A DNA stretch of 64,000 nucleotides, from contig JAFEDS010000016.1 in NCBI GenBank assembly GCA_018241505.1, positions 124,001 through 188,000 on the forward strand. Reading direction: 5' to 3'. The position numbers and the translations under genes were made by a program. Shown one piece after another: positions 1 to 64,000 of the stretch; position 1 is the stretch's first letter, and every line of letters starts with the position of its first letter. The notes under the pieces were generated by a model that made no database searches, had not been told where the DNA came from, and worked only from the letters and a program-made list of their open reading frames with translations. Source of the stretch: Pseudomonadota bacterium. GTDB taxonomy: Bacteria > Pseudomonadota > Gammaproteobacteria > Steroidobacterales > Steroidobacteraceae.

Positions 1-274
1 AGGACTGCATCAGGTCCGGGATGACCAGGCCTATCAGGAATGTCCGACCGGTTACGAGGCTGCGCGCGACGGCATCCGTGCGGTAGTTCAGTTCGGCGGC
101 CCGTTGGAGCACCCGCCGCGTCGTTTCCTGTCCGATGTCCTTGTGTCCGCGCAGGGCTTTGGAAACCGCCATGGGCGAAAGACCGAGATCCCGGGCAATA
201 TCCTTCAGGCGGACCGGCAAGGAGACATCCCCGGTTGATGTGAGCGCAAGGCGCACTATATCGCTAAACTTCAC
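1..274 (-). CDS. LacI-family transcriptional regulator, N-terminal part (runs off the window)
   Basis: The reverse strand encodes a LacI-type helix-turn-helix: after about 20 residues comes VRLKDIARDLGLSPMAVSKA, then the hinge region ending in RSLVTGRTFLIGLVIPDLMQS before the window edge. This is the DNA-binding domain of a LacI/GalR repressor; the sugar-binding-like effector domain lies outside. I place the start at a GTG (274) that overlaps the TGA of the upstream DUF3943 gene (GTGA), so the two are translationally coupled and the regulator is the last visible gene of the run that begins near 4669. Family assignment is secure. The effector and targets cannot be read. Confidence 0.85.
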   Translation of the reverse strand, partial: MKFSDIVRLALTSTGDVSLPVRLKDIARDLGLSPMAVSKALRGHKDIGQETTRRVLQRAAELNYRTDAVARSLVTGRTFLIGLVIPDLMQS

Positions 275-1800
275 TCATCGGGAGCCTGCCCCTGGCGCCA
301 ATCCACGGCTCCGAATCGGGCGTGCCCCAGGAGCGTGTACCCCAGGTTGATTGTGGACACCCGTTGATGGGACTCCGGCAGCCCCCGATAGCGCCCCTCG
401 CGATTGGACAGGCTGTAGCGCAACGTAATCGCGTGCAAATCGAACACCCGTACCGTCAAACCCACATCCAGCCTGTTGATGGTTTCGCTCCCGGTGCTCT
501 CCGTCGCCCCTACCTTGCTGATGTAGTAATTGCGGGCAGTGGCATCCAGATCGGCCCGATCCCCGAAGATCAGCCGCAGCGCCAGCATCGATTCGGGCGT
601 GACACCGTAATGGTAATTCCTCGCTCCCTCTCCATTGGGTCCCGGAGCGGTCACTCCGGCGCCGTGAATGACGCCGCCTCCGGCGTAACCAACACCTGCG
701 AGAGCCGTGGTTTGTAGCGCTACGTTGCTCGACAGCCACCACTGCGATGTGGTGCCCACGGCGGCGGCCGTGTTCGATACCCGAAAGATATTCGGCGCGA
801 CGTAATCGTACAATCCATACACGCCCCACAAGCCGCGGTAGTTCGGTCCTGCCTCGTAGTCCGTCCCATACAACAGGCCGCGGCTGAACACCGACTCCAC
901 CCCATTGGCCGTATCCAGGGCAAATTCAAAATTGAAATAGTCGAATGGCCGGTCATACGAATAGTCAGGCTTGCCCGGCAGGCCGTAACCCATGGCGAAC
1001 GTCGCAACGCCCTTCCCCGCATCCATGGTCTGACCTGCGGGCGGCGCGCTGGGATCGGCGTTGAAACGGATGTTGGAGCTGAAGTGAGTGCTCAGATTTC
1101 CACCCACATCGACACGGGTGAACACCGCGGGATCGTAACTGCGAAACACGGCAGCGAATCGGTTGCCGAACGCCAGGCGATTGACGCCCGTGGAGGGCGA
1201 GATCAGGGCGGCCCCCAACTCGCGCCACCATGCCGGCCGCCCGCTGTCACCGCTCTCCAACAACAGGCTGGCCATGCGAAACAACGGCTCGCCCAGGAAG
1301 TTGCCGCCAATCCCGCTGGCAACCTGGTCATTGAAGGAGGGTGCGGTATTTTCGCCGGCCTCCTCCCAAGCGAGGCTGCCGGCAAACGTGTAGGCCGAGG
1401 CCTGCCAGAAATTCAATCCCGCCGAACGGGCAAATCCCTGGTAGACCGAGCCCTGGTAGGGGTGCAGGAACTGGTTGGTGGCGAACTTGTCATTGTCGAC
1501 CACCCAACTGCGATGCAGATTGCGCCTGAAGTTGGTGGTGGGCCACGGATAGGTATCCGGATCGCTCAGGTGATCGTAGCGATTCAGTAGAAGTTGAAAA
1601 GTGGGGATCTCGAGCGCCGGGACCAGAAAGCTTTTCCCGTCCCCCTGCCCCCATTCCAGGATGGGACTCGGCTTCGGAGCCGCAAAAGCCGTGGGCATCG
1701 GCTGCTCAGAATTGGCTTGCGCAATGCAGCTTACGAAACGCGCGAGGCCGATGAGCAGCACCGCACTCTGAATGAGCGGAAGCGCGTGATAGCGTGCCAT
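271..1800 (-). CDS. DUF3943 family outer-membrane protein
   Basis: A 509-residue protein with a hydrophobic N-terminal export signal (about residues 8-28) and the typical DUF3943 signature: a WVVDNDKFATNQFLHPYQGS stretch near residues 100-118, then an ARSAGLNFWQAS segment. The C-terminal half is rich in alternating hydrophobic/aromatic residues (for example LDVGLTVRVFDLHAITLRYS), as expected of beta strands, so an outer-membrane location is likely. DUF3943 has no established function that I can name. It follows the kinase gene by 38 bases and overlaps the LacI start, which suggests an operon. No strong ribosome-binding site precedes the ATG at 1800, so the start is moderately sure. Confidence 0.75.
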   Translation of the reverse strand: MARYHALPLIQSAVLLIGLARFVSCIAQANSEQPMPTAFAAPKPSPILEWGQGDGKSFLVPALEIPTFQLLLNRYDHLSDPDTYPWPTTNFRRNLHRSWVVDNDKFATNQFLHPYQGSVYQGFARSAGLNFWQASAYTFAGSLAWEEAGENTAPSFNDQVASGIGGNFLGEPLFRMASLLLESGDSGRPAWWRELGAALISPSTGVNRLAFGNRFAAVFRSYDPAVFTRVDVGGNLSTHFSSNIRFNADPSAPPAGQTMDAGKGVATFAMGYGLPGKPDYSYDRPFDYFNFEFALDTANGVESVFSRGLLYGTDYEAGPNYRGLWGVYGLYDYVAPNIFRVSNTAAAVGTTSQWWLSSNVALQTTALAGVGYAGGGVIHGAGVTAPGPNGEGARNYHYGVTPESMLALRLIFGDRADLDATARNYYISKVGATESTGSETINRLDVGLTVRVFDLHAITLRYSLSNREGRYRGLPESHQRVSTINLGYTLLGHARFGAVDWRQGQAPDE

Positions 1801-1838
1801 GCGGGTGATGACAGCAAAGTTCGTGCCCTCCCCCGCGT

Positions 1839-3209
1839 TCAGACCCCATTAACGCGCTGCAGGGTCACCACAACGTCATCGGCCAGGTGGAAGGCCAGTC
1901 GGCCGCCTCCGATGGTGCTCGCACCGGGATCCACATTGTTGAAGTCCAACGGCACGTTCAGGTACTTGGGGTGCTCAGGATTGCGGCAATGGGCGATGAG
2001 ACGCAGGCGCTTGCTCTGCGCGGAGTAGTTGCTTTTTTCGAGCGAGCACTGATCACCGGCCGACCCGCCCGCCGCGTAACTGAACCCGCCCGTTACAGCG
2101 CCGTTTGAGAGCTGCTGCAACTGCAGGTTCTGCAGATGTAACAACTCCTTTCCCGAGCCATCGACATACGCACCCGTCCACTGTCCGGTGAGGTCATGAG
2201 CGGGTCCCATGGAGGGCGCTGGGCGGTGATCTGCGCCGCCATGCCGCTGCCTCGCCAGGAAAATCACCACTCCCGTCACTGCGAGTGCCAGCAGACCGCT
2301 GGCAACAAACGCTGTCACCGCGTGTTTGGCATGCACAGCCCCCGCACCTTGTGGTTCAGCGCAGTCTGTCAGTCCACCCAGATCCGGCAATGCCTGAATA
2401 AACTCATCCGCGCTGGCAAATCGCTCTGACGGATCTTTCGCAAGCGCGCGCATGACCGCGTTGACCACGCTCGGCGGAATGTCAGCGCAGTACTGCGTCG
2501 GCGGTGCTGGCGGCTCGCGCACATGGGCTGAATCGATCTCGAACTGGCTCAGGCCCTGGAAAGGCGGCCGTCCGGTCAGCAACTCGTACAGTGTGCCACC
2601 AATGACGTAGATGTCAGTTCGTTCATCCACCGGACGGCCGAGTATCTGCTCGGGCGCCATATAACTCGTACTGCCGACACGGGTGCTCACCTGCGTGAGG
2701 CCGGTATCGCGGCGCGCTTTCGCTATGCCGAAGTCGGTAATTTTCACGATGCCGGTGGCGGTCACCATGATGTTACTCGGCTTGAGGTCGCGGTGAATGA
2801 TGCCTTGCTCGTGCCCGGCCGCGACGCCGCGCAGTGTCTGAACGATGATTGGCAGAGCCAGGTGCACACGAATCGGCCCACTGCGAGCGACCATGCTCAG
2901 CAGGGATTCGCCCTCTATGAGCTCCATCACCGCGACGGGCATATCGTTCCAGACGAAGAAATCGAACAAAGTAGCGATGTTGGGGTGATTCAAGCCGGCC
3001 TGGATGCGCGCCTCCTGGCGAAACCGGGCAATGTAGTCCGGATCGGCGCGAAACGCGGCGCTCAGCACTTTGACGGCAACCGTGCGCTCGAGATTCATGT
3101 CGCGCGCGCGATAAACGACGCCCATGCCGCCTTGCCCAATGACCTCATCCAGGCGGTATTGATTGAGAAGAGTACCGATCACCAATGAGCCACTCGTCGC
3201 AAGCGCCAA
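1839..3209 (-). CDS. Serine/threonine protein kinase, membrane anchored
   Basis: A 456-residue Hanks-type kinase. The glycine loop GQGGMG is at residues 25-30, the ATP-anchoring lysine in VAVKVL at 47, the catalytic loop HRDLKPSN at 139-146 and DFG at 159-161, followed by the APE-like motif in YMAPEQ. All the usual catalytic residues are present, so it should be active. A hydrophobic membrane segment lies near residues 300-322, after which about 130 residues form a domain I do not recognise (with TGQWTGAYVDGSG). This topology puts the kinase in the cytoplasm and the C-terminal domain in the periplasm. It starts 11 bases after the secreted Pro/Ser-rich protein and is probably co-transcribed with it. 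Confidence 0.9.
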   Translation of the reverse strand: MALATSGSLVIGTLLNQYRLDEVIGQGGMGVVYRARDMNLERTVAVKVLSAAFRADPDYIARFRQEARIQAGLNHPNIATLFDFFVWNDMPVAVMELIEGESLLSMVARSGPIRVHLALPIIVQTLRGVAAGHEQGIIHRDLKPSNIMVTATGIVKITDFGIAKARRDTGLTQVSTRVGSTSYMAPEQILGRPVDERTDIYVIGGTLYELLTGRPPFQGLSQFEIDSAHVREPPAPPTQYCADIPPSVVNAVMRALAKDPSERFASADEFIQALPDLGGLTDCAEPQGAGAVHAKHAVTAFVASGLLALAVTGVVIFLARQRHGGADHRPAPSMGPAHDLTGQWTGAYVDGSGKELLHLQNLQLQQLSNGAVTGGFSYAAGGSAGDQCSLEKSNYSAQSKRLRLIAHCRNPEHPKYLNVPLDFNNVDPGASTIGGGRLAFHLADDVVVTLQRVNGV

Positions 3210-3220
3210 GCGCCGCTCAA

Positions 3221-4669
3221 CTATTGCAACTGACCCAACGTTTTCGGCGCATCGGCGGCCGGATGAGTTTGCCCCGCCGCCAGAAGCAATGGCGTGGTTG
3301 CCGGCGCCTGGGGTAATCCGCGGGGTTTGCCCATGTTACTGGACGCTGCAACCAACGCATCCGTCAGCGCCTGCTGTTGCTCACTCTCCATCGCTTCCAG
3401 ATCGTTGACCGAGACCTGGGTCATGAGACCGATTGTGCAATCCGTGGCGCCACCCACTTTGACTTTCACAGGCACCATGCCGTTTTGATCCATGTCGCCG
3501 GTACGCTCAATGTAGTCGTTGGTTCGCAGGGAGCACAGTTGCCCGGGCACCTTCGCTGGCACATCCAGGGGCGTACTCACGCGAAACAACGTATGTCCCG
3601 GCTTCAGCGACTCGGGAAGATCCGCGGTTGCCGCAGTAGCCATTGCCGGCGCCTGTCGTTCGGTCAACTGACGTTTGATCTGGGCATTGACCTCGGCTTT
3701 CATGGGACCGGAGAGCGGCGGCGGGGAGTCCTGGGCGGATGGCGGTGGCGACCCGGTCGAGTGGGCCTTTGAGCTGCCGGAATGGGGCTTCGAGCTCCCG
3801 GACGCGTGCTGCGCGCCCGACGAATCCTGCGCGGCAGGTTGTTCTTCCCAATACGGCCTGCGACCGTCATCCGGAGTGTCCCAGTAGGGCCGCGGGCCCT
3901 CCGCGGTGAATGAGTTGGAAGACGCACTGCCGGCGGCCGCAACAGTTTGGTTGGCGGGAGCATTCTCCGCCTGCCAATTGTCGTAGGCATTCCGGTAGTT
4001 TTGCGCGACTACATAGTCTGTCAGCCATTCGTCGAGACTCGTGTAGCTCGAATACGGCGTAAAGTCGCCGCCGTATGCCCTATGCCAGGGCTCCCCGTCC
4101 CATTGCCATCGATATCTCACCGGGGCGGACCATGGACGCACAGCCCAGGCGTAGTACGCCGTGCCAAACGCAATCGCGGGCACCAGGGTCTCGTAATGAA
4201 ATGCGTGGCCGAACCGTTGAAATGTGTTTCGGCGATAGACGCGTGCGTACAGGACTCGTCCGCCCTGCACATACGTCCGATTCAAATAGCCCGACTTCAG
4301 TGGATGTTCGACGACCCCGGTGAGCGCGTTGCCGTAACGCACGGCGTGGTACGTACCCCTTCCCGGAACCGCCTGCGTCGTCTCGAGGACTCTGTGGCCA
4401 CCCGAAAATCGGTATTCAGTCCTCGCCGGGTAAGGTTGCGGGCTGACGGCACCGCGTGTCATCGGAGGACGCGGGACGCCCGAGCGCATTGGAACCGACT
4501 GTCCCGAGCCCGAGCGCGCTTGCGCAGCTATGGAGTCCCTGCCGCCGTCTCGGGCCAAGCTTGGCATTGCGAGCCCGCCGAGGGCCATGGCAACCAGCAG
4601 CACGGTAATCCTGCCGCCGCGGGGCGCAAACGGCTGGACTTCGTTCTCGTGGCTCAGGCGTACGGCCAT
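3221..4669 (-). CDS. Secreted low-complexity protein, unknown function
   Basis: I do not recognise a named family. From the ATG at 4669 the protein has about 482 residues: a short charged N-terminus, a hydrophobic signal (ITVLLVAMALGGLAMPSLA), an N-terminal half rich in Tyr, Arg and Trp, a low-complexity Ser/Pro/His linker (around SSKPHSGSSKAHSTGSPPP), and a C-terminal domain containing the two-cysteine segment LCSLRTNDYIERTG. It looks periplasmic or surface-exposed. A TTG start at 4747 would add 26 polar residues but sits almost on the terminator of the preceding gene. The kinase gene follows within 11 bases, so this protein may be a substrate or sensory partner of the kinase; that is inference. 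Confidence 0.6.
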   Translation of the reverse strand: MAVRLSHENEVQPFAPRGGRITVLLVAMALGGLAMPSLARDGGRDSIAAQARSGSGQSVPMRSGVPRPPMTRGAVSPQPYPARTEYRFSGGHRVLETTQAVPGRGTYHAVRYGNALTGVVEHPLKSGYLNRTYVQGGRVLYARVYRRNTFQRFGHAFHYETLVPAIAFGTAYYAWAVRPWSAPVRYRWQWDGEPWHRAYGGDFTPYSSYTSLDEWLTDYVVAQNYRNAYDNWQAENAPANQTVAAAGSASSNSFTAEGPRPYWDTPDDGRRPYWEEQPAAQDSSGAQHASGSSKPHSGSSKAHSTGSPPPSAQDSPPPLSGPMKAEVNAQIKRQLTERQAPAMATAATADLPESLKPGHTLFRVSTPLDVPAKVPGQLCSLRTNDYIERTGDMDQNGMVPVKVKVGGATDCTIGLMTQVSVNDLEAMESEQQQALTDALVAASSNMGKPRGLPQAPATTPLLLAAGQTHPAADAPKTLGQLQ

Positions 4670-4756
4670 CCCTTTTTTCTCTTGACGCGTCTGGGGGCGT
4701 CGATTGGGCTGCTGGACCTTATAGCCTCGACCTGTTTCCGGCGTCAAACCCTCGCT

Positions 4757-4802
4757 GCAAAAGAGGACGACCGCGCCGGGTGCTCACCCGAGCGCGGTCG
4801 TC
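4757..4802 (-). terminator. Rho-independent terminator of the DUF1111 di-haem gene
   Basis: An 11-bp perfect stem, GACGACCGCGC at 4766-4776 pairing with GCGCGGTCGTC at 4792-4802, with an inner CGGGT/ACCCG stem. On the minus strand it is followed by CTCTTTTGC. It lies 20 bases after the stop codon of the di-haem gene and so isolates that gene from the downstream kinase operon. Confidence 0.8.
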
Positions 4803-4822
4803 GTGGGTCATTCAGGCTGGGA

Positions 4823-6145
4823 TCAGAGCGATTCCAGGAAACTGAACAACTGTTGCTTTTCTTCCCGGCTGAGCTCGCGGAACCGGTGGGTCACATGCTC
4901 CGCCTCGCCCCCATGCCGGTCGATGGCGTTCTGCAGCGTAAGAGACTTCAAGTCATGCATGTACCGCGGCCGCATGCGCAAACCCCAGAGCGCAGCCGTC
5001 CGCAACTTGTCGGCGGTATCCTGCGGGCCCGCCTGCACAATGCCGTCCCCGGTATCAACGTCATGCAGCAGGAAATCGCTGTAGGGATGGATGATCTTGT
5101 TCCCCAACGCGACCGGTACCGTATACATCCCACCGTTGATGATGGTACCGGGACGTGCCGTTGTAATGGATGAGACGTGGCAGGTACCGCACCCGATGCT
5201 GGCGAACAACCGTTCGCCCGCCTTTGCCACTGAAGTAGCCGCCAACTTCTCATCGCGTGGCGGAACCTTCGTGCCGCGAATGAATTGCGCGAAGTGATCA
5301 ATGTCGGCCAGCCCGAGCGAGTCCGGAACATCTTCAGGGTCGTGTGTTGACTTACCGACGCTGGTCACATCCTTGGGCCGCAGGCGATTGGTCACGCCCA
5401 TCTCATTCAGATAAGCATCGCCGGCAAAGGACAGCACCGTGCTTTGCTGATCCTTCCAGCCAAACCGGCCAATGCGCGTTTGTCCCGGGGCCTCCAGTAC
5501 CGGCACCTCGATCGCTTCTCCCTGGATTCGACCGCCACTCAACAACGGCTGGCGGGCCGCGATCGCGCGCAGCGTGTTGTCATCAATCGCCTCGACAAAC
5601 CCATCACCCAGTGTGTTGAGAGTCGCACGCAATGTCCGGACATCCTCGCTTGCGGGAATGTGCTCCTGTGCCTCCGGCACCACGGCACGATCGTTCACGA
5701 TCGAACGCCCGCCGATACTAGCGGCGCCGTCGTTGATCGGTATGGTCGGGTTCACGAAATTGCCGCTGATGTCACGGTGCCCGATACGCAGCTCCGTAAA
5801 CTGACTCGCGCCACCGCTCACCGGATTCTGGTGACACTCCGCGCAGGAGCGCGCGTTGTAGACGGGGCCGAGCCCGGTGCTCACATCATGAACCGTCTCG
5901 TAGATCTGTTGGTCGAGCGCGAAGCTGTCGCCGGCAGGTTCGGCGATGCCATTGCTCGAGCTTTTCGATCCGGCCTTCTGCGCCAGGGTTGGTGTATCAA
6001 ATCCGGCGGGCGCCTCCGTCGGCTTCGCGGCCGAGTCCTGCGCCACTTCATTCGCGTGGGCCGCGAAATCCGAAGCTGAAATAATACTGCCACATATCAG
6101 CGGCAGCACACCCACAGTCACAGCCCAGTTCCATTGTCGCGGCAT
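4823..6145 (-). CDS. Di-haem cytochrome c oxidoreductase (DUF1111 family)
   Basis: About 440 residues from the ATG at 6145, which has a good ribosome-binding site (GGGGAGG, 7 bases upstream). A signal peptide (about residues 1-30) is followed by two CXXCH haem c motifs: CAECH at 101-105 and CGTCH in the C-terminal half (GCGTCHVSS). The sequence between them (NPTIPINDGAASIGGRSI; GRFGWKDQQSTV) is typical of the DUF1111 group sometimes called thiol oxidoreductases. These are periplasmic electron-transfer proteins of unproven substrate. It lies in the divergent pair with the BNR-repeat protein and ends in its own terminator. It is not a MauG homologue, which belongs to the cytochrome c peroxidase family. 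Confidence 0.85.
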   Translation of the reverse strand: MPRQWNWAVTVGVLPLICGSIISASDFAAHANEVAQDSAAKPTEAPAGFDTPTLAQKAGSKSSSNGIAEPAGDSFALDQQIYETVHDVSTGLGPVYNARSCAECHQNPVSGGASQFTELRIGHRDISGNFVNPTIPINDGAASIGGRSIVNDRAVVPEAQEHIPASEDVRTLRATLNTLGDGFVEAIDDNTLRAIAARQPLLSGGRIQGEAIEVPVLEAPGQTRIGRFGWKDQQSTVLSFAGDAYLNEMGVTNRLRPKDVTSVGKSTHDPEDVPDSLGLADIDHFAQFIRGTKVPPRDEKLAATSVAKAGERLFASIGCGTCHVSSITTARPGTIINGGMYTVPVALGNKIIHPYSDFLLHDVDTGDGIVQAGPQDTADKLRTAALWGLRMRPRYMHDLKSLTLQNAIDRHGGEAEHVTHRFRELSREEKQQLFSFLESL

Positions 6146-6624
6146 AACAAGTCCTCCCCGGCTCGATTGGTTCGAGGGAGACTTGCGCTGCCACGCCGGT
6201 ATTCCTGTCAACCAAACATCGAGCGTTCCCGCGAGCGCGCCGCTGCCTGACGCTTTGCATCATGAAGTTTGGCCGATCGACGGCGCCGCGGTGTGCGACG
6301 ACCAATGAAACCTCATGTAAACGTCCTGCCGCGGCTGCCATACCAACCGCGGTCATTGGCCTTGGCTTTACCCGGAAAAGCACCGCCGACCGCCAACAAT
6401 TTTTAGTGCAAAACAGGACACTTGCGCCTAAGCTCCTGCGCACGAGGGTGACACCGGGCGCGCATGGGCCGGGGAACCCGTCGAATACCATGAACTTCAA
6501 CGAAAAGGCGGCTCGCACCAACTTCCAATAACACCAAACTGCTCTGGCAGGCGGCGTTCAGGAGTGCCTGCTCGCGCTGGATTTCGTGCGCTGGTGGCGT
6601 TGCGAGCCAGAAGGGAGAACCAAA
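6146..6624. other. 479-bp divergent intergenic region without a convincing gene
   Basis: This separates the divergent di-haem and BNR genes and must hold both promoters. Open frames here (for example 6262-6531) have no ribosome-binding site and no recognisable family. Small inverted repeats are visible: CTCGA-TTGGT-TCGAG at 6162-6176, just before the di-haem start, and GCAGGC/GCCTGC at 6547-6571, in the leader of the BNR gene. I cannot assign specific promoter boxes. Confidence 0.5.
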
Positions 6625-8358
6625 ATGAAATTGATGTCCGCGATCGCGGCAAGCGCCGCGGCGTTGGCCTGCGTGTGCGTCAATCAAGCACAGGCAGATG
6701 CGCCACACCACCGTCCGCACATGCTGTCGGCCAAACCGCTGGCGCGCAGCACACCCTTTCCCAACGCCCTGTTGAGTAAAGGTGAGGGTGGGGATCCAGG
6801 CGATGACGACACCGCCATATCCCTGGATCCGACCTTGTCAGCGCTTTGTGTGTCATATATAGGGCAGTTGAACAACTACCGTAATCCGTTCCCGAACGTC
6901 GATCAGATCAACGGCGACACCGTCGTCCAGGCGGGCAGCCAGTTGGGCTGCGATTCGGCGCAGAACGAAACCACGATTGCGGTCAACCCGCAGAATCCCT
7001 GGAACCTGGTGGCGGGCACCAACGACTACCGAATCTTCAATACGCGCGAAAGCCGCAACGACGGATCGGGCTGGGCCTATACAACGTTCGACGGGGGCCG
7101 CACCTGGAGAAACATCCAGCTACCGCATCTCACCTTTCAGACCGGAGCCACGGGCGCACTGTCGGACATGGACTCCGCCGGCGACCCGGCAGTCGCATTC
7201 GGGCCTCACAACACCGTCTACTACGCCAACCTGGTTTTCAGCCGGTTGAATGATGCGAGTGGTGTCGTAGTCAACAAGTCCACGGACGGCGGGCGCACCT
7301 GGGGCGAGCCCGTGATCATACACACCGATGGCGTTGACGCCAGCGGCAACCCGCTGGATACACCGTACTTCAACGACAAGGAGTGGATCACAGTCGATCC
7401 GCGCACAGGTACTGTCTACGTCACCTGGACCTCGTTCGGCCCGTCTGACTCACCCATCCAGGTGTCTCGCTCCGACGATGGCGGTAAAACCTGGTCCGCA
7501 CCCACCGTGGTGAATCCATCATCGTCCTTTACGCCCGGTGGAATAACTGCGTTCAGTTCCGGATCCAATCCGCGTGTCAACTCGAGAGGTGATCTGTTCA
7601 TAGCGTATGAATCCGCGGTATGTCAGACGCTCGACTGCAATCAACCTACCGACCACGACGCCGTCATCGTCGCTGTCTCCCACGACCACGGCAAGACGTT
7701 CAGAAATGTGGAGGTCGCAGCGAACTTCGACTTCCCATTCAACGCCGACGTCGGCAGGTCGACACTGACGGGCGAGAACTGGCGCATCAACAGCTTCCCG
7801 CAGATGACCATCGATCCCTTCACCGATCTGTTGGTAGTCACCTGGGCAGACGATCGCAACGGTCAGTACGACCCCAACAGCGGCGCATCCATCAAGACCA
7901 ACGGCGATGCCTTCCTGACCGCCTCATTTGACGGCGTGCACTGGTCCAAAACCGTGGACATCGGTTCGAGTGACGATGAGGTCTATCCGGCCGTGGCCGC
8001 CAATGCCGGCAAGGTCGGGGTGAGCTTCTATACCCGTCACTATGATCCCAAAGGCACCGGCCTCGACTTTGCCTCCGTCGAGGCGCCTGAATGGAATCTG
8101 GGCGCGCTGGCACACAAGGGGCTGCACCGGGTTACCACACAGACATCGGATCCGAACATCCAGTTTGTGGGTATCGGGGCTGTCAGTGGCAAGGTGCTTC
8201 AAGGTGAGTTCATTGGCGACTACACCGCGGCGGCCATGGGGTGGGATGGGGTTCTGCATCCCTGTTGGACCGACTTCCGCGGCAAACCTGGGGTGAGCTC
8301 ACCGAACCAGGATTCGTACACCGCATCTGTGTACGGGGACGACGACGACCGCCAATAA
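6625..8358 (+). CDS. Secreted BNR/Asp-box repeat protein (sialidase-like fold)
   Basis: About 577 residues from the ATG at 6625, which has GGGAG 7 bases upstream; an upstream in-frame ATG at 6586 would spoil the signal peptide (MKLMSAIAASAAALACVCV). Asp-box motifs recur: TTFDGGRTWRN, STDGGRTWGEP and SDDGGKTWSAP, the signature of a six-bladed beta-propeller as in exo-alpha-sialidases. I cannot place the sialidase arginine triad or catalytic Tyr/Glu, so enzyme activity is not shown; many such proteins are glycan-binding or uncharacterised. It is secreted and transcribed alone, and is followed by a GC-rich hairpin. Confidence 0.75.
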   Translation: MKLMSAIAASAAALACVCVNQAQADAPHHRPHMLSAKPLARSTPFPNALLSKGEGGDPGDDDTAISLDPTLSALCVSYIGQLNNYRNPFPNVDQINGDTVVQAGSQLGCDSAQNETTIAVNPQNPWNLVAGTNDYRIFNTRESRNDGSGWAYTTFDGGRTWRNIQLPHLTFQTGATGALSDMDSAGDPAVAFGPHNTVYYANLVFSRLNDASGVVVNKSTDGGRTWGEPVIIHTDGVDASGNPLDTPYFNDKEWITVDPRTGTVYVTWTSFGPSDSPIQVSRSDDGGKTWSAPTVVNPSSSFTPGGITAFSSGSNPRVNSRGDLFIAYESAVCQTLDCNQPTDHDAVIVAVSHDHGKTFRNVEVAANFDFPFNADVGRSTLTGENWRINSFPQMTIDPFTDLLVVTWADDRNGQYDPNSGASIKTNGDAFLTASFDGVHWSKTVDIGSSDDEVYPAVAANAGKVGVSFYTRHYDPKGTGLDFASVEAPEWNLGALAHKGLHRVTTQTSDPNIQFVGIGAVSGKVLQGEFIGDYTAAAMGWDGVLHPCWTDFRGKPGVSSPNQDSYTASVYGDDDDRQ

Positions 8359-8381
8359 CGTTGAGTGACCAGGGGTCTATC

Positions 8382-8408
8382 GGGGCGGCGGCCTGCAGTC
8401 GCCGCCCC
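8382..8408 (+). terminator. GC-rich hairpin after the BNR gene
   Basis: A perfect 9-bp stem GGGGCGGCG / CGCCGCCCC with a 9-base loop, 24 bases after the stop. No T-run follows, so it is either a weak intrinsic terminator or an RNA 3'-end stabiliser. Confidence 0.45.
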
Positions 8409-8553
8409 TCGCGGCAGAAGATTGCCCAACGACGCCTGGATCCGGCGACGGTCGAGAGCCTCTGCGCGTCGCGAAGTTGCGAGACCGGGACCCCGGGCAG
8501 GCGTATGCTGGAGGACCGGACAACACAACCCGCTACGAGGGGGGTGAACCATC

Positions 8554-8766
8554 ATGGCTGCCAAAAGCAAGCGGACGACCCCAGCCGGCATTCATGGGCG
8601 TGCACTGCAGCATCGCGAGGACCTTCTGGAGGAAGCGCGCGGCCTGCGCCGCGAAGGCAAAATCGGCGCGGCGAAAGGCGTCGAAAACCGCGCCCAGCAG
8701 GTTGATCAACTCATTGGGGCGCTCGAAGGGGAAGCGGGGCCGACACAGCCGGCCAACACGCACTAG
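8554..8766 (+). CDS. Small basic helical protein, unknown function
   Basis: A 70-residue protein with a strong ribosome-binding site (GAGGGGGGTGA, 5-6 bases before the ATG). It is highly charged and predicted helical (LQHREDLLEEARGLRREGKI), with no cysteines, signal or membrane segment. I do not recognise its family. It overlaps the end of the convergent aldehyde dehydrogenase gene by four bases. Confidence 0.55.
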   Translation: MAAKSKRTTPAGIHGRALQHREDLLEEARGLRREGKIGAAKGVENRAQQVDQLIGALEGEAGPTQPANTH

Positions 8767-10166
8767 AAGGGAAAGTGACCCGGCGTGGTCTGCAGGGTCA
8801 CCCAACGCAACTCCGTGAACTCCGCGATTCCGGCGCGGCCGCCAAATCGACCGTAACCCGAGGCGCCCACTCCGCCAAAGGGCATCTGCGGCTCATCGTG
8901 TACGGTCGGGCCGTTGATGTGGCACATGCCCGATCTGATCTGACGAGCAACTCGCAGGCCGCGAGTCAGATCGCGCGTGAACACCGCCGCAGACAACCCG
9001 TATTCGGTATCGTTGGCAATGCGAACCGCATCGTTCTCATCGCGCGCGCGGATGATAGCGACGACGGGCCCGAAACTTTCCTCCGCGTAAAGCCGCATCT
9101 GCTTTGTGACGCCATCAATTGCCGTCGCCGGCATGAGCACGCCGTCAGTCCGCCCACCGCACAGCACACGCGCACCTTTCGAGGTCGCATCCTCAATCAG
9201 GCTGTTGACGTGTTGGCTGGCGCTCAGATCAAAGACGGCTCCGAGTGGTGCTTTGCGTTCACGGGGATCCCCCACTGCTAGCGTGCTCGCCTTCTTTGCA
9301 AAGCGTTGTATGAAATCTGCCGCAACCGCCTCGCAGACAATGATCCTTTCCGTGGACATGCAGATCTGGCCCTGGTTCATAAAGGCGCCAAACGCAGCCG
9401 CGCGGACCGCCTCATCCAGGTCCGCATCCTCGAGCACGAGCAAAGGTGCTTTACCGCCCAACTCGAGCAAACACGGTTTCAATTGAGCGGCGGCCTGCGC
9501 TGCAATGATCCTGCCAACGCGTGTCGAGCCTGTGAAGTTGATTCGCCGCACAGCCGGATGAGCAATGAGCTCCGCCACAACCTGGGGCGCGTCCACGGCA
9601 CGATTGGTCACCAGGCTCACGACACCCGGCGGGAAGCCCGCACGGGCGAAAGCCGCGACAATCAGGCTGTGGGTACGCGGACAAACCTCCGATGCCTTGA
9701 GGATCACGCAATTGCCGCACGCGAGCGCGACCGCAATTGCGCGGACACCCAGGATGATTGGAGCGTTCCACGGAGCAATGCCTAGAATCACCCCTACCGG
9801 CTCGCGAAGCGCCATGGCAAAACAGCCCGGGCGATCGGAGGGAATGATTTCGCCGCTGATCTGGGTAGTGAGTGCCGCCGCCTCTCGCAGCATGCCCGCA
9901 GCCAGAAACAGATTGAATGAGGCCCAGTCCACTGTGGCCCCGGTCTCTGCGGTCATGGCCGCCGTCAATTCGTCTTTGCTCGCCTCCAGCGCCGCCGCCG
10001 CTGCCATCAGCAACGCGCGGCGCTCGCCCGGACCTGTGACGGACCATCGCGCAAATGCCGTGGACGCCTGGTCGGCAACCTCAAGAGCCTCTGCCACCGA
10101 CATTGCCTGTGCCGAGCTCGCGACCTGGCCCGTCAACGGATTCAAGCGATCAACCTGGGCGGACAT
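8763..10166 (-). CDS. NAD(P)-dependent aldehyde dehydrogenase (salicylaldehyde/vanillin type)
   Basis: A 467-residue ALDH-superfamily enzyme oxidising an aldehyde to the acid. Seen: the oxyanion Asn in PWNAP (134), the cofactor lysine in VILKASE (157), FTGSTRVG (211-218) for NAD binding, the general base Glu in LELGGK (235) and the catalytic Cys in GQICMS (269). The stretch FGAFMNQGQICMSTERIIV strongly resembles salicylaldehyde (NahF) and vanillin dehydrogenases, so an aromatic aldehyde is a reasonable guess. It is divergent from the AraC regulator over a 122-bp region with a strong palindrome, which points to specific regulation. It could serve aldehydes released by the amine oxidation island, but it is 30 kb away. 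Confidence 0.9.
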   Translation of the reverse strand: MSAQVDRLNPLTGQVASSAQAMSVAEALEVADQASTAFARWSVTGPGERRALLMAAAAALEASKDELTAAMTAETGATVDWASFNLFLAAGMLREAAALTTQISGEIIPSDRPGCFAMALREPVGVILGIAPWNAPIILGVRAIAVALACGNCVILKASEVCPRTHSLIVAAFARAGFPPGVVSLVTNRAVDAPQVVAELIAHPAVRRINFTGSTRVGRIIAAQAAAQLKPCLLELGGKAPLLVLEDADLDEAVRAAAFGAFMNQGQICMSTERIIVCEAVAADFIQRFAKKASTLAVGDPRERKAPLGAVFDLSASQHVNSLIEDATSKGARVLCGGRTDGVLMPATAIDGVTKQMRLYAEESFGPVVAIIRARDENDAVRIANDTEYGLSAAVFTRDLTRGLRVARQIRSGMCHINGPTVHDEPQMPFGGVGASGYGRFGGRAGIAEFTELRWVTLQTTPGHFPF

Positions 10167-10183
10167 GGCTATTACCCCTAAAC

Positions 10184-10212
10184 AGCTATACTATATAGCT
10201 ATAGACTATAAT
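10184..10212. promoter_or_regulatory. Palindromic operator and -10 box between the ALDH and AraC genes
   Basis: A perfect inverted repeat AGCTATA-CTA-TATAGCT (10184-10200) lies 17 bases upstream of the ALDH start. It is followed by a TATAAT hexamer at 10207-10212 on the plus strand, in the direction of the AraC gene. The AT-rich patch stands out in GC-rich surroundings. A regulator-binding site overlapping the promoters is the simplest reading. Confidence 0.5.
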
Positions 10213-10288
10213 CGTATCGGCGACAGGCGCAAGGGGACGCGTCCGAAGCGCGAGGCCCGCCGGGTCGCCCTCCAGTGGAGGTATCGAG

Positions 10289-11260
10289 TTGGACTTTTCG
10301 ACTACCCGACTGCCACCCGCCGAACGCGAGTCCGGCTACCGCCATGCCTTGCGGCGGTACTTCTCGGAAATCACCGCGGATATCTCGGTTCGTGTGGATA
10401 CCGCGGAGGAAGCGCCCTTGCGGGCCAGCCTCGAGCCCCTGTCCATCGGCCAACTGATGGGTGGCATTCATCAATGCAACGCCCCGCACGAGCTGCGACT
10501 GCCGCGCACGCACCTGAGTGGAATGGATCTGTACCTGCTGTGCGAAGGCGATGTTTCCCTATCCAATGCGAACGGAACCCTGGAGCTGGGACCCGGCGAC
10601 ATGATCCTGTGGCCCTATGGCCCTGAATGGGAGGCGCGCAGCCGCCGTTTCCGGATGATTGCGCTCGGCTTGCCGGATGCAATCATCCGCCGCCAGAAAG
10701 ATGAGCTGCACGCAGTCGCCGGCCGCCCGATCAGCGCGAACGGTGTGTTGGGTGCTTGTGTGGGCGCATTGCTGCGCACGGCGGCCGAGTTCCGCGGCCG
10801 CATTTCATTCGAGGAAGGCGCTGCTTTGCAGGATACGATCCTCCACGCCCTCAGCACACTCGCCGTCACGCAGAAGGCGGTGAGCAGTCCCCCCGCCGGC
10901 GCGGAGCGCGATGCGCAGTTGCAGCGCGTGAAGACATTGACGCTGCAATCACTGGACCAGGTGGATCTGAATCCCGCGATGTTGGCGGCACAGGCGGGTG
11001 TTTCCACGCGCACCCTGCACCGCCTGTTTGCAAGCTCGGGGACGACGTTTGCCGAGTGGTTGCGGCAGCGGCGACTCGCGCGATGTTGGGATGAATTGAC
11101 CCGGTGCGGCGGCCGGCGGCGCAATATCGCGGCAGTCGCGCTCGAGTCAGGCTTCGGCGACCTGTCAACCTTCAACCGCGCGTTTCGCGCGCGGTTCGGG
11201 ATGACACCGCGGGCAGCACAAGCTCAGGTCCCGCCTGCTCCGGAAACACCGGTGCGCTGA
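10289..11260 (+). CDS. AraC-family transcriptional regulator
   Basis: 323 residues starting at a TTG (10289) with TGGAGG 8 bases upstream. The N-terminal two thirds form an AraC-binding-like sensor (LPRTHLSGMDLYLLCEGDVS; LELGPGDMILWP), and the last 100 residues carry the double helix-turn-helix (LNPAMLAAQAGVSTRTLHRLFASSG; NIAAVALESGFGDLSTFNRAFRARFGMTP). The AraC consensus F-xx-AF-R-F-G is intact. It is divergent from the ALDH gene and is its likely activator. The 3' end overlaps the convergent amidohydrolase by 37 bases. Confidence 0.9.
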   Translation: MDFSTTRLPPAERESGYRHALRRYFSEITADISVRVDTAEEAPLRASLEPLSIGQLMGGIHQCNAPHELRLPRTHLSGMDLYLLCEGDVSLSNANGTLELGPGDMILWPYGPEWEARSRRFRMIALGLPDAIIRRQKDELHAVAGRPISANGVLGACVGALLRTAAEFRGRISFEEGAALQDTILHALSTLAVTQKAVSSPPAGAERDAQLQRVKTLTLQSLDQVDLNPAMLAAQAGVSTRTLHRLFASSGTTFAEWLRQRRLARCWDELTRCGGRRRNIAAVALESGFGDLSTFNRAFRARFGMTPRAAQAQVPPAPETPVR

Positions 11261-12969
11261 GCGAGACGGTCATACACGACGCGGCCACCGACGATTGTCA
11301 GATCGACCTGCGTTTTCAACAATTGCTCCGGTGAAATGGCCGTCGGGTCGGCGTCCAGCACAATCATGTCGGCCAGCTTGCCGGCTTCGAGCGTGCCCTT
11401 GGTTTTCTCTTCGAATGTCAGGTAGGGCCCGGCAGCGGTGTACATCCGGATGGCATCTTTGATATCCACAGCCTCTTCCGCACCAAACACCTTGCCACTC
11501 GATCCCTTCCGGGTCACCGCCGTGTAGAGACCGACGAGGGGACCGATCGGCAGGTTGTCCGAGCCAAACGCCACAAACAGGCCGTGCTTCTTCCAGGGGG
11601 TGGTGACCGAGTTGGTATGTTGCACGCGCCAGTCATCGAGCGTGGCGACGTAGCGGCCCTCCAGCGTGTAGGTGAAGTTGGGTTGCTGCGCAATCGCGAT
11701 GTGGTCCGCCGCCATCGTCTTCATGGTCTCCTCAGGCGGCATGATGGTGAAATGATCGAGAAACCAGCGGTGGTCCTTTGAGGCAACCAGGCCGGCGCGA
11801 ATGGCCCGGGAGTAGGCATTGACCGTCTGCACGATCGCCGCATCCCCGATTGCGTGCAGGCCCAACTGCCAGCCGAGCCGGCCGCTGGCATCGACCAGCT
11901 CCTGCAGCTCGGCGTCACTGAAGCGGCCTTTGCCGCGAAATCCCGGCATGCCCTTGTAGTCGACCAGCGTCCAGGCCGTGGGACCTGTAAATCCGCCATC
12001 CACGGCAGACTCGCCGATGGGGCCGAGCCGCAGCCGCTCATTGCCATAGCCGGTATGGTGCGCAAAAGCCTTCAATCTCTGCGCGCCCGGGTACTGGATA
12101 TAAAGCGCCATGCGCGGCAGCTCGGCACCGGACTGGGAATATAACGCCTGGTAGCGGCGGAACGTGGCGTGACCGGACGGGTTGGGAATTCCGCCGGCAC
12201 CTACAGGCTCATCGTCAATGGTACCGCTGGCCTCCATGAGGCTGGTGATGCCGAGCCGCAGCAGGTCTTTGAGGCGGGCGATATAACTCGGCCGCAATTC
12301 CTCCCAGGTCAGGTCGGGGATCTTCGCTGTGAACAGCTCATACCGTTCGCGTACGATCCCATTCGGCTCGCCCTTCGCATTGTGCTCAATCAGGCCATCC
12401 GCGGGATCCGGTGTATTGCGGGTCAGTCCCGCCAGCTCCAGGGCCCTGGAGTTGGCAACAATGGAGTGCCCCCCCGCACGGGTAAGGAACACCGGGTTCT
12501 TCGGTGCCGCGGCATCGAGGTCCGCCCGCACAGGATTGCGCCGTTCCGCAAACCGCGCCTCATCCCAACCGGAACCCGTGATCCAGGCACCCGGCCCCAG
12601 CTCCTGGGCCTTGCGCCGGAGCGCCTCCTGCAGTTGTGCAATGGAGTTGATTTCGCGCAAGTCCACATCGCGTTTGCCGGCCGGAATCAGGTGAACGTGC
12701 GTGTCCATGAATCCGGGCATGAGCACGCGGCCTTTCAAGTCGATTACGCGTGCTGCCGTGTACTGGGTGGCGAGCTCCGCGCCGCCCACAGCGAGGATCT
12801 TGCCATCTTTCACGACCACGGCCGATTTGACCGAGAACGTGGGATCCACGGTGAGTACTTTGCCACAGCAGAGAATGAGATCGGCCGGCTTCGCGGCGCC
12901 CAGGGCCGCCAGGCTCCCGAGCAACATCGGCAAACACAGACCGTAACGCCAATTTCGTGTTCTTGTCAT
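11224..12969 (-). CDS. YtcJ-type metal-dependent amidohydrolase, secreted
   Basis: About 581 residues from the ATG at 12969 (AGGTG upstream), with a signal peptide ending near GAAKPAD. Amidohydrolase-superfamily marks: the strand-1 metal motif DTHVHL in VLMPGFMDTHVHLIPAG, HAIGDAAI in the middle, and the closing beta-domain motif KLADMIVLDADP. The YtcJ/NfdA group hydrolyses amide or related bonds of cyclic or N-acyl compounds; the natural substrate is unknown. It follows the CocE-type hydrolase by 33 bases on the same strand. It is one of three members of this family in the window. Confidence 0.85.
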   Translation of the reverse strand: MTRTRNWRYGLCLPMLLGSLAALGAAKPADLILCCGKVLTVDPTFSVKSAVVVKDGKILAVGGAELATQYTAARVIDLKGRVLMPGFMDTHVHLIPAGKRDVDLREINSIAQLQEALRRKAQELGPGAWITGSGWDEARFAERRNPVRADLDAAAPKNPVFLTRAGGHSIVANSRALELAGLTRNTPDPADGLIEHNAKGEPNGIVRERYELFTAKIPDLTWEELRPSYIARLKDLLRLGITSLMEASGTIDDEPVGAGGIPNPSGHATFRRYQALYSQSGAELPRMALYIQYPGAQRLKAFAHHTGYGNERLRLGPIGESAVDGGFTGPTAWTLVDYKGMPGFRGKGRFSDAELQELVDASGRLGWQLGLHAIGDAAIVQTVNAYSRAIRAGLVASKDHRWFLDHFTIMPPEETMKTMAADHIAIAQQPNFTYTLEGRYVATLDDWRVQHTNSVTTPWKKHGLFVAFGSDNLPIGPLVGLYTAVTRKGSSGKVFGAEEAVDIKDAIRMYTAAGPYLTFEEKTKGTLEAGKLADMIVLDADPTAISPEQLLKTQVDLTIVGGRVVYDRLAQRTGVSGAGGT

Positions 12970-13002
12970 TCGGGCACCTGTCACTGCGCGAGCCCTTCGC
13001 GT

Positions 13003-14862
13003 CTACCTCATGGTAGCACCCAGGGGATCGGGCCGGCACGGTTGCATGGAGGCATTTCCGCAGCCCACGGCCTTTGGGGGTACCGTCACATCCCGGAGGA
13101 CTCCCAGCACGAGCTGTGAGGGATGCGCGTCGTCGTGCCAGATCTGATTGGTGGACGGCAAAGACGCGTGATCGAAACTGTTGCCGCCGGTGGCGCTCGG
13201 TGCATCAATCCAGATCCGAATGCGCGAGCCGTGGCGAAACGCATAGGAAACCTTGGTGAGCTCGACCCGGCCCAGGGCGGGCACGCCGGGCGTGAGCGCC
13301 TGGATGCAGGCAGGTTGGTCGCAAGGCCAGGGCCGGGTGTCAGTCGACAGATGTTCGTTCAATCGGCGCGCCGACATACGCAGCCAGCCACGTTGAACAA
13401 ACACCTCCTGGCCATCGGGCCTGATCTCGGTGAGGGTCACCTGGAGATCGGTATCACTCAATGTGGAGGATACCCACAAGTCCGCACTCGCCGGTCCGTA
13501 GATCACGACATCTTCGGGCAACGCCTCCGTGGTGTAGGTGACCGACCCTTCTCTCCATCCCGGTTGCAACTCTCCCCAGCGCGCCCCGGTGAAATTGTCG
13601 TTCACTCCCGGGCCTTCTACAGGGTAGTGATACGAATCGGGCTGCGACGGTGGCCGAGTATCCGTGCCCCCCACACCCAGCCGATGCCCTGTCTCGAGAC
13701 GAAGCCGCATGAGGCTGGTGGCGACAGGGAATTGCGGCCGCGTGATGATCCAGGAGGAGCGGGCCTGACGATCGCTTTGCGGTCGTTGCGACCCGGGCGG
13801 GGCGACGGTCTCCTGCCAGATCTCAACGTGCGGACGGCGCTCGAAGCCATTCGCCTCGCCCTTGACAAAGCGATCCAGGAACGAAACCAACGTAGACCTG
13901 AACTGCAATGACTCATACAGATCGTGATCGCCGTTGGTCTGCACATACCACAACAGGTTGGGATCGACACGCTCCTGGTAGTAGCCGGCCCGTGCGGTGG
14001 TGGCCTCGTCCTGAAACGACTCCATGGACAGCACCGGCACCGCGATCCGATCCGCCTCGTTGAGTATCGTCCGGCTGTCTATCCACGCATCTCGAAGTGG
14101 ATGGCGAATGAGCTGCGCCGGTAGGTTGACGGCCGGGGTTTCGCCGGAAGCGTAGTTCCGCTCCACTTGCGTCAGGCACCGCCGGTCATGCTCCTGTTCT
14201 GCGCTCCTGCGAACGGCCAGCCAGCGCGAATGCAGAAAACTCCACCACCCGGTGACAAATCCCTGCGATGGCACACCCCCGATCGCCCAACTGTCCAGCC
14301 GCGGATCGGTCAACGCCATGCCGGGTGCAATTGCCTTCAGGTGCGCGGGCCGCTCGCTTGCCGTCGCCACCTGCGACATACCGGCCCATGACCAGTTGGC
14401 CATACCGACGGACCCCGTCGACCAGGGCTGTTTCGCAACCCACTCCACGACATCGGCACCGTCTTGCCCGTAAGCAGGGCCCAGGAAGTCGAATGTTCCG
14501 GTGGAACAACCCGTGCCGCGCGCATTCACGCCCAGGATGGCATAGCCGTGTGCCAACAAGGTGGCATCCAGATCGGTGGACATTGCCGTGTCGTCATGCT
14601 CATACGAAAACCCGCCGATCGCACCCGGATCGTAACCGCTGTAGTTGATGATCACCGGAAACGGCCCCTGCCCCCTGGGCAACAACAGGCTGTAGCGCAA
14701 CTCGACTCCGTCGCGTACAGGCACATAGCCGGTGAGACGTTTCACCCAGCGGTGCGCAATCACAGCGTCCGCGGCCGCCGCGCGGCCGGTTATAACAACT
14801 GCGCTCATGCAGGCAACCACCATACATGAAGCCAACAGCCAACGAACCACCTGCCTGCTCAC
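13003..14862 (-). CDS. CocE/NonD family alpha/beta hydrolase (X-Pro dipeptidyl-peptidase S15 like)
   Basis: A 619-residue secreted hydrolase. A signal sequence covers roughly residues 1-30. The catalytic domain shows NARGTGCSTGTF and the nucleophile region GSVGMANWSWAGMS, aligning with the family GxSYxG so that Ser is in W-S-W (the first Gly is replaced by Asn). The C-terminal jelly-roll PepX_C domain (residues about 400-600) includes LQVTLTEIRPDGQEVFVQRG and GSRIRIWI. Such enzymes hydrolyse esters or amides, the best known being cocaine esterase. It is divergent from the TonB receptor and probably forms an uptake/hydrolysis unit with it and with the downstream amidohydrolase. Confidence 0.85.
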   Translation of the reverse strand: MSRQVVRWLLASCMVVACMSAVVITGRAAAADAVIAHRWVKRLTGYVPVRDGVELRYSLLLPRGQGPFPVIINYSGYDPGAIGGFSYEHDDTAMSTDLDATLLAHGYAILGVNARGTGCSTGTFDFLGPAYGQDGADVVEWVAKQPWSTGSVGMANWSWAGMSQVATASERPAHLKAIAPGMALTDPRLDSWAIGGVPSQGFVTGWWSFLHSRWLAVRRSAEQEHDRRCLTQVERNYASGETPAVNLPAQLIRHPLRDAWIDSRTILNEADRIAVPVLSMESFQDEATTARAGYYQERVDPNLLWYVQTNGDHDLYESLQFRSTLVSFLDRFVKGEANGFERRPHVEIWQETVAPPGSQRPQSDRQARSSWIITRPQFPVATSLMRLRLETGHRLGVGGTDTRPPSQPDSYHYPVEGPGVNDNFTGARWGELQPGWREGSVTYTTEALPEDVVIYGPASADLWVSSTLSDTDLQVTLTEIRPDGQEVFVQRGWLRMSARRLNEHLSTDTRPWPCDQPACIQALTPGVPALGRVELTKVSYAFRHGSRIRIWIDAPSATGGNSFDHASLPSTNQIWHDDAHPSQLVLGVLRDVTVPPKAVGCGNASMQPCRPDPLGATMR

Positions 14863-14880
14863 AGTTTTTCAGCCTCATGT

Positions 14881-14899
14881 TGAATGTTGATTCACTCAA
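14881..14899. promoter_or_regulatory. Overlapping inverted repeats in the CocE/TonB-receptor divergent promoter
   Basis: TGAAT-GTTG-ATTCA (14881-14894) overlaps TTGA-TTCAC-TCAA (14887-14899), about 20 bases upstream of the CocE start. This AT-rich dyad in a 192-bp divergent region is a plausible operator. No regulator gene is adjacent. Confidence 0.35.
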
Positions 14900-15054
14900 T
14901 CTAACGGAGCGCTTCCGCCAGGGTCAACGCAGGCCGCGCGATATTCGCACTGTATCCGCCAGGCAACAGATATTCGTGCCCTTGGCACGCAATGCCCAGA
15001 GATTTGGCGCTCAGTGCCGCGACCGCGGCAACCGCGGCGGCTAAGGTGTCGCGC

Positions 15055-17427
15055 ATGAGAACCCTAATACTGGTATCTGCGGCGGCTGTGCAATTCGGGG
15101 CATTCGGACTCGCCCACTCACAGGATGCACTCCAGGAAATCATTGTCACGGCGCGCCGCACGGCTGAGAGCCTGCAGGAGACCCCGATCTCCATCACCGC
15201 CCTCACCTCACAGGACATTGAGCAGCGCGGCTTGAACGATGTGTTGGATGTCGCCGCCGGCACCCCCAGCCTGACCCTGATGCCGGGTGGCAACTATTCG
15301 GGCAAATCCGCGCTGGCCTACATTCGCGGCGTGGGACAGGATCAGTTCACGTTCGCCTTCGAACCCGGCGTGGGGTTCTACGTCGATGATGTGTACTACG
15401 GCACCGTCTACGGAGCCATCTTCAGTCTGGCCGACATCGACAACATCCAGGTCCTGCGCGGTCCGCAGGGAACCCTGTTCGGCAAGAACAATGAAGGCGG
15501 CGCCATCCTGTTGTATACACCGGAGCCCAAAGGCGACAACTCCGGGTCCGTGCAGGTTGGCTACGGCAACTATCATCGGGAATTCGTCAAGGGCAGCTTC
15601 GATGTCTCACTCATCCCCGAGCACCTCTCGCTGCGCGTTTCGGGCGCCACCAACCGGATGGACGGCTATGTCGATCGCATCGACTTCGCCTGCGCCCATC
15701 CGGGCTTGGCAGGTAACCTCAAACCGGCAACCGCCGCCGCCGGCTGCCAGGTGGGAACTGAAGGCGGATCGGACGAGACGTCACTGCGCGCGGCCTTGAA
15801 GTGGGTGGTCACCGACGATCTCACCATGACCCTGCGCTCCGAACTGTTCGATGACCGCAGCGAGGCGGGCGCGGAAGACCTGCTGGTGCAGAATCCCGTC
15901 CAAGCAGGCTCGCAGGCAGATGCCTACAATCAATTCGTGGCACTGCCGCTGTACGGCATCGGCATCAACCATCCCGCGTTTGTAACCGGAGATCCCTTCG
16001 AGTCGTATTCGGTGTACACCAACCCCGGGACCGGCTACTCGGTGGCGCCGGTCAATCACGAATTGTTCCGCAGCGTTGCGCTGACCACCGACTGGAATGC
16101 GACCTCGGCCGTGCACGTCAAGAACATCGCCGCATTCCAGAAGTTTCATTCCGAATTCGCCAACACGGACGGGACTCCCATCCCCACCTTCCTCGAGGAC
16201 AATGTCCTCGATCACCGGCAATTCAGCGAAGAGTTCCAGTTGAGCGGCAAGCTCCTGGATAACAAGCTCGACTGGATCGCGGGCGCGTACTACTACACGG
16301 CCTATGGCGTCTATGGCGGCCACATCGAGCTGCCCACTCTACAGATAGTGGGGCCCGGCATTCTGCCGTTCGCGCCTGAGGGTGCGTACGGACTGAATTT
16401 CAACATCGACGATGCGACCCGCGAGCACACCACCTCGGGATTCCTGCATGCGGTCTACCACGCCACCGATGCATTGAGCCTGGAAGTCGGTGCCCGCTAC
16501 AGCACCGAGCAAAAGAACCAGGCTTACCAGCACACCTACACTGCCAGCACTCCGCCCAATCCCCTGTTCAACCCGGGGGACTCGGTCTACCCGCCAGGCA
16601 CTCAAAGCGATACATCGCTGCGGCGCGTAGACCCGAAAGTGGCGCTCCAGTATCAATGGACGCCCGATCTCATGACCTACGTGCAGTTTGCCACCGGCTA
16701 CAAGTCCGGCGGCATCAACCCCAAGCCGGTGCTCGAATCCGACATCGTAAGCTTCAAACCCGAGCACCTCACCGCCTACGAGGCGGGTGTGAAGAGCGAA
16801 TGGCTCGACCATCACCTCATGATCAACGCGGATGCCTACCTCAGTGACTACCGCGACCTGCAACTCAGCCAGTTTCTGCCACCGCCGGCCGGCGATGGCG
16901 GCACGATCGTAGTCAACACCGGACATGCGCGCATCGAGGGACTGGAGCTCGATCTGCTGGCGCGGCCCGCGGCGGGTCTTGCGATCGATGCCAGTCTCAG
17001 CTACCTGAACTATCGGACACTGAGCCTGGGAGCCGCCGCCGGGCAGGTCGGCGGGCCCACGCTCACCTCGCGCCCCGCCTACATTCCGCGCTGGAAGGGC
17101 TCGATCGGCCCCCAGTACACCCTGCAACTCGCAAGCGCGGGGTCGCTGCTGGCCCGGGTCGACTATTCATATCAGTCAACAGTGTACTTCGACTTTGCGA
17201 ACACGCCCGCGGGCGCGCAGAACGGCTACGGTCTGTTCAACACCCGGTTGCAATGGGACGATGCCGCCGGCAAGTGGAGCGTCGCGTTCGAAGTCAGGAA
17301 CGCCGCCAACAAGCTGTATTACTCCTTCAAGATCCCCGCTCTGAACGGTGACGGCAGCCTGTTCAACGTGGCCGGAACGCCCGGCATGCCACGCACAGAA
17401 TTCGTGACCCTGACACGGAAATTCTGA
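15055..17427 (+). CDS. TonB-dependent outer-membrane receptor
   Basis: About 790 residues from the ATG at 15055 (AAGG upstream, followed by a signal peptide ending at AHSQD). The TonB box region DALQEIIVTARRTAESLQ is followed by the plug domain (SITALTSQDIEQRGLNDVLDVA; VLRGPQGTLFGKNNEGGAI) and a beta-barrel ending in aromatic FVTLTRKF, as outer-membrane barrels do. There is no N-terminal signalling domain, so it is a pure transporter. The serine hydrolase gene starts 5 bases after its stop. It probably imports a bulky nutrient processed by that hydrolase and the divergent CocE enzyme. Confidence 0.92.
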   Translation: MRTLILVSAAAVQFGAFGLAHSQDALQEIIVTARRTAESLQETPISITALTSQDIEQRGLNDVLDVAAGTPSLTLMPGGNYSGKSALAYIRGVGQDQFTFAFEPGVGFYVDDVYYGTVYGAIFSLADIDNIQVLRGPQGTLFGKNNEGGAILLYTPEPKGDNSGSVQVGYGNYHREFVKGSFDVSLIPEHLSLRVSGATNRMDGYVDRIDFACAHPGLAGNLKPATAAAGCQVGTEGGSDETSLRAALKWVVTDDLTMTLRSELFDDRSEAGAEDLLVQNPVQAGSQADAYNQFVALPLYGIGINHPAFVTGDPFESYSVYTNPGTGYSVAPVNHELFRSVALTTDWNATSAVHVKNIAAFQKFHSEFANTDGTPIPTFLEDNVLDHRQFSEEFQLSGKLLDNKLDWIAGAYYYTAYGVYGGHIELPTLQIVGPGILPFAPEGAYGLNFNIDDATREHTTSGFLHAVYHATDALSLEVGARYSTEQKNQAYQHTYTASTPPNPLFNPGDSVYPPGTQSDTSLRRVDPKVALQYQWTPDLMTYVQFATGYKSGGINPKPVLESDIVSFKPEHLTAYEAGVKSEWLDHHLMINADAYLSDYRDLQLSQFLPPPAGDGGTIVVNTGHARIEGLELDLLARPAAGLAIDASLSYLNYRTLSLGAAAGQVGGPTLTSRPAYIPRWKGSIGPQYTLQLASAGSLLARVDYSYQSTVYFDFANTPAGAQNGYGLFNTRLQWDDAAGKWSVAFEVRNAANKLYYSFKIPALNGDGSLFNVAGTPGMPRTEFVTLTRKF

Positions 17428-17432
17428 AAACC

Positions 17433-18644
17433 ATGAAGCCCTTCCTGATCGGCCCCCTGAGCGTGGCGCTTGCCATAGGCACTGCCCTGACTGCACCGGT
17501 TACCCGCGCCGACCCCGCCTCTGTCCCGCCGGCGTTGCAGTCAGCCCGCAGGCACATGCTGGACGCGGCGGTCAATTCGCTCACATTCCACAACATGGAG
17601 CAGATGTTCGACACCCGGCGAGTCGACAACGCGGGACCACGCTGGGATATTCCAGCGGATCCTCATCCGCTGCGCTTCACTTACACGCATGCCGGGAAGA
17701 CACACGAGGCTGAAGCAGGCCTCGAGCGCACATTTACCAACGCGCTCGTCATTGTCAAACACGGCAAGATGGTCGCGGAAATCTACCGTAACAAGACCGA
17801 CGCAACGACCCATTTCATTTCGTTTTCAATGGCCAAGTCCTTCACCTCACTTCTGGTGGGACTCGCCGTGGCCGACGGACACATCAAATCCATTGAGGAT
17901 CCCATCACCCGCTACGTTCCGGAGCTGATGGGTTCGGCTTACGAAGGCGTTACCATCCGGCAGGCTCTGCTGATGCAGTCGGGAGCCGACTACGAAGAGC
18001 GTTACGATTTCGATCACCCCGGCCTCGCCTCCGCCGCGTTTGAAGAATCGCTCGTGCAGAACCGGGTTCGGTTCGCCTCGTTCGGCAAAGTGTTGACGCG
18101 CGCCTACCCGCCCGGCTCGCATTTCAACTATTCAACCGTCGAGACCTGTGTGCTCGGCTGGGTGTTGGAACGGGCCACTCGGCGCAGCATCGCCGAATTC
18201 ATGAGCGAGAAACTGTGGAAACCCGCTGGAATGGAATCCTACGGCTTCTGGATCCTCGACGGCGCTCCCCCGAACGGACGAGAGTTCAATGGCGCCGGAT
18301 TCAATGCGGTGGCGCGCGACTATGCGCGCCTGGGCCTCATCATGTTGCACAACGGCCGGGGCCAACGCGCACAGATCATCCCGGAAAACTGGGTGAAGGA
18401 ATCCACCAATCCCCGGCAAACAACGTCGATCGCCCCGGGTGTGAATCTGGGCTATCGCTACCAGTGGTGGACCATTCCCGGATCCGACACCTACCTGGCG
18501 CTAGGGCTGCAAGGCCAATTCATTTACGTGGACCCGTCAACGGACACGGTCGTCGTGAAGCTCAGTTACTTTCCACCCGGAGACCAGGACGTGGACGGGG
18601 AGGCGCTGGACTTCTTGCGGGCGGCCGCCGATTGGAATCCCTGA
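17433..18644 (+). CDS. Serine hydrolase of the beta-lactamase/class C fold
   Basis: 403 residues with a signal peptide (1-27). The catalytic SxxK motif is SMAK at 132-135 and the second motif is Y-S-T at 233-235 (HFNYSTVET). The late region around FIYVDPSTDTVVVKLSYFP fits the third-strand motif. The family (Pfam Beta-lactamase) includes esterases, peptidases and amidases as well as lactamases; the distance from true AmpC enzymes favours an esterase or peptidase. It is co-transcribed with the TonB receptor (5-base gap). Its last 79 bases overlap the convergent GGDEF gene. Confidence 0.85.
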   Translation: MKPFLIGPLSVALAIGTALTAPVTRADPASVPPALQSARRHMLDAAVNSLTFHNMEQMFDTRRVDNAGPRWDIPADPHPLRFTYTHAGKTHEAEAGLERTFTNALVIVKHGKMVAEIYRNKTDATTHFISFSMAKSFTSLLVGLAVADGHIKSIEDPITRYVPELMGSAYEGVTIRQALLMQSGADYEERYDFDHPGLASAAFEESLVQNRVRFASFGKVLTRAYPPGSHFNYSTVETCVLGWVLERATRRSIAEFMSEKLWKPAGMESYGFWILDGAPPNGREFNGAGFNAVARDYARLGLIMLHNGRGQRAQIIPENWVKESTNPRQTTSIAPGVNLGYRYQWWTIPGSDTYLALGLQGQFIYVDPSTDTVVVKLSYFPPGDQDVDGEALDFLRAAADWNP

Positions 18645-21175
18645 CTTCCGGTCAGGACGCCTTCACCTCCGACCGCCTCTCCAAACAAGGCTCCCTGCCC
18701 GCAATCACACCCCAACACCTGCAATACAGCCACCTGCGCGGCATTCTCCACTCCGTCGGCCACACTCAACCGGCCGAGATTGCGAATCAGGGTCAGCGTC
18801 GCGCCAATGACAGCCAGTCCGGCATGCCCGGCCTGCAGGTCCCGGGTGAATGCCCTGTCGATCTTGATGGTGTCAAAGGGAAATTCCCGCAGCGCGGACA
18901 ACGAGCAATGACCGGCACCGAAGTCGCGCAGGGCGAGCTTGACGCCCTGCCGCTGCAGCTCACTGAGCAGCCGCTGAACACTGTTGGCATCACGCATCAC
19001 TTCGCGCTCTGACACTTCGATTTGCAGGCATTGCGCCGGCAGCCCGCTCGAGCGCAGGGTGCCACGCACCCGCTCAATGAGCCGGTCTACCCGGGCAAGC
19101 TCGGAATGCGAGATGCTCAAACTGATCCGGGCCGGCGCGCCTTCGAGGTCCTGCCGGCGCCATTGCGCCAACGCGCGGCACGCCTCATCCAACATCCAAG
19201 GACCGAGCGCCCCCATCAGGCCGGAGTCCTCGGCTATCGGCAGGAACTCGTGGGGCGCGATCGATCCCAGGGTGGGATGATTCCACCGCAGGCTGGCTTC
19301 AACATAGCGGCGCAGACCGGACTGCAGCTCAACCACCGGCTCGTAGGCCAGATACAACTCATTGGAACCGATGGCTCGCCGCAGCGAGGTCTCAATAGCG
19401 AGATGGCGTGTCATGCGCTCGTGCATGGCCTCGCTGAACACCACCGAGCAGCCACGCCCGGCCCGTTTGGCCTCGTACATGGCGACATCCGCATTGCGAA
19501 CCGCCTCTTCCGCACTGCCGCCGCATTGATCGCCGGTGACGATTCCCACGCTGGCCATGGAATGCACTTCGTGCTCGAAGATGCTGTACCCCGGCGCGAG
19601 CGCGTTGAGCAAGCGCTCAGCCATCCGCACCGCATCGCCCGGTGCCCGCAGGTCATTGATCAAAATCAGGAACTCATCGCCGCCAAAGCGGCTGATCACA
19701 TTGGCGCCCACTTCATCCGTGCCCAGGTCCCCGACCCGCAGCGCGGCGGTCAGGCGCCGTGCGATCTGGCGCAGCAGCTCATCCCCGGCCTCGTGGCCCA
19801 ATGTATCGTTGATGACCTTGAAGCGATCGAAGTCAAAGAACAACACCGCGCAGCCGGACTGCTGGCCGCTGCGAACCCGCGCCAGCGCGGATTCCAGGTG
19901 TTGCATGAAGACCGTCCGATTGGGCAAGCCGGTCAGCCGGTCCTGTTGCGCAGCCTTGATGAGCGCGGACTCCATCTCCTTGAGCGCGGAGACATCCATG
20001 ACAATGCCGGCAATCAGTTGCGGCCGCCGCTCAGCGCGAGCCTGCAACACCTTGCCGCGGGCGAGAATCCAGGTCCAGCGTCCTGATGCGTGCTTGATGC
20101 GGAATTCATGGGAGAAAAAGCTTCCCGAGCTGCGCAGGCTGTCGCCAATCACCTGTTTGAGCCGGGCATAGTCCTCGGCATGGATCAGCTTGCGCAGTTG
20201 TGCCGAATTGAGCTTTGCCAGCTCACCCGGCCTGTAACCGAGCAACACCTCGGTCCGATCGCTGATCGTCACGAGGCGCGTCTGCGAGCTCCACTCCCAC
20301 GTTCCAACGTTGGTTCCTTCAATCACTTCTCTCAGGCGGCGGCGTTCCGTGTCCAACACCTCCGCCGCACGTACCGCCGCCGCGGCACTTGCCAGGGCCG
20401 CATCCGCGTCCGCGAGGCCACGACATCTGACACGGTAGAAAAGAAATCCAACCACCGCGATCAGCAGCCCGGCAGGCGCCAGTCCGAACAGGGCGTGGTT
20501 GCGAAAGCCGGCGAGACGGGCGGCAAACAAACTGGCATCCACATCCAACCCAACCGCGCCTATCACCTGCCCGCGGGAGTCCCGGATCGGCGCGAAGCCC
20601 GACATGAACGTACCCCACTCGTCCGAACCGATCTCCAGGTTGGCACTGGCCACCGCACGCGTTTCAGCGTCGCCGAGTGCCTGCAGCATGGACCCGTTTC
20701 GATGTGGGTAGACTTCCCACACTCCCGATTGCTCGGCCTGCCCCGAGTGGGTCCGTGCATTGGGGTCGGCGGCATCGAGAACGAAATGAATGGTGTCCCC
20801 GACCCGCGCAAAGGTGTAGGCATAGTGAATCGTCGGGACCGCCTGGCGCAAACGGCGCAATGGCGCGACTGCCCGGTTGTAATCCGCATCGTTGAGCTGC
20901 TCGGGCCGGCGGATCTGCCTGAGGAGCTCGGGATCAACCGTTGTGGCAGCTTGTTCGGCAAGCTCGGTCAGGTGGTCGCTGAAGCCTCGGTATGCCGACT
21001 CACGGGAGCTCTGCCACAAGCCCAGGATTGCCGCCCCAACAACGAGCAATACGAGAGCGGACAGCAGCATCGCCTCCCAACGCGCGCGCCGGCGTTGCCG
21101 AATGGCGACGCCCGGCTCGCTGGTACAAGGCTCGAATTCAGGGGATGCTCGTTGCTGCAATGCCAACCCAGTCAC
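18566..21175 (-). CDS. PAS-GGDEF diguanylate cyclase with degenerate EAL domain, membrane bound
   Basis: 869 residues: a membrane segment (about 37-55), a periplasmic sensor region (to about 235), a second membrane segment, a PAS fold (GTNVGTWEWSSQTRL onward), a GGDEF domain with intact RFGGDEF, then an EAL domain whose signature residues are altered: EAL reads EAS (YVEASLRWNHP), the metal-binding Asn of the next motif is missing (SLSISHSEL), DDFG reads RDFG and AEGVET reads ADGVEN. I infer an active cyclase with a non-catalytic EAL domain that may bind c-di-GMP. The start is a GTG at 21175; a TTG at 21166 has a better-spaced site (AGAGGTGA). The 3' end overlaps the convergent hydrolase gene. 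Confidence 0.88.
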   Translation of the reverse strand: MTGLALQQRASPEFEPCTSEPGVAIRQRRRARWEAMLLSALVLLVVGAAILGLWQSSRESAYRGFSDHLTELAEQAATTVDPELLRQIRRPEQLNDADYNRAVAPLRRLRQAVPTIHYAYTFARVGDTIHFVLDAADPNARTHSGQAEQSGVWEVYPHRNGSMLQALGDAETRAVASANLEIGSDEWGTFMSGFAPIRDSRGQVIGAVGLDVDASLFAARLAGFRNHALFGLAPAGLLIAVVGFLFYRVRCRGLADADAALASAAAAVRAAEVLDTERRRLREVIEGTNVGTWEWSSQTRLVTISDRTEVLLGYRPGELAKLNSAQLRKLIHAEDYARLKQVIGDSLRSSGSFFSHEFRIKHASGRWTWILARGKVLQARAERRPQLIAGIVMDVSALKEMESALIKAAQQDRLTGLPNRTVFMQHLESALARVRSGQQSGCAVLFFDFDRFKVINDTLGHEAGDELLRQIARRLTAALRVGDLGTDEVGANVISRFGGDEFLILINDLRAPGDAVRMAERLLNALAPGYSIFEHEVHSMASVGIVTGDQCGGSAEEAVRNADVAMYEAKRAGRGCSVVFSEAMHERMTRHLAIETSLRRAIGSNELYLAYEPVVELQSGLRRYVEASLRWNHPTLGSIAPHEFLPIAEDSGLMGALGPWMLDEACRALAQWRRQDLEGAPARISLSISHSELARVDRLIERVRGTLRSSGLPAQCLQIEVSEREVMRDANSVQRLLSELQRQGVKLALRDFGAGHCSLSALREFPFDTIKIDRAFTRDLQAGHAGLAVIGATLTLIRNLGRLSVADGVENAAQVAVLQVLGCDCGQGALFGEAVGGEGVLTGSQGFQSAAARKKSSASPSTSWSPGGK

Positions 21176-21311
21176 CTCTCGCGGGTGGTTGTCATATCTT
21201 CACACTTATCTGCCCCGCCGCCCCTCGATTAAAGCTCTAAAATGGATGGATGTGATGAATTGGGAGGCCAGTCACATCGAAAACCCACGGTGGCGCCGTT
21301 AACGTCCAGAT

Positions 21312-22193
21312 ATGCAGCCCTCTCAATCTGCAAACGGGCCTATCGGACGTGCTGCCATACGCGAAGCGGCCGCCGCACTGTGCATGGCAGAGGCCGGCAC
21401 CAGCTCACCGGCCCGCCTGATCAGTCTGCTTTGCGACGAGCGTCTGAGCGGAGACGAGCTGTCAGCCAAGATTGAAGCGCATCCGGTGTTGGCCGCGCGA
21501 GTCCTGCAGGTTGCCAACTCCCCCTACTACGGTCAGGTCAAATCTGTCGGCACCATCAAGCGAGCCCTGCAGCTTCTCGGCCTCAACGCCATTCGAGGAA
21601 TCGCCGCGGCGGCATTCATCGACCAGGTGATTCCCCGTCGCATTGCCACTCTGCCGGATACCCCGTCGCTGCTGCGCCACAGCCTCGCGACGGCCATTGT
21701 ATGTGAGCGGCTCGCCGGTCGAGTCGATCCTGTTCTGGCGCCCGACGCGTTCATAGCCGGCCTGATCCACAATCTGGGCACCGTGGTCCAGGCGAGCCTC
21801 GACCCGTCGGGTACCGCATCCCTCATTGCCGCACGGGGCGCGGACCCTTGCGGCGCCATTCGCTCCCTCGAGCAGGAGCACTGTCAGCTTCATCACGAGG
21901 ACTGCGGTGCCATCCTGTTCGATGCCTGGCAACTCCCGGATTCACTGGTGAGTGTTGCAATGCACCATCACCAGCCGGACGGCGCCCCGGAATCCCACCG
22001 GCGGCTGGTTGGGCTGGTCTGGGCCGGCGCCAACCTGGCTCTGAGCTGCTCAATTACCTTCTCATTGGAGCCGGCGGCAGCCAGCCTCGACTACGCGAAA
22101 ATGCTCGCGCTCGGTCTGCACAGACCCGATATCGACGCGGCGGCAGCCGAATTGCCCGAGCGGGTGGATCTGCTGAGCCGCGCTCTGACCTAA
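21312..22193 (+). CDS. HDOD-domain protein
   Basis: 293 residues made of one HDOD domain (a catalytically dead relative of HD phosphodiesterases). The typical segments are seen: LSAKIEAHPVLAARVLQVANSPYYG, then SVGTIKRALQLLGLNAIRGIA, and later AGLIHNLGTVV where an HD enzyme would carry metal ligands. HDOD proteins are signalling scaffolds, often linked to c-di-GMP networks. It lies between two c-di-GMP proteins, divergent from one and with a four-base convergent overlap with the other, which supports a shared pathway. Confidence 0.88.
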   Translation: MQPSQSANGPIGRAAIREAAAALCMAEAGTSSPARLISLLCDERLSGDELSAKIEAHPVLAARVLQVANSPYYGQVKSVGTIKRALQLLGLNAIRGIAAAAFIDQVIPRRIATLPDTPSLLRHSLATAIVCERLAGRVDPVLAPDAFIAGLIHNLGTVVQASLDPSGTASLIAARGADPCGAIRSLEQEHCQLHHEDCGAILFDAWQLPDSLVSVAMHHHQPDGAPESHRRLVGLVWAGANLALSCSITFSLEPAAASLDYAKMLALGLHRPDIDAAAAELPERVDLLSRALT

Positions 22194-23398
22194 CGGGATC
22201 GCAGCCACTGCGTCAACTGCGCAGCGGGCATTGCCTTTGCAAACAACCAACCCTGTACCAGGGTGCAGCCGCAATCTTCGAGAACTCCCAACTCTTCGCG
22301 AGTCTCCACACCCTCGCCCACCGTGACCAGGCCGAGCTCGCTCGCCATCTCCACGGCCGAACGCAGAATCACCCGCTGCGAATCGCGCTCGTGAACGCCG
22401 CGAATGAATGACCTGTCGATTTTGAGCTCAGTAAATGGGATCTGCGCCAACTGTTGCATCGACGAGAAGCCGGTGCCGTAATCATCCAGCGACAAACCAA
22501 AACCTTTCAGCCGCAGGCGCGTCAGCACGCCGAGCGCCACTCCCGGGTCGCGCAGCAATGACGACTCCGTGACTTCGAGGATGATGCGTTCCGAGGCAAT
22601 CCCATAGCTGCTCTGCAAGCTCGCAATCTCGTGCACCAGCTCGGCGCGATCGAGCAACAAGGGCGAGATATTCACGGCCACCCTGAGATCGAGACTCTCG
22701 GCACTCCAGGTGACCGCCTGCAGCAGGGTTTGATTGAGCACCTGCAAAGTCAGCTCGTGCACCAGGCCACTTTGTTCCGCCAGCGGAATGAACCGGTCCG
22801 GAGTGACGAGGCCCAATGTGGGATGTTGCCAGCGGACGAGCGCCTCAACACCGCGCACGAGACCGGTCTTGATTTCAACCTGGGGTTGGAAATGCACCCG
22901 CAGCTCTTTGCGGTCGAGAGCGGCATGCAGAGCGTCCACATCGATCGGAAGTGCCTGAGGAGGTTCGCGTGGGGCCGCAGGCGTTCGGGAGTCCCACTTC
23001 GCTACCGCCGCGGCAAGCGCGTTGCCGGTCAGAGGCTTTTGAACCGTATCCAGAATGCGCAGGCCCAACACCGAGCCCATGTGGCTGACCGACTGAATCA
23101 ATGCCCGCTCGCGGGAGGACGCCACGACAATGGGAATGTCGATGCGGCGCTGTCGCAACTGCGCGAGCAGCTCCGGCCCATCCATCGTCGGCATTTCCAG
23201 GTCGATGATCAACAGCGCGGGCGCCGGGTCGAGCGCTTCGAGCAAAGCCAGAGCTTCGCTGCCGTTACTGGCCTCGTGGACGGTGGCAATCCCCATCTCG
23301 CGACACAGCCGCGCACCGTGCGCCCTTTGCACGGAACTATCATCGATGACCAGAACGGACTCGAGGGATCGCTCGTTGTTGGCAACTACTGCCGTCAT
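22190..23398 (-). CDS. Response regulator with EAL c-di-GMP phosphodiesterase output
   Basis: About 402 residues from the ATG at 23398; longer starts up to 23494 add only a basic, unconserved stretch. The N-terminal receiver domain has the acidic pair in VLVIDDSS, the phospho-acceptor in LLIIDLEMPTMDG and the lysine in VQKPLTG. The C-terminal EAL domain keeps its key residues: EALVRW, VNISPLLL, EVTES, LDDYGTGFSSM, LKIDRSF and EGVET. It should hydrolyse c-di-GMP when phosphorylated. No cognate histidine kinase is adjacent. It is the intact counterpart of the degenerate EAL protein nearby. Confidence 0.88.
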   Translation of the reverse strand: MTAVVANNERSLESVLVIDDSSVQRAHGARLCREMGIATVHEASNGSEALALLEALDPAPALLIIDLEMPTMDGPELLAQLRQRRIDIPIVVASSRERALIQSVSHMGSVLGLRILDTVQKPLTGNALAAAVAKWDSRTPAAPREPPQALPIDVDALHAALDRKELRVHFQPQVEIKTGLVRGVEALVRWQHPTLGLVTPDRFIPLAEQSGLVHELTLQVLNQTLLQAVTWSAESLDLRVAVNISPLLLDRAELVHEIASLQSSYGIASERIILEVTESSLLRDPGVALGVLTRLRLKGFGLSLDDYGTGFSSMQQLAQIPFTELKIDRSFIRGVHERDSQRVILRSAVEMASELGLVTVGEGVETREELGVLEDCGCTLVQGWLFAKAMPAAQLTQWLRSR

Positions 23399-23724
23399 TC
23401 CTGCCAAATCGCCATGCCTGCCTGCGGTGGAAAGAATAACGGAATTCCCGGGCGCGCGGGGCCGGGCCCGGCGAACAGTGACACGCGTGGCCAAATGAAT
23501 AGCCGTTGCGAGAGCTGGTTCAAGATTTCGGGCCGCTTCGCAATGTCAATATTGCAGCGCAATCAGGCGATTGCGCAGTACGGCATCCAACATCGCAGGC
23601 GCGGAAAAAACTTTTTTTCGGCGCCGTGATCCGTTTGCCGGCGCCGTTGCGTCTGTTCAGAGCAAGGAGGCACCGGCAGGCACATCCGCCCACCGCGCCC
23701 TCCGCTCACGACAGAGGAACCCAG
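23399..23724. repeat. 326-bp non-coding region with two inverted repeats
   Basis: No gene is supported here. GCGCAATC-AGGC-GATTGCGC at 23557-23576 is a perfect 8-bp stem with a 4-base loop; immediately before it is GCAAT-GTCAAT-ATTGC at 23540-23555. Neither is followed by a T-run on either strand, so these look like operators or an RNA structure and not terminators. An A6/T7 block lies near 23604-23618. Confidence 0.45.
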
Positions 23725-24123
23725 ATGAAATTCCGACTTACCGCCGGCCTGCTCACCACCTTCGCCACGGTCGCCGCACCGGGTGCGTACTCGGCCGACC
23801 AGATGCAGACCGTGACTATCACGGCGCACCGCCCGCATACACTGGCCGCACAGCAGGCCACCCAGGTACTGTCCACCGCCGAACGAGCCCTGAATCAATA
23901 TTTCGCGCGCAATTCAGTAACCGCACGCGTGTCGGACCTGTGGATCTATCCCACGAACGATTCAAACTCCGTGTTCGTGCAGTACGAGCTCCAGGATGCC
24001 GATGGGAACCGCTCGCAGCGGCAACTCGCCCTGATCGAGCTGCGTGGCCAGCAGATCAGCCGCATTGTCGATCTTGCCGGCATACCGGCAACGCGGATGG
24101 CCAGCGCCACCGCGGGTGGCTGA
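23725..24123 (+). CDS. Small secreted protein, unknown function
   Basis: 132 residues from the ATG at 23725, which has GAGG 7-8 bases upstream; the upstream in-frame extension lacks such a site. The signal peptide ends at APGAYSAD. The mature part begins MQTVTITAHRP and is otherwise a compact alpha/beta-looking domain (SVFVQYELQDADG; QISRIVDLAGIP). I do not recognise the family. It sits 73 bases upstream of the ECF sigma/kinase pair in the same direction and may belong to that regulatory unit. Confidence 0.6.
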   Translation: MKFRLTAGLLTTFATVAAPGAYSADQMQTVTITAHRPHTLAAQQATQVLSTAERALNQYFARNSVTARVSDLWIYPTNDSNSVFVQYELQDADGNRSQRQLALIELRGQQISRIVDLAGIPATRMASATAGG

Positions 24124-24196
24124 GCAAGGGTGGCAACCGGGCGCGAGGCCGTTAAGATGGACGGAATAAAAAACGGCCCATCCGAGGCGGGTTTCA

Positions 24197-24745
24197 ATGA
24201 CCGACGAACCTATCACCCAGGTTCTCAACCGCGCATTGGGCGGCGATCGCGCGGCACACGAGCAGATGTACCGGCTGCTGTACACGGAGTTGCTGAAGCT
24301 GGCCCGCAAACATCTCTCGGGTGCCGCGCTGACCCTCAACCCTTCGGCGCTCGTACACGAAGCGTATTTGCGGCTGCTGACCCGAGAAAGCGCGCCCGTG
24401 CGCGACCGACGAGCGTTCTATGCCTATGCATCCCAAGCGATGCGCAGCGTGCTGGTCGACTATCTGCGCGAGCGTGGCGCCGAAAAACGGGGCGGCGGAA
24501 ACCGCCCGATTACACTGTCGACCGAACTGGGCCAGTCCATACCCAGCGGCGAGGATTTCGAGCGCCTGAACGAGGCGCTGCTCGAGCTCAGAAGCGCCGA
24601 TGAGCGCTGTTTCCAGGTGGTCGAAATGCGCTATTTCGGCGGCATGACCGAAGAAGACATTGCCGCGCGCCTCAATGTCTCGGTGCCGACAGTCAAGCGG
24701 GACTGGCGCAAGGCACGCGCCTTCCTGTTCGAGCAGATGCAATGA
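24197..24745 (+). CDS. ECF-type RNA polymerase sigma factor (TIGR02999 group)
   Basis: 182 residues with the start set by GAGGCGGG before the ATG. Region 2 is the LLYTELLKLARKHL segment with ALVHEAYLRLL typical of the TIGR02999 group. Region 4 is a helix-turn-helix (MTEEDIAARLNVSVPTVKRDWRKARAFL). No anti-sigma factor follows; instead the stop overlaps the start of a Ser/Thr kinase gene by four bases (ATGA), the arrangement known for this group. The kinase is therefore its likely controller. Target promoters cannot be identified here. Confidence 0.92.
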   Translation: MTDEPITQVLNRALGGDRAAHEQMYRLLYTELLKLARKHLSGAALTLNPSALVHEAYLRLLTRESAPVRDRRAFYAYASQAMRSVLVDYLRERGAEKRGGGNRPITLSTELGQSIPSGEDFERLNEALLELRSADERCFQVVEMRYFGGMTEEDIAARLNVSVPTVKRDWRKARAFLFEQMQ

Positions 24746-26955
24746 TTCAACAGGATCTCACCCGGGCCGCGCTCGCTCAATTCGATAACTGGGCGCAGTT
24801 GCCGGAAGCAGACCGCGCCCAGTGGCTCATGGCCCTGGCGGACCGCGAACCCGCTGTGCACGGGCGCCTCATGGCACTCATTGTTGCCGACCAGAAAGCC
24901 AACGAGCAGCCTTTTCTGCAGCTTCCGGAACCCGTTGGCAGCCTGATCGGCACCCAGTTCGGGCCCTGGCGCGTGATGAGTCTCATCGGCACCGGCGGCA
25001 TGGCGCAGGTTTGGCTCGCCCGGCGTGTGGACGGGCTGTATGAGGGCGTTGCGGCAATCAAACTGCTGCGGCTCGCCTCCCTGGATGCGGGTGCCAATGA
25101 GCGGTTTGCGCGCGAAGGCCAGATGCTCGCGCGCCTGAGTCATCCGAACATTGCGCGCCTGCTGGATGCCGGTGTCAGCGCTGGTGGCGAGCGGTTCCTC
25201 ATTCTCGAGTATGTTGATGGTGAGCGGATCGATGCCTGGTGCAACAGACAGCAATTGACAGTTGCACAGCGCATGGCTTTGTTCAGCGTCGTCTGTGGAG
25301 CCGTGGCGCACGCACATGAAAACCTGATCGTGCACCGTGATCTGAAGCCCTCCAACATTTTCGTGACCACGGATGGCGAGGTGAAGTTGCTCGATTTCGG
25401 CATCGCCAAGCTGATGGATGACGACACCGGGACGCGACACGAGCTGACTCGCAATATCGGACCCGCATTGACACCTGGGTATGCCGCCCCGGAGCAACTG
25501 GCGGGAGGACCGATATCCACCGCAACCGATGTGTTCGCACTGGGAGTGGTTCTATATGAGTTGCTGAACGGCGCGCCGCCGCCTCCGCGCAACCACGCCG
25601 ACGACACTCCAGAGCCTTTGTGGAACCTCCCTGCCGAAGCAGTCAGTCTCGCCGCGCAGCGTAGCGCCACCGTCAAAGGTCTCCGCAAGGAGCTGCGCGG
25701 TGATGTGGCAACGGTCGTTGCCAAAGCGATGCAGGGTATTGCAGCCAAGCGGTATCACTCGCCACTCGAACTTGCCAATGACCTGCAACGTGTGTTGGAC
25801 AATCGCCCGGTTCAGGCCCGGCCCGACTCCCTGCTGTATCGCGCACGCAAGTGGTCGCGGCGCCACGTGCTCGCCATCTCCATGGCGGCCGTCGTTCTGC
25901 TCAGCATTGCCGGCGGATTGACGGGGACATTCATCAACGCCCGCGCCGCGGCTCGTGAGGGCCAACGAGCAGTTGCGGTCAAGCGCTTTCTGCTGGACTT
26001 GTTTGAGCAAGCGCGCGGTTCCGTTCGTGGCGGTACCGAAGCGCGCGAAGCCACCTTGAGCGATGTGTTGAGTGCCGGCGCGGACCGGATCGACTCCGCG
26101 TTTGCCTCCCAACCGGAGATCCGCGACGAGGTTTTTCAGATCCTGGTCGAGCTCTATACAGACACGGGCTCGCGTGAACAGACCGAGCGACTGGCACGGC
26201 GCCGACTCGCGGCGGCTCGCGCCGCCTTCGGCCCCGCCGACCCACGCACGGCGCCGGCGCAAGTCATGCTCGGAGCGGTTCTCGTCAACTATGGGCAAAA
26301 CCAGGAGGCCCACGACCAACTCGACGCTGCGCAACGGCTTCTCGATGCCGCGGGCGATCACACTTCCATCGAACGCGCGAGGCTGTTGCGTTGGCAAGGT
26401 GCACTCGCCGATGCGACGAGCACCACACTGCCCTGGGCCTCACACCCGCTGCGGCAGGCCGCCATTCTGCTTCGCGATCGCTATCCGAAGGACGATGAGC
26501 TCCTGGCCACATTGGTACAATTGCCCAGGCTCGCCTGCCACTACGGCTACCCGGATGAGGCGCTGGAGGATGCCGATGAGTTGTTTGAAAGAACGCTGAC
26601 TCGGTATGGCAAGGATAATGTGTACTTCACGGAAGCGACCGTGCTACGCGCCAATTTGCTGCAGATGACGAATCGCGCCGGCGAGGCCGGGCCGCTTCTC
26701 GAGCAGGCGCTGCCGCAAATGCGCAAATATGTGGGTGAACGCAGTCCAAACGTCGTTGCCGTCCTGGCTCATCTGGCCGAAGCCTATGAGGCCACGGGGC
26801 GCACGGCGGAAGCCGAACAAACGCTGGCCAGCGCTCAACAGATGGTCGAGCAGGATCCGGGGAACGGTCACACGGTGGAGATCCTGGCGCGGTCGCGCAA
26901 AAGGATTGCGGAGTTGAAGGCGGGTCGGGCGCCGCGGTGTGGAGCAACCTCATAG
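24742..26955 (+). CDS. Serine/threonine kinase with C-terminal TPR region
   Basis: 737 residues. Kinase marks: GTGGMAQVW (83-91), lysine 107 in AAIKLLR, HRDLKPSN at 198-205 and DFG at 218-220, then GYAAPEQ. A membrane segment lies near 374-396 (LAISMAAVVLLSIAGGL). The remaining 340 residues are alanine-rich helices of tetratricopeptide type (for example AEQTLASAQQMVEQDPGNG), placed outside the cytoplasm by this topology. It is translationally coupled to the ECF sigma gene, so it presumably gates sigma activity. It ends only 3 bases from the convergent S9 peptidase. Confidence 0.9.
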   Translation: MIQQDLTRAALAQFDNWAQLPEADRAQWLMALADREPAVHGRLMALIVADQKANEQPFLQLPEPVGSLIGTQFGPWRVMSLIGTGGMAQVWLARRVDGLYEGVAAIKLLRLASLDAGANERFAREGQMLARLSHPNIARLLDAGVSAGGERFLILEYVDGERIDAWCNRQQLTVAQRMALFSVVCGAVAHAHENLIVHRDLKPSNIFVTTDGEVKLLDFGIAKLMDDDTGTRHELTRNIGPALTPGYAAPEQLAGGPISTATDVFALGVVLYELLNGAPPPPRNHADDTPEPLWNLPAEAVSLAAQRSATVKGLRKELRGDVATVVAKAMQGIAAKRYHSPLELANDLQRVLDNRPVQARPDSLLYRARKWSRRHVLAISMAAVVLLSIAGGLTGTFINARAAAREGQRAVAVKRFLLDLFEQARGSVRGGTEAREATLSDVLSAGADRIDSAFASQPEIRDEVFQILVELYTDTGSREQTERLARRRLAAARAAFGPADPRTAPAQVMLGAVLVNYGQNQEAHDQLDAAQRLLDAAGDHTSIERARLLRWQGALADATSTTLPWASHPLRQAAILLRDRYPKDDELLATLVQLPRLACHYGYPDEALEDADELFERTLTRYGKDNVYFTEATVLRANLLQMTNRAGEAGPLLEQALPQMRKYVGERSPNVVAVLAHLAEAYEATGRTAEAEQTLASAQQMVEQDPGNGHTVEILARSRKRIAELKAGRAPRCGATS

Positions 26956-26958
26956 CAC

Positions 26959-29049
26959 TCATTGCGATGCGGGAGCGCTATGGGCTCCGACGTTACCGCG
27001 GTCGAGGCGATAACGCTCAAACCACGCCAAAATTGCGTTTGATCGAGCGGCAAACTGCGACGGCCGCGTCAACGAGTGATACGCGCCCGGGATCATGATG
27101 AGCGCGCTCGGCACATTCCGAATCTGCAAGGCCTGGTAAAGCTGTCTGGCCTCGGTGCCGGGTGTCCGCACATCCACTGAACCGACTACCACCAACGTCG
27201 GTGTGGATACATTGCCGACGAGCGACAGCGGCGAGTGTGCCCAGTACGTTTCCGGCGCTTCCCACGGCAGCTTGTCGAACCAATAGTGGGTGACATAGGG
27301 CGCGATATCCGACGCGAGCATGCCACTGGACCAGTTGATAATGGGACTTTGACTCGCGGCCGCCCGGAAGCGGTGTGTCTTGCCGACAATCCAGGCCGTG
27401 AGTACGCCGCCGCCGGAGTGGCCGGCCACAAACAGCTCGTTCGCATCGACATTCCCTGTCTGGATCGCGGTGTCGACGACGCTCATCAGGTCGTCATAAT
27501 CATGACTCGGATAATCGTTGTGAATGAGATTCGCGAACTCTTCGCCGTAGGAGGTCGAGCCGCGCGGATTGGAGTAGACCACCACGTAACCGGCCGCCGC
27601 CCAGAGTTGATGACCGTGGGAAAACTGGGGGCCGTAGTTGAGATACGGGCCACCGTGGATCTCGAGAATGAGCGGATACTTTTTGGCGGGTTCGAAATTG
27701 GGTGGAGTGATCATCCACGCATCGATCGGACGGCCGTCGAACGAGGACTTCACCTCCAGGTGGCGGGTCTGGCCGAGCTGTACCGAAGCAAGCGCGGCCT
27801 GCGACACTTGCGTCAATGCTTCCGCCTTACCCCGCCGAACAACAAACAGCTCCGGCAGGCGGTCGGTCGCGCCGCCGGTGTAGACAACGACGTCATTTGC
27901 CGCAGATGAGAATTCTCCGCTCGTATACGGCAGGTCGATATCGGCGCCCGCGACCACATGATCGGCCACAGGCTTCAGGCGACCGTCGAGTGACATCCGG
28001 TCAATGCGAGTCACGCCGTGGTCGGTGTACTGCACAAAGAAATGGCGGCTGTCGGCGGTCCAGCGATAAGCGGCGATTGATCGGTCGAGCTTGCCGCTCA
28101 CGACGCGGACATTGCTGCCATCCTTGTCCATGAGGTTGAGGCGAATGTTATGGACGCTGCGGCGGCGGTCCTCGAACCCCAGAAAGGCGATGTGGGATCC
28201 ATCCGGCGAAAAGGATGCCGCCCGGTAAGGCCCTGTCAGGTGGGTCAGCGGCACCAGGGTGCCATCCGCCACCCTCAGCCGATAGATTGTCAGGTGAGTC
28301 GGTTGGTGTCGGCCCGGATCGACCGGCTGGCGTTCCCAATCTTCGCTACGAGCACCCGACAGGAGCAGATCCTGTCCGTCCGCAGACCAGGTCAGCGGAC
28401 CGCAATCGCTGAAAGGGCCCGATGTGAGCTGGCGCGCGGAACCGCCGCCGCTGGGAACCACGAACACATGAGAATAGCCCTTGCCGAGGTCGCCGATCTC
28501 GTCAGCCTGATAGTTGAGCCCTTCGAGCACCTTTGCGGGCTCAGCCCAGTGCGCTCCGCTGGGAGGCACGAGAGCATCGCCCAGCTTCGCGGCCGCCTCC
28601 GGCACAAACCTGATGAAGGCAATTGAGCCGCCGTCGGGTGACCAGGCGATATCATGAGGCGACTCATCCTCAGCGGTCAGAGCGACGATCTTACCCGTCC
28701 GCATGGAGCGGACGAACAGGCGCGCATGACCTCCAACCGGTGAGTAGATGTACGCAAGACGCTGGCCGTTCGGCGACCAACGCACTGAAGAGAAGGTGCC
28801 CCGCTCCGAGCCAACCTGTGTGTCAGTCCGCGTTGCAATATCCAGGAGCCACAGCGACTGGAGCTGCTCGTCCGACTGGATATCGTTCGCCTCGCGCAGA
28901 TAGGCAATGACCTTGCCATCCGGACGAATCTGCGGGTTGGACACCCACTGCAGCGAGAAGAGATCCTGGGGCGTGAGCGGATGCGAAGCGGTGGCAAAAC
29001 AGGTGCCCGTTGCACAAACCCACACCAAAGCCAGCAACCATGTGCGCAT
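26959..29049 (-). CDS. S9 family prolyl oligopeptidase/acylaminoacyl-peptidase, secreted
   Basis: 696 residues with a signal peptide (1-20). The N-terminal beta-propeller shows WD40-like PD40 repeats (IRPDGKVIAYLREAN; SPNGQRLAYIYS; SPDGGSIAFIRF). The alpha/beta hydrolase domain has the nucleophile motif GHSGGG (FVAGHSGGGVLTAW), an Asp in VVGSVDVRTP and the His in PGAYHSL, so the triad is complete. It should cleave short peptides or acyl-amino-acids in the periplasm. It is the last gene of the seven-gene operon from 38020 (9-base gap to the preceding gene). Confidence 0.9.
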   Translation of the reverse strand: MRTWLLALVWVCATGTCFATASHPLTPQDLFSLQWVSNPQIRPDGKVIAYLREANDIQSDEQLQSLWLLDIATRTDTQVGSERGTFSSVRWSPNGQRLAYIYSPVGGHARLFVRSMRTGKIVALTAEDESPHDIAWSPDGGSIAFIRFVPEAAAKLGDALVPPSGAHWAEPAKVLEGLNYQADEIGDLGKGYSHVFVVPSGGGSARQLTSGPFSDCGPLTWSADGQDLLLSGARSEDWERQPVDPGRHQPTHLTIYRLRVADGTLVPLTHLTGPYRAASFSPDGSHIAFLGFEDRRRSVHNIRLNLMDKDGSNVRVVSGKLDRSIAAYRWTADSRHFFVQYTDHGVTRIDRMSLDGRLKPVADHVVAGADIDLPYTSGEFSSAANDVVVYTGGATDRLPELFVVRRGKAEALTQVSQAALASVQLGQTRHLEVKSSFDGRPIDAWMITPPNFEPAKKYPLILEIHGGPYLNYGPQFSHGHQLWAAAGYVVVYSNPRGSTSYGEEFANLIHNDYPSHDYDDLMSVVDTAIQTGNVDANELFVAGHSGGGVLTAWIVGKTHRFRAAASQSPIINWSSGMLASDIAPYVTHYWFDKLPWEAPETYWAHSPLSLVGNVSTPTLVVVGSVDVRTPGTEARQLYQALQIRNVPSALIMIPGAYHSLTRPSQFAARSNAILAWFERYRLDRGNVGAHSAPASQ

Positions 29050-29058
29050 CGAAATCTC

Positions 29059-29934
29059 TCAACTCTTCAGGAATGACAGGAGCCGGTCGGCTGTTCGCAG
29101 TGGAACCTCTTCCTGAGGGACGTGGCCGCAATCGAGACTCTCGCCGCTGACGTTTACGGCCACATCGCGCCAGGTCTGCAACACATCGTAGAGAGTGCCC
29201 ACGACACCGTGCGCACCCCAGAGGGCCAGGAGAGGCGCAATGACTTTACGCTGCGCGTCGAGTCGATCGTGCTCCAGGTCGATGGAAGCCGCAGCCCGAT
29301 AGTCCTCGCAGATCGCCTCGACTGTCCCGGGCCGCAGGTAACATCGCAGATACTCGCGAATCAGCACCTCAGACGGAACGCCGGGTGTTTTGCTCTGACT
29401 ATAGAGATGATGGCGGACAAAGAATTCGGGGTCCGCGGCAATCAGGCGCTCCGGCAACGGCGCCGGCTGAATGAAAAAGAACCACCAGAAGTAGCGAGTC
29501 GCAAACTCCCGATCGGTCCGCGCATACATGGTTGCTGTGGGAGCGATATCGAGGACCGCGAGCCGTTCAACCGTGTCAGCGTGATCGAGCGCCATCCGGT
29601 GCGCCACCCGACCACCCCGATCGTGACCGATGACAGCGAAGCGCTCGTGACCGAAGCGCCGCATGACTTCGACCTGGTCCGCCGCCATGGCGCGCTTTGA
29701 ATAGTTGACATGTCCCTCCCCGCCCGTCACGCGGCAGGAATCGCCATAACCCCGCAGGTCGGTGGCAATCACTTCATAGCCCGCTCGGACCAGACGCGGC
29801 GCGACTTCATGCCAGGTGAGATGGGTTTGGGGATGCCCGTGGAGCAACAATACCGGCTGGCCCTGCCCGGCCCGTACGCCGTGTATGGTGACGCCTTCAG
29901 TGACACTCACGTCAAAGGGGGCGAATTCACGCAT
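29059..29934 (-). CDS. Haloacetate-dehalogenase-like alpha/beta hydrolase
   Basis: 291 residues from the ATG at 29934; the longer open frame upstream is noise overlapping the symporter gene. It closely resembles fluoroacetate dehalogenases: nucleophile Asp105 in GHDRGGRVAHRMALDH, Asp129 in LAVLDI, His271 in DCGHVP, plus DLRGYGDS. Of the halide pocket His149/Trp150/Tyr212 known in the Burkholderia enzyme, the His position is Trp here (WW at 150-151) while Trp and Tyr212 (EDYRAA) remain. The activity could therefore be dehalogenation of a different haloacid, or an ester or epoxide hydrolysis. It lies 8 bases after the symporter gene in the operon. Confidence 0.85.
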   Translation of the reverse strand: MREFAPFDVSVTEGVTIHGVRAGQGQPVLLLHGHPQTHLTWHEVAPRLVRAGYEVIATDLRGYGDSCRVTGGEGHVNYSKRAMAADQVEVMRRFGHERFAVIGHDRGGRVAHRMALDHADTVERLAVLDIAPTATMYARTDREFATRYFWWFFFIQPAPLPERLIAADPEFFVRHHLYSQSKTPGVPSEVLIREYLRCYLRPGTVEAICEDYRAAASIDLEHDRLDAQRKVIAPLLALWGAHGVVGTLYDVLQTWRDVAVNVSGESLDCGHVPQEEVPLRTADRLLSFLKS

Positions 29935-29942
29935 GAATACGC

Positions 29943-31244
29943 TCACGGCGTCTCTTCCCCTGACAGAACGCGCCTCATGGTGGCCGTGTCCAATGCGCCT
30001 TCCCATCTGGCAACAATGATCGTCGCAACGCCGTTGCCAATGAGATTTGTCAACGCACGCGCCTCTGACATGAAGCGATCCACGCCAAACACCAGAGACA
30101 GGCCCGCGATCGGCAACGTGTGCAGTGACGAAACAGTCGCAGCCAGGGTGACGAATCCACCACCCGTGACCGCCGCTGAACCCTTGGATGTCAACAACAG
30201 CAATCCCAACAGGGCGAGCTGCTGCTCCCAGCCGAACGGAACGTGCGCGGCCTGAGCAATGAACAGCGCCGCCATGGTCAGGTAGACTGAAGTACCATCG
30301 AGATTGAAAGCATATCCGGTCGGTACCACCAGGCCGACCACCGGCCGGGCGCAACCCAGGCGCTCCAGCTTCAACATCAAGCCGGGCAAGGCGCTCTCGG
30401 AAGTCGAGGTGCCGAGCACGACCAGGATCTCCTCCCGGATGTACACGAGAAAGCGCCACAGGCTGAAGCCGCCCAGGCGCGCCACCAACATGAGAACACC
30501 GAAAATGAAAACCGCGCAGGTGACAAACATTCCGAGCAGCAGCAGCCCGAGGTGATGCAGCGCGCCCAGACCGTATTTGCCCACCGTAAATGCCATCGCG
30601 CCGAACGCGCCAATGGGAGCCAGGCGCATGATGAGGCCGATCACTGCAAACAATCCCTGTGTCAGGCGCTCGAACAGATCGAGGACCGGGCGCGCCCGTG
30701 TTCCGAGCGAGGACAGGCCGAGCCCCAACAGCACGGAAAAGAACAGCACCTGCAGGGTCTCTCCCTTCGCGAACGCACCGACTACGCTTTCCGGGACCAC
30801 TTGCAACAGCGCGGCGAGGAACCCGGGATGCTCCGCGGCCGAGGCCGCGACCACGGCGGGACTCACGGCGGGCGAATCCAGTGTAATTCCGTCGCCGGGA
30901 CGAATGACATTGGCCGCAATCAGACCCAACACCAGCGCCAGGCTGGTCAGAGCCTCGAAGTAAATGAACGCCTTGAGGCCGACCCGGCCGACCTCGCGGG
31001 CATTTCCCATGTTGCCGACACCGACAACAACCGTAACGAACACAATCGGCTCAATCATCATGCGGATGAGCCGGATGAACAGATCGCCGAGCGGCTTCAG
31101 GTTCGCGCCAACATCCGGATAGCAATAGCCGAGCACAGCCCCCGCAATGATGGCCGCCAGGACCACCGTATAGAGCCGGCGGTACCAGGGGGTCGCAGAG
31201 CTCCCCATCTGCGGCGCGGCAGCGATGGGAGCAGCATTCGTCAT
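29943..31244 (-). CDS. Dicarboxylate/amino acid:cation symporter (DAACS family, DctA/GltP like)
   Basis: About 433 residues from the ATG at 31244, whose ATGA overlaps the leuD stop. There are eight or so hydrophobic segments, and the family signatures GTSTSESALPGLM (the serine-rich re-entrant loop) and FNLDGTSVYLTMAALF, where the substrate- and Na+-binding Asn/Asp of transmembrane 7 and 8 lie. It imports C4-dicarboxylates or acidic amino acids with H+ or Na+. Position between leuD and the dehalogenase-like hydrolase suggests it brings in the dicarboxylic intermediate that LeuCD acts on; this is inference. Confidence 0.9.
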   Translation of the reverse strand: MTNAAPIAAAPQMGSSATPWYRRLYTVVLAAIIAGAVLGYCYPDVGANLKPLGDLFIRLIRMMIEPIVFVTVVVGVGNMGNAREVGRVGLKAFIYFEALTSLALVLGLIAANVIRPGDGITLDSPAVSPAVVAASAAEHPGFLAALLQVVPESVVGAFAKGETLQVLFFSVLLGLGLSSLGTRARPVLDLFERLTQGLFAVIGLIMRLAPIGAFGAMAFTVGKYGLGALHHLGLLLLGMFVTCAVFIFGVLMLVARLGGFSLWRFLVYIREEILVVLGTSTSESALPGLMLKLERLGCARPVVGLVVPTGYAFNLDGTSVYLTMAALFIAQAAHVPFGWEQQLALLGLLLLTSKGSAAVTGGGFVTLAATVSSLHTLPIAGLSLVFGVDRFMSEARALTNLIGNGVATIIVARWEGALDTATMRRVLSGEETP

Positions 31245-31867
31245 CGGACCATCGCTTGGGGTTCCAGCCAGGGCCGTGCCGCCCAATGTGCCGCCTCGAA
31301 GCGCGCAATATCGGCCGACCATTTCAAGGTCGCGTCAATCGCATCGCGGCCGCATAACAGATCGTCCTTGCGCAGCGGGTCGACTTCAAAGTGCAAACGC
31401 GCGCCCCGCGAGCAGTGTATGAGCTGCGACGCGAGATCCACGCGCAAGGTGTTTTGTGCCGGGTCGGCACACAGGTTCTGCAGAAAAACGACTTGCTCCG
31501 GTGGCAGGCTCATGGGCAACAGGCCGTTCTTGAAACAATTGTCCTGGAAGATGCTGGCAAACGTACTGCCAATGAGGGCACGGATTCCCCACTGCTGCAA
31601 TCCCCATACGGCATGCTCACGGCTCGAGCCGCAGCCGAAGTTAGGTCCCACCACCAGGAAACAGGACTCGCGGTAGCCGGGTCTGTTGAGTATGAAGTCG
31701 CTGCGTTCACTGCCACCCGCATCGTAGCGCAAATCATAAAACAGGCCGGCCGCCAGCCCTTCGCGCGTGATGCCCTTCAGAAACTGCTTGGGCATGATAA
31801 CGTCAGTATCGACATTTGCCTGCGGCAGGGGTGCGGCGCTACCGCTAACTCGTGTGAACGGTAACAA
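31241..31867 (-). CDS. leuD: 3-isopropylmalate dehydratase small subunit-like protein
   Basis: 208 residues with the swivelling-domain signatures of LeuD: NVDTDVIMPKQFLKG near residue 18 and NFGCGSSREHAVWGL near 90. It pairs with LeuC to interconvert 2- and 3-hydroxy branched dicarboxylates through an alkene. It lies 6 bases after leuC and overlaps the symporter. There is no leuA or leuB here, and the neighbours are catabolic, so the real substrate may be a methylmalate/citraconate-like acid and not 3-isopropylmalate. Confidence 0.85.
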   Translation of the reverse strand: MLPFTRVSGSAAPLPQANVDTDVIMPKQFLKGITREGLAAGLFYDLRYDAGGSERSDFILNRPGYRESCFLVVGPNFGCGSSREHAVWGLQQWGIRALIGSTFASIFQDNCFKNGLLPMSLPPEQVVFLQNLCADPAQNTLRVDLASQLIHCSRGARLHFEVDPLRKDDLLCGRDAIDATLKWSADIARFEAAHWAARPWLEPQAMVR

Positions 31868-31873
31868 GATCCT

Positions 31874-33289
31874 TCAACTCCCCGCGCGAATCGCGCGCAC
31901 ATCGGCAATCCGACCTGCAACCGCCGCGGCGGCCACCATGGCCGGGCTCATGAGGTGGGTACGAGCCCCGCGGCCCTGACGGCCTTCGAAATTGCGGTTG
32001 GTGCTCGACGCGCAACGCGCACCCGCCGGCAGCACATCGTCATTCATCGCCAGGCACAGCGAGCAACCCGACTGCCGCCACTCGAATCCGGCTTGCGTGA
32101 AAATCCGGTCGAGCCCCTCCGCTTCGGCCTCGCGCCGCACTTGGGTCGAGCCAGGCACAACCATTGCGCGCACACCCGGCGCAACCTTGCGCCCTTGTAC
32201 GATTGTGGCAGCGGCACGCAGGTCTTCGAGACGGCCATTGGTGCAGGAGCCTATGAACGCATGGTCGATTCTGATGTCCTGGACAGCCGTGCCGGGCCGC
32301 AAGTCCATGTAGGCGAGCGCGCGCTCAATCCCGCTTCGTCGCGTGGGATCCGCCTCAGCGGCAGGATCCGGGATGCGGCCGTCGATAGCAACGACCTGGT
32401 CGGGGCTCGTGCCCCAACTCACCAGCGGCGCCACCGAGCCGGCATCCAGCAGCAACTCGCGATCGAACACCGCATCCGGATCGCTTCTGAGAGTGTCCCA
32501 ATCGGCCGTAGCCCGCTGCCACAAATCGCCCTGCGGCGCGCGGGCGCGCCCCATCAAAAATCTCAATGCCGCCTCGTCGGGGGCAATGAGTGCTCCACGG
32601 GCCCCCGCCTCGACGATCATGTTGCAAAGGGTCATCCGGCCCGCGACCTGCAGCTCCGTCACGACCGGTCCGGTGAATTCGACGGTGAAACCCGTGGCAC
32701 CGGCTGCGCCGAGCACGCTGATGATCTTCATGACGAGGTCCTTGGCCGTCACACCCAGGGGCAAGCGGCCTCGAATCGTGACTCGCATACCTTTCAGCCG
32801 CTCATACACGAGGGTCTGAGTCGCCAGAAGATGCTCGACCTCGGATGTACCGATCCCGAAACCCAACGCACCGAAGGCCCCGTAGGTTGTTGTGTGGCTG
32901 TCACCGCACGCGATGACCATACCCGGCTGCACAATCCCCTGTTCAGGCACCACCACGTGTTCGATGCCCTGTCGCGCGTCGAGAATGCCGCAGTACTCGA
33001 TACCGAACTCGTCGCAGTTGGCCTCGAAGTAGTCCACCTGCCGCGACGCCTGCGAGTCGCCGATCCGGCGAGAGCGATGCGGCTCAGTGGGATTGACGTG
33101 ATCGACGACTCCGAAGCAGGCTTCAGGACGGTGAACCCGGCGACCCGCGGCGCGCAAGCCGGCGAAGGCTTGCGGACTGGTGTATTCGTTGAGAATGTGC
33201 CGATCGATGTAGAGCAGGACGTGGCGCGCATCGAGCTCGCGCACAATGTGGCGCTCCAGGATCTTTTCGTAGAGAGTCTTCATCGACAA
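31874..33289 (-). CDS. leuC: 3-isopropylmalate dehydratase large subunit-like protein (aconitase family)
   Basis: 471 residues of the aconitase superfamily. Seen: LLYIDRHILNEYTSPQAF, ACGDSHTTTYGAFGALGFGIGTSEVEH, and the three cysteines that hold the [4Fe-4S] cluster, in FIGSCTNGR and GCSLCLAMND; then NRNFEGRQGRGARTHLMSP. Close overall to LeuC, but the usual DHNVxT motif reads DHVNPT, a swap next to the active-site His. It directly abuts the penicillin acylase gene (no gap) and is followed by leuD. The operon setting makes leucine synthesis unlikely as its only job. Confidence 0.87.
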   Translation of the reverse strand: MSMKTLYEKILERHIVRELDARHVLLYIDRHILNEYTSPQAFAGLRAAGRRVHRPEACFGVVDHVNPTEPHRSRRIGDSQASRQVDYFEANCDEFGIEYCGILDARQGIEHVVVPEQGIVQPGMVIACGDSHTTTYGAFGALGFGIGTSEVEHLLATQTLVYERLKGMRVTIRGRLPLGVTAKDLVMKIISVLGAAGATGFTVEFTGPVVTELQVAGRMTLCNMIVEAGARGALIAPDEAALRFLMGRARAPQGDLWQRATADWDTLRSDPDAVFDRELLLDAGSVAPLVSWGTSPDQVVAIDGRIPDPAAEADPTRRSGIERALAYMDLRPGTAVQDIRIDHAFIGSCTNGRLEDLRAAATIVQGRKVAPGVRAMVVPGSTQVRREAEAEGLDRIFTQAGFEWRQSGCSLCLAMNDDVLPAGARCASSTNRNFEGRQGRGARTHLMSPAMVAAAAVAGRIADVRAIRAGS

Positions 33290-35668
33290 TCAGAAGGACA
33301 GGCGAGTCGTCGTCACCGCGTCACGCGCGACGCTCTCCGGCGACATGTCGATACGTTTGAACTCGCTGTGGGCATGCAGTGCCACCTGGTCGGTCAGGTG
33401 CGGACCGCCGTGGCCCGCGGTGTCAATGAACTGACTCTGCCCACCTGCTTCCACTACGGAATACAACACCGGATGATCCGGAGTCAGCTCGTACAGACCA
33501 ACCCACTCCTCGCCACCGTTATGCGGCACTCCAACCGGACCGAGTCCCAGAGTCGCCCACAATCGTGCAGGCGTCCGCCCCTCGCCCACCAACAGAGGGT
33601 GCTCGGGCGTCTCGCGCGCAGGATCGAAGTACCTCCAGAAAACCGGCAGGCGCCACTCTTCGATGGCCTTGCCGGGATACTTCGGCCGCAACGTCTCGAG
33701 GGTCTTGCGCAGAGTCTCGAGAAGGACCGTATTGCGCCCGCGCCCCTTGAAGTAGTCGTAACGCAACGGCAATCCCGCCGAGTCACCTTGCAGGGCACGC
33801 AGCAGAAGGCTGCTCTGATATTTCTCATAGCGCGGCGCGTCAATCTTGCGCCACCAGTCGCCGATACTCGGCCCGAAAACAACCTGGGGAGCCACCTGCA
33901 GCCAGGTTCTGAACAGAGTTAGGCCCGGATCGTCATACCAGCCATCCAGGTTGCGGTCTTCGTACAATCCCGAGAACGACAGCATCAGCTCGCCCGCCCG
34001 CTTCAACTCCGCGTCGTTGGAATGCTGGAGGGCCTCGCGGACATAGGGCGCGAAGAAGGCCGGTGAGGTGCTTTCCAGCTCCTGAGCGCCGAACGCGTTG
34101 TGGATCTTCCGGTTGATCTCGCGCATATCGAGCAGCGTCAGCGCCTTTCCGGAAGCCGCCAACTCACTGCCCAGCCAGGTACGGAACGTTTTGCCAATGC
34201 GCGCCTCGTCGCCCTCGCGCATCCAGCTCGTTGCCTTGCTGTTCCAGGTGTGGATGTAGCCTTGCTTCGGGTTGAGCATGTGGGGATGCTCATTCAGCGC
34301 GAGAAAGCCGGTCCATTCGAGCTCGCCCGTGCCTGCGGTCGGTAAACGTGAGTCCGCGCCGTCCGGCCGATTCGGTAACACCCCCGCCTCCCAGAAGCCG
34401 AACTGTCCGGCTGAATTGCCGTAGCACACGCCAAGATTCCAGGCGAGACGGGCGACGCCCTTCGACTCGAAGTCGGCGAGGTTGGTGGCGCGCGCCATCT
34501 CGACGACACCTACCCAGGTGTCGAGCTCCTTGCCACGTTCGGCGTAACGCTGGGTGAAGGCCACGCCCCGTTCGACATTCCAGGCAACGACCGGGCCGTG
34601 CACGGTTGCGGCAACTTCATGAACGACCGGCGCGGCCCCTTTGACTTTGATGGTCTCGGAGCGATGCGTCATGTTGCGCCAGGCGCCGCGATACCAATAC
34701 TGATAGCGGTTGTGCGGATTCAGGCGTTCGACGTAGGTGTCGGTTGTATCCGCATGACCTGAAGTCAACAGCCAGCCATGGTCCGCCGAGCGGCCCATGG
34801 TGGGCGGTCCCCATCCCGGGAGCGCGAATCCCGCGGTGTTGAATCCACCGCCATACAGATGCGCTTCGGGACCGTCCGCAGTGGCTTCCATCATCAGAAT
34901 GTGTCCGCTGGCCGAGCGCTCCGGCCCTATTACGAGACACCGGCTCGCTTCCTTGGCCAACTCTTTCGGTGGGGCAATGCCGGCCGTGCGTGTCAGACCC
35001 GAGCGTCCGGGCTTCGGCATCGGTTGCACGGGAGCCCGGTCCTCACCCGCAGGAATCGTCGTCGGTGAGTCAGGATCATTCAGCGGGACCACGTCCTCAA
35101 AGATCTGCCGGCCGGCGGCTTCGCCGTACTGCGCGACCATCGCATCCAGGAACTCCTGGTTCTGCAGCTCATAGCCGCCACGGCCCTTGGGGAGCGATGC
35201 CACGTAGCCAAGGTAGTCGAGCAAGGTCCATGGCCGTACCCCGATGCCCCAAAGCTTGAACTCGTATGGAGTGAGGTGCTCCGGGTCGGCCGCGATCCGC
35301 GCAATGTACCGATTGATTCCGTCCACAAACCTTTGCATCATTGCCTGGTGCTCGGCCGGAATCGCCCGGTACATGCGCAGCAACTCAACATCACTCAGGG
35401 CACGATCGCGCGACGTTTCATCACCCTCGACCGCACCGGGCCCCAATATTTCCGCCCGGGTACCCACGGCACCCCGCCTGGCCAATTCCAGTTGCGCCAG
35501 ACGATCCTCCGCCATCGCGTAGCCGAGTCCAAACAGGACCTCTGCCGAGGTTTTGCCGAACACATGCGGAACACCCATGGCGTCCCGGTGGATGGTGACC
35601 TCACCGGCGGCCGCTGTTGCAATCGACAGCACGGCCACGGTGGCGAAAGCGATCACACGAGCGCGCAT
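33290..35668 (-). CDS. Penicillin acylase family N-terminal nucleophile hydrolase, periplasmic
   Basis: 792 residues with a signal peptide (1-22). The alpha chain begins EVTIHRDAMGVPHVFGKTSAEVLFGLGYAMAEDRLAQLEL, the classic start of this family. The autocleavage site and new N-terminal Ser are seen in ASRCLVIGPERSASG (usually SNxWxxxGxxSxSG), followed by GWGPPTMGRSADHGWLLTSGHAD. The precursor should split into alpha and beta chains. Members hydrolyse acyl-amides: penicillins, acyl-homoserine lactones or acylated amino acids. It sits 3 bases after the TonB receptor, so it probably deacylates the imported compound. Confidence 0.9.
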   Translation of the reverse strand: MRARVIAFATVAVLSIATAAAGEVTIHRDAMGVPHVFGKTSAEVLFGLGYAMAEDRLAQLELARRGAVGTRAEILGPGAVEGDETSRDRALSDVELLRMYRAIPAEHQAMMQRFVDGINRYIARIAADPEHLTPYEFKLWGIGVRPWTLLDYLGYVASLPKGRGGYELQNQEFLDAMVAQYGEAAGRQIFEDVVPLNDPDSPTTIPAGEDRAPVQPMPKPGRSGLTRTAGIAPPKELAKEASRCLVIGPERSASGHILMMEATADGPEAHLYGGGFNTAGFALPGWGPPTMGRSADHGWLLTSGHADTTDTYVERLNPHNRYQYWYRGAWRNMTHRSETIKVKGAAPVVHEVAATVHGPVVAWNVERGVAFTQRYAERGKELDTWVGVVEMARATNLADFESKGVARLAWNLGVCYGNSAGQFGFWEAGVLPNRPDGADSRLPTAGTGELEWTGFLALNEHPHMLNPKQGYIHTWNSKATSWMREGDEARIGKTFRTWLGSELAASGKALTLLDMREINRKIHNAFGAQELESTSPAFFAPYVREALQHSNDAELKRAGELMLSFSGLYEDRNLDGWYDDPGLTLFRTWLQVAPQVVFGPSIGDWWRKIDAPRYEKYQSSLLLRALQGDSAGLPLRYDYFKGRGRNTVLLETLRKTLETLRPKYPGKAIEEWRLPVFWRYFDPARETPEHPLLVGEGRTPARLWATLGLGPVGVPHNGGEEWVGLYELTPDHPVLYSVVEAGGQSQFIDTAGHGGPHLTDQVALHAHSEFKRIDMSPESVARDAVTTTRLSF

Positions 35669-35671
35669 GCT

Positions 35672-38020
35672 TCAGTACTTGTAGGTTCCAGTAATGCCGA
35701 TGGTTCTGGGCCGCACGGTGGTGGCGTAGTACAGCGGATCGCCCACACTGTCATGGTTTCGGCCGAGGACCGGCGTGTCATTGAGCAGGTTGCGGCCGAA
35801 CACCGAGATGTCAAAACCACCGAAGCGCATTCCCAGCCGCGCTCCCAACAGGCGGATCGCGGGATCGGCGAAGAGCCCGGGGTCATACACGCTCGTAGCT
35901 GGATCGCGCGTAGCAGTCTCGGCGGTGTCCTTGGCGGTGTAGGTATAGTCCATGCGGAAGTACGACCTTTGTTGCCAGAGATCGAAGTTGTACTCCCCGG
36001 AGACCACGGCGTTCCAGGGAGACACTCCGAGCGAATCGCCATCGGCGGAGATGACAGGCCGCACACCCGCGCCATTGGGAGAACCGAACGACGTCGATGC
36101 ATAGCGCGCATGAGTGTAGCCGCCGGTCACGGACAGCGACAGGTCCTGGATGACCCGCCACTCGATTGCCAGATCAAAACCCTGGATTTTGGCGCGGCCC
36201 AGGTTGTCCTTGTAGGATGCGGTCAAACACGAGTTGCTGGAAACCGACTGCTGAATATCGCGCCAGTCGATGTAGTAAACGCTGGCCTGGGTACGCAGGT
36301 GGCCGTCGGCAAACTGGTTCTTAGCGCCGATTTCGTAGCTCCAGAGGCTATCGGGCCGATAGGTCTCCGGTGGTTGCAGGCCCGAGGGGCACCCCGGGCG
36401 ATCTGTGGGAACCGACGGGTTATTTACGCCGCCGACGCGCGCTCCTTTCGCGGCGGAAACATAGTACATGTTGCGATCGTCGGCCTGGTACTCGAGTCCA
36501 ATGCGGGGGGTGACCGGTGTTTTAGCCGGTGTGGACCCACCGGTCGTCTCCATCTGGCCGGTGCACTGGTTACACAGCAACGGGCCGCCGAACTGGCGGA
36601 AGAAATCCAACGTGGTGCGCGCGGCACGCACGCCCAGGGTTCCCTTCAACTGCTGTGTGAAGTTGAAATCCACCTGGCCAAACACCGCAGTCTGCTTGTC
36701 GACCGCCCATTGATCGATGGTGGCGCTGTAAGTCCCGGCGACCAGCCCCTCCCCGAAGATGTCCTCGATGGGCGCACCATAAACGTTGAGGGAGAGCTGG
36801 GGCAGGAATGGGTCCACGACGTACTGGCTCGTGTAGAGGCGGGACGACTGAAACAGCGCACCGGCCACCCACTGGATCCTGCTGTCCGGCGTGGTCGACT
36901 GCAGACGGAGCTCCTGGGTGAAGGAGTTCTGTCGAACCTTTGCGACAGACAAGGAGCGGTACTCCGCTACTGGGTCCTCTGGAGTAATTCCGTCGGTCAG
37001 AGCGTGCCATGTGTAGTTGGAGTAGTCGGATGCTCGCTTCAAATCCCTGTAAAAGAACGATGTATTCGAAATCAGCTCCAGTCCGTCCGTGCGATAGTGG
37101 ACGCTCAGTGACGGCAAAGTAAACGCGTCGTCAGCGGGCTCCGGTTGCGTGTAACCGGTGTTATAAACGCCGTCGCTCGGGTTCGACAGGGACAGCCAAG
37201 CGTATGTGTCGCCCCGCCGCTGCTTCTGGTAGTAAATCGCGGGGGTGATGGTCAGGGCGTCATTCGGTGCAAACTTCAGCGCCCCGCGGAAGACTGAATT
37301 GTAGTTGTAGTTGACGCCCTTCTGAGTGACGGCACTGCCGGTAAACGGTTGCCGATCAATGTAGCCGCCAGTATCCGAGTAGTATGCGCTGGCTCGGAAT
37401 CCGAGCATGCTGTCGACAATTGGCCCACCCGCTGCGGCGCCGACCTCGTAGCTCGGATCACCCCGCTTCGTCGAGGCGAACTCCGCCCGCGTGTAAGCCG
37501 AGTAGTTGTGCAGGTCGGGCTCCGGCGTGATGTAACGAATGGTGCCGCCCATCGAGCCAGTACCAAACAGTGTGCCCTGCGGGCCGCGCAGAACCTCGAC
37601 GCGGTCCAGATCGAAGATCTGCGGGTAGGTATTCTGGGTAACAACGCCTGTGCCGGATCGGACCTGGATGGGCGTATCGTCAATGTAGACGCCGGTTGTC
37701 GAGGCGCCCACACCCGATGCAACACCACGAATCGAAATCGAGTTGGTGAGGCCATCGCCGGCGGGCGCAAAGGTGAGCCCTGGCGTGAACTTGGCAACGT
37801 CATCAATCGACTTGACGCCTTGCTGATCCATGCGCTCTTGCGAGAAGGCGGTGATACTCACCGGAACCTTGTCGATGGTTTCCTGCCGGCGAGTGGCCGT
37901 CACCACAATCTCCTGCACGTCCGGCGCGGGATCCGCCGCGTCTGCCAGCACTCCAGTCGGCAGAGCGCCCACAATCAGACACGGAAGCACCCGCTTCAAG
38001 CATTCACCACGATGTCTCAT
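35672..38020 (-). CDS. TonB-dependent outer-membrane receptor (first gene of the leuCD operon)
   Basis: 782 residues. A signal peptide ends near GVLADAADP, then a TonB-box-like DVQEIVVTATRRQETIDKVP and the plug domain (AFSQERMDQQGVKSIDDVAKF; VLRGPQGTLFGTGSMGGTIRYITPEP). The barrel ends in GITGTYKY, with the terminal aromatic expected. There is no signalling extension. It heads a seven-gene run with gaps of 0-9 bases and should import the operon's substrate. A 37-bp region with nested inverted repeats lies immediately upstream of its ATG. Confidence 0.92.
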   Translation of the reverse strand: MRHRGECLKRVLPCLIVGALPTGVLADAADPAPDVQEIVVTATRRQETIDKVPVSITAFSQERMDQQGVKSIDDVAKFTPGLTFAPAGDGLTNSISIRGVASGVGASTTGVYIDDTPIQVRSGTGVVTQNTYPQIFDLDRVEVLRGPQGTLFGTGSMGGTIRYITPEPDLHNYSAYTRAEFASTKRGDPSYEVGAAAGGPIVDSMLGFRASAYYSDTGGYIDRQPFTGSAVTQKGVNYNYNSVFRGALKFAPNDALTITPAIYYQKQRRGDTYAWLSLSNPSDGVYNTGYTQPEPADDAFTLPSLSVHYRTDGLELISNTSFFYRDLKRASDYSNYTWHALTDGITPEDPVAEYRSLSVAKVRQNSFTQELRLQSTTPDSRIQWVAGALFQSSRLYTSQYVVDPFLPQLSLNVYGAPIEDIFGEGLVAGTYSATIDQWAVDKQTAVFGQVDFNFTQQLKGTLGVRAARTTLDFFRQFGGPLLCNQCTGQMETTGGSTPAKTPVTPRIGLEYQADDRNMYYVSAAKGARVGGVNNPSVPTDRPGCPSGLQPPETYRPDSLWSYEIGAKNQFADGHLRTQASVYYIDWRDIQQSVSSNSCLTASYKDNLGRAKIQGFDLAIEWRVIQDLSLSVTGGYTHARYASTSFGSPNGAGVRPVISADGDSLGVSPWNAVVSGEYNFDLWQQRSYFRMDYTYTAKDTAETATRDPATSVYDPGLFADPAIRLLGARLGMRFGGFDISVFGRNLLNDTPVLGRNHDSVGDPLYYATTVRPRTIGITGTYKY

Positions 38021-38021
38021 A

Positions 38022-38058
38022 CCTACCCCCCAAGTTATCGGGGTCGATTATGGGTAGG
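38022..38058. promoter_or_regulatory. Nested inverted repeats in the leader of the TonB-receptor operon
   Basis: CCTACCC (38022-38028) pairs with GGGTAGG (38052-38058). Inside this is a second dyad, CCCC...GGGG, around AAGTTATC (38028-38043). The structure starts one base before the receptor's start codon, so it may be a LysR operator or an RNA hairpin hiding the ribosome-binding site. Confidence 0.45.
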
Positions 38059-38111
38059 CCTCTTCCATGTGGGCAGAGGTGAGCGGCTGTCTACAGAGTT
38101 TAGGCTGGACT

Positions 38112-39038
38112 TTACGAATCAGACCGCCAAGGAATGGGCTGCAGGCGTTCTTTCAACAACTTCAGGAAGGCATCGGCGCGTGCGGTTCGGCCACTTCGCT
38201 GGCCAAGCAGCGCCACCACGTCGGCCGCTGGCAGGCGATGCCGCGCAAGGATTCGGCGCAGCCGGCCGGTGCGCAGGTCATCGGCTACATCCCACTCGGA
38301 CCGTACCATCACACCGAGGCCACTCAGTGCCCAGGCATGTACCGCTTCGCCATCATTGCTGGACATGGCCGGAGTGATTCGTACTGGCGTAACCTTTCGA
38401 TTGCGATCAGTAAATCGCCACAGCGTCACGTCCTCTTCGTTCTGGCGTAACGCCAGACATGCATGCGATGCCAGCTCGGCCGGCTCGCCCGGTTCGCCCC
38501 GTTTCGCCAGGTAGGCCGGCGATGCACAAACGATCCGGCCATTCGGCGCGAGCCGAATCATCACGAGCGACGAGTTGCGCAACTCGCCGATGTGAATGAT
38601 GAGGTCCCAATTGTCATCGGCGGATATCGCCGGTCGGTCCGTCAAGGTCAGAGAGACCGTAACGTGTGGATTACGCTCACGAAACTCGGCAAGCACAGGC
38701 GCCACGTAACGGCGGCCGAAGCCCAGCGGAGCAGCTACCCGTAAGTGACCGCTAACAACATCGTGGCGTACTCCGAGAGTGCTGGACAGCTCATCGAGAC
38801 TGCGCAACAGATCATCTGCGCGTGTCAACAGCAGCCGCCCTTCTTCCGTGAGATGCACATGTCGCGTGGTACGGTCGAGCAGCCTGCAACGCAAGCGCGA
38901 CTCGAGCTGCGCCAAGCGCTGAGTGACCGCGGAGCGCGACACATCCAACGCACGGGACGCTGCCGCCAAAGACGCAGATGTAGCGACAGTCATGAAAAAA
39001 CGCAAGTCCTCGGAGCCTAGCGGCGTGTGACGCGCCAT
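38112..39038 (-). CDS. LysR-family transcriptional regulator
   Basis: 308 residues. The N-terminal winged helix reads EDLRFFMTVATSASLAAASRALDVSRSAVTQRLAQLESRL, with the following LLDRTTRHVHLTEEG typical of LysR. A periplasmic-binding-like effector domain follows (residues about 90-295). It lies 91 bases upstream of the TonB-receptor operon on the same strand and 56 bases from the divergent M20 hydrolase. It probably controls one or both. The effector is unknown. Confidence 0.92.
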   Translation of the reverse strand: MARHTPLGSEDLRFFMTVATSASLAAASRALDVSRSAVTQRLAQLESRLRCRLLDRTTRHVHLTEEGRLLLTRADDLLRSLDELSSTLGVRHDVVSGHLRVAAPLGFGRRYVAPVLAEFRERNPHVTVSLTLTDRPAISADDNWDLIIHIGELRNSSLVMIRLAPNGRIVCASPAYLAKRGEPGEPAELASHACLALRQNEEDVTLWRFTDRNRKVTPVRITPAMSSNDGEAVHAWALSGLGVMVRSEWDVADDLRTGRLRRILARHRLPAADVVALLGQRSGRTARADAFLKLLKERLQPIPWRSDS

Positions 39039-39094
39039 AGCTGTGTAACTCCCGGAGGCACTATGATGCGCCCCAATTCGTGTTGAGGCCTATT

Positions 39095-40429
39095 ATGCGC
39101 AAATTGACCTGGCTCGCAGCGTTACTCGTCATTCCCAACGCCTGGAGCGCGGATCGCGCGTTGGACGCCCGCGCTGCTCAGGAAGCCGCCAAGCTGCTGC
39201 CTTTTTACGAAAAGATGCACTCCGCTCCCGAGCTGTCGCATCACGAGAAGGAGACCTCGGCGCGTGTTGCCGAGGAATTGCGGGCAGCCGGCTATGACGT
39301 CACGGATCACGTGGGGAAGTACGCCGATCCACACCTAACCGGGTACGGAGTGGTTGCTGTCCTGCGCAATGGGTCAGGTCCCACGGTCCTCGTCCGAGCT
39401 GATATGGATGCGCTTCCGGTGGAGGAGCAAACAAACGCCTCCTACGCGAGTCATGTGCGAGCCGTCGATGATAGTGGGACCGAGGTGCCGGTCATGCACG
39501 CATGCGGTCACGATATTCACACAACGGTTCTCATCGGCACTGCCCGACTGCTGGCCAGTTCGAAGAGCAAGTGGAAAGGGACCCTCATGTTGGTTGTACA
39601 GCCCGCCGAGGAGAAAGGCGACGGCGCGCGCGCAATGCTCGCCGATGGCTTATACACACGATTCCCAAAGCCCGACTTTGCGATCGCCCTGCATGACTTC
39701 AGCGACCTGGAGACCGGAACTGTCGGTTTCATCAGCGGCTACATGCTGGCCGGCGCTACTTCGGTGGACGTCACGATTCGGGGCCGCGGTGGTCATGGCG
39801 CCTATCCGCAATTTGCCAAGGACCCGATTGTCATGGCGTCGGAATTCGTCATGGCCATCCAGACGATCGTGAGCCGGGAGAACGTGCCGACTGACCCGGC
39901 TGTCGTGACCGTCGGATCCATTCACGGCGGCACCAAATACAACATCATTCCCGACGAAGTGAAGTTGCAGCTCACCATCCGGACCTACAAGCCGGAAGTC
40001 CGCCAGCGCATTCTCGATGCCCTGTCACGGATTGCAAACGGGATAGCACAGGCCGGTGGGATACCGCCGGATCGCATGCCCGTGGTGAAAGTAAACGAGA
40101 CCGAGAAGACCACCCCGATCTACAACGACCCGAAGTTGACCGGGCGTGTCGCGGCGTCTTTGCAAAAGGCGCTGGGCCACGACAAGGTCCTGCCTCTCGA
40201 GCCCATGATGGGCAGCGAAGACTTCGGTGCCTACGGACTGGACGGGATGCAGATTCCCAGCGTGCTGTTTCGACTGGGTGCGATCGATTCACAGCGGATC
40301 GCCGACAGCAAAGCCACCCATACGCCGTTGCCGGCGCTGCATTCGAGCCTGTTCCTGCCTGCCCCCGAGCCTACGCTGCGCACCGGCATGATCGCCATGA
40401 CGTCAGTGGTGATGGATTTGATGCGCTGA
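39095..40429 (+). CDS. M20 family amidohydrolase/carboxypeptidase, secreted
   Basis: About 444 residues from the ATG at 39095 (GAGG 7 bases upstream; a GTG at 39080 lies before the site). A signal peptide ends near AWSADRA. Metal-site marks of the M20D group: ACGHDIHTTVLIG, VQPAEEKGDGA with the catalytic Glu pair, and the dimerisation/lid segment RGRGGHGAYPQFAKDP. The C-terminal metal ligand is in MMGSEDFGAYG. Members release amino acids from N-acyl or hippurate-like conjugates. It is divergent from LysR and may complement the penicillin-acylase operon. Confidence 0.9.
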   Translation: MRKLTWLAALLVIPNAWSADRALDARAAQEAAKLLPFYEKMHSAPELSHHEKETSARVAEELRAAGYDVTDHVGKYADPHLTGYGVVAVLRNGSGPTVLVRADMDALPVEEQTNASYASHVRAVDDSGTEVPVMHACGHDIHTTVLIGTARLLASSKSKWKGTLMLVVQPAEEKGDGARAMLADGLYTRFPKPDFAIALHDFSDLETGTVGFISGYMLAGATSVDVTIRGRGGHGAYPQFAKDPIVMASEFVMAIQTIVSRENVPTDPAVVTVGSIHGGTKYNIIPDEVKLQLTIRTYKPEVRQRILDALSRIANGIAQAGGIPPDRMPVVKVNETEKTTPIYNDPKLTGRVAASLQKALGHDKVLPLEPMMGSEDFGAYGLDGMQIPSVLFRLGAIDSQRIADSKATHTPLPALHSSLFLPAPEPTLRTGMIAMTSVVMDLMR

Positions 40430-40444
40430 ATTCGACCTGGCGAC

Positions 40445-41002
40445 CTAAAGGACCTCGAACACCTGAATCAGGCGGTCATTTTCATTGGCGCCTTTGGCCA
40501 GGCGCATGGAGTCCGGTACCTCCACGAGGTTGGCTAAGAACAAGTGGCTGTTCAGCCATTGATACTTGCCGACGGGGGCGGTGAACTCCGGTGACAGGCG
40601 ATAGTGCCAGTCATCCTTCTTGTCCGAAGGGTAAGCCAACCCTTTGTTGTGAATGATGATGGTGACACCGTCATCGGTGTGTAGCCGGTAGAGTGCGTCG
40701 ATCACCTCAACACCATCGGGGCGCAGCACCGGAAAGTCGCCGCCCCCGGCAATCACTGTGCCCTTGATCCCCTTCCCCTCGAAGCGTCCGCCAATAATCG
40801 GCCAGATCTCCTTACGCGTGCCGTCCTTGCTGTTCGCGCCACCGCCTATCGGGATGGGGTTGCTGCAAGTGACGACTAGCTGCATCACCAACTCGAGGCG
40901 GGGCGCATCCTGGGGCGTCAGCTTCCATTCAGATGACGCCGCGCTCAGGGTCGAACTGCCGGCCAAAGTGAGAATCAATCCAACCTGAAGCGTGCGACGC
41001 AT
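40445..41002 (-). CDS. DUF3237 domain protein, secreted
   Basis: About 185 residues from the ATG at 41002 (GAGG 6-8 bases upstream), with a signal peptide ending near LSAASSEW. DUF3237 marks: IGGRFEGKGIKGTVIAGGGDFPVLRPDG, RLHTDDGVTIIIHNKG and FTAPVGKYQWLNSHLFLA. The family is uncharacterised. It is the last of the twelve-gene amine operon, 8 bases after the molybdopterin oxidoreductase. Its role there is unknown. Confidence 0.8.
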   Translation of the reverse strand: MRRTLQVGLILTLAGSSTLSAASSEWKLTPQDAPRLELVMQLVVTCSNPIPIGGGANSKDGTRKEIWPIIGGRFEGKGIKGTVIAGGGDFPVLRPDGVEVIDALYRLHTDDGVTIIIHNKGLAYPSDKKDDWHYRLSPEFTAPVGKYQWLNSHLFLANLVEVPDSMRLAKGANENDRLIQVFEVL

Positions 41003-41010
41003 GTTGAACC

Positions 41011-43134
41011 TCAGGTCCGCAGGCCGCGCGCGACCGGCAATGTACGAACACGAACGCCGCAAGCCGCGTAGATGGCATTGCAGAGAGCCGCGGCGGCGCC
41101 CGCGGTTCCCGTCTCACCGACGCCGCCCGGCTTCTCGTGATTCTCGATCAGGTAACTCTCAACCCTGGGGGCCTCAGACATTCGCAACGTGCGGAAATCG
41201 TTGAAGTTGCGTTGCTGCACGCGCCCACTTTCAAAGGTGATCTCGTTGTACAGCGCGGCACTCAGGCCGAACATGGTCCCGCCCTCGAGTTGGGCATGCA
41301 CGGTGTCTGGATTGACCAACTGCCCGCAATCGAGAGCACACACCACGCGGTGGACCTTTACATGGCGCGTCGAATCGACTTCAACCTCGACTACCTGGGC
41401 CAGAAAGCTGCCGAAGGCAAACTGAATGGCAATTCCCCTGCCGTGGCCGGCGGGCAACGGTTGAGTCCACCCTGACTTCTCCACCACCAGGTCGAAGACC
41501 GCGCGCATGCGGGCCTCCTTGATCAGGGGGCGGCGGAATTTCACCGGATCGACCTTCGCCTGTGCCGCCAGCTCATCCATGAAGCTTTCGACAACAAAAA
41601 TGCTGCGCGTCGGTCCTACACCGCGCCACCACGATGTTGGCACACCGGGCGGCTCCTCCTGGACGAACCTGACTTCCAGGTTTGGCAAGGCATAGACGGG
41701 GTCCGCGGCAGTATCGATGGCATCGTCGTCGATGCCGTTCTTCAATGGTTCGCCGGAATAGACCGCGGACACGGCTGAGCCTGCAATCGTGTGCATCCAG
41801 GAGGTTGGATGGCCGTTGCCGTCGAGGCCCGCCGAGATCCGGTCGACATAGTACGGACGGTACATGTCGTGTTGGATGTCTTCTTCGCGGCTCCACAGAA
41901 CCTTGACAGGACCTTCCACGTGGCGCGCGATGCGCACCGCATACACGACACCATCCACTTCCAGGCGCCGCCCGAAACCGCCGCCAATGAGCTGATTGTT
42001 GATCCGAATGGTGCCGGGCTCGATTCCGAGCTCCGCGAGCTTGGCAACCGCCCGATCCGGCGCCTGGGTTCCGGTCCAGATCTCGCAAAGGCCCTTCTGC
42101 CAGTGGACCGTGCAATTCATCGGTTCCATGGTGGCATGTGCCAGGAAGGGCTGATGATAAACAGAGTCCACCCTTTGTGCGGCCCGCTTCAGCTCCCCAC
42201 TCGCGTTGCCGACCTTGGAGGCGACCGCGCCCGGACGCTTCACAGCCGCTTCCAGTGCGTTGACGAGCCCTTTCTGGTTGATGGTATCGTGTCGGGATGC
42301 GCCCCAATGAACCGCCAGCGCGCGCATCCCCTTCATGGCGGACCAGGTATCGGTCGCAACGACGGCGACCAGGTCGCCTTCATTAACCACCTGCAATACG
42401 CCTTTGACCGCCAGCGCCGCGTCGGAATTCAATGGCTCGACGGCCTTGGATCCTGACACCGGCGATATCGAAAGCACGGCGACCTTCATTCCCTCCATCT
42501 GTACGTCGATTCCGAAGATCGCGGCGCCGTTGGTTTTTGCCGCGGAGTCGCGCCGCGCGGTGGATCGGCCGATGAGCTTGAACTGACTGGCATTCTTCAG
42601 AGGCGGGTCGGCCGGCACCGTGATTGCAGCCGCCGCGGCCGCAATTTCGCCGTAGCGCAAGTGCCGGCCGGACGCAGAGTGTACAACCTGACCCTGCTCA
42701 GCGTGACAGGTGTCCGGTGCCACGCGCCAACGTTGAGCCGCCGCGCCGATCAGCATCATCCGGGCCGCGGCGCCCGCCTTGCGCAAAGGAATGAAGCACA
42801 GGCGAATCGTTGTTGAGCCGCCGGTCGATTGATCGCCGTCGAAACCGTAGACCTTCGGATCCGCGGGCGCGGCCACCACATCGATCCGATCCAGCGGAAC
42901 TTCCAGCTCTTCAGCTACCAACATAGGCAGGGACGTGTAGGTGCCCTGGCCCATCTCCACCTTCGGCATCACGACCGTGACACGGTCATCCGCACCGACC
43001 TTGATGTAGGCGTTCAACGTTCCGTCGGTAGCCTGCTTGCCTTCGGATGAGCGGGGTAACACCACCTGCAGAAGCAATGCGCCGCCCATCGCCACCGATG
43101 TCCCGATGAAGCTACGACGCGAAAGTGTAGTCAT
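41011..43134 (-). CDS. Xanthine dehydrogenase-family molybdopterin-binding subunit (isoquinoline 1-oxidoreductase beta like)
   Basis: 707 residues with a Tat signal (LSRRSFIGTSVAMGG). The aldehyde-oxidase-type molybdopterin domain shows MPKVEMGQGTYTSLPMLVAEEL, HQPFLAHATMEPMNCTVHW, IGGGFGRRLEVDG and the late catalytic-region VGETGTAGAAAALCNAIYAACG. This is the large subunit of IorAB-type enzymes, which hydroxylate N-heterocycles or oxidise aldehydes. The [2Fe-2S] alpha subunit (IorA) that normally sits next door is missing: the upstream neighbour is the TTQ light chain, 22 bases away. It may oxidise the aldehyde made by the amine dehydrogenase, with electrons leaving through another carrier. 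Confidence 0.85.
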   Translation of the reverse strand: MTTLSRRSFIGTSVAMGGALLLQVVLPRSSEGKQATDGTLNAYIKVGADDRVTVVMPKVEMGQGTYTSLPMLVAEELEVPLDRIDVVAAPADPKVYGFDGDQSTGGSTTIRLCFIPLRKAGAAARMMLIGAAAQRWRVAPDTCHAEQGQVVHSASGRHLRYGEIAAAAAAITVPADPPLKNASQFKLIGRSTARRDSAAKTNGAAIFGIDVQMEGMKVAVLSISPVSGSKAVEPLNSDAALAVKGVLQVVNEGDLVAVVATDTWSAMKGMRALAVHWGASRHDTINQKGLVNALEAAVKRPGAVASKVGNASGELKRAAQRVDSVYHQPFLAHATMEPMNCTVHWQKGLCEIWTGTQAPDRAVAKLAELGIEPGTIRINNQLIGGGFGRRLEVDGVVYAVRIARHVEGPVKVLWSREEDIQHDMYRPYYVDRISAGLDGNGHPTSWMHTIAGSAVSAVYSGEPLKNGIDDDAIDTAADPVYALPNLEVRFVQEEPPGVPTSWWRGVGPTRSIFVVESFMDELAAQAKVDPVKFRRPLIKEARMRAVFDLVVEKSGWTQPLPAGHGRGIAIQFAFGSFLAQVVEVEVDSTRHVKVHRVVCALDCGQLVNPDTVHAQLEGGTMFGLSAALYNEITFESGRVQQRNFNDFRTLRMSEAPRVESYLIENHEKPGGVGETGTAGAAAALCNAIYAACGVRVRTLPVARGLRT

Positions 43135-43156
43135 GGACCAGCTCCCATTGAGCGTT

Positions 43157-43726
43157 CTATTGCTCTTTCATCGCTACGCCGAGGATCCGGGCAGTTGAAC
43201 AGCTATAAGACTGACTCTGAGTCCCGAAACACCAGGTGATCTCATTGTTGGCGGAAGGACGCACCACCGGTCTGTCGCCTTCGTTCCTGTGGCACGGGCA
43301 GCGCCCGCAGGCAGCCCCACCGCAGCAATCATTGTACGAAATAATGTAGTGACGCTCATCCGCCGGGTTGAAACAGGTACCAATCCAGGTAATGGGCGAC
43401 ATCTCGGTCCCCGGCGGGCAGGCGTTCACGGCGCCGCCGCAACAACTGCACAGCGCCCCATCGATCGCGCAGTATCGCCAATAGTCGCAGCTACCGGGAT
43501 CACCCGGATCCTGGGCGGTCCCCGTGTTCAGGGGCGGCCGTTGACCATTTGTCGGTGAAGGAGGCTGAATGTCACCTTTGCCCTCGGCGCCCCGCGCCAC
43601 CGGCAGCAATGGCAGCGCGCCCGCCCCCACCAACAATCGGCCCAATATGCCCAACATTCCCCGCCGGGACGTGCGCCGCGCTACCGATCGGGAAGCTTGC
43701 TCCGCCAAATGATCCAGACGCCGCAT
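43157..43726 (-). CDS. mauA: TTQ amine dehydrogenase light (catalytic) chain, locus 1
   Basis: 189 residues, the beta subunit of a quinoprotein amine dehydrogenase, periplasmic. A long Tat leader (RRTSRRGMLGILGR) precedes the cysteine-rich mature domain with 14 Cys. The two tryptophans that form tryptophan tryptophylquinone are Trp114 (ITWIGTC) and Trp165 (ITWCFG), 51 residues apart, exactly the spacing of Trp57/Trp108 in Paracoccus methylamine dehydrogenase; the catalytic Asp is 133 (YNDCCG). The LCSCCGG cysteine pair is as in aromatic amine dehydrogenase, while WCFG is as in methylamine dehydrogenase, so the substrate class is open. It starts 1 base after the heavy-chain stop. Confidence 0.93.
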   Translation of the reverse strand: MRRLDHLAEQASRSVARRTSRRGMLGILGRLLVGAGALPLLPVARGAEGKGDIQPPSPTNGQRPPLNTGTAQDPGDPGSCDYWRYCAIDGALCSCCGGAVNACPPGTEMSPITWIGTCFNPADERHYIISYNDCCGGAACGRCPCHRNEGDRPVVRPSANNEITWCFGTQSQSYSCSTARILGVAMKEQ

Positions 43727-43727
43727 G

Positions 43728-44870
43728 TTATTTCACCGCCTCCATCATCAGTCCGCCCCGGTGCGCGCTCGCGTCGAGGCTGCGAACGAGATTGCCGTGG
43801 GGAAGTCCATAGACATCGAGCTGGTCGCTCGTTGCAACCAACAGCTCCGGTGTGGGCGTATGGGTAACTTCAACGGACCATCCCGGCCGCACGAGACGCA
43901 AACGGTCGATTCGGGCGTGTGACCGGGAATCGAACACCCAGACCTCGGTTCCGGGCTCCTTGTGACTGCCTTCATGCCCGTCACGTTGCATGATGACGTA
44001 GAGCCTGCCGTCGTCGCCGGCGCCGACGACCTGCATTCCGCTGGGCCGCCAGTTCTCCTTACGGTCCTCTTCGGTGACCAGGCTCCAGGCCGGGAGTACG
44101 TTGGCCGCATTGCCGGTGAAATCGATCGGCTGCATGCGCCCCAAAAAGGTCGGGAAGTAGCGGACGCCCTTGATCTCGGCCGACGCAGTGAACATTGGGT
44201 CGTTGTCCAGATTATTGAAGGCCGTCGACTCCTGGCGGGACTTCACCGCACCCTTGGCGTCGAGCTGCACACTCAACACCGTGCCGCTCGAGCACAGGGA
44301 CGCAAAGCCGCGGGGGCCGGTGCTGTAGGCCAGTGAACAGCCCGGGATCTTCACTTCATTCAGGACTTTTCGTGCCACCAGGTCAACAATGGTCACCGAG
44401 GCGGCCGGTGTGAAGTTGTAGATGAGGGCCAGCCGTTCATCATCCGCAAAGGACATCATTCCCTGCAGTGGAACTATGAGCGCGCGCTTGGCACCCGGCA
44501 ACACCACTTCCCCGACGGGAGACAGCGTGCGCTTGTCATAAATCGTGATGTAATCGGTTCGGGCACCCCGATTTCCCCGCGCCCACACGGTATCCGCAAC
44601 GTACAGCTCCGGCCGATGAGTACCGGCGAGCAGCGTCGCCGATTCATGGCCAGGAAGCTGCCCGATGACCGCACGGCTGTCGGTTCCGACGTCCCGGATT
44701 TCAAACTTGTCGTTCGCGTAGGCCAGGTAGGCCCACGTGCGCGGGTAGGTCTCCGGCAGAGTCAGTACTTTGAGGTCGGAGTCGGAAGGCAGTGGGTTGG
44801 CATACCTCGATGCGCCGGTGTCGGCGAACGCGCAGGTCGCGCCCAGGAAAAGAAGCATCACCTTACGCAT
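43728..44870 (-). CDS. mauB: TTQ amine dehydrogenase heavy chain, locus 1
   Basis: 380 residues from the ATG at 44870; the longer frame to 44921 lies inside the upstream gene. A short signal (MRKVMLLFLGATCAFA) is followed by a seven-bladed-propeller subunit: VADTVWARGNRGARTDYITIYDKRTLSPVGEVVLP and WRPSGMQVVGAGDDGRLYVIMQRDGHEGSHKEPGTEVWVFD are the characteristic amine dehydrogenase large-subunit segments. It supports the TTQ chain and docks the electron acceptor. Its start overlaps the end of the PuuA-like gene by 8 bases, which firmly ties the TTQ enzyme to the gamma-glutamylation genes. Confidence 0.92.
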   Translation of the reverse strand: MRKVMLLFLGATCAFADTGASRYANPLPSDSDLKVLTLPETYPRTWAYLAYANDKFEIRDVGTDSRAVIGQLPGHESATLLAGTHRPELYVADTVWARGNRGARTDYITIYDKRTLSPVGEVVLPGAKRALIVPLQGMMSFADDERLALIYNFTPAASVTIVDLVARKVLNEVKIPGCSLAYSTGPRGFASLCSSGTVLSVQLDAKGAVKSRQESTAFNNLDNDPMFTASAEIKGVRYFPTFLGRMQPIDFTGNAANVLPAWSLVTEEDRKENWRPSGMQVVGAGDDGRLYVIMQRDGHEGSHKEPGTEVWVFDSRSHARIDRLRLVRPGWSVEVTHTPTPELLVATSDQLDVYGLPHGNLVRSLDASAHRGGLMMEAVK

Positions 44871-46218
44871 AGAAATCGAGCTCCCGCGCGGTGATGTCCT
44901 CAAACAAGGTTTCAAACTCACCGCGCTTTAAATGAGCATAGGCCGCGAGATAGCGCTGGGAAAAATAGTCTGCCAGAGTGGGCGAGGCCGACATCCGCTC
45001 GAGCGCAGCCCACAATCCCCGGGGGAAGGTCGGATCGCGTCCGGTCAACGCCTTCCCATCAACAGGTACCGTGGGTTCGAGCGCATGGGTGATGCCGTGA
45101 AGAGCACCCGCCAGAACGGCCGCCACAACCAGATGCGGACTCGCATCCGCACCGGCGACCCGATGCTCGATTCGCATGTCGGCTGCTCCAGCGGCGGGAA
45201 TGCGGAACGCCACGCTGCGATTGTTGTGACCCCATGCGGTCGTATTGGGAACGTACGGTCCCAGGAAGCGCCGGAACGAGTTGAAGTTGGGTGCAAACAG
45301 CGCAAGTGAATCGAACATGAGCGCCTGCATGCCGGCCACTGCCTGGTGCAGCAGCCGGGTGCCACCATCGGCGCCGAAGCGGTTACGGCCGGCTTCATCG
45401 ACGAGGCTGATGTGGATATGCATGCCGTTACCGGGTTGGTCACGGAACGGCTTGGCGATGAAAGTGGCGTCCTCGTTGTTGGCACGGGCAACGCCCCTTA
45501 CCAGCCGGCGCAACAAGGCGGCGTGATCGGCTGCCAGAAGCGGATCGGCCACATGCCGCAGATTCACCTCAAACTGGCCAATGCCGTATTCCGCCACCGC
45601 GCTGCCCAAAGGGATGCCTTGCGCCTGTGCCGCGGTCTCAATCTGCGCCAGAAACGTCGACTGGTCCTCGATACTTTCCAGCGACAGATTGGCCGGGCGG
45701 CTGGGCGCCGCACGGGTGCGAGGATTGGTTGCGAGCCGTAGATGGCCCTGCGGCGTGCGAGCCGAGTCAACCAGGTAGAATTCCAACTCACAGGCAATCA
45801 CGGCGTGAAGGCCGTGCGAACGGCACCTGGCAATGATCTCTTCCAGGATCACCCGCTGATCAAACCATAACGGCTCTTGCGTGCCGTATTCGCGCATGAC
45901 GCACATGACTTGGGCGGTCGGTGTCTTTGCCCACGGCACGCGCACCAGAGTTCCCGCCAGCGGCAATGCAATACCGTCGGGGTCGCCGTCGCTGGCACCG
46001 CGCCCACCGGCATCATGACCGCGCCCCCGGCAATCCAACAGGGGCGCGCAGGCCGAGAATGCCACCCCACTTTTGAAGACCTTCTCAGCCTCCAACATCG
46101 GCACTCGTTTGCCGATCGCGTTACCGTTGACGTCGATCACGAAGGCATCGAGCGATACGATGTCAGGATTCGCCTGCGCGAACCGCCCCAGGTCAGCCAA
46201 TGTCGCAAAGTCGGTCAT
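44863..46218 (-). CDS. Glutamine synthetase-like gamma-glutamylamine synthetase (PuuA-like)
   Basis: About 451 residues (ATG at 46218; a GTG at 46230 overlapping the oxidase stop is possible). Glutamine-synthetase-fold marks: SLDAFVIDVNGNAIGKRVP at the N-terminus, the metal-binding ACELEFYL and EYGIGQFEVNL, GNGMHIHIS, NNRSVAFRIP, and MRIEHRVAGADASPHL. The GKR-type N-terminus and the PuuB-like gene directly upstream fit gamma-glutamylputrescine synthetase and its relatives, which join glutamate to an amine with ATP. It could equally act on another mono- or diamine. It is the only such synthetase in the window, so it would serve both PuuB-like oxidases. Confidence 0.87.
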   Translation of the reverse strand: MTDFATLADLGRFAQANPDIVSLDAFVIDVNGNAIGKRVPMLEAEKVFKSGVAFSACAPLLDCRGRGHDAGGRGASDGDPDGIALPLAGTLVRVPWAKTPTAQVMCVMREYGTQEPLWFDQRVILEEIIARCRSHGLHAVIACELEFYLVDSARTPQGHLRLATNPRTRAAPSRPANLSLESIEDQSTFLAQIETAAQAQGIPLGSAVAEYGIGQFEVNLRHVADPLLAADHAALLRRLVRGVARANNEDATFIAKPFRDQPGNGMHIHISLVDEAGRNRFGADGGTRLLHQAVAGMQALMFDSLALFAPNFNSFRRFLGPYVPNTTAWGHNNRSVAFRIPAAGAADMRIEHRVAGADASPHLVVAAVLAGALHGITHALEPTVPVDGKALTGRDPTFPRGLWAALERMSASPTLADYFSQRYLAAYAHLKRGEFETLFEDITARELDFYA

Positions 46219-46226
46219 GTTCTGTC

Positions 46227-47543
46227 TCACAGCCGGTCGCGCAGCGCGGCGAACGACATTGCAGCAATCAAGGTTGGGGTGCGCAACGCCGGTCCACCCG
46301 GGAAACGCGGCACCGGCGTTTGACTCAACAGGTCAAATTCATCGCGCTCGCCGCTCATTGCATCCGCCATGATTTTCCCGACATAGGGCGCCAATACAAC
46401 CCCCTTCCCCGAGAAGCCGCTGGCATTGAACAGGCCGGGCTGCAGCTCGCGGACATAGGGCATCCGGTTCGGTGTAATGGCCAGCGTACCGCCCCAGCCA
46501 TAATCAATACGAACCGCAGACAGTTGCGGAAACAGGCGCACAATGTGCTTGCGAACGTATTCACCGATACGCTCGGGAAAACGATACGTGTAATTCTCGC
46601 CGCCACCAAACAGAAGGCGGTGGTCCGGAGTCATGCGGAAATAGTAGATCACGAACCGGGAGTCACTGACGGCATAGCCGTTGCGGATCAGTTCGAGCGC
46701 ACCGCGCTCGCCCAATGGCTCGGTGACCGCAATAAAGTTGTTTATCGGCATGACATGGGCGGCAACGTCCGCCGAAAGCCCGCGCAAGTAACCGTTGGCT
46801 GCCAGCAGGACGCTGGCGGCGTTGACGGATGCTTTCGCCGTCGACACGCTCCAACCGGATGACGTACGGGCCAGATTGGTGACCTCGCTTCGTTCATGCA
46901 GCTTTGCGCCGTATTTACGCGCCGCGCGGGCAATTCCCAGAGCGAAGTTCAGTGGATGCAGATGTCCTCCGCGCACATCCAGGGTACCGCCAACATAGGC
47001 CCGGGTCGCGACCAGGTGCTGAATTTCTTCGGCGCCCACCACTCGCAGGCTCTCGTACCCGTAGTTGCGCTGCAAGTGTTCAACGTAATTCCACGAATCG
47101 CGTGCATAGCGCTCTCTATGGTCGGCATGCAGCAGGCCATTGCGCAGATCACAACGGATCGCATGCTCGTTCACGAGCCAATCCAGGTGATCGCGGGCGC
47201 GAAGGGCCAACTGCCACTGCGCTCGGGCATTCTCCATGCCGAAGTGCGACTCGATCCATTGCTGGCCGCGCCGCATGCCCATGTGGACCTGGCCGCCGTT
47301 ACGCCCGGAGGCACCCCACCCCAGAAGCGCTTGCTCCAGGAGGACGACGGAAACACCTCGACGAGCGAGGTGCAACGCGGCAGACAGGCCGGTAAATCCA
47401 CCGCCCACTATGCAAACGTCGCATGTGAGCGTGCCTTCCAGCGGCTCCGCGGTGACGGGCTCGGCAATCGTGGCCGCGTAGTACGACTGAACGTGCTCCG
47501 CACTGGGTGCAAGCGCGTTCTGCGATCCGTTAATAAACATCAT
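46227..47543 (-). CDS. FAD-dependent gamma-glutamylamine oxidase (PuuB-like), copy 1
   Basis: 438 residues of the DAO family. The Rossmann FAD motif is GGGFTGLSAALHL (47-59), followed by the PuuB-type GASGRNGGQ (77-85). A substrate-domain motif DVRGGHLHPLNFALGIARAA and the C-terminal NASGFSGKGVVLAPYVGK complete the fold. PuuB oxidises gamma-glutamylputrescine to the aldehyde with H2O2 release. It is between the cytochrome c gene (ATGA overlap) and the PuuA-like gene (8-base gap). Cytoplasmic, with no signal. Confidence 0.88.
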   Translation of the reverse strand: MMFINGSQNALAPSAEHVQSYYAATIAEPVTAEPLEGTLTCDVCIVGGGFTGLSAALHLARRGVSVVLLEQALLGWGASGRNGGQVHMGMRRGQQWIESHFGMENARAQWQLALRARDHLDWLVNEHAIRCDLRNGLLHADHRERYARDSWNYVEHLQRNYGYESLRVVGAEEIQHLVATRAYVGGTLDVRGGHLHPLNFALGIARAARKYGAKLHERSEVTNLARTSSGWSVSTAKASVNAASVLLAANGYLRGLSADVAAHVMPINNFIAVTEPLGERGALELIRNGYAVSDSRFVIYYFRMTPDHRLLFGGGENYTYRFPERIGEYVRKHIVRLFPQLSAVRIDYGWGGTLAITPNRMPYVRELQPGLFNASGFSGKGVVLAPYVGKIMADAMSGERDEFDLLSQTPVPRFPGGPALRTPTLIAAMSFAALRDRL

Positions 47544-47995
47544 TGGTTGAAGCGAGTGAGCTTTGCAATCAAACGGGCCCGCTCATGGGCCGCTTCAGTG
47601 CGTAACGGGCGGGCACGCAGCCCGGCTATTTCGGCGGCGGCATACGGTTGGAAATCCGGCCTCAGATGGGCGGCATCGAAGCGCCACAACGTCCAGTTGA
47701 GCAACTCGGCCAGATCGGAATCCGACAGGGGTGCCGTGGCGACTCCCGGAACACGCGCCAGGTATTGCCTGCCGCCGGGCACATTGGTGAACCGCGCCAC
47801 CATTCCGGCGAGCGAGGGCGCCGTCTGCATCGAGCCTGACCCATCGGGACGATGACAACCCTGACAGTTGAGAGCCCAATGTTGCCAGGCCAACCGGGGA
47901 TCGGCGACGCCCGGCGGCGGCCCCTCCCCCGGCGTTGCCGCGAGGACGGTTGCGCAAAAGAGGATCAAACACCCGATTACCGCCCGCCGCTGCAT
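47540..47995 (-). CDS. Mono-haem c-type cytochrome, periplasmic
   Basis: About 151 residues from the ATG at 47995, which has GAGGTGG 6 bases upstream. A signal peptide (about 1-20) is followed by one haem motif, CQGCH at 44-48, and candidate axial methionines in SMQTAPSLAGM. The C-terminal helix ends KLTRFNQ. In an operon with a TTQ amine dehydrogenase and no amicyanin or azurin gene, it is the natural electron acceptor. From memory, the Alcaligenes aromatic amine dehydrogenase cluster also carries a small cytochrome c gene. It overlaps the PuuB-like gene by four bases. Confidence 0.82.
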   Translation of the reverse strand: MQRRAVIGCLILFCATVLAATPGEGPPPGVADPRLAWQHWALNCQGCHRPDGSGSMQTAPSLAGMVARFTNVPGGRQYLARVPGVATAPLSDSDLAELLNWTLWRFDAAHLRPDFQPYAAAEIAGLRARPLRTEAAHERARLIAKLTRFNQ

Positions 47996-48005
47996 CAGAA
48001 CCACC

Positions 48006-48890
48006 TCAACGACCCGCGATCGCAGTCTGGGCGCGCATGGCCGAACGCAGCATCGACACGGCGGCGTACGCCACCACCCCGATGACTACCCAACGCAGCA
48101 CAGTCAGATGATCGCCCAGGGTTTTTACGAGCGGGAAAGCCAACAAGGTGCCGCACACGCCGCCGATGGTGAGACCCACCGCCACCGCCGGCGCGAAGCG
48201 CCGCGACTTGAGAAAACCGAGGCTGGCGACTGGAATCAGCACCCCGTCGCTGCCCATCATGATCGGGTAGGCCGCAATGGGGTGCATGCCGAGGAATGCG
48301 AGCAGCGCCATGCTCGGTGCATAGTTGCCGATACCTACACACATCAGGGCACCGAACACGAAGTTGGCGGCAACCGCCACCACGAAGCGCCAGCCCTCCA
48401 GGCCCATCGTAGTACCCGTGGGCGGCAGAATTCCGACATTCGTCAGAGTGAAAAAAAACGCCGCAATCAGCAGCGCCACACCCATGAACACCTGGATGGT
48501 CCGCTGTTTCATGCGGCTGACCAGGCCGGCCCCGATCCAGGCCCCCGCTCCCGCGCTCAACACCATGCACATCAACAACATCGGCTCGACGCTGATGGCG
48601 GTGGTGAACAACATGGAGCTGAAAAAGGAGGGAATGGTGTTGCCGACATTGAGCGTGCCGGGTATCTGGTCGTCGGCGGGACGGCCGCGCAACTTGAACA
48701 GCGCCGTTATCTGCGCGTAGTTGCCGATCCCCAGGGTGTCCAGGAAGTTGGTTCCGACGCCGATGGCGAGATCGCCCGCGGACGGCCGCAAGTCGGCTTT
48801 GCGTCCCCGGGCGGCCTTGATCCAGGCCGCCACGAACACCAGGTTGACCAGCACCAGGCAGCTATACAGGATGAATGTCGGCGACGGCAC
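48006..48890 (-). CDS. TauE/SafE-type (TSUP) membrane permease
   Basis: 294 residues with about eight hydrophobic segments. The TSUP layout of two internally repeated halves is visible: AIGVGTNFLDTLGIGNYAQITALFK near the start and ALMCVGIGNYAPSMALLAFLG in the second half, both with the GIGNYA motif. The family exports or imports small anions such as sulfite or organic acids. The start is a GTG at 48890, the only in-frame choice before a stop. In this operon it may move an oxidation product such as a carboxylate. It is 10 bases from the cytochrome gene. Confidence 0.82.
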   Translation of the reverse strand: MPSPTFILYSCLVLVNLVFVAAWIKAARGRKADLRPSAGDLAIGVGTNFLDTLGIGNYAQITALFKLRGRPADDQIPGTLNVGNTIPSFFSSMLFTTAISVEPMLLMCMVLSAGAGAWIGAGLVSRMKQRTIQVFMGVALLIAAFFFTLTNVGILPPTGTTMGLEGWRFVVAVAANFVFGALMCVGIGNYAPSMALLAFLGMHPIAAYPIMMGSDGVLIPVASLGFLKSRRFAPAVAVGLTIGGVCGTLLAFPLVKTLGDHLTVLRWVVIGVVAYAAVSMLRSAMRAQTAIAGR

Positions 48891-48913
48891 GTTGGCTATT
48901 CTGTGATCCCAGA

Positions 48914-50578
48914 TTAGGGCCCAGGCACGACTTTGCCATCGAGCACGGTGGTGACCACCTTGATGTCCTTGATCTGATCTGACGGCACGGTCAACGGATC
49001 GGCCGACAGGACATTCAGATCGGCCAGCTTGCCGCGCTCAATGGAGCCTTTGAGGTGTTCCTCAAACCCCGAGTATGCGCCATCGATGGTGTAGCTGCGT
49101 ATGGCCTCCTTGATTGAGATCGCTTCGCTGGGTCCGTTGAGCTCTCCGCCCCGCGTCTTGCGCGTCACAATGGTCCACATACTGAAGAACGGACTCATGG
49201 ACTCGGGCATCGAGCCCAGTGAATCCGATGTGCCCGGCGGCCTCAGTCCATGCGCGAGCATGGTTTTGTAGATGAACGGTACCGGCGCTTGCGTCTTGAA
49301 TGCCGCATGTCCGAGATAGATCCAGGCGCCCGTGGGCACCGGAATGACGCCCAGGCGTTTCATGCGGTCGAGTTGCTCGGCAGTGGTGGGGCCTGCCTCC
49401 TGGTTGCCGGCGTGCTCGATCCGATGACGCGGGTCCGGCCGCGGATCTGCTTTCTCCGCCGCCTCATAGGCATCGAGGATCATGTCCTGGGCCTTGTCTC
49501 CCAAGGCATGCGTCCAGACCTGGAAGCCGGCTTTGTGAGCTTTCATGACGATGTCGTTGAGCTCCTGTTGGGTATAACGGACATCGCCCACCCACCTCTG
49601 CCGTTGTCCGGGCGGCTCGTAGCGGACCGCGGATTCCGTCTCGCCATCCACGAACAACTTGATTCCACCCAGCCGCAACCAGTCATCGCCAAAGCCCGTG
49701 CGCGGGCCGTAGTGGATGACGAAGTCGCCGAAAGCGGCCGGCTGCCCGGTCAGAATGATCTGATAGCGCAGGCGTATGGGGAGCTCACCGGCGTCGCGCA
49801 TGTCCTGATAGATCTTCATGCCATCGCCGCTGGGGAAGTCATACACGGTCGTGACTCCCATGCTGCGGAAATACTCCATGACTTCCCTCAGAGACTGCCG
49901 GCGGGCCTCGTAGCTCGGCGCCGGAACCTTGTCGGCCCAGACGCCCGGCATTTCCTGGATTTTCCCGGTGGGCTCGCCCGTCTTGGGGTCCGTGAAGACA
50001 TGCCCTCCCCGCGGCGGCTGGTAGCCTTTCTTGATTCCGAGCTCGCGCAAGGCCGCGGAGTTGAGTATCTGCACGTGCGCGCTCTCGCGCAGGACTACCG
50101 GATTCGCGGGCGCGACGGAATCGAGTTGTTGGCGTGTGGGCAGAGCCTGGCCCCAGCCGCCCGCTCCAACGATCCACTCTCCCTGTTTGGAGGATTTCAC
50201 GCGCGCCTGCACCTTCTGCAGAATCTCAACCACCCCTTTCAAGGGCGGCGCGTGAACATCCAACATCCGGTGGAACGCGGCGATGCCTTCCAGGTGCGTA
50301 TGGGCGTCAATGAAACCCGGCAGGACCGCCTTGCCATTGAGCTTCATTACCTGGGTCTTGGGACCGGCATAGTTCTCGATCTCGGCCGTGCTGCCCACGG
50401 CCAGGATGTGGCCGTCCTTGATGGCAACCGCCTCGGCGATTGTGTCCTTTGCGTCCACCGTGATGACTTTGCCCTGCAGGAGCAGCAGATCGGCGCTTTC
50501 GGCGCCGATGGCACCGGCGGTCAACTGCCCTGCGAGCAGGATCGCCGCCACGGACACCGGGATTCGAGTGCGTCCCAT
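48914..50578 (-). CDS. YtcJ-type amidohydrolase, secreted, in the amine operon
   Basis: 554 residues with a signal peptide (ending GAIGAESAD). The metal motif is FIDAHTHLEG, the middle HALGDKAQ and the closing GKLADLNVLSADP. It is a paralogue of the proteins at 11224 and 63312. The family removes acyl or carbamoyl groups from amides. In this operon it could release the free amine from an N-acylated form before oxidation. Its ATG shares one base with the mauD stop, so it is translationally coupled to the TTQ accessory genes. Confidence 0.87.
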   Translation of the reverse strand: MGRTRIPVSVAAILLAGQLTAGAIGAESADLLLLQGKVITVDAKDTIAEAVAIKDGHILAVGSTAEIENYAGPKTQVMKLNGKAVLPGFIDAHTHLEGIAAFHRMLDVHAPPLKGVVEILQKVQARVKSSKQGEWIVGAGGWGQALPTRQQLDSVAPANPVVLRESAHVQILNSAALRELGIKKGYQPPRGGHVFTDPKTGEPTGKIQEMPGVWADKVPAPSYEARRQSLREVMEYFRSMGVTTVYDFPSGDGMKIYQDMRDAGELPIRLRYQIILTGQPAAFGDFVIHYGPRTGFGDDWLRLGGIKLFVDGETESAVRYEPPGQRQRWVGDVRYTQQELNDIVMKAHKAGFQVWTHALGDKAQDMILDAYEAAEKADPRPDPRHRIEHAGNQEAGPTTAEQLDRMKRLGVIPVPTGAWIYLGHAAFKTQAPVPFIYKTMLAHGLRPPGTSDSLGSMPESMSPFFSMWTIVTRKTRGGELNGPSEAISIKEAIRSYTIDGAYSGFEEHLKGSIERGKLADLNVLSADPLTVPSDQIKDIKVVTTVLDGKVVPGP

Positions 50579-51183
50579 CAGACCTCCCCCGCGGGCGCGC
50601 GCAACTTGCGCGCCTTGATGTACTCCTGCACGGAACTGAGTCCCGTCTCGTGGGCCACAATCAGACTTTCGAGATGCTCGCGCGTGTTCACCAGTCCCTG
50701 CGCAACAATGATCCCGAGCTCGCTGATCAGGACCGCGTAAGGCAGCTTGCCTACGTGGAATGCACGTCCGACGAGCGCGCTGTTGATAAAGCGATCCGCC
50801 GCAATGCCATGCCGCTCGGCCATGGATTGATAGTCGCCATCCTCACCATCGCCCACCAGGATGAGCTCGAGCACCTCGGATTCGGCAAACTTCACCGCCG
50901 TGGGCAACAGGTTCTTGCACACCGGGCAGGTCGGCGAGACAAAAAACAACAGGCGCAACTGCCCCGGCGGCATCGGGCCCGCCACCTCAATGTTGGTTCC
51001 GGCCAGGGTGCGCCCGGAGACTTTTGGCGCCGCTTCACCGGGTTGCGGCCCCTTGGCGATCGCCAATGCGCCTACGGGCGCGATCCGTTCGTGCAAAACG
51101 CCGACCTGACGTGCGAGCGCCAGGACCGCGCCGGCCAGAACGAGAATCGAGACCCAGATCAGGATCTGTGAAATCAATAGCAT
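50578..51183 (-). CDS. mauD: TTQ amine dehydrogenase accessory protein MauD (thioredoxin-like)
   Basis: 201 residues from the ATG at 51183, 4 bases after the mauE stop; the longer frame upstream lies inside mauE. An N-terminal membrane anchor (LLISQILIWVSILVLAGAVLAL) is followed by a thioredoxin fold with CPVC at 86-89 (FFVSPTCPVCKNLLP). MauD is needed for correct disulfide formation in the six- or seven-disulfide light chain. It is strong evidence that the amine dehydrogenase genes in the same operon encode a true TTQ enzyme. The second TTQ locus has no copy and may depend on this one. Confidence 0.92.
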   Translation of the reverse strand: MLLISQILIWVSILVLAGAVLALARQVGVLHERIAPVGALAIAKGPQPGEAAPKVSGRTLAGTNIEVAGPMPPGQLRLLFFVSPTCPVCKNLLPTAVKFAESEVLELILVGDGEDGDYQSMAERHGIAADRFINSALVGRAFHVGKLPYAVLISELGIIVAQGLVNTREHLESLIVAHETGLSSVQEYIKARKLRAPAGEV

Positions 51184-51187
51184 GGTG

Positions 51188-51748
51188 TCAACTCCGGCGT
51201 GCGGCACGGCTGCCGGCGCCCAGCGCCAGTACCTGGCCGAGCGCCTGATACAGAACGAATCCGACCAACCCGGCCGCAATGCCATCAACGAGCTGCAGCG
51301 CGGACCCCTCGGGCACGGTCGCTGCGGTTGCCGCAAGGAACGCCGGCATCAACAGGACCATCAACACGAGGTTCCGGACAATGAGAGCGGGACTCAATTG
51401 CTGGCGCAGCGCGGACTGAAAGCAACCGCAGTCGATTTCACGACGGCCGCGTGCCAGGTTGACCCCCATGGCGAGCATGAACACGGCAAGCAACACGAGC
51501 GCGCAGGTGGCGGCGGAAGCAACAAACCACGGAGTCAGTAGGCCGAGACAGACGTAGATTTCCGTTCCGATCACCGCCCAAGACGCGGGGACCGTGGCAA
51601 GCGCCGGTAACAGACGGTAGTTTGCAACCACTCCGACAAACTCGTCGTAGTGCCGCAGTTTCCCCACGACCGCCCAGCCAAAGACGAGCGCGCCCAGGAT
51701 GCGACCCGCCAGTGCCAGTGACGGGTCCACGGAACCAGGCTCAAACAT
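51188..51748 (-). CDS. mauE: TTQ amine dehydrogenase accessory membrane protein MauE
   Basis: 186 residues from the ATG at 51748, two bases after the cupin stop. Four or five membrane helices are seen (LAGRILGALVFGWAVVGK; WAVIGTEIYVCLGLLTPWF; ATCALVLLAVFMLAMG; LVLMVLLMPAFLAATAA) and the conserved cysteine motif DCGCF, typical of MauE/DoxX-like redox membrane proteins. MauE works with MauD in light-chain maturation. The order E-D matches known mau and aau clusters. Confidence 0.9.
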   Translation of the reverse strand: MFEPGSVDPSLALAGRILGALVFGWAVVGKLRHYDEFVGVVANYRLLPALATVPASWAVIGTEIYVCLGLLTPWFVASAATCALVLLAVFMLAMGVNLARGRREIDCGCFQSALRQQLSPALIVRNLVLMVLLMPAFLAATAATVPEGSALQLVDGIAAGLVGFVLYQALGQVLALGAGSRAARRS

Positions 51749-51750
51749 GA

Positions 51751-52188
51751 TCAGTGGGCTGCTGCGGCCGACTCGTACACCACGTAGTATTTGGTGTAGC
51801 CGGAAGTCGTCCAACGCCCCTTCCAACCCTTGGGAATCGCGACTGCTTCACCGGCTTTCAGCTCGACGACGGAGCCGTCGGCCGAGGTGAGCTTCACACT
51901 GCCGGTGAGGAAGTAGCAGAATTCGTCTTCCGGATAGGAATCGATCGCGGTGTCACTGGGACCGGCCTTGTACAGACCCATCTGCACTTTCTTATCCGCG
52001 GAGCGCAGCATGGTGACATCCGTGGTTGCGCCGTCCTTGCCATTCTCATGCTCCGCATCTTTGCGGTTGAAGACCGGGCCCGCGGCCTCGGCGGCCGTTA
52101 CCTTGACCGGCTTCAAAGCGTTGTCCGCCCAGGCGGAAGTGGCAAGGCAGGCGGCTGCCAGCAGCAGCAGATTGGCTGTTTTCTTCAA
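51751..52188 (-). CDS. Secreted cupin (DUF861/ureidoglycine-aminohydrolase-like)
   Basis: About 145 residues from a TTG at 52188 with GGGGGAC 5 bases upstream, which gives a clean signal peptide (KKTANLLLLAAACLATSAWA). An ATG at 52209 is also in frame but falls in a palindrome. The cupin core has SYPEDEFCYFLTGSVKL, LKAGEAVAIPKGWKG and a C-terminal KYYVVYES strand. Single-domain cupins of this type are often small-molecule-binding or amidohydrolase-like. It is the first gene of the twelve-gene operon. Its exact role is unknown. Confidence 0.78.
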   Translation of the reverse strand: MKKTANLLLLAAACLATSAWADNALKPVKVTAAEAAGPVFNRKDAEHENGKDGATTDVTMLRSADKKVQMGLYKAGPSDTAIDSYPEDEFCYFLTGSVKLTSADGSVVELKAGEAVAIPKGWKGRWTTSGYTKYYVVYESAAAAH

Positions 52189-52207
52189 GGCTGTCCCCCA
52201 TTCACAC

Positions 52208-52223
52208 ATCTGTGATCGCAGAT
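52208..52223. promoter_or_regulatory. Palindrome at the head of the amine operon
   Basis: ATCTGTGATCGCAGAT is palindromic at 14 of 16 positions and lies 20 bases upstream of the cupin TTG, in the 127-bp region divergent from the GntR gene. It is a good candidate operator for that GntR regulator. A matching core (CTGTGATCCCAG) recurs at 48901-48912. Confidence 0.5.
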
Positions 52224-52315
52224 AAGATAACCAATAGCGGCGCCAGGATCAACGGACCGCCGCCGCCGTTCGCGGCAGCGGCGCGCTTATCGCCCAAAAC
52301 CACTATGATTGACTC

Positions 52316-53071
52316 ATGGACGCCCGAACTTCCCGAACTCCCCGCCCCGCGAAGGCCAAGACCGCTGCCGCCAAAGCGCGAGCCGGCGGGCCGAAACCAA
52401 CGCCGGTCGGCACGAAGCCCTCGGCCGATGGCAGCGATCTTCTGCATGCGACGGTCTATGGGGAGTTACGCAAGCGCTTCGTGACCGGCCGCGTCATGCC
52501 GGAAAGCCGCTTGTCGACCCGGCGGCTGGCCGCAGAGTTGGGCGTCAGCCAGATGCCCGTCCGCGAGGCGTTGCGCAGACTTGCAGCCGAGGGCGCCGTT
52601 GAAATCCGCTCCAAGCGCAAGATCGCGGTCCCGGAAATGACCTCCACCCGTTTTGACGATCTCCTGCGCTGCCGGATGCTGTTGGAGCCCGAAGCAGCGG
52701 AGGCAGCGTTTCCCTACATCGGCCCTGCCCTGCTGAAGAGGCTGCGCGAAACCGACAAGGGAATGGGCGTAGCGATGCGCACCGGCGATGTGGGTGCCTA
52801 CATGGAAGGCAACTTCAACTTTCACTTCCTGATCTACAGTGCCCAGCCACGGCGCACCCTGGTGCAGCTCATTGAGACATTGTGGCTGCAGTTCGGGCCG
52901 TATATGCGGGTGGTTTACGGGCGGTTCGGCACCGCCAATCTCGTGGATCAACATCGCGTCGCCATTGCCTGCATTGAAGCCGGCGACGCGAAGGGCTTGC
53001 GCGAGGCGATCTCCACGGACATCAGCGACGGCATGGGCCTGATTGGCACGAGCGGTTTCGAACCCGCCTGA
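52316..53071 (+). CDS. GntR-family regulator (FCD/FadR subfamily)
   Basis: 251 residues. A disordered basic N-terminus (about 40 residues, APR-rich) precedes the winged helix: YGELRKRFVTGRVMPESRLSTRRLAAELGVSQMPVREALRRLAAEGAVE. The FCD effector domain (residues about 105-240) contains the usual histidines for a metal or carboxylate ligand (FNFHFLIYS; DQHRVAIACIEAGD). It is divergent from the amine operon and is its likely repressor, with an amine-derived acid as plausible effector. Confidence 0.9.
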   Translation: MDARTSRTPRPAKAKTAAAKARAGGPKPTPVGTKPSADGSDLLHATVYGELRKRFVTGRVMPESRLSTRRLAAELGVSQMPVREALRRLAAEGAVEIRSKRKIAVPEMTSTRFDDLLRCRMLLEPEAAEAAFPYIGPALLKRLRETDKGMGVAMRTGDVGAYMEGNFNFHFLIYSAQPRRTLVQLIETLWLQFGPYMRVVYGRFGTANLVDQHRVAIACIEAGDAKGLREAISTDISDGMGLIGTSGFEPA

Positions 53072-53073
53072 CC

Positions 53074-53090
53074 GTATCGATATTCGATAC
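53074..53090. promoter_or_regulatory. 17-bp operator, copy 1 (before PuuB-like copy 2)
   Basis: GTATCGATATTCGATAC, a perfect inverted repeat with 7-base arms, 66 bases upstream of the oxidase ATG and directly after the GntR stop. Same arms and spacing as copies at 55327 and 57723. Confidence 0.7.
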
Positions 53091-53155
53091 AACTGTACCG
53101 AATCGTTAGCGACCCCGCTACACTCCTCCCGCAACTGACGGCAGGCGGAAGTCTC

Positions 53156-54463
53156 ATGCATCGTGGAGCGGTGAACGCAAATCGTTGTCTGTGGTCGGCC
53201 ACGGCCGGCGAGCCACTCATATTTCCCAGGCTCGCCGCTGATGTCAGAACGCAGGTGGCGATCATCGGTGCGGGGTACACCGGCCTGTCGACGGCGCTTC
53301 ACTTGGCGAAGTCGGGCATCTCCGCCGTGGTATTGGAGGCCCTTCACATCGGCGCGGGCGGCTCGGGCCTGAACGGCGGCCAGGTCATACCGGGTGTCAA
53401 ACACGATCCTGACAGGGTCGAAACCATGTTCGGCGCAGCAGCGGGCGCAAAGCTCGTGGCTACTGTCGCGGCGGGCGCGGACCTGGTGTTCGATCTCATC
53501 AATGAGCACGGCATTCAATGCGATGCCATGCGCACGGGCTGGCTACAACTAGCGAACACCGAAGAAGCAACTCACACCACGTCACAGCGTGCGCAGCAGT
53601 GGAAAAAGCGGGGTGCTCGTGTCGAGATACTCACGCGGGATCGAGTCGCCCAATTGACAGGCTCCGAATGCTATCGAGGCGGCTGGATCGACTACCGCGG
53701 CGGAACGGTGCAGCCGCTTTCCTATCTTCGCGGGCTGGCGGAAGCAGCGCGACGCCTGGGAAGTTCGCTGTTTGAGCACAGCGCTGCGCGCCGCTTGCAT
53801 CGTTCGGGGGAGGATTGGCGTGTCGAGACGGCCCAAGGCAGCGTGACGAGCCGCCAACTCATTCTGGCCACGGATGCGTTTTCGGGGTCCCTGGTACCCG
53901 CGGTCCGGCGCTCAATGGTGCTGGTGCCCTCATTCCAGGTCGCCACGGCGCCCCTGTCCCCCGACCTGTTGCAATCAATCCTGCCGCAGCGGCAATCGGC
54001 GTCCGACACCAAACAACTGTTGCGCTACTTCCGGTTGGACTCAACCGGGCGGCTGCTCCTGGGCACACGCGGCCTGTTCGGTGAGGCGCCTGTCGATGTG
54101 CAGGTCCGCGATCACCGCCGGGCGGTGGCTGAGATTTATCCGCAATTGCGCGCAATCCCTTTCGAGTATCACTGGGGTGGCCCCGTCTCAGTCACATCAG
54201 ACAGTCTGCCGCGGTTGCACGAGGTCGAACCCGGATTGTTGACGGCATTTGGATACAACGGCCGTGGAGTTGCCATGGCGACGGTGATGGGAAGGCTGCT
54301 GGCACAGTGGGCGGCGGGTGACGACCCTTCCAACCTGGGATTCCCCGTGACTCAACCGCGGCCACTGCCGCTGCATGCGTTCAGTCAGATCGGTGCACGG
54401 ATTGCCGTGCAGTATTTTCGGGCGAAGGACGGTATTGCCCGGTGGCGAAGCCGTTCGGCCTAA
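53156..54463 (+). CDS. FAD-dependent gamma-glutamylamine oxidase (PuuB-like), copy 2
   Basis: 435 residues, ATG at 53156 with GGAAG upstream. The FAD motif is GAGYTGLSTALHL (38-50), followed by GAGGSGLNGGQ; the substrate domain has DYRGGTVQPLSYLRGLAEAA and the C-terminus FGYNGRGVAMATVMG. It is clearly a paralogue of the oxidase at 46227 but diverged, so it probably prefers a different gamma-glutamyl amine. It has its own promoter with the GTATCG palindrome and belongs to the presumed IclR regulon. Its end overlaps the convergent iclR gene by four bases. Confidence 0.87.
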   Translation: MHRGAVNANRCLWSATAGEPLIFPRLAADVRTQVAIIGAGYTGLSTALHLAKSGISAVVLEALHIGAGGSGLNGGQVIPGVKHDPDRVETMFGAAAGAKLVATVAAGADLVFDLINEHGIQCDAMRTGWLQLANTEEATHTTSQRAQQWKKRGARVEILTRDRVAQLTGSECYRGGWIDYRGGTVQPLSYLRGLAEAARRLGSSLFEHSAARRLHRSGEDWRVETAQGSVTSRQLILATDAFSGSLVPAVRRSMVLVPSFQVATAPLSPDLLQSILPQRQSASDTKQLLRYFRLDSTGRLLLGTRGLFGEAPVDVQVRDHRRAVAEIYPQLRAIPFEYHWGGPVSVTSDSLPRLHEVEPGLLTAFGYNGRGVAMATVMGRLLAQWAAGDDPSNLGFPVTQPRPLPLHAFSQIGARIAVQYFRAKDGIARWRSRSA

Positions 54464-55308
54464 CGCCGTGGGTGAGACGAAATACCGCTGGACGCCGCGC
54501 GCGCCGTCTCAATCAAGAGCGATGACAGCTTGGCGCGCAGCTCATCCAGGGTCCACCGGCTCGTCGGTGCCGAAAGATTGACCGCGCCAACAGGCCGTCC
54601 CTCACTGCCGATAATCGGCGCGGCGATCGTCACATCGCCCCGATACATCTCCTGATCGGTCCAGGCATAGCCCACAGCCGCCGCCTGCTCAATGCGCTCC
54701 AGGATTCGCCGCGGATCGGTCAGGGTCATCGGAGTCATGGGCCGCAGGGTCATGCCACGCAGGATTCGCTGTGCTTCACCTGCCGGCAGCGCGGACAGAT
54801 ACGCACGGCCTGAGGCCGTGCAGTACATGGGCAAGCGCCTGCCGATCGGCATGTGAATGAAAAATCGCTTGTGACTCGGAAAGCGTGCCACATACACCAT
54901 TTCAGTGCCGTCGGGCTCCGCCAGACTCACCGACTCGCCGCAGGCCTGATTCAAGTCGACCAGGTGGGTGGTCGCCTGCTCAATGAGCGAGTAACCGGAC
55001 AGATAGGAGTGGGCGAAGTTCAAACAACGGGGCGCAAGTCCCCAGCCCCTTTCACCCGCCCCACGCTGCAGATAGCCGAGCTGACACAGTGTATGAATGC
55101 AACGCTGGGCGGAGCTTTTGGTCATGCCCGCCGCCACCGCGATATCGGCGAGGCTCATTGCACGGCGTTCACCGGTGAACGCTTCCAGGATCGCGAAGGC
55201 CTTCTGCACGGACTGGTTGAAAAGCGGATCACTGGAGTCCGCGCGAGCGGGCCGCGCGGCACGGGATCGACTGCCGGAGCGGCCCCCGGCGCTGGATGCT
55301 GATGCCAT
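54460..55308 (-). CDS. IclR-family transcriptional regulator
   Basis: About 282 residues from the ATG at 55308; the open frame runs on to 55509 but that part lies inside the TonB receptor gene. The winged helix is FNQSVQKAFAILEAFTGERRAMSLADIAVAAGMTKSSAQR, and the C-terminal GAF-like IclR effector domain has GESVSLAEPDGTEMVYVARF and the closing VGAVNLSAPTSRWT. It lies 44 bases after the receptor gene in the same direction, and this gap contains one GTATCG palindrome, which suggests autoregulation. Confidence 0.92.
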   Translation of the reverse strand: MASASSAGGRSGSRSRAARPARADSSDPLFNQSVQKAFAILEAFTGERRAMSLADIAVAAGMTKSSAQRCIHTLCQLGYLQRGAGERGWGLAPRCLNFAHSYLSGYSLIEQATTHLVDLNQACGESVSLAEPDGTEMVYVARFPSHKRFFIHMPIGRRLPMYCTASGRAYLSALPAGEAQRILRGMTLRPMTPMTLTDPRRILERIEQAAAVGYAWTDQEMYRGDVTIAAPIIGSEGRPVGAVNLSAPTSRWTLDELRAKLSSLLIETARAASSGISSHPRR

Positions 55309-55326
55309 AGGGCCGCGACTATAGTT

Positions 55327-55343
55327 GTATCGGTAATCGATAG
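55327..55343. promoter_or_regulatory. 17-bp operator, copy 2 (before iclR)
   Basis: GTATCGGTAATCGATAG: the same GTATCG-N5-CGATA(C) pattern with one mismatch at the last base, 18 bases upstream of the iclR ATG. Confidence 0.65.
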
Positions 55344-55352
55344 CAAACCACC

Positions 55353-57692
55353 TCAATGACGCCAGGTCACACTCACACCAATGGTTCGTGGCCGCAGCGA
55401 AATGGACCTGATTGCGGTGGCTCCGTAGGTGCCAGGATGAGTCCCCACGTCCTCCGCCTGCGGCGTGGAATTGTTGGTCAGGTTGTGGATGAACAGAAAT
55501 GCATCCCACTCATTGTGCCGGACGCCTCCGACCGCAGACAGCTCGGTGATCGACTGGCCATGCCGGATCGAGTCAACAAAGCCGTTCACTCCTTCTGAGT
55601 AAGTCCTCTCATAAGAGCCGGAATAACTCCCGTCACCGCGCACGTACGTACTGTACCCATCCACGGGCGACCAGTTATATCCGAGGCTCAGGCTGCCGGC
55701 CCACTTTGGCGTGAACAACAACGGGTCGCCGTCTTTTACCAGCAACTGGGTGGCATCTCCGGGGACGGGCACTGTTTGCGAGTAGTGCGCATCGGTATAG
55801 GCCAGCGTGCCCGAAACCTCCACACCGGCAAACGGCTGCAACAACAGTTGCAAATCGCCTCCCTGGCTGACCGCGGTGCCGAAATTGCCGGTATAGGAAT
55901 AGGCGCAGGAATTGAGTGGGATGATGCCCTGAATACGCGACCAGTCGACTCTGAACGCGCTGCCGGACAGGAGGATTTTGCCATCCGCGAAGCGCCGCTT
56001 GGCACCCACCTCGTAGCTCAACACCTTATCGGAGGTATAGGGAGGCGCAGTTCCGTTCACCCCGAGACTTTGCAATTGCGCGGAGCAGATGTTGGGCAGA
56101 AGCTGGTTCGCACCGCCAATGCGGTAGCCCTTCGCCACGTTCGCGTAAACGAGGCCATTGTCGAGGTCATAGGAGACACCGCCCTTGGGAGTCACCGGGC
56201 TTTCCTTGGAATTGCCGTCCGTGGCCAGCGGCAGCAGGTCACCACCGACTCCAAACGGACCGTCAGAGACCTCCTTGAAGCTGAACTCCGTGTGCGACAC
56301 CCGCATGCCGGCCGTCAGTTTGAGTTTGCCGGTCACTTTGAAGGATGCGTCCGCAAAGCCCGCTATCTCCTTTTCGCGCGTCACCCGGCGGTCACGATAG
56401 GAAATGTCGCCGGTGATCTGCGGCACGCCGAAAAAATCGTTGATGTCATATCCCGTGGTCGCCAGCCAGAGCTGATCGGCCAAGGGCTCAACCTCGGTCT
56501 CCTTGTAGCTCTCGCGGTTGTCGGTGAAAAAGACTCCGGCAACCCAGGTGAGCCGATGCTCGGAGCCCGAGGTCAAGCGCAGCTCCTCGGTGAAATTATC
56601 CTGCGTGCGATCGACGTAGTCGCTCAGGGAGTAGTTCGGCACCTGCGGATAGAACAGCTCCTGCTTGGAGCTGTGGAAGAACTGATTGATGCCATGCTGC
56701 AGGCGCGAGTAGTACGATGTGATCGATTTGACCGCTACATATGGAAGTTGATACTCGACCGACAGCGTCGGCAGGTAGAACTGCTCGCTCGTCGGCTGCG
56801 GCAGGTTGTAGTAGGACTGGTACACACCCTTCGTGCTCCACCACACGTCGCTGTCATCCTTGTTGATTTTCTGGAAATAGATGGCGGGGACGATGGTCAG
56901 GTTGTCGGTCGGGCGCACCTGGGCCGCCACCCGGCCCACATAGGAGTCGGTTGAATTCGTGTTGGCGGCAAGCGGCTCATTGGTGAAGAAGTTGAACCGA
57001 TCGATGTAGCCGCCGTCGTGACGCGACCAGACACTGGCGCGCACACCCACCTTGCCGTCGACCACCGGGCCTCCGGCGGCAACGCCCGCCTCGAAGCTCG
57101 GTGCGCCGTAAGTTGTAAAGCTCACTTCACCGTGACTCATTGCGCTGAATTGCGTGAGGCTCGGCGTGGGGGTAATGAATCTGACCGTACCGCCTTCGGA
57201 CCCGGCGCCAAAGAGCGTGCCCTGCGGACCGCGCAATACCTCCACGCGCTCCAGGTCAAACACTGCCGGATAAACCGTACCGGCTTCCCGCGCCTGGATC
57301 GGTGTGTCATCCAGGTAGATACCGGTCGTAGCGGATCCGGCCGTGGCCGCGATTCCACGGATCACAACGGTTCGCGAGCCCGTCGACTGCGCACCGTTGG
57401 TGGTCGTCGGTCCCGCTGGAACCAGGCTGACTCCGGGAACGAGTCTGGAGAAATCATTGATGTCCTTGACACCCTGCTGCTCGAGCTGGGCTTCACTGAC
57501 CGCCGACATGCTGATCGGCACGCTGAGGATGTTTTCGGCCCGCTTGGTGGCCGTGACCACCACCTCTTCCAGGTTGGAAGGAGCGCCATCGCCCTCCACC
57601 GCGGCGGCCGCCGCCACGAACAAACTCAATGGGATGGCCGCGAACCAGACTCGCATCGCGCACCGCCGCACATCTGCCCTGCTGCTCATCAT
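55353..57692 (-). CDS. TonB-dependent outer-membrane receptor of the amine island
   Basis: 779 residues. The signal peptide ends in the alanine-rich run before VEGDGAPS; then LEEVVVTATKRAENILSVP (TonB-box region), the plug (AVSEAQLEQQGVKDINDFSRL; VLRGPQGTLFGAGSEGGTVRFITPTPSL) and a barrel ending GVSVTWRH. It is related to the receptor at 35672. Divergent from the gamma-glutamyltransferase gene over a shared operator and upstream of iclR, it should import the amine-containing substrate of this regulon. Confidence 0.92.
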   Translation of the reverse strand: MMSSRADVRRCAMRVWFAAIPLSLFVAAAAAVEGDGAPSNLEEVVVTATKRAENILSVPISMSAVSEAQLEQQGVKDINDFSRLVPGVSLVPAGPTTTNGAQSTGSRTVVIRGIAATAGSATTGIYLDDTPIQAREAGTVYPAVFDLERVEVLRGPQGTLFGAGSEGGTVRFITPTPSLTQFSAMSHGEVSFTTYGAPSFEAGVAAGGPVVDGKVGVRASVWSRHDGGYIDRFNFFTNEPLAANTNSTDSYVGRVAAQVRPTDNLTIVPAIYFQKINKDDSDVWWSTKGVYQSYYNLPQPTSEQFYLPTLSVEYQLPYVAVKSITSYYSRLQHGINQFFHSSKQELFYPQVPNYSLSDYVDRTQDNFTEELRLTSGSEHRLTWVAGVFFTDNRESYKETEVEPLADQLWLATTGYDINDFFGVPQITGDISYRDRRVTREKEIAGFADASFKVTGKLKLTAGMRVSHTEFSFKEVSDGPFGVGGDLLPLATDGNSKESPVTPKGGVSYDLDNGLVYANVAKGYRIGGANQLLPNICSAQLQSLGVNGTAPPYTSDKVLSYEVGAKRRFADGKILLSGSAFRVDWSRIQGIIPLNSCAYSYTGNFGTAVSQGGDLQLLLQPFAGVEVSGTLAYTDAHYSQTVPVPGDATQLLVKDGDPLLFTPKWAGSLSLGYNWSPVDGYSTYVRGDGSYSGSYERTYSEGVNGFVDSIRHGQSITELSAVGGVRHNEWDAFLFIHNLTNNSTPQAEDVGTHPGTYGATAIRSISLRPRTIGVSVTWRH

Positions 57693-57722
57693 TCACCCCG
57701 CGCGGATCTAACTTGTCCGTTA

Positions 57723-57739
57723 GTATCGTTTACCGATAC
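57723..57739. promoter_or_regulatory. 17-bp operator, copy 3, with flanking direct repeats
   Basis: GTATCGTTTACCGATAC, arms perfect, 31 bases upstream of the receptor ATG. It is flanked by two copies of CGTTAGTAT (57718-57726 and 57739-57747), 21 bases apart or about two helical turns. It lies in the divergent receptor/gamma-glutamyltransferase promoter. Confidence 0.7.
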
Positions 57740-57869
57740 GTTAGTATTGCGATTATGGATTACTGTAGGCGCGCCTGCGGGCGTAGTCAAACGTAGATGT
57801 TGGAGTTGTCCACCGGGCGGATCGCGGCTAAGCTGCCGGCCGATTCGCCAGTTACCCAAGTGAACGAGC

Positions 57870-59648
57870 ATGCCTGGAGTCAACTTTGCGCGGCTGGGCC
57901 GCGCCACCTGTTTGATTGTCTGTATTGGTGTTTTGACCGATACAGTTGCGCAGGAACATCAGTTCAGCGCGGTCAGGGGCGATCGCACCAGTGGCTGGCT
58001 GCCGCAAACACGTTCGGAGCTGATCGCGCGTAACGGCGTCGTGGCTACGAGTCAACCGCTGGCCGCCGCCGCCGGCCTCGAGATTTTGCAAAAGGGTGGC
58101 AACGCCTTCGATGCAGCCGTCGCCACCGCGGCCGTTCTCAACCTGGTGGAGCCCGGCAGCGCGGGCATGGGCGGCGACACCTTCGCCATCGCATGGATTG
58201 CCAAGGAGAAGAAGCTGGTTGCCCTGAATTCGAGCGGGCGAGCTCCCACCGGCGCCACTCCCGAGCACCTGGCGCAGCGCGGTTTCAAATCTCGCATGCC
58301 GCTGCACGGAATCGAATCAGCGACCGTTCCCGGAGCCGTGAATGGTTGGGACGCACTGCTGAAACGCGCTGGGACCCTGACATTCCAGGAAACACTCGAA
58401 CCCGCTGCGCGCCTGGCCGAACAGGGATTCGGTGTCAGTGAGCGGATCCGCAATGACTGGATCTACGGCGCGACGGTCTTGCAGAAGGATCCGGACTCCG
58501 TCAGGACCTATCTGCCGGGCGGCAAGATCCCGACAAACTATTCTGTCTTCCGCAACCCGGACCTGGCACGAGCGCTGCGGCTGTTGCAGAAGCAAGGTAA
58601 GGATGCGTTTTACAAAGGCGACATAGCGCGGGCCATTGTCGCCAAGTCGAAAGCGCTCGGCGGCACGATGACCCTGGAGGATCTTGCCCAGGATCAACCG
58701 ACGTGGGAGACGCCCATCACCACGCGCTACAAGGGCTTTGATGTGTATGAGATGCCGCCCAATACACAGGGCTTCGCGGTGCTCGAGATGCTCAACATCC
58801 TGGAGGTATGTGGGCCGAAGCTCGGGGTGGACCTGGCCGCGTTGGGGCCCCGCTCACCGGCCTACTGGCATCTGTTGGTTGAGGCCAAGAAGCTCGCCTA
58901 CACCGATTTGTACGAATTCAACGGCGATCCCGCCTTCGTCCAGGTTCCAGTGGACCGCCTGATTTCCAAAGCGTATGCAGCAGAGCTTTGCGGCCGCATC
59001 GACATGCAGCATGCGTCAGTTCCGGCAGCCCGCGGCGATCCCGTGGGAGGAACCGTTTATCTGACCGTCGCCGACCGTTACGGCAACATGGTTTCCTTCA
59101 TCTACAGCGTCTATGACACATTCGGCTCCGGTGTTACCGTACCGGGGTACGGCTTTGTTCTAAATGATCGCGGTGCGCTGTTCTCATTGGATCCCAACAG
59201 CCCCAATGTGATTGCCCCTCACAAGCGGCCCTTTCATACACTGGTGCCGGGGTTTGTGATGAAAGACGGTCGGCCGCTCATTTCGTTCGGGCTGATGGGC
59301 GGTAGTCAGCAAGCCCAGGGGCATGCCCAGGTGCTGGTGGACATGCTGGCCCTGGGAGCGAATCCCCAGGCAGCCAGCGATGCCGCCCGCTTCACCCATG
59401 CGCAGGCGACCAACACACTGAGCCTCGAATCCAATCTGTATGAGCTCGTGGGCGCGCAACTGAAAGCGCTCGGGCACAAGGTTGAGTCGACCAATGGCGA
59501 GGACATGGGGGGATTTCAGGCGATCTGGTATGTTGCGGATGCCTCGGTTGCAGGCGGTGGAGCGGCCGCAGGCGCCGGGCAGCCCATCAATGGCGTGTAT
59601 CGCGCGGCCTCCGATCACCGCAAGGACGGCGCGGCGATGGGCTGGTGA
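57870..59648 (+). CDS. Gamma-glutamyltransferase/hydrolase, periplasmic Ntn enzyme
   Basis: 592 residues with a signal peptide (about 1-28). The large-subunit start GVVATSQPLAAAAGLEILQKGGNAFDAAVATAAVLNLVEP is typical, and the self-cleavage site with the catalytic Thr lies in GGTVYLTVADRYGNMVSFI. The C-terminal GLMGGSQQAQGHAQVLVDML and FQAIW follow the family. It cleaves gamma-glutamyl bonds, here perhaps gamma-glutamyl-amines or -acids released by the Puu-type pathway. The TTQ heavy chain starts 17 bases later, so three genes run as one operon. Confidence 0.9.
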   Translation: MPGVNFARLGRATCLIVCIGVLTDTVAQEHQFSAVRGDRTSGWLPQTRSELIARNGVVATSQPLAAAAGLEILQKGGNAFDAAVATAAVLNLVEPGSAGMGGDTFAIAWIAKEKKLVALNSSGRAPTGATPEHLAQRGFKSRMPLHGIESATVPGAVNGWDALLKRAGTLTFQETLEPAARLAEQGFGVSERIRNDWIYGATVLQKDPDSVRTYLPGGKIPTNYSVFRNPDLARALRLLQKQGKDAFYKGDIARAIVAKSKALGGTMTLEDLAQDQPTWETPITTRYKGFDVYEMPPNTQGFAVLEMLNILEVCGPKLGVDLAALGPRSPAYWHLLVEAKKLAYTDLYEFNGDPAFVQVPVDRLISKAYAAELCGRIDMQHASVPAARGDPVGGTVYLTVADRYGNMVSFIYSVYDTFGSGVTVPGYGFVLNDRGALFSLDPNSPNVIAPHKRPFHTLVPGFVMKDGRPLISFGLMGGSQQAQGHAQVLVDMLALGANPQAASDAARFTHAQATNTLSLESNLYELVGAQLKALGHKVESTNGEDMGGFQAIWYVADASVAGGGAAAGAGQPINGVYRAASDHRKDGAAMGW

Positions 59649-59665
59649 TCACCGGAGCATAGAAG

Positions 59666-60793
59666 ATGAACGCAATCTATTCGTTATTTCTGGGTCTCGC
59701 GGCGGCAACGGCCGCCCCGCCCGCCCCCGAGAAGCTGACAGTCGAGACGCTGCCCGCGCCGGGACCCCATTGGGTCTACGTGTTGGACATTGCCTTTGCG
59801 AATGAGAACGACGCACGGGTGCATGTGTTTGACGCCGACAGCCATCGAAGGCTGGGACAGGTGGATGCCGGGTTCTATCCGGCGCTGGCCCTGCCCCCTG
59901 ATGGCAAGACTCTCACTGTCGCGACGACCTACTACGCTCGCGGAACCCGCGGAGCACGTACCGACGTTGTGGAGTTTGCCGACCGCTCATCGTTGGCTAC
60001 CACCGGCGAAGTCGTGCTCCCGGCCAAGCATCTGATGTCGATCCCGTCCTACCTTTCCATGGGCTATAGCAGTGACGCAAAGCAACTGTATGTTTCTTAC
60101 ATCACTCCTGCCGCCTCGTTCGGCGTGATCGACCCGCAAAAGAAGCGGGTACTCAGCGAAATCGACACCGCCGGCTGTGTATTGGTGATTCCCTGGGGCC
60201 AACACCGCGTCTCCTCCATTTGCGACGGCGGCCAGTTGATGACGGTTACACTCGATGCAACCGGTCACGAGACCGCTCGCAGCCGCACGGACAAGTTCTT
60301 TGATGCCGATCAGGATCCGATCTTTGCACAGGGCATTCCCGCGCATGGCGGGTATGTATTCCTGTCGTTCCTCGGCCAGGCTCATGAGGTTGACCTGACC
60401 GGAGCCGAACCGCGAGTCCGCGCGGCCTGGTCGTTGCTGTCAGGAGCGGCCGATCGCGGCTGGCGTCCCGGTGGCATGCAGATTGGCGCCATTCACCAGG
60501 GATTGGGCCGCCTGTTTGTGTCAATGCACCAGGGTGGGGAAGGCACCCATAAGGACGGCGGCACCGAGATCTGGGTGTTTGATCTCAAAACCCATCAACG
60601 GGTTGCCCGCTGGGCATTGAATCGCAACCAGGTCGATCCGGTCATTGCCGTACAGGTTTCCCAGGATGCTCATCCCGTGTTGTTCGCGGCCACCGACACC
60701 GGCAACCTCGCAGTCCTCGATGCGCTGAGCGGACAGGTCAGGCACGTGGAAAAGCACCTGGGGCAAACCCCTCAATTTCTACTCAATCCTTGA
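59666..60793 (+). CDS. mauB: TTQ amine dehydrogenase heavy chain, locus 2
   Basis: 375 residues with a short signal (1-17). Beta-propeller subunit: HVFDADSHRRLGQVDAGFYPALALPPDG, TYYARGTRGARTDVVEFADRS and WRPGGMQIGAIHQGLGRLFVSMHQGGEGTHKDGGTEIWVFD match the locus 1 heavy chain in order. It is divergent enough to suggest a different amine. It follows the gamma-glutamyltransferase by 17 bases and precedes its light chain by 9. No mauD or mauE copy accompanies this locus. Confidence 0.92.
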   Translation: MNAIYSLFLGLAAATAAPPAPEKLTVETLPAPGPHWVYVLDIAFANENDARVHVFDADSHRRLGQVDAGFYPALALPPDGKTLTVATTYYARGTRGARTDVVEFADRSSLATTGEVVLPAKHLMSIPSYLSMGYSSDAKQLYVSYITPAASFGVIDPQKKRVLSEIDTAGCVLVIPWGQHRVSSICDGGQLMTVTLDATGHETARSRTDKFFDADQDPIFAQGIPAHGGYVFLSFLGQAHEVDLTGAEPRVRAAWSLLSGAADRGWRPGGMQIGAIHQGLGRLFVSMHQGGEGTHKDGGTEIWVFDLKTHQRVARWALNRNQVDPVIAVQVSQDAHPVLFAATDTGNLAVLDALSGQVRHVEKHLGQTPQFLLNP

Positions 60794-60802
60794 GAGCTGC
60801 CC

Positions 60803-61327
60803 ATGGGAACACTCGATCGATGGTGCGAAAAGAGCGCCCGCCAGCTTGCTCGCCGCACGTCCAGGCGCAGTCTGCTGGCGTCATTGAGTCGAATGCTGAC
60901 AGGGGCGGCGCTGCTGCCGCTGTTGCCAATCGACCGTTCGTTCGGTGCTGAGCCGGCGGCTGCCGATGCGCATGCTGCTGTAACCGACGATCAGCAAAAC
61001 TGCGCGTACTGGAAGTATTGCGCCATTGACGGCTTCCTATGCTCCTGTTGCGGCGGAAGCTCGCATTCCTGCCCGCCGGGTACGACGCCGTCGCCCATCA
61101 CCTGGGTGGGGACTTGCCGCAATCCCGGTGACGGGAAGGATTACCTGGTGTCGTATAACGATTGTTGCGGCAAAGCGAGCTGCGGAAATTGTCAGTGCGT
61201 GCGCAATGAACGCGAAAAGCCGATGTATCGCATGGCGCGTAACAACGACTTGAACTGGTGCATGGCGAACGCGGACTCAAACTATCATTGTTCGGTGTCG
61301 GTCATGCTCGGGCCGGTCGAGAAGTGA
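60803..61327 (+). CDS. mauA: TTQ amine dehydrogenase light (catalytic) chain, locus 2
   Basis: 174 residues with a Tat leader (RRTSRRSLLASLSR). It has 14 Cys. The TTQ tryptophans are Trp101 (ITWVGTC) and Trp152 (LNWCMAN), 51 apart, with the catalytic Asp120 in YNDCCGK. FLCSCCGG, SCGNCQC and NWCMANADSNYHC are close to the Alcaligenes aromatic amine dehydrogenase beta chain, closer than the locus 1 chain is. Activity on aralkylamines such as tyramine or phenethylamine is therefore more likely here. It ends 27 bases from the convergent flavoprotein gene. Confidence 0.93.
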   Translation: MGTLDRWCEKSARQLARRTSRRSLLASLSRMLTGAALLPLLPIDRSFGAEPAAADAHAAVTDDQQNCAYWKYCAIDGFLCSCCGGSSHSCPPGTTPSPITWVGTCRNPGDGKDYLVSYNDCCGKASCGNCQCVRNEREKPMYRMARNNDLNWCMANADSNYHCSVSVMLGPVEK

Positions 61328-61354
61328 CCGGCCCCGCCTCGAACCGGCTGGCCA

Positions 61355-63304
61355 TCAATCGCGAATGATTTCGTTCACCGCCCGGCTCGCCTGATCGATG
61401 GCTGCGTCGGTGTAGGCTGCCCGCGCGGCGTCAGAATTGGCGATGGCGATTCGCCCGAATTTTGCCCGGCCGATCACATGTGGCTGCTCCGCCTCGGGCA
61501 ATTCGCGATCAAACAGCGGGTTGTATTCCGGCGCATAGCCATGCGGCCAGCGATTGACCGTGATGGCTTCGATATCTCGTGCAGGATCGAATCCGCCGGG
61601 GCCCATTACGCGCGCCAGTTGCTCCCGGATGTTGTGCTCAAATGTCGAGAACGGTGTGTTCAGCAACTCCGCGCGCCCTACCTTGTGCTGCTCATCTTCC
61701 GTCAACCCGGGTTTGCACGGCGTGCGGGTCATATGGAGCAGGATCGGCTCTGAAGGGCTCGTAGGGCTGCGATACTGGCCAATATCGACTTTGGGATTCA
61801 GCCGGAAATCCGTGTGATACCCACTGGGCGCCTGGACACCTGACACCCCGAGCTTGGCGAACGCCTGCCAGTTCCTGAGAGCCACACTCGTATAAACGAG
61901 CGGAGTCTTGACCAGACTGTGTAAAGCCTGCTTCTGGCGCTCCGGAAGCTCCGGGCACAAGTAAGGGATCATCATGTTGTAGCAGGCCAGGATGCATTTC
62001 GCGCCGTGCGCGACGTAGGCCTTGCCATCGCGGATATACGTTACATCGACAGCATTGCCCTTCTGAGCAACTTTTACGACGGTGCTGTTGAGCCGCACGC
62101 GGATGGGACCGCGCGGCGAATCGAGCTCTTCGTACTTGACCCGGGTGGTAACCAGATCCTCCACCGTCTTGCCGGGCAACGCGCCCGGGAGCAAATTTCG
62201 CAGCAAGGAGCGCGCAACTGTCGCATTGCCGTCCGGAAAGTGGAGCGTCTTCGAGCCACCCGTGTCGGCGAAGCCGGCCGGTGTGTAGCCCATGCGTGGA
62301 ATCGAGCCCGGCTCGAGCTTCAGTCCGGAAAATCCGGGCATGTCGGATCCCCAACAATCGAGCGCCGATACAGCGTCGATGCCCGCTCCCCACAACCCGT
62401 GCGTGTGCGTCTGATAGAAGGCGAGTGTCAGCGGCTGTACTTTCACCAGATCCCGCAAATAGTCGCGGTAGCTGATGGATGACAGGCGCAGCTTCTTCTG
62501 AGCCGAGCTCATTCCGGGCATGTAGTCGATATTGCCCTCTTCCACCCGCTCAATGTCACGTTGTACCTGTTCCGGCAAGCCGCTCTTGGCAAGCGCGTGG
62601 GCCACCGGTGAGGATTTCCAACCCACCATCAAGTGCTCGGTACCGAATGTTTCCCGGTCGAGAAACACGGCGCCGTGCAGGCCCAGCGAACCATAGAAGC
62701 GATGGTTCTCAATCTTACTGAGGCGATCGACATCGATTCCGCAATCGACCAGCACCTGCGCCGCTACCGGGCTGTACGGGCGGGGACTTTCGATTGAGAG
62801 GGTTCCGCCGTTCAGCAGGTTGAGCCGCCCATTCAACATGAACTCGTTGCGCTTGGCGTGGCCGCCAAAATCGTCGTGATTGTCGAGGATCAGGATGCGG
62901 CTGCTGCGCGAGGCGCGGTCGCGATAGAAATGGGCCGCCGCAAGACCACTGATACCGCCACCGACAATCACCAGGTCGTAACTTTGTTGGGTATCAATCG
63001 CATCAGTGGTTACGTGCCCATCACGGACCGCGTGCGCGTTCTCAAACGAGCCGGGATGACTGCCGCGCATACCGGTGAGAGCGGGTGGATAGTAGCCAGC
63101 GCGATCTTGCGCACCCAGAATCTCGAGCGGGCTGGCTGCCAGCGAAGCCAGTGGCAACTCCGTTGCGACGCCCGCCGCCGCGATCAACGCGCCCTGCAGA
63201 AAATCCCGGCGGGGGATGCTGCGGTCCGCGCCCAGGTCACGGCTGCCGTTGGCGCCAGCCACGCTCGCATCGTCGCCGCTCGAGCCCGTGTGCTTTTTTC
63301 CCAT
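61355..63304 (-). CDS. Tat-exported FAD protein, spermidine dehydrogenase (SpdH)-like
   Basis: About 649 residues from the ATG at 63304. A Tat motif, SIPRRDFLQGALIAAAG, is followed by YYPPALTGMRGSHPGSFENAH, the segment shared with Pseudomonas SpdH-type periplasmic spermidine dehydrogenases. The FAD-binding motif is DLVIVGGGISGLAAAHFY. The enzyme would oxidise spermidine or another polyamine in the periplasm, passing electrons to a membrane or cytochrome acceptor. It is convergent with the TTQ light chain and starts 7 bases after an amidohydrolase gene. Substrate is inferred by family only. Confidence 0.82.
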   Translation of the reverse strand: MGKKHTGSSGDDASVAGANGSRDLGADRSIPRRDFLQGALIAAAGVATELPLASLAASPLEILGAQDRAGYYPPALTGMRGSHPGSFENAHAVRDGHVTTDAIDTQQSYDLVIVGGGISGLAAAHFYRDRASRSSRILILDNHDDFGGHAKRNEFMLNGRLNLLNGGTLSIESPRPYSPVAAQVLVDCGIDVDRLSKIENHRFYGSLGLHGAVFLDRETFGTEHLMVGWKSSPVAHALAKSGLPEQVQRDIERVEEGNIDYMPGMSSAQKKLRLSSISYRDYLRDLVKVQPLTLAFYQTHTHGLWGAGIDAVSALDCWGSDMPGFSGLKLEPGSIPRMGYTPAGFADTGGSKTLHFPDGNATVARSLLRNLLPGALPGKTVEDLVTTRVKYEELDSPRGPIRVRLNSTVVKVAQKGNAVDVTYIRDGKAYVAHGAKCILACYNMMIPYLCPELPERQKQALHSLVKTPLVYTSVALRNWQAFAKLGVSGVQAPSGYHTDFRLNPKVDIGQYRSPTSPSEPILLHMTRTPCKPGLTEDEQHKVGRAELLNTPFSTFEHNIREQLARVMGPGGFDPARDIEAITVNRWPHGYAPEYNPLFDRELPEAEQPHVIGRAKFGRIAIANSDAARAAYTDAAIDQASRAVNEIIRD

Positions 63305-63311
63305 TCTCCGT

Positions 63312-64000
63312 CTATGCCTCGTAAACTGTCTTGCCACCTGTCACGGTGCGCAAAATCTTGATGTCCTTGATGGTCTGCGCGGGCACGGTCACAGGATCGC
63401 CCCCGAGAACCACATAGTCTGCCCACTTGCCCGGCGTAATGCTGCCCTTGATCGACTCTTCGCGGGACGCATAGGCGCCATTCAACGTGTTGATCTGAAG
63501 CGCTTCCGCCACGCTCACACGCTGATTGACACCCCACTTTTCACCATTCCAGCCAGTGCGGGTCGCCATTCCCTGCATCCCCATCAACGGCGCAAATGGG
63601 CCGGGAGAGAAGTCCGAACCCGCGGCGGCAGTGATGCCGGCATCAATGAACGACCGATACGCCATGCAGCGCTTCATCAGCTCTGCGCCGTAGAAGTGGA
63701 ATTTATCGGTGTTGTAATAGGCATAGGTTGTAAACGGTGTGGGAACCGCCCCCACCGCCTTGATCCGCCGCAGCAGATCGTCCGTGATCAATGTGCAATG
63801 GGTGATCTTCGGCCGCGCATCCGGAACCGGGTAGGCCTGCTGCGCGCGCTCGAGAGCTGTCAATACCGAGTCGATGGCCACATCGCCATTGGCGTGGCAA
63901 TTCACTTGGATTCCCGCGCGGTGCACTCTCAGTATCCAGGCATCGAGCACGTCCTGCGTTTCCGTGACATTGCCCTTGTAGCCGGACTCGTTGCCTGGGT
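63312..64000 (-). CDS. YtcJ-type amidohydrolase, C-terminal part (5' end outside the window)
   Basis: About 229 residues are visible; the frame stays open to the window edge (NESGYKGNVTETQDVLDAW), so it is partial and not a short gene starting at 63950. Family marks: NCHANGDVAID (metal ligand), ITHCTLI, GSDFSPGPFAPLMG and the closing KWADYVVLGGDPVTVPAQTIKDI. Paralogous to the amidohydrolases at 11224 and 48914. It sits 7 bases upstream of the SpdH-like gene, so it may free polyamine from an N-acyl form. Confidence 0.88.
   Translation of the reverse strand, partial: PGNESGYKGNVTETQDVLDAWILRVHRAGIQVNCHANGDVAIDSVLTALERAQQAYPVPDARPKITHCTLITDDLLRRIKAVGAVPTPFTTYAYYNTDKFHFYGAELMKRCMAYRSFIDAGITAAAGSDFSPGPFAPLMGMQGMATRTGWNGEKWGVNQRVSVAEALQINTLNGAYASREESIKGSITPGKWADYVVLGGDPVTVPAQTIKDIKILRTVTGGKTVYEA

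Follow-up and report, generated by a model that had tools for sequence, protein, structure and literature searches.

A predicted twelve-gene operon of probable mosaic ancestry joins a TTQ amine dehydrogenase to a PuuA/PuuB-like pair in a Steroidobacteraceae genome

Why are a TTQ amine dehydrogenase and a pair of enzymes resembling PuuA and PuuB encoded side by side, and which amines might such a unit degrade? We addressed this question in a 64,000-nucleotide stretch of a Steroidobacteraceae genome, hereafter the window. An initial annotation had described twelve genes on one strand, separated by at most 23 bases and overlapping in several places, in which a TTQ dehydrogenase and its assembly genes stood with a gamma-glutamyl-amine-type ligase and flavin oxidase. 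All twelve genes were present on the minus strand, in one compact run from 52209 down to 40445 and in the order claimed:

51751..52209, minus strand, EutQ-like cupin, first gene, secreted by its leader as judged by eye (Cupin_3, 48.7 bits)
51188..51748, minus strand, mauE, membrane protein (MauE, 87.8 bits)
50578..51183, minus strand, mauD, thioredoxin-like (44% identity to mauD of the genome's own TTQ site E, and tree)
48914..50578, minus strand, metal-dependent amidohydrolase, probably secreted by its leader as judged by eye (Amidohydro_3, PF07969, 282.8 bits)
48006..48890, minus strand, TSUP/TauE-type membrane transporter (TauE, PF01925, 39.1 bits)
47540..48004, minus strand, mono-haem c-type cytochrome (Cytochrom_C, 25.7 bits)
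46227..47543, minus strand, PuuB-like FAD oxidoreductase (DAO family, PF01266, 250.6 bits)
44863..46218, minus strand, PuuA-like ligase of the glutamine synthetase (GS) fold (Gln-synt_C, 268.3 bits)
43728..44870, minus strand, mauB, TTQ dehydrogenase large subunit (Me-amine-dh_H, PF06433, 126.3 bits)
43157..43726, minus strand, mauA, TTQ dehydrogenase small subunit (Me-amine-dh_L, PF02975, 165.7 bits)
41011..43134, minus strand, molybdopterin (Mo) aldehyde-type oxidoreductase, large subunit (MoCoBD_1/2)
40445..41002, minus strand, DUF3237 protein, last gene (PF11578, 85 bits)

Eleven of the twelve names were backed by Pfam matches above cut-off; mauD, which gave no Pfam match at E 0.001, was named through similarity. 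Several of the raw ORFs started too far upstream; starts were chosen by coding score, and the refined positions were 51748 for mauE, 51183 for mauD, 46218 for PuuA, 44870 for mauB and 41002 for DUF3237. With these starts the successive spacings were 2, 4, −1, 23, 1, −4, 8, −8, 1, 22 and 8 bases, that is, a range of −8 to +23 with three overlaps. The reported overlap between the end of the puuA-like gene and the start of mauB measured 8 bases (44863 and 44870). Co-transcription of the twelve genes as one operon is predicted. A scan for promoters and terminators gave counts within the range of shuffled sequence (2 against 3.0, and 13 against 9.6, sd 3.6); on the operon strand nothing resembling a promoter was found, and a single terminator-like site, which has a T run, fell within the TSUP gene (48477-48457).

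We considered whether the run could be an assembly chimera or a contaminant, and judge this very improbable. The contamination estimate of the genome is 5.67%, and two of its 4.3 kb stretches without TTQ genes correlated with the window at only 0.79 and 0.81 in tetranucleotide usage, a measure that depends on length, since such short stretches of the genome itself give low values. Against an artefact, contig C7 is 825 kb long, and 20-kb stretches carrying the genome's other TTQ sites had a GC fraction of 0.61-0.63 and correlated with the window at 0.94-0.97, whereas six foreign stretches, each 16-21 kb long, reached 0.69-0.82. A plasmid origin was also set aside, as a megablast search of a plasmid collection gave no match.

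The TTQ half was compared with characterized systems. The cysteine-rich MauA carries two tryptophans, W114 and W165, which are invariant across the genome's six copies and align with tryptophans of the solved MADH (methylamine dehydrogenase) and AADH (aromatic amine dehydrogenase) chains; we take them to be the TTQ-forming residues. As in methylamine (mau) systems, MauA matched the MADH light chain over its full length (3c75, E 2.7e-51), and it fell narrowly below the NCBIfam cut-off for the MADH small subunit (186.2 of 196.85 bits). In contrast, MauB, encoded 1 base upstream of mauA, was far below the MADH equivalog cut-off (128.4 of 454.45 bits), and its nearest solved chain was the aromatic amine dehydrogenase 2i0s. 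Both MauE, which presumably forms disulfides in the small subunit, and MauD, which we assume to be its partner, are encoded, the former identified by Pfam and the latter by similarity and tree only. By eye, the MauA leader is twin-arginine-like and the cytochrome has one CxxCH motif. The cytochrome is the probable electron acceptor. Methylamine clusters carry the di-haem enzyme MauG; searches for it (PF03150, CCP_MauG) gave no match on contigs C7, C8, C17 or C4, and the genome's six PF03150 matches all lay on contigs without TTQ sites. We had considered a TAT-exported flavoprotein of ~640 residues that recurs near TTQ sites as a MauG replacement, and dropped the idea because the protein is a homologue of spermidine dehydrogenase (SpdH) that also occurs at PuuA loci without TTQ genes.

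In its content the TTQ half resembles the Alcaligenes aau cluster, which encodes an aromatic/aralkylamine dehydrogenase, and aau-like mauB-E-D-A-cytochrome clusters: MauB, MauE, MauD and MauA are shared, as is a mono-haem cytochrome of small size, and the operon's contig gave no mauG-family match. It differs from them in that the mauB-mauE-mauD-mauA-cytochrome order is broken, with mauED near the head and mauBA near the end, whereas many relatives keep B-E-D-A. It also adds PuuBA, the Mo oxidoreductase, the amidohydrolase, the TSUP transporter, the cupin and DUF3237.

In the Puu-like half, the names given by the initial annotation stood as statements of kinship with the E. coli enzymes and not as equivalogs, the scores being far under the cut-offs. 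PuuA reached 160.1 of 650 bits in the gamma-glutamylputrescine synthetase model (NF045547), and it lacks the glutamate that the genome's own GlnA-like protein has in the loop before 'AP'. The likeness to the Puu gamma-glutamylputrescine pathway lies in a GS-fold ligase adjoining a DAO-type oxidase: the PuuB-like gene is 8 bases upstream of puuA, and the DAO model that identifies its product is not PuuB-specific. The difference, beyond the NCBIfam scores, is that no PuuC, PuuD, PuuE or PuuP was found by Pfam among the twelve genes, so that the later pair PuuC and PuuD is absent from the cluster. On contig C8, another GS has as its neighbour a PuuD relative, the best PF07722 match.

We then asked how the operon's parts are arranged in the family. 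Orthologous PuuA was found in 37 of 217 family genomes, the operon's copy being 49-61% identical to those of the other 36. Neighbours at these 36 loci were PuuB (34 loci, mostly 57-65% identical to the window's PuuB), GntR (25), a polyamine-type aminotransferase (24) and SpdH (21); one of the aminotransferases (L136) matches putrescine and polyamine:pyruvate transaminases. To our knowledge, this SpdH-aminotransferase-GntR-PuuB-PuuA cassette has no published name. The window holds orthologues of its PuuB and GntR, together with a PuuA that is nearest the cassette PuuA and less clearly placed; the operon differs from the cassette in having TTQ genes instead of SpdH and the aminotransferase. These two are not in the operon's gene run, and the window's SpdH stands among the features beyond the operon head:

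52316..53071, plus strand, divergent GntR/FCD regulator (GntR and FCD domains)
53156..54463, plus strand, second DAO oxidase (PF01266; 58% to the DAO of the genome's own site E)
57870..61327, plus strand, second TTQ site (Pfam), with spacings of 17 and 9 bases from the coordinates
57870-59648, plus strand, gamma-glutamyltranspeptidase of that site (Pfam)
59666-60793, plus strand, mauB2 (Pfam)
60803-61327, plus strand, mauA2 (Pfam)
61355..63304, minus strand, homologue of SpdH (phmmer against 7d9i, an SpdH, E 1.3e-143), convergent with mauA2

The window's GntR is 59-74% identical to the GntR at 25 of the 36 family PuuA loci, and probably regulates the operon. The second DAO oxidase is related to the DAO found alongside TTQ clusters.

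The possibility that the arrangement is conserved did not hold up, because PuuA orthologues occupy a different cassette in relatives; within the breadth searched, the exact combination was found only in this genome, an outcome that the initial annotation had named as counting against its reading. None of 100 family TTQ sites carried a GS-fold ligase (>= 40% identity to the operon's PuuA), and 20 TTQ sites from other parts of the order gave no match to PuuA. The family survey had 124 TTQ matches outside this genome (added by hand), with neighbourhoods covered for 100 of them and for two more via PuuA loci; neighbour counts are lower bounds and absences weak, because many stretches end at contig edges. 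The contig scan of genomes took the best 80 of at least 573 loci, and in each genome the family searches scored a restricted set of first-look candidates. The statement that known mau clusters carry no Puu enzymes proved too strong, as partial precedents exist. In two of the 36 other PuuA loci, mauA lies about 5 kb from PuuA; in Sandarakinorhabdus (L038) a PuuB-like gene stands beside TetR-mauB-mauA; and four sphingomonad loci have GS-ALDH genes (GS about 30% to the operon's PuuA) upstream of mauBEDA. A literature search for work linking TTQ with Puu enzymes gave nothing relevant by title and abstract.

Phylogenetic trees indicated that the operon is very probably a mosaic, placing the nearest relatives of its genes in at least four cluster types. 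According to the trees, mauBA and the cytochrome come from one TTQ cluster type (C8-type), mauED from a second (type I) and the Mo oxidoreductase from a third (type II), with PuuB from the SpdH cassette and PuuA, less clearly, likewise. MauB shared a single branch with the genome's own C8 copy and eight rows of C8 type (SH-aLRT 100), and the cytochrome grouped with C8-type cytochromes (support 0.80). MauE grouped with type I clusters (0.98), and nine type I rows stood on the same branch as MauD (SH-aLRT 97). PuuB was joined on a single branch by eight PuuB rows of the cassette (SH-aLRT 100). The Mo enzyme was nearest type II (0.99), and its membership of the type I clade was rejected (p 2.5e-12). 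In the unrooted GS tree PuuA was nearest the cassette PuuA, yet branched beside distant GS paralogues and outside most cassette PuuA (0.97). The placement of the TSUP transporter was weak: a position with type I was not rejected (p 0.097), and C8 gave p 0.004.

Forcing genes into other groups was costly in log-likelihood units. MauB cost 443 with type I against 150 for the group alone, and 338 with type II against 31; MauD cost 120 with C8 against 18, and 141 with type II against 29; and PuuB cost 424 with the type II DAO against 37. AU tests with whole cluster types were discarded as proof of the mosaic, as controls without the operon gene were rejected too (p 2.5e-73 for type I mauB, 4.5e-6 for type I mauD and 0.0006 to 0.03 for the others). 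That is, several groups are not clades even without the operon gene, which inflates the AU p-values; MauD forced with all type I rows was also rejected (p 0.032). The case for a mosaic therefore rests on the supported branches and the extra likelihood cost.

Do parts of such different ancestry work together? Because the combination is known from one genome, the operon could be a chance assembly. A rearrangement within an amine-catabolic island might have put PuuBA into a mau operon, leaving two independent halves that share a promoter and act on different substrates. The different origins of the genes, the restriction of the arrangement to this genome among the sets searched, and the different partner genes at the genome's other five TTQ sites are consistent with this account; the tight spacing on both sides of PuuA, the intact reading frames and the retention of the cassette's GntR beside the operon argue against it, and we consider it unlikely. 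We lean slightly towards a shared programme of the TTQ and Puu halves.

The substrate was approached through neighbourhoods. SpdH lay <=10 kb from 15 of 95 family TTQ sites, above chance (0.97 pairs expected) in a count that was matched by eye and takes related genomes as independent. At the genome's own site C, SpdH overlaps mauB3 and a homologue of beta-alanine:pyruvate transaminase is present (E 8.7e-141), relatives of which occur at 9 of 100 family TTQ sites. According to passages of PMC12564564 and PMC9397018, 1,3-diaminopropane is a product of SpdH, and transaminase homologues of this type at TTQ sites would fit that diamine as substrate. We propose, tentatively, that the operon's substrate is polyamine-derived, the likeliest candidates being diamines or monoamines that arise when polyamines are broken down. 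Against this proposal, neither SpdH nor an aminotransferase, a polyamine permease, PuuC or PuuD is encoded at the operon site, and the structure nearest to MauB is an aromatic amine dehydrogenase. The seven C8-type family clusters, which are closest to mauBA, likewise had no SpdH and no aminotransferase in the stretches covered.

The same observations can be read as an aralkylamine operon of the aau kind, in which PuuA and PuuB act on a related aromatic or monoalkyl amine and polyamines are uninvolved. Ligases for gamma-glutamylanilide and isopropylamine glutamylate amines of these classes. The grouping of mauBA and the cytochrome with aau-like C8-type clusters and the AADH match of MauB would agree with such an operon, as would the sphingomonad aau-like loci with an upstream GS-ALDH pair, three of four of which have a P450-like gene (by eye). 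In P. aeruginosa, amine specificity varies among the PuuA paralogues, as described in a passage of PMC9397018; this also suits the aralkylamine reading. However, in relatives the orthologues of PuuB and GntR have SpdH and polyamine-type aminotransferases as neighbours, and family TTQ sites are linked to SpdH; we regard the aralkylamine operon as rather unlikely.

Returning to polyamine-derived amines, we see about an even chance that the operon is a mosaic-built, two-compartment catabolic unit for primary amines, as judged from gene content and ancestry. In the periplasm, MauBA would deaminate the amine to an aldehyde and pass electrons to the cytochrome, and the Mo enzyme would oxidize the aldehyde to an acid. 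In the cytoplasm, incoming amine would be glutamylated by PuuA and then oxidized by PuuB, while genes elsewhere, such as that for the PuuD relative on contig C8, would supply the later Puu steps. The probable regulator is the divergent GntR, whose orthologues belong to the SpdH-PuuBA cassette of relatives. The nearest solved chain to the Mo enzyme is 8gy3_C, 'large subunit of aldehyde dehydrogenase' (E 1.3e-63), and a search for its [2Fe-2S] partner with IorA of L243 as query gave no match in the window. The Mo enzyme's leader is twin-arginine-like by eye.

All solved TTQ enzymes that gave matches are dehydrogenases of methylamine or of aromatic amines. A more speculative suggestion is that TTQ dehydrogenases play an undescribed role in polyamine catabolism, in which the family would combine them with periplasmic SpdH and a Mo aldehyde oxidoreductase, one of these TTQ systems being joined in this genome to the cytoplasmic gamma-glutamylation route in one operon. 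If so, a single operon would give this genome a two-compartment polyamine pathway. Six TTQ sites were found in this genome and at most three in every other genome among the matches listed; six copies beside differing hydrolases and oxidases, together with the positional link to SpdH, suggest a broader use of TTQ enzymes on polyamine-derived amines. The operon would also document how a catabolic unit is assembled from parts of several related gene clusters.

Among the remaining genes, the cupin matched nothing at E <= 1e-8 in the other loci used for trees, and had one weak match (31%, E <= 1e-6) in L029. Gamma-glutamyltranspeptidase was rejected as a general TTQ partner, a single one of 100 family sites having it at >=40% identity; it adjoins mauB2 in the window and also occurs near the C17 TTQ site. 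TSUP genes were present at 35 of 100 family TTQ sites.

The operon at site A comprises twelve minus-strand genes running from 52209 down to 40445. The initial annotation had described a co-directional run with overlaps and gaps of at most 23 bases, and this observation was confirmed: from first gene to last, the spacings were 2, 4, −1, 23, 1, −4, 8, −8, 1, 22 and 8 bases (range −8 to 23), values that depend on the gene starts chosen in the present analysis. Consensus scans for promoters and terminators returned nothing exceeding chance; thus, it is the gene spacing that suggests a single transcript. Eleven of the twelve genes were named by Pfam above cut-offs. The Pfam search gave no match for MauD, which was identified by its tree position and because it resembles the mauD of a different TTQ site in the genome (G000), and both PuuA and PuuB fell below equivalog cut-offs. 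MauA contained the cysteine-rich small-subunit pattern, and its W114 and W165 aligned with tryptophans of the solved methylamine and aromatic amine dehydrogenase chains, the residues that form TTQ in these enzymes. The PuuA-like ligase lacked the glutamate that a GlnA-like protein of G000 (L019) carries in the loop preceding 'AP'; its absence is consistent with a ligase acting on amines instead of ammonia.

The G000 genome is 7.88 Mb, and the window is part of an 825-kb contig (C7). Six mauA genes with differing partners were found on contigs C7, C8, C17 and C4, and W114 and W165 were invariant across all six copies. The TTQ sites are as follows:

Site A, 52209–40445, minus strand: the twelve-gene operon in the window
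Site B, also in the window: genes for gamma-glutamyltranspeptidase, MauB2 and MauA2 (57870–61327), which converge with that of a spermidine dehydrogenase homologue (SpdH; 61355–63304, minus strand)
Site C, 10 kb beyond site B: an SpdH gene that overlaps mauB3, which mauA3 follows, and an aminotransferase gene in divergent orientation
Three further sites: contigs C8, C17 and C4

The TTQ small subunit occurred in 86 of 217 family genomes, with at most three copies each outside G000. Matches were found in 112 of 396 genomes of an order sample and 13 of 398 of a phylum sample (12 of the 13 over the cut-off), two samples that overlap. Among the genomes listed from the family, order and phylum samples, none besides G000 had more than three copies. 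The 20-kb stretches around the other G000 sites resembled the window in composition, which makes it less likely that the six copies stem from contamination. The closest pair to mauB–mauA of site A was that on C8 (63% and 73% identity). Upstream of this C8 pair lie genes that were judged by eye to be penicillin-amidase-like and carboxylesterase-like, possibly forming with it an amide-to-amine-to-aldehyde module (L007, 13340–19437). At site B the gamma-glutamyltranspeptidase gene lies 17 bases upstream of mauB2–mauA2, and could release amines from gamma-glutamyl amines in the periplasm, followed by TTQ deamination.

We then consider how unusual Puu genes are beside TTQ genes. Orthologues of the site A ligase, PuuA1 (E <= 1e-110), were present in 37 of 217 family genomes, G000 counted, and in none of 368 other genomes of a class sample in which the family had just two further members. 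Neighbourhoods were read for each of the 36 non-G000 loci at a threshold of at least 40% identity, lowered to 30% for the TonB receptor: PuuB was found at 34, GntR at 25, a polyamine-type aminotransferase at 24, SpdH at 21, a TonB receptor at 18 and mauA at 2. The commonest cassette order was SpdH, aminotransferase, GntR, PuuB, PuuA; one such locus (L136) carries an aminotransferase resembling putrescine and polyamine:pyruvate transaminases. The GntR beside the site A operon (52316–53071, plus strand) was 59–74% identical to cassette GntR. Elsewhere in G000, a PuuD relative adjoins a glutamine-synthetase-like gene (C8:448283–450389), probably the ordinary puu cluster of G000.

At 100 other family TTQ sites, read with an identity threshold of 40% that was relaxed to 30% for the molybdenum enzyme, no ligase of the glutamine synthetase (GS) fold reached 40%, the single match being 33% (L265). 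The sites were classified by best-matching mauB as type II (38), III (32), I (17), C8 (7) or unclear (6). A DAO oxidase of the same kind as the second one in the window (53156–54463) was the most frequent neighbour, counted at 40 sites; TSUP followed with 35, the molybdenum enzyme with 22, SpdH with 11 and a beta-alanine-type aminotransferase with 9. Two genomes (G099, G100) had a PuuBA cassette ~5 kb from a TTQ site, in separate operons. PuuA1 had no match at E 1e-6 at 20 TTQ sites from the rest of the order, and no relative at 40% among the best 80 of at least 573 mauA loci outside the family in the public genome set, which were mostly aau-like (mauD and cytochrome each at 76 of 80). A Sandarakinorhabdus locus (L038) had TetR, mauB, mauA and cytochrome genes adjoining a PuuB-like gene of 43% identity that lies at the edge of its contig, and four sphingomonad loci (L035, L037, L053, L098) had GS (about 30%) and ALDH genes upstream of TetR and mauBEDA; three of these four also carry a P450-like gene, named by eye. 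Across the family, order and public-set neighbourhoods read, PuuBA within a TTQ operon was thus confined to G000. The co-occurrence check proposed earlier, for mauA/mauB with puuA/puuB in one operon, yielded no second genome in these sets.

Quick trees pointed to mixed origins of the site A genes. In FastTree trees of all rows, mauB, mauA and cytochrome grouped with C8-type clusters (supports 1.0, 0.87, 0.80). Type I clusters were the companions of mauD (0.996) and mauE (0.98), and type II rows those of TSUP (0.92) and the molybdenum enzyme (0.99). The nearest rows of PuuB and GntR were cassette rows. PuuA1, in an unrooted tree, was nearest cassette PuuA, yet stood beside distant GS paralogues and outside most cassette PuuA (0.97). 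IQ-TREE trees of sampled rows agreed: mauB joined eight C8-type rows and the G000 C8 copy (SH-aLRT 100), PuuB eight cassette rows (100), and mauD nine type I rows (97). Constraint tests forcing a site A gene into another type rejected that placement in most cases. In controls several types were not clades even without the site A gene, and the p-values are therefore inflated; nevertheless, the extra cost of misplacement was still large. In log-likelihood units, the full cost was 443 for mauB with type I (150 for the type alone), 338 for mauB with type II (31), 120 for mauD with C8 (18), 141 for mauD with type II (29) and 424 for PuuB with type II DAO (37); for mauD with type I the cost dropped from 98 to 20. 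Where type I was a clade of its own, placement there was rejected for the molybdenum enzyme (p 2.5e-12) and, with type I DAO, for PuuB (p 2.5e-5). TSUP was placed with less certainty, the tests giving p 0.004 for C8 and p 0.097 for type I. Together, trees and constraint costs indicate a mosaic operon with four source types supported, and the gene combination is a variation on already known cluster kinds.

A molybdenum oxidoreductase is carried by site A as well as by many sites of types I and II, and the nearest solved relative of the site A enzyme is an aldehyde dehydrogenase large subunit. Among the 22 family sites with this enzyme, a [2Fe-2S] partner gene was present at 10 type I sites (enzymes 36–37% identical to that of site A) and absent from 12, of which 11 had enzymes at 60–71% and one (L213) at 36%. 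The site A enzyme grouped with these 11 in the tree, and the window held no [2Fe-2S] partner for it. Its gene (41011–43134) and those of type II loci L226, L230 and L236 encode one lineage of xanthine-dehydrogenase-family large subunits, and the stretches read around them contained no gene for a [2Fe-2S] subunit. At site C the TTQ genes are accompanied by a homologue of beta-alanine:pyruvate transaminase (E 8.7e-141), and such homologues occur at 9 of 100 family sites. These neighbours are consistent with a periplasmic chain that would convert amine to aldehyde to acid; at site A, genes for glutamylation in the cytoplasm would belong to the same operon as this chain. On these grounds, and given the SpdH link described below, we prefer a putative two-compartment pathway, with polyamine-derived amines as candidate substrates, over an aralkylamine pathway and over chance assembly of the operon. 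The interpretation given in the initial annotation is supported in part, as TTQ and PuuBA genes occupy one compact gene run; within the genomes searched, the exact set was not conserved.

Of the wider results, the link between TTQ genes and SpdH was the most useful. Across 56 family genomes holding both, 15 of 95 TTQ sites had SpdH (E <= 1e-100) no more than 10 kb away, where random placement would give 0.97 pairs; in this count three of the 15 sites come from G000, related genomes are treated as independent and lists were paired by eye. SpdH homologues also lay within 10 kb of 4 of the 20 TTQ sites read in the rest of the order. G000 has ten SpdH matches, two being pieces of one reading frame, and at five places (one each on C4 and C17, three on C7) SpdH is no farther than about 5 kb from a TTQ site. 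A 97-base tRNA-Gly called by ARAGORN at 62090–62186 (minus strand), within the SpdH gene of the window, is probably a false positive.
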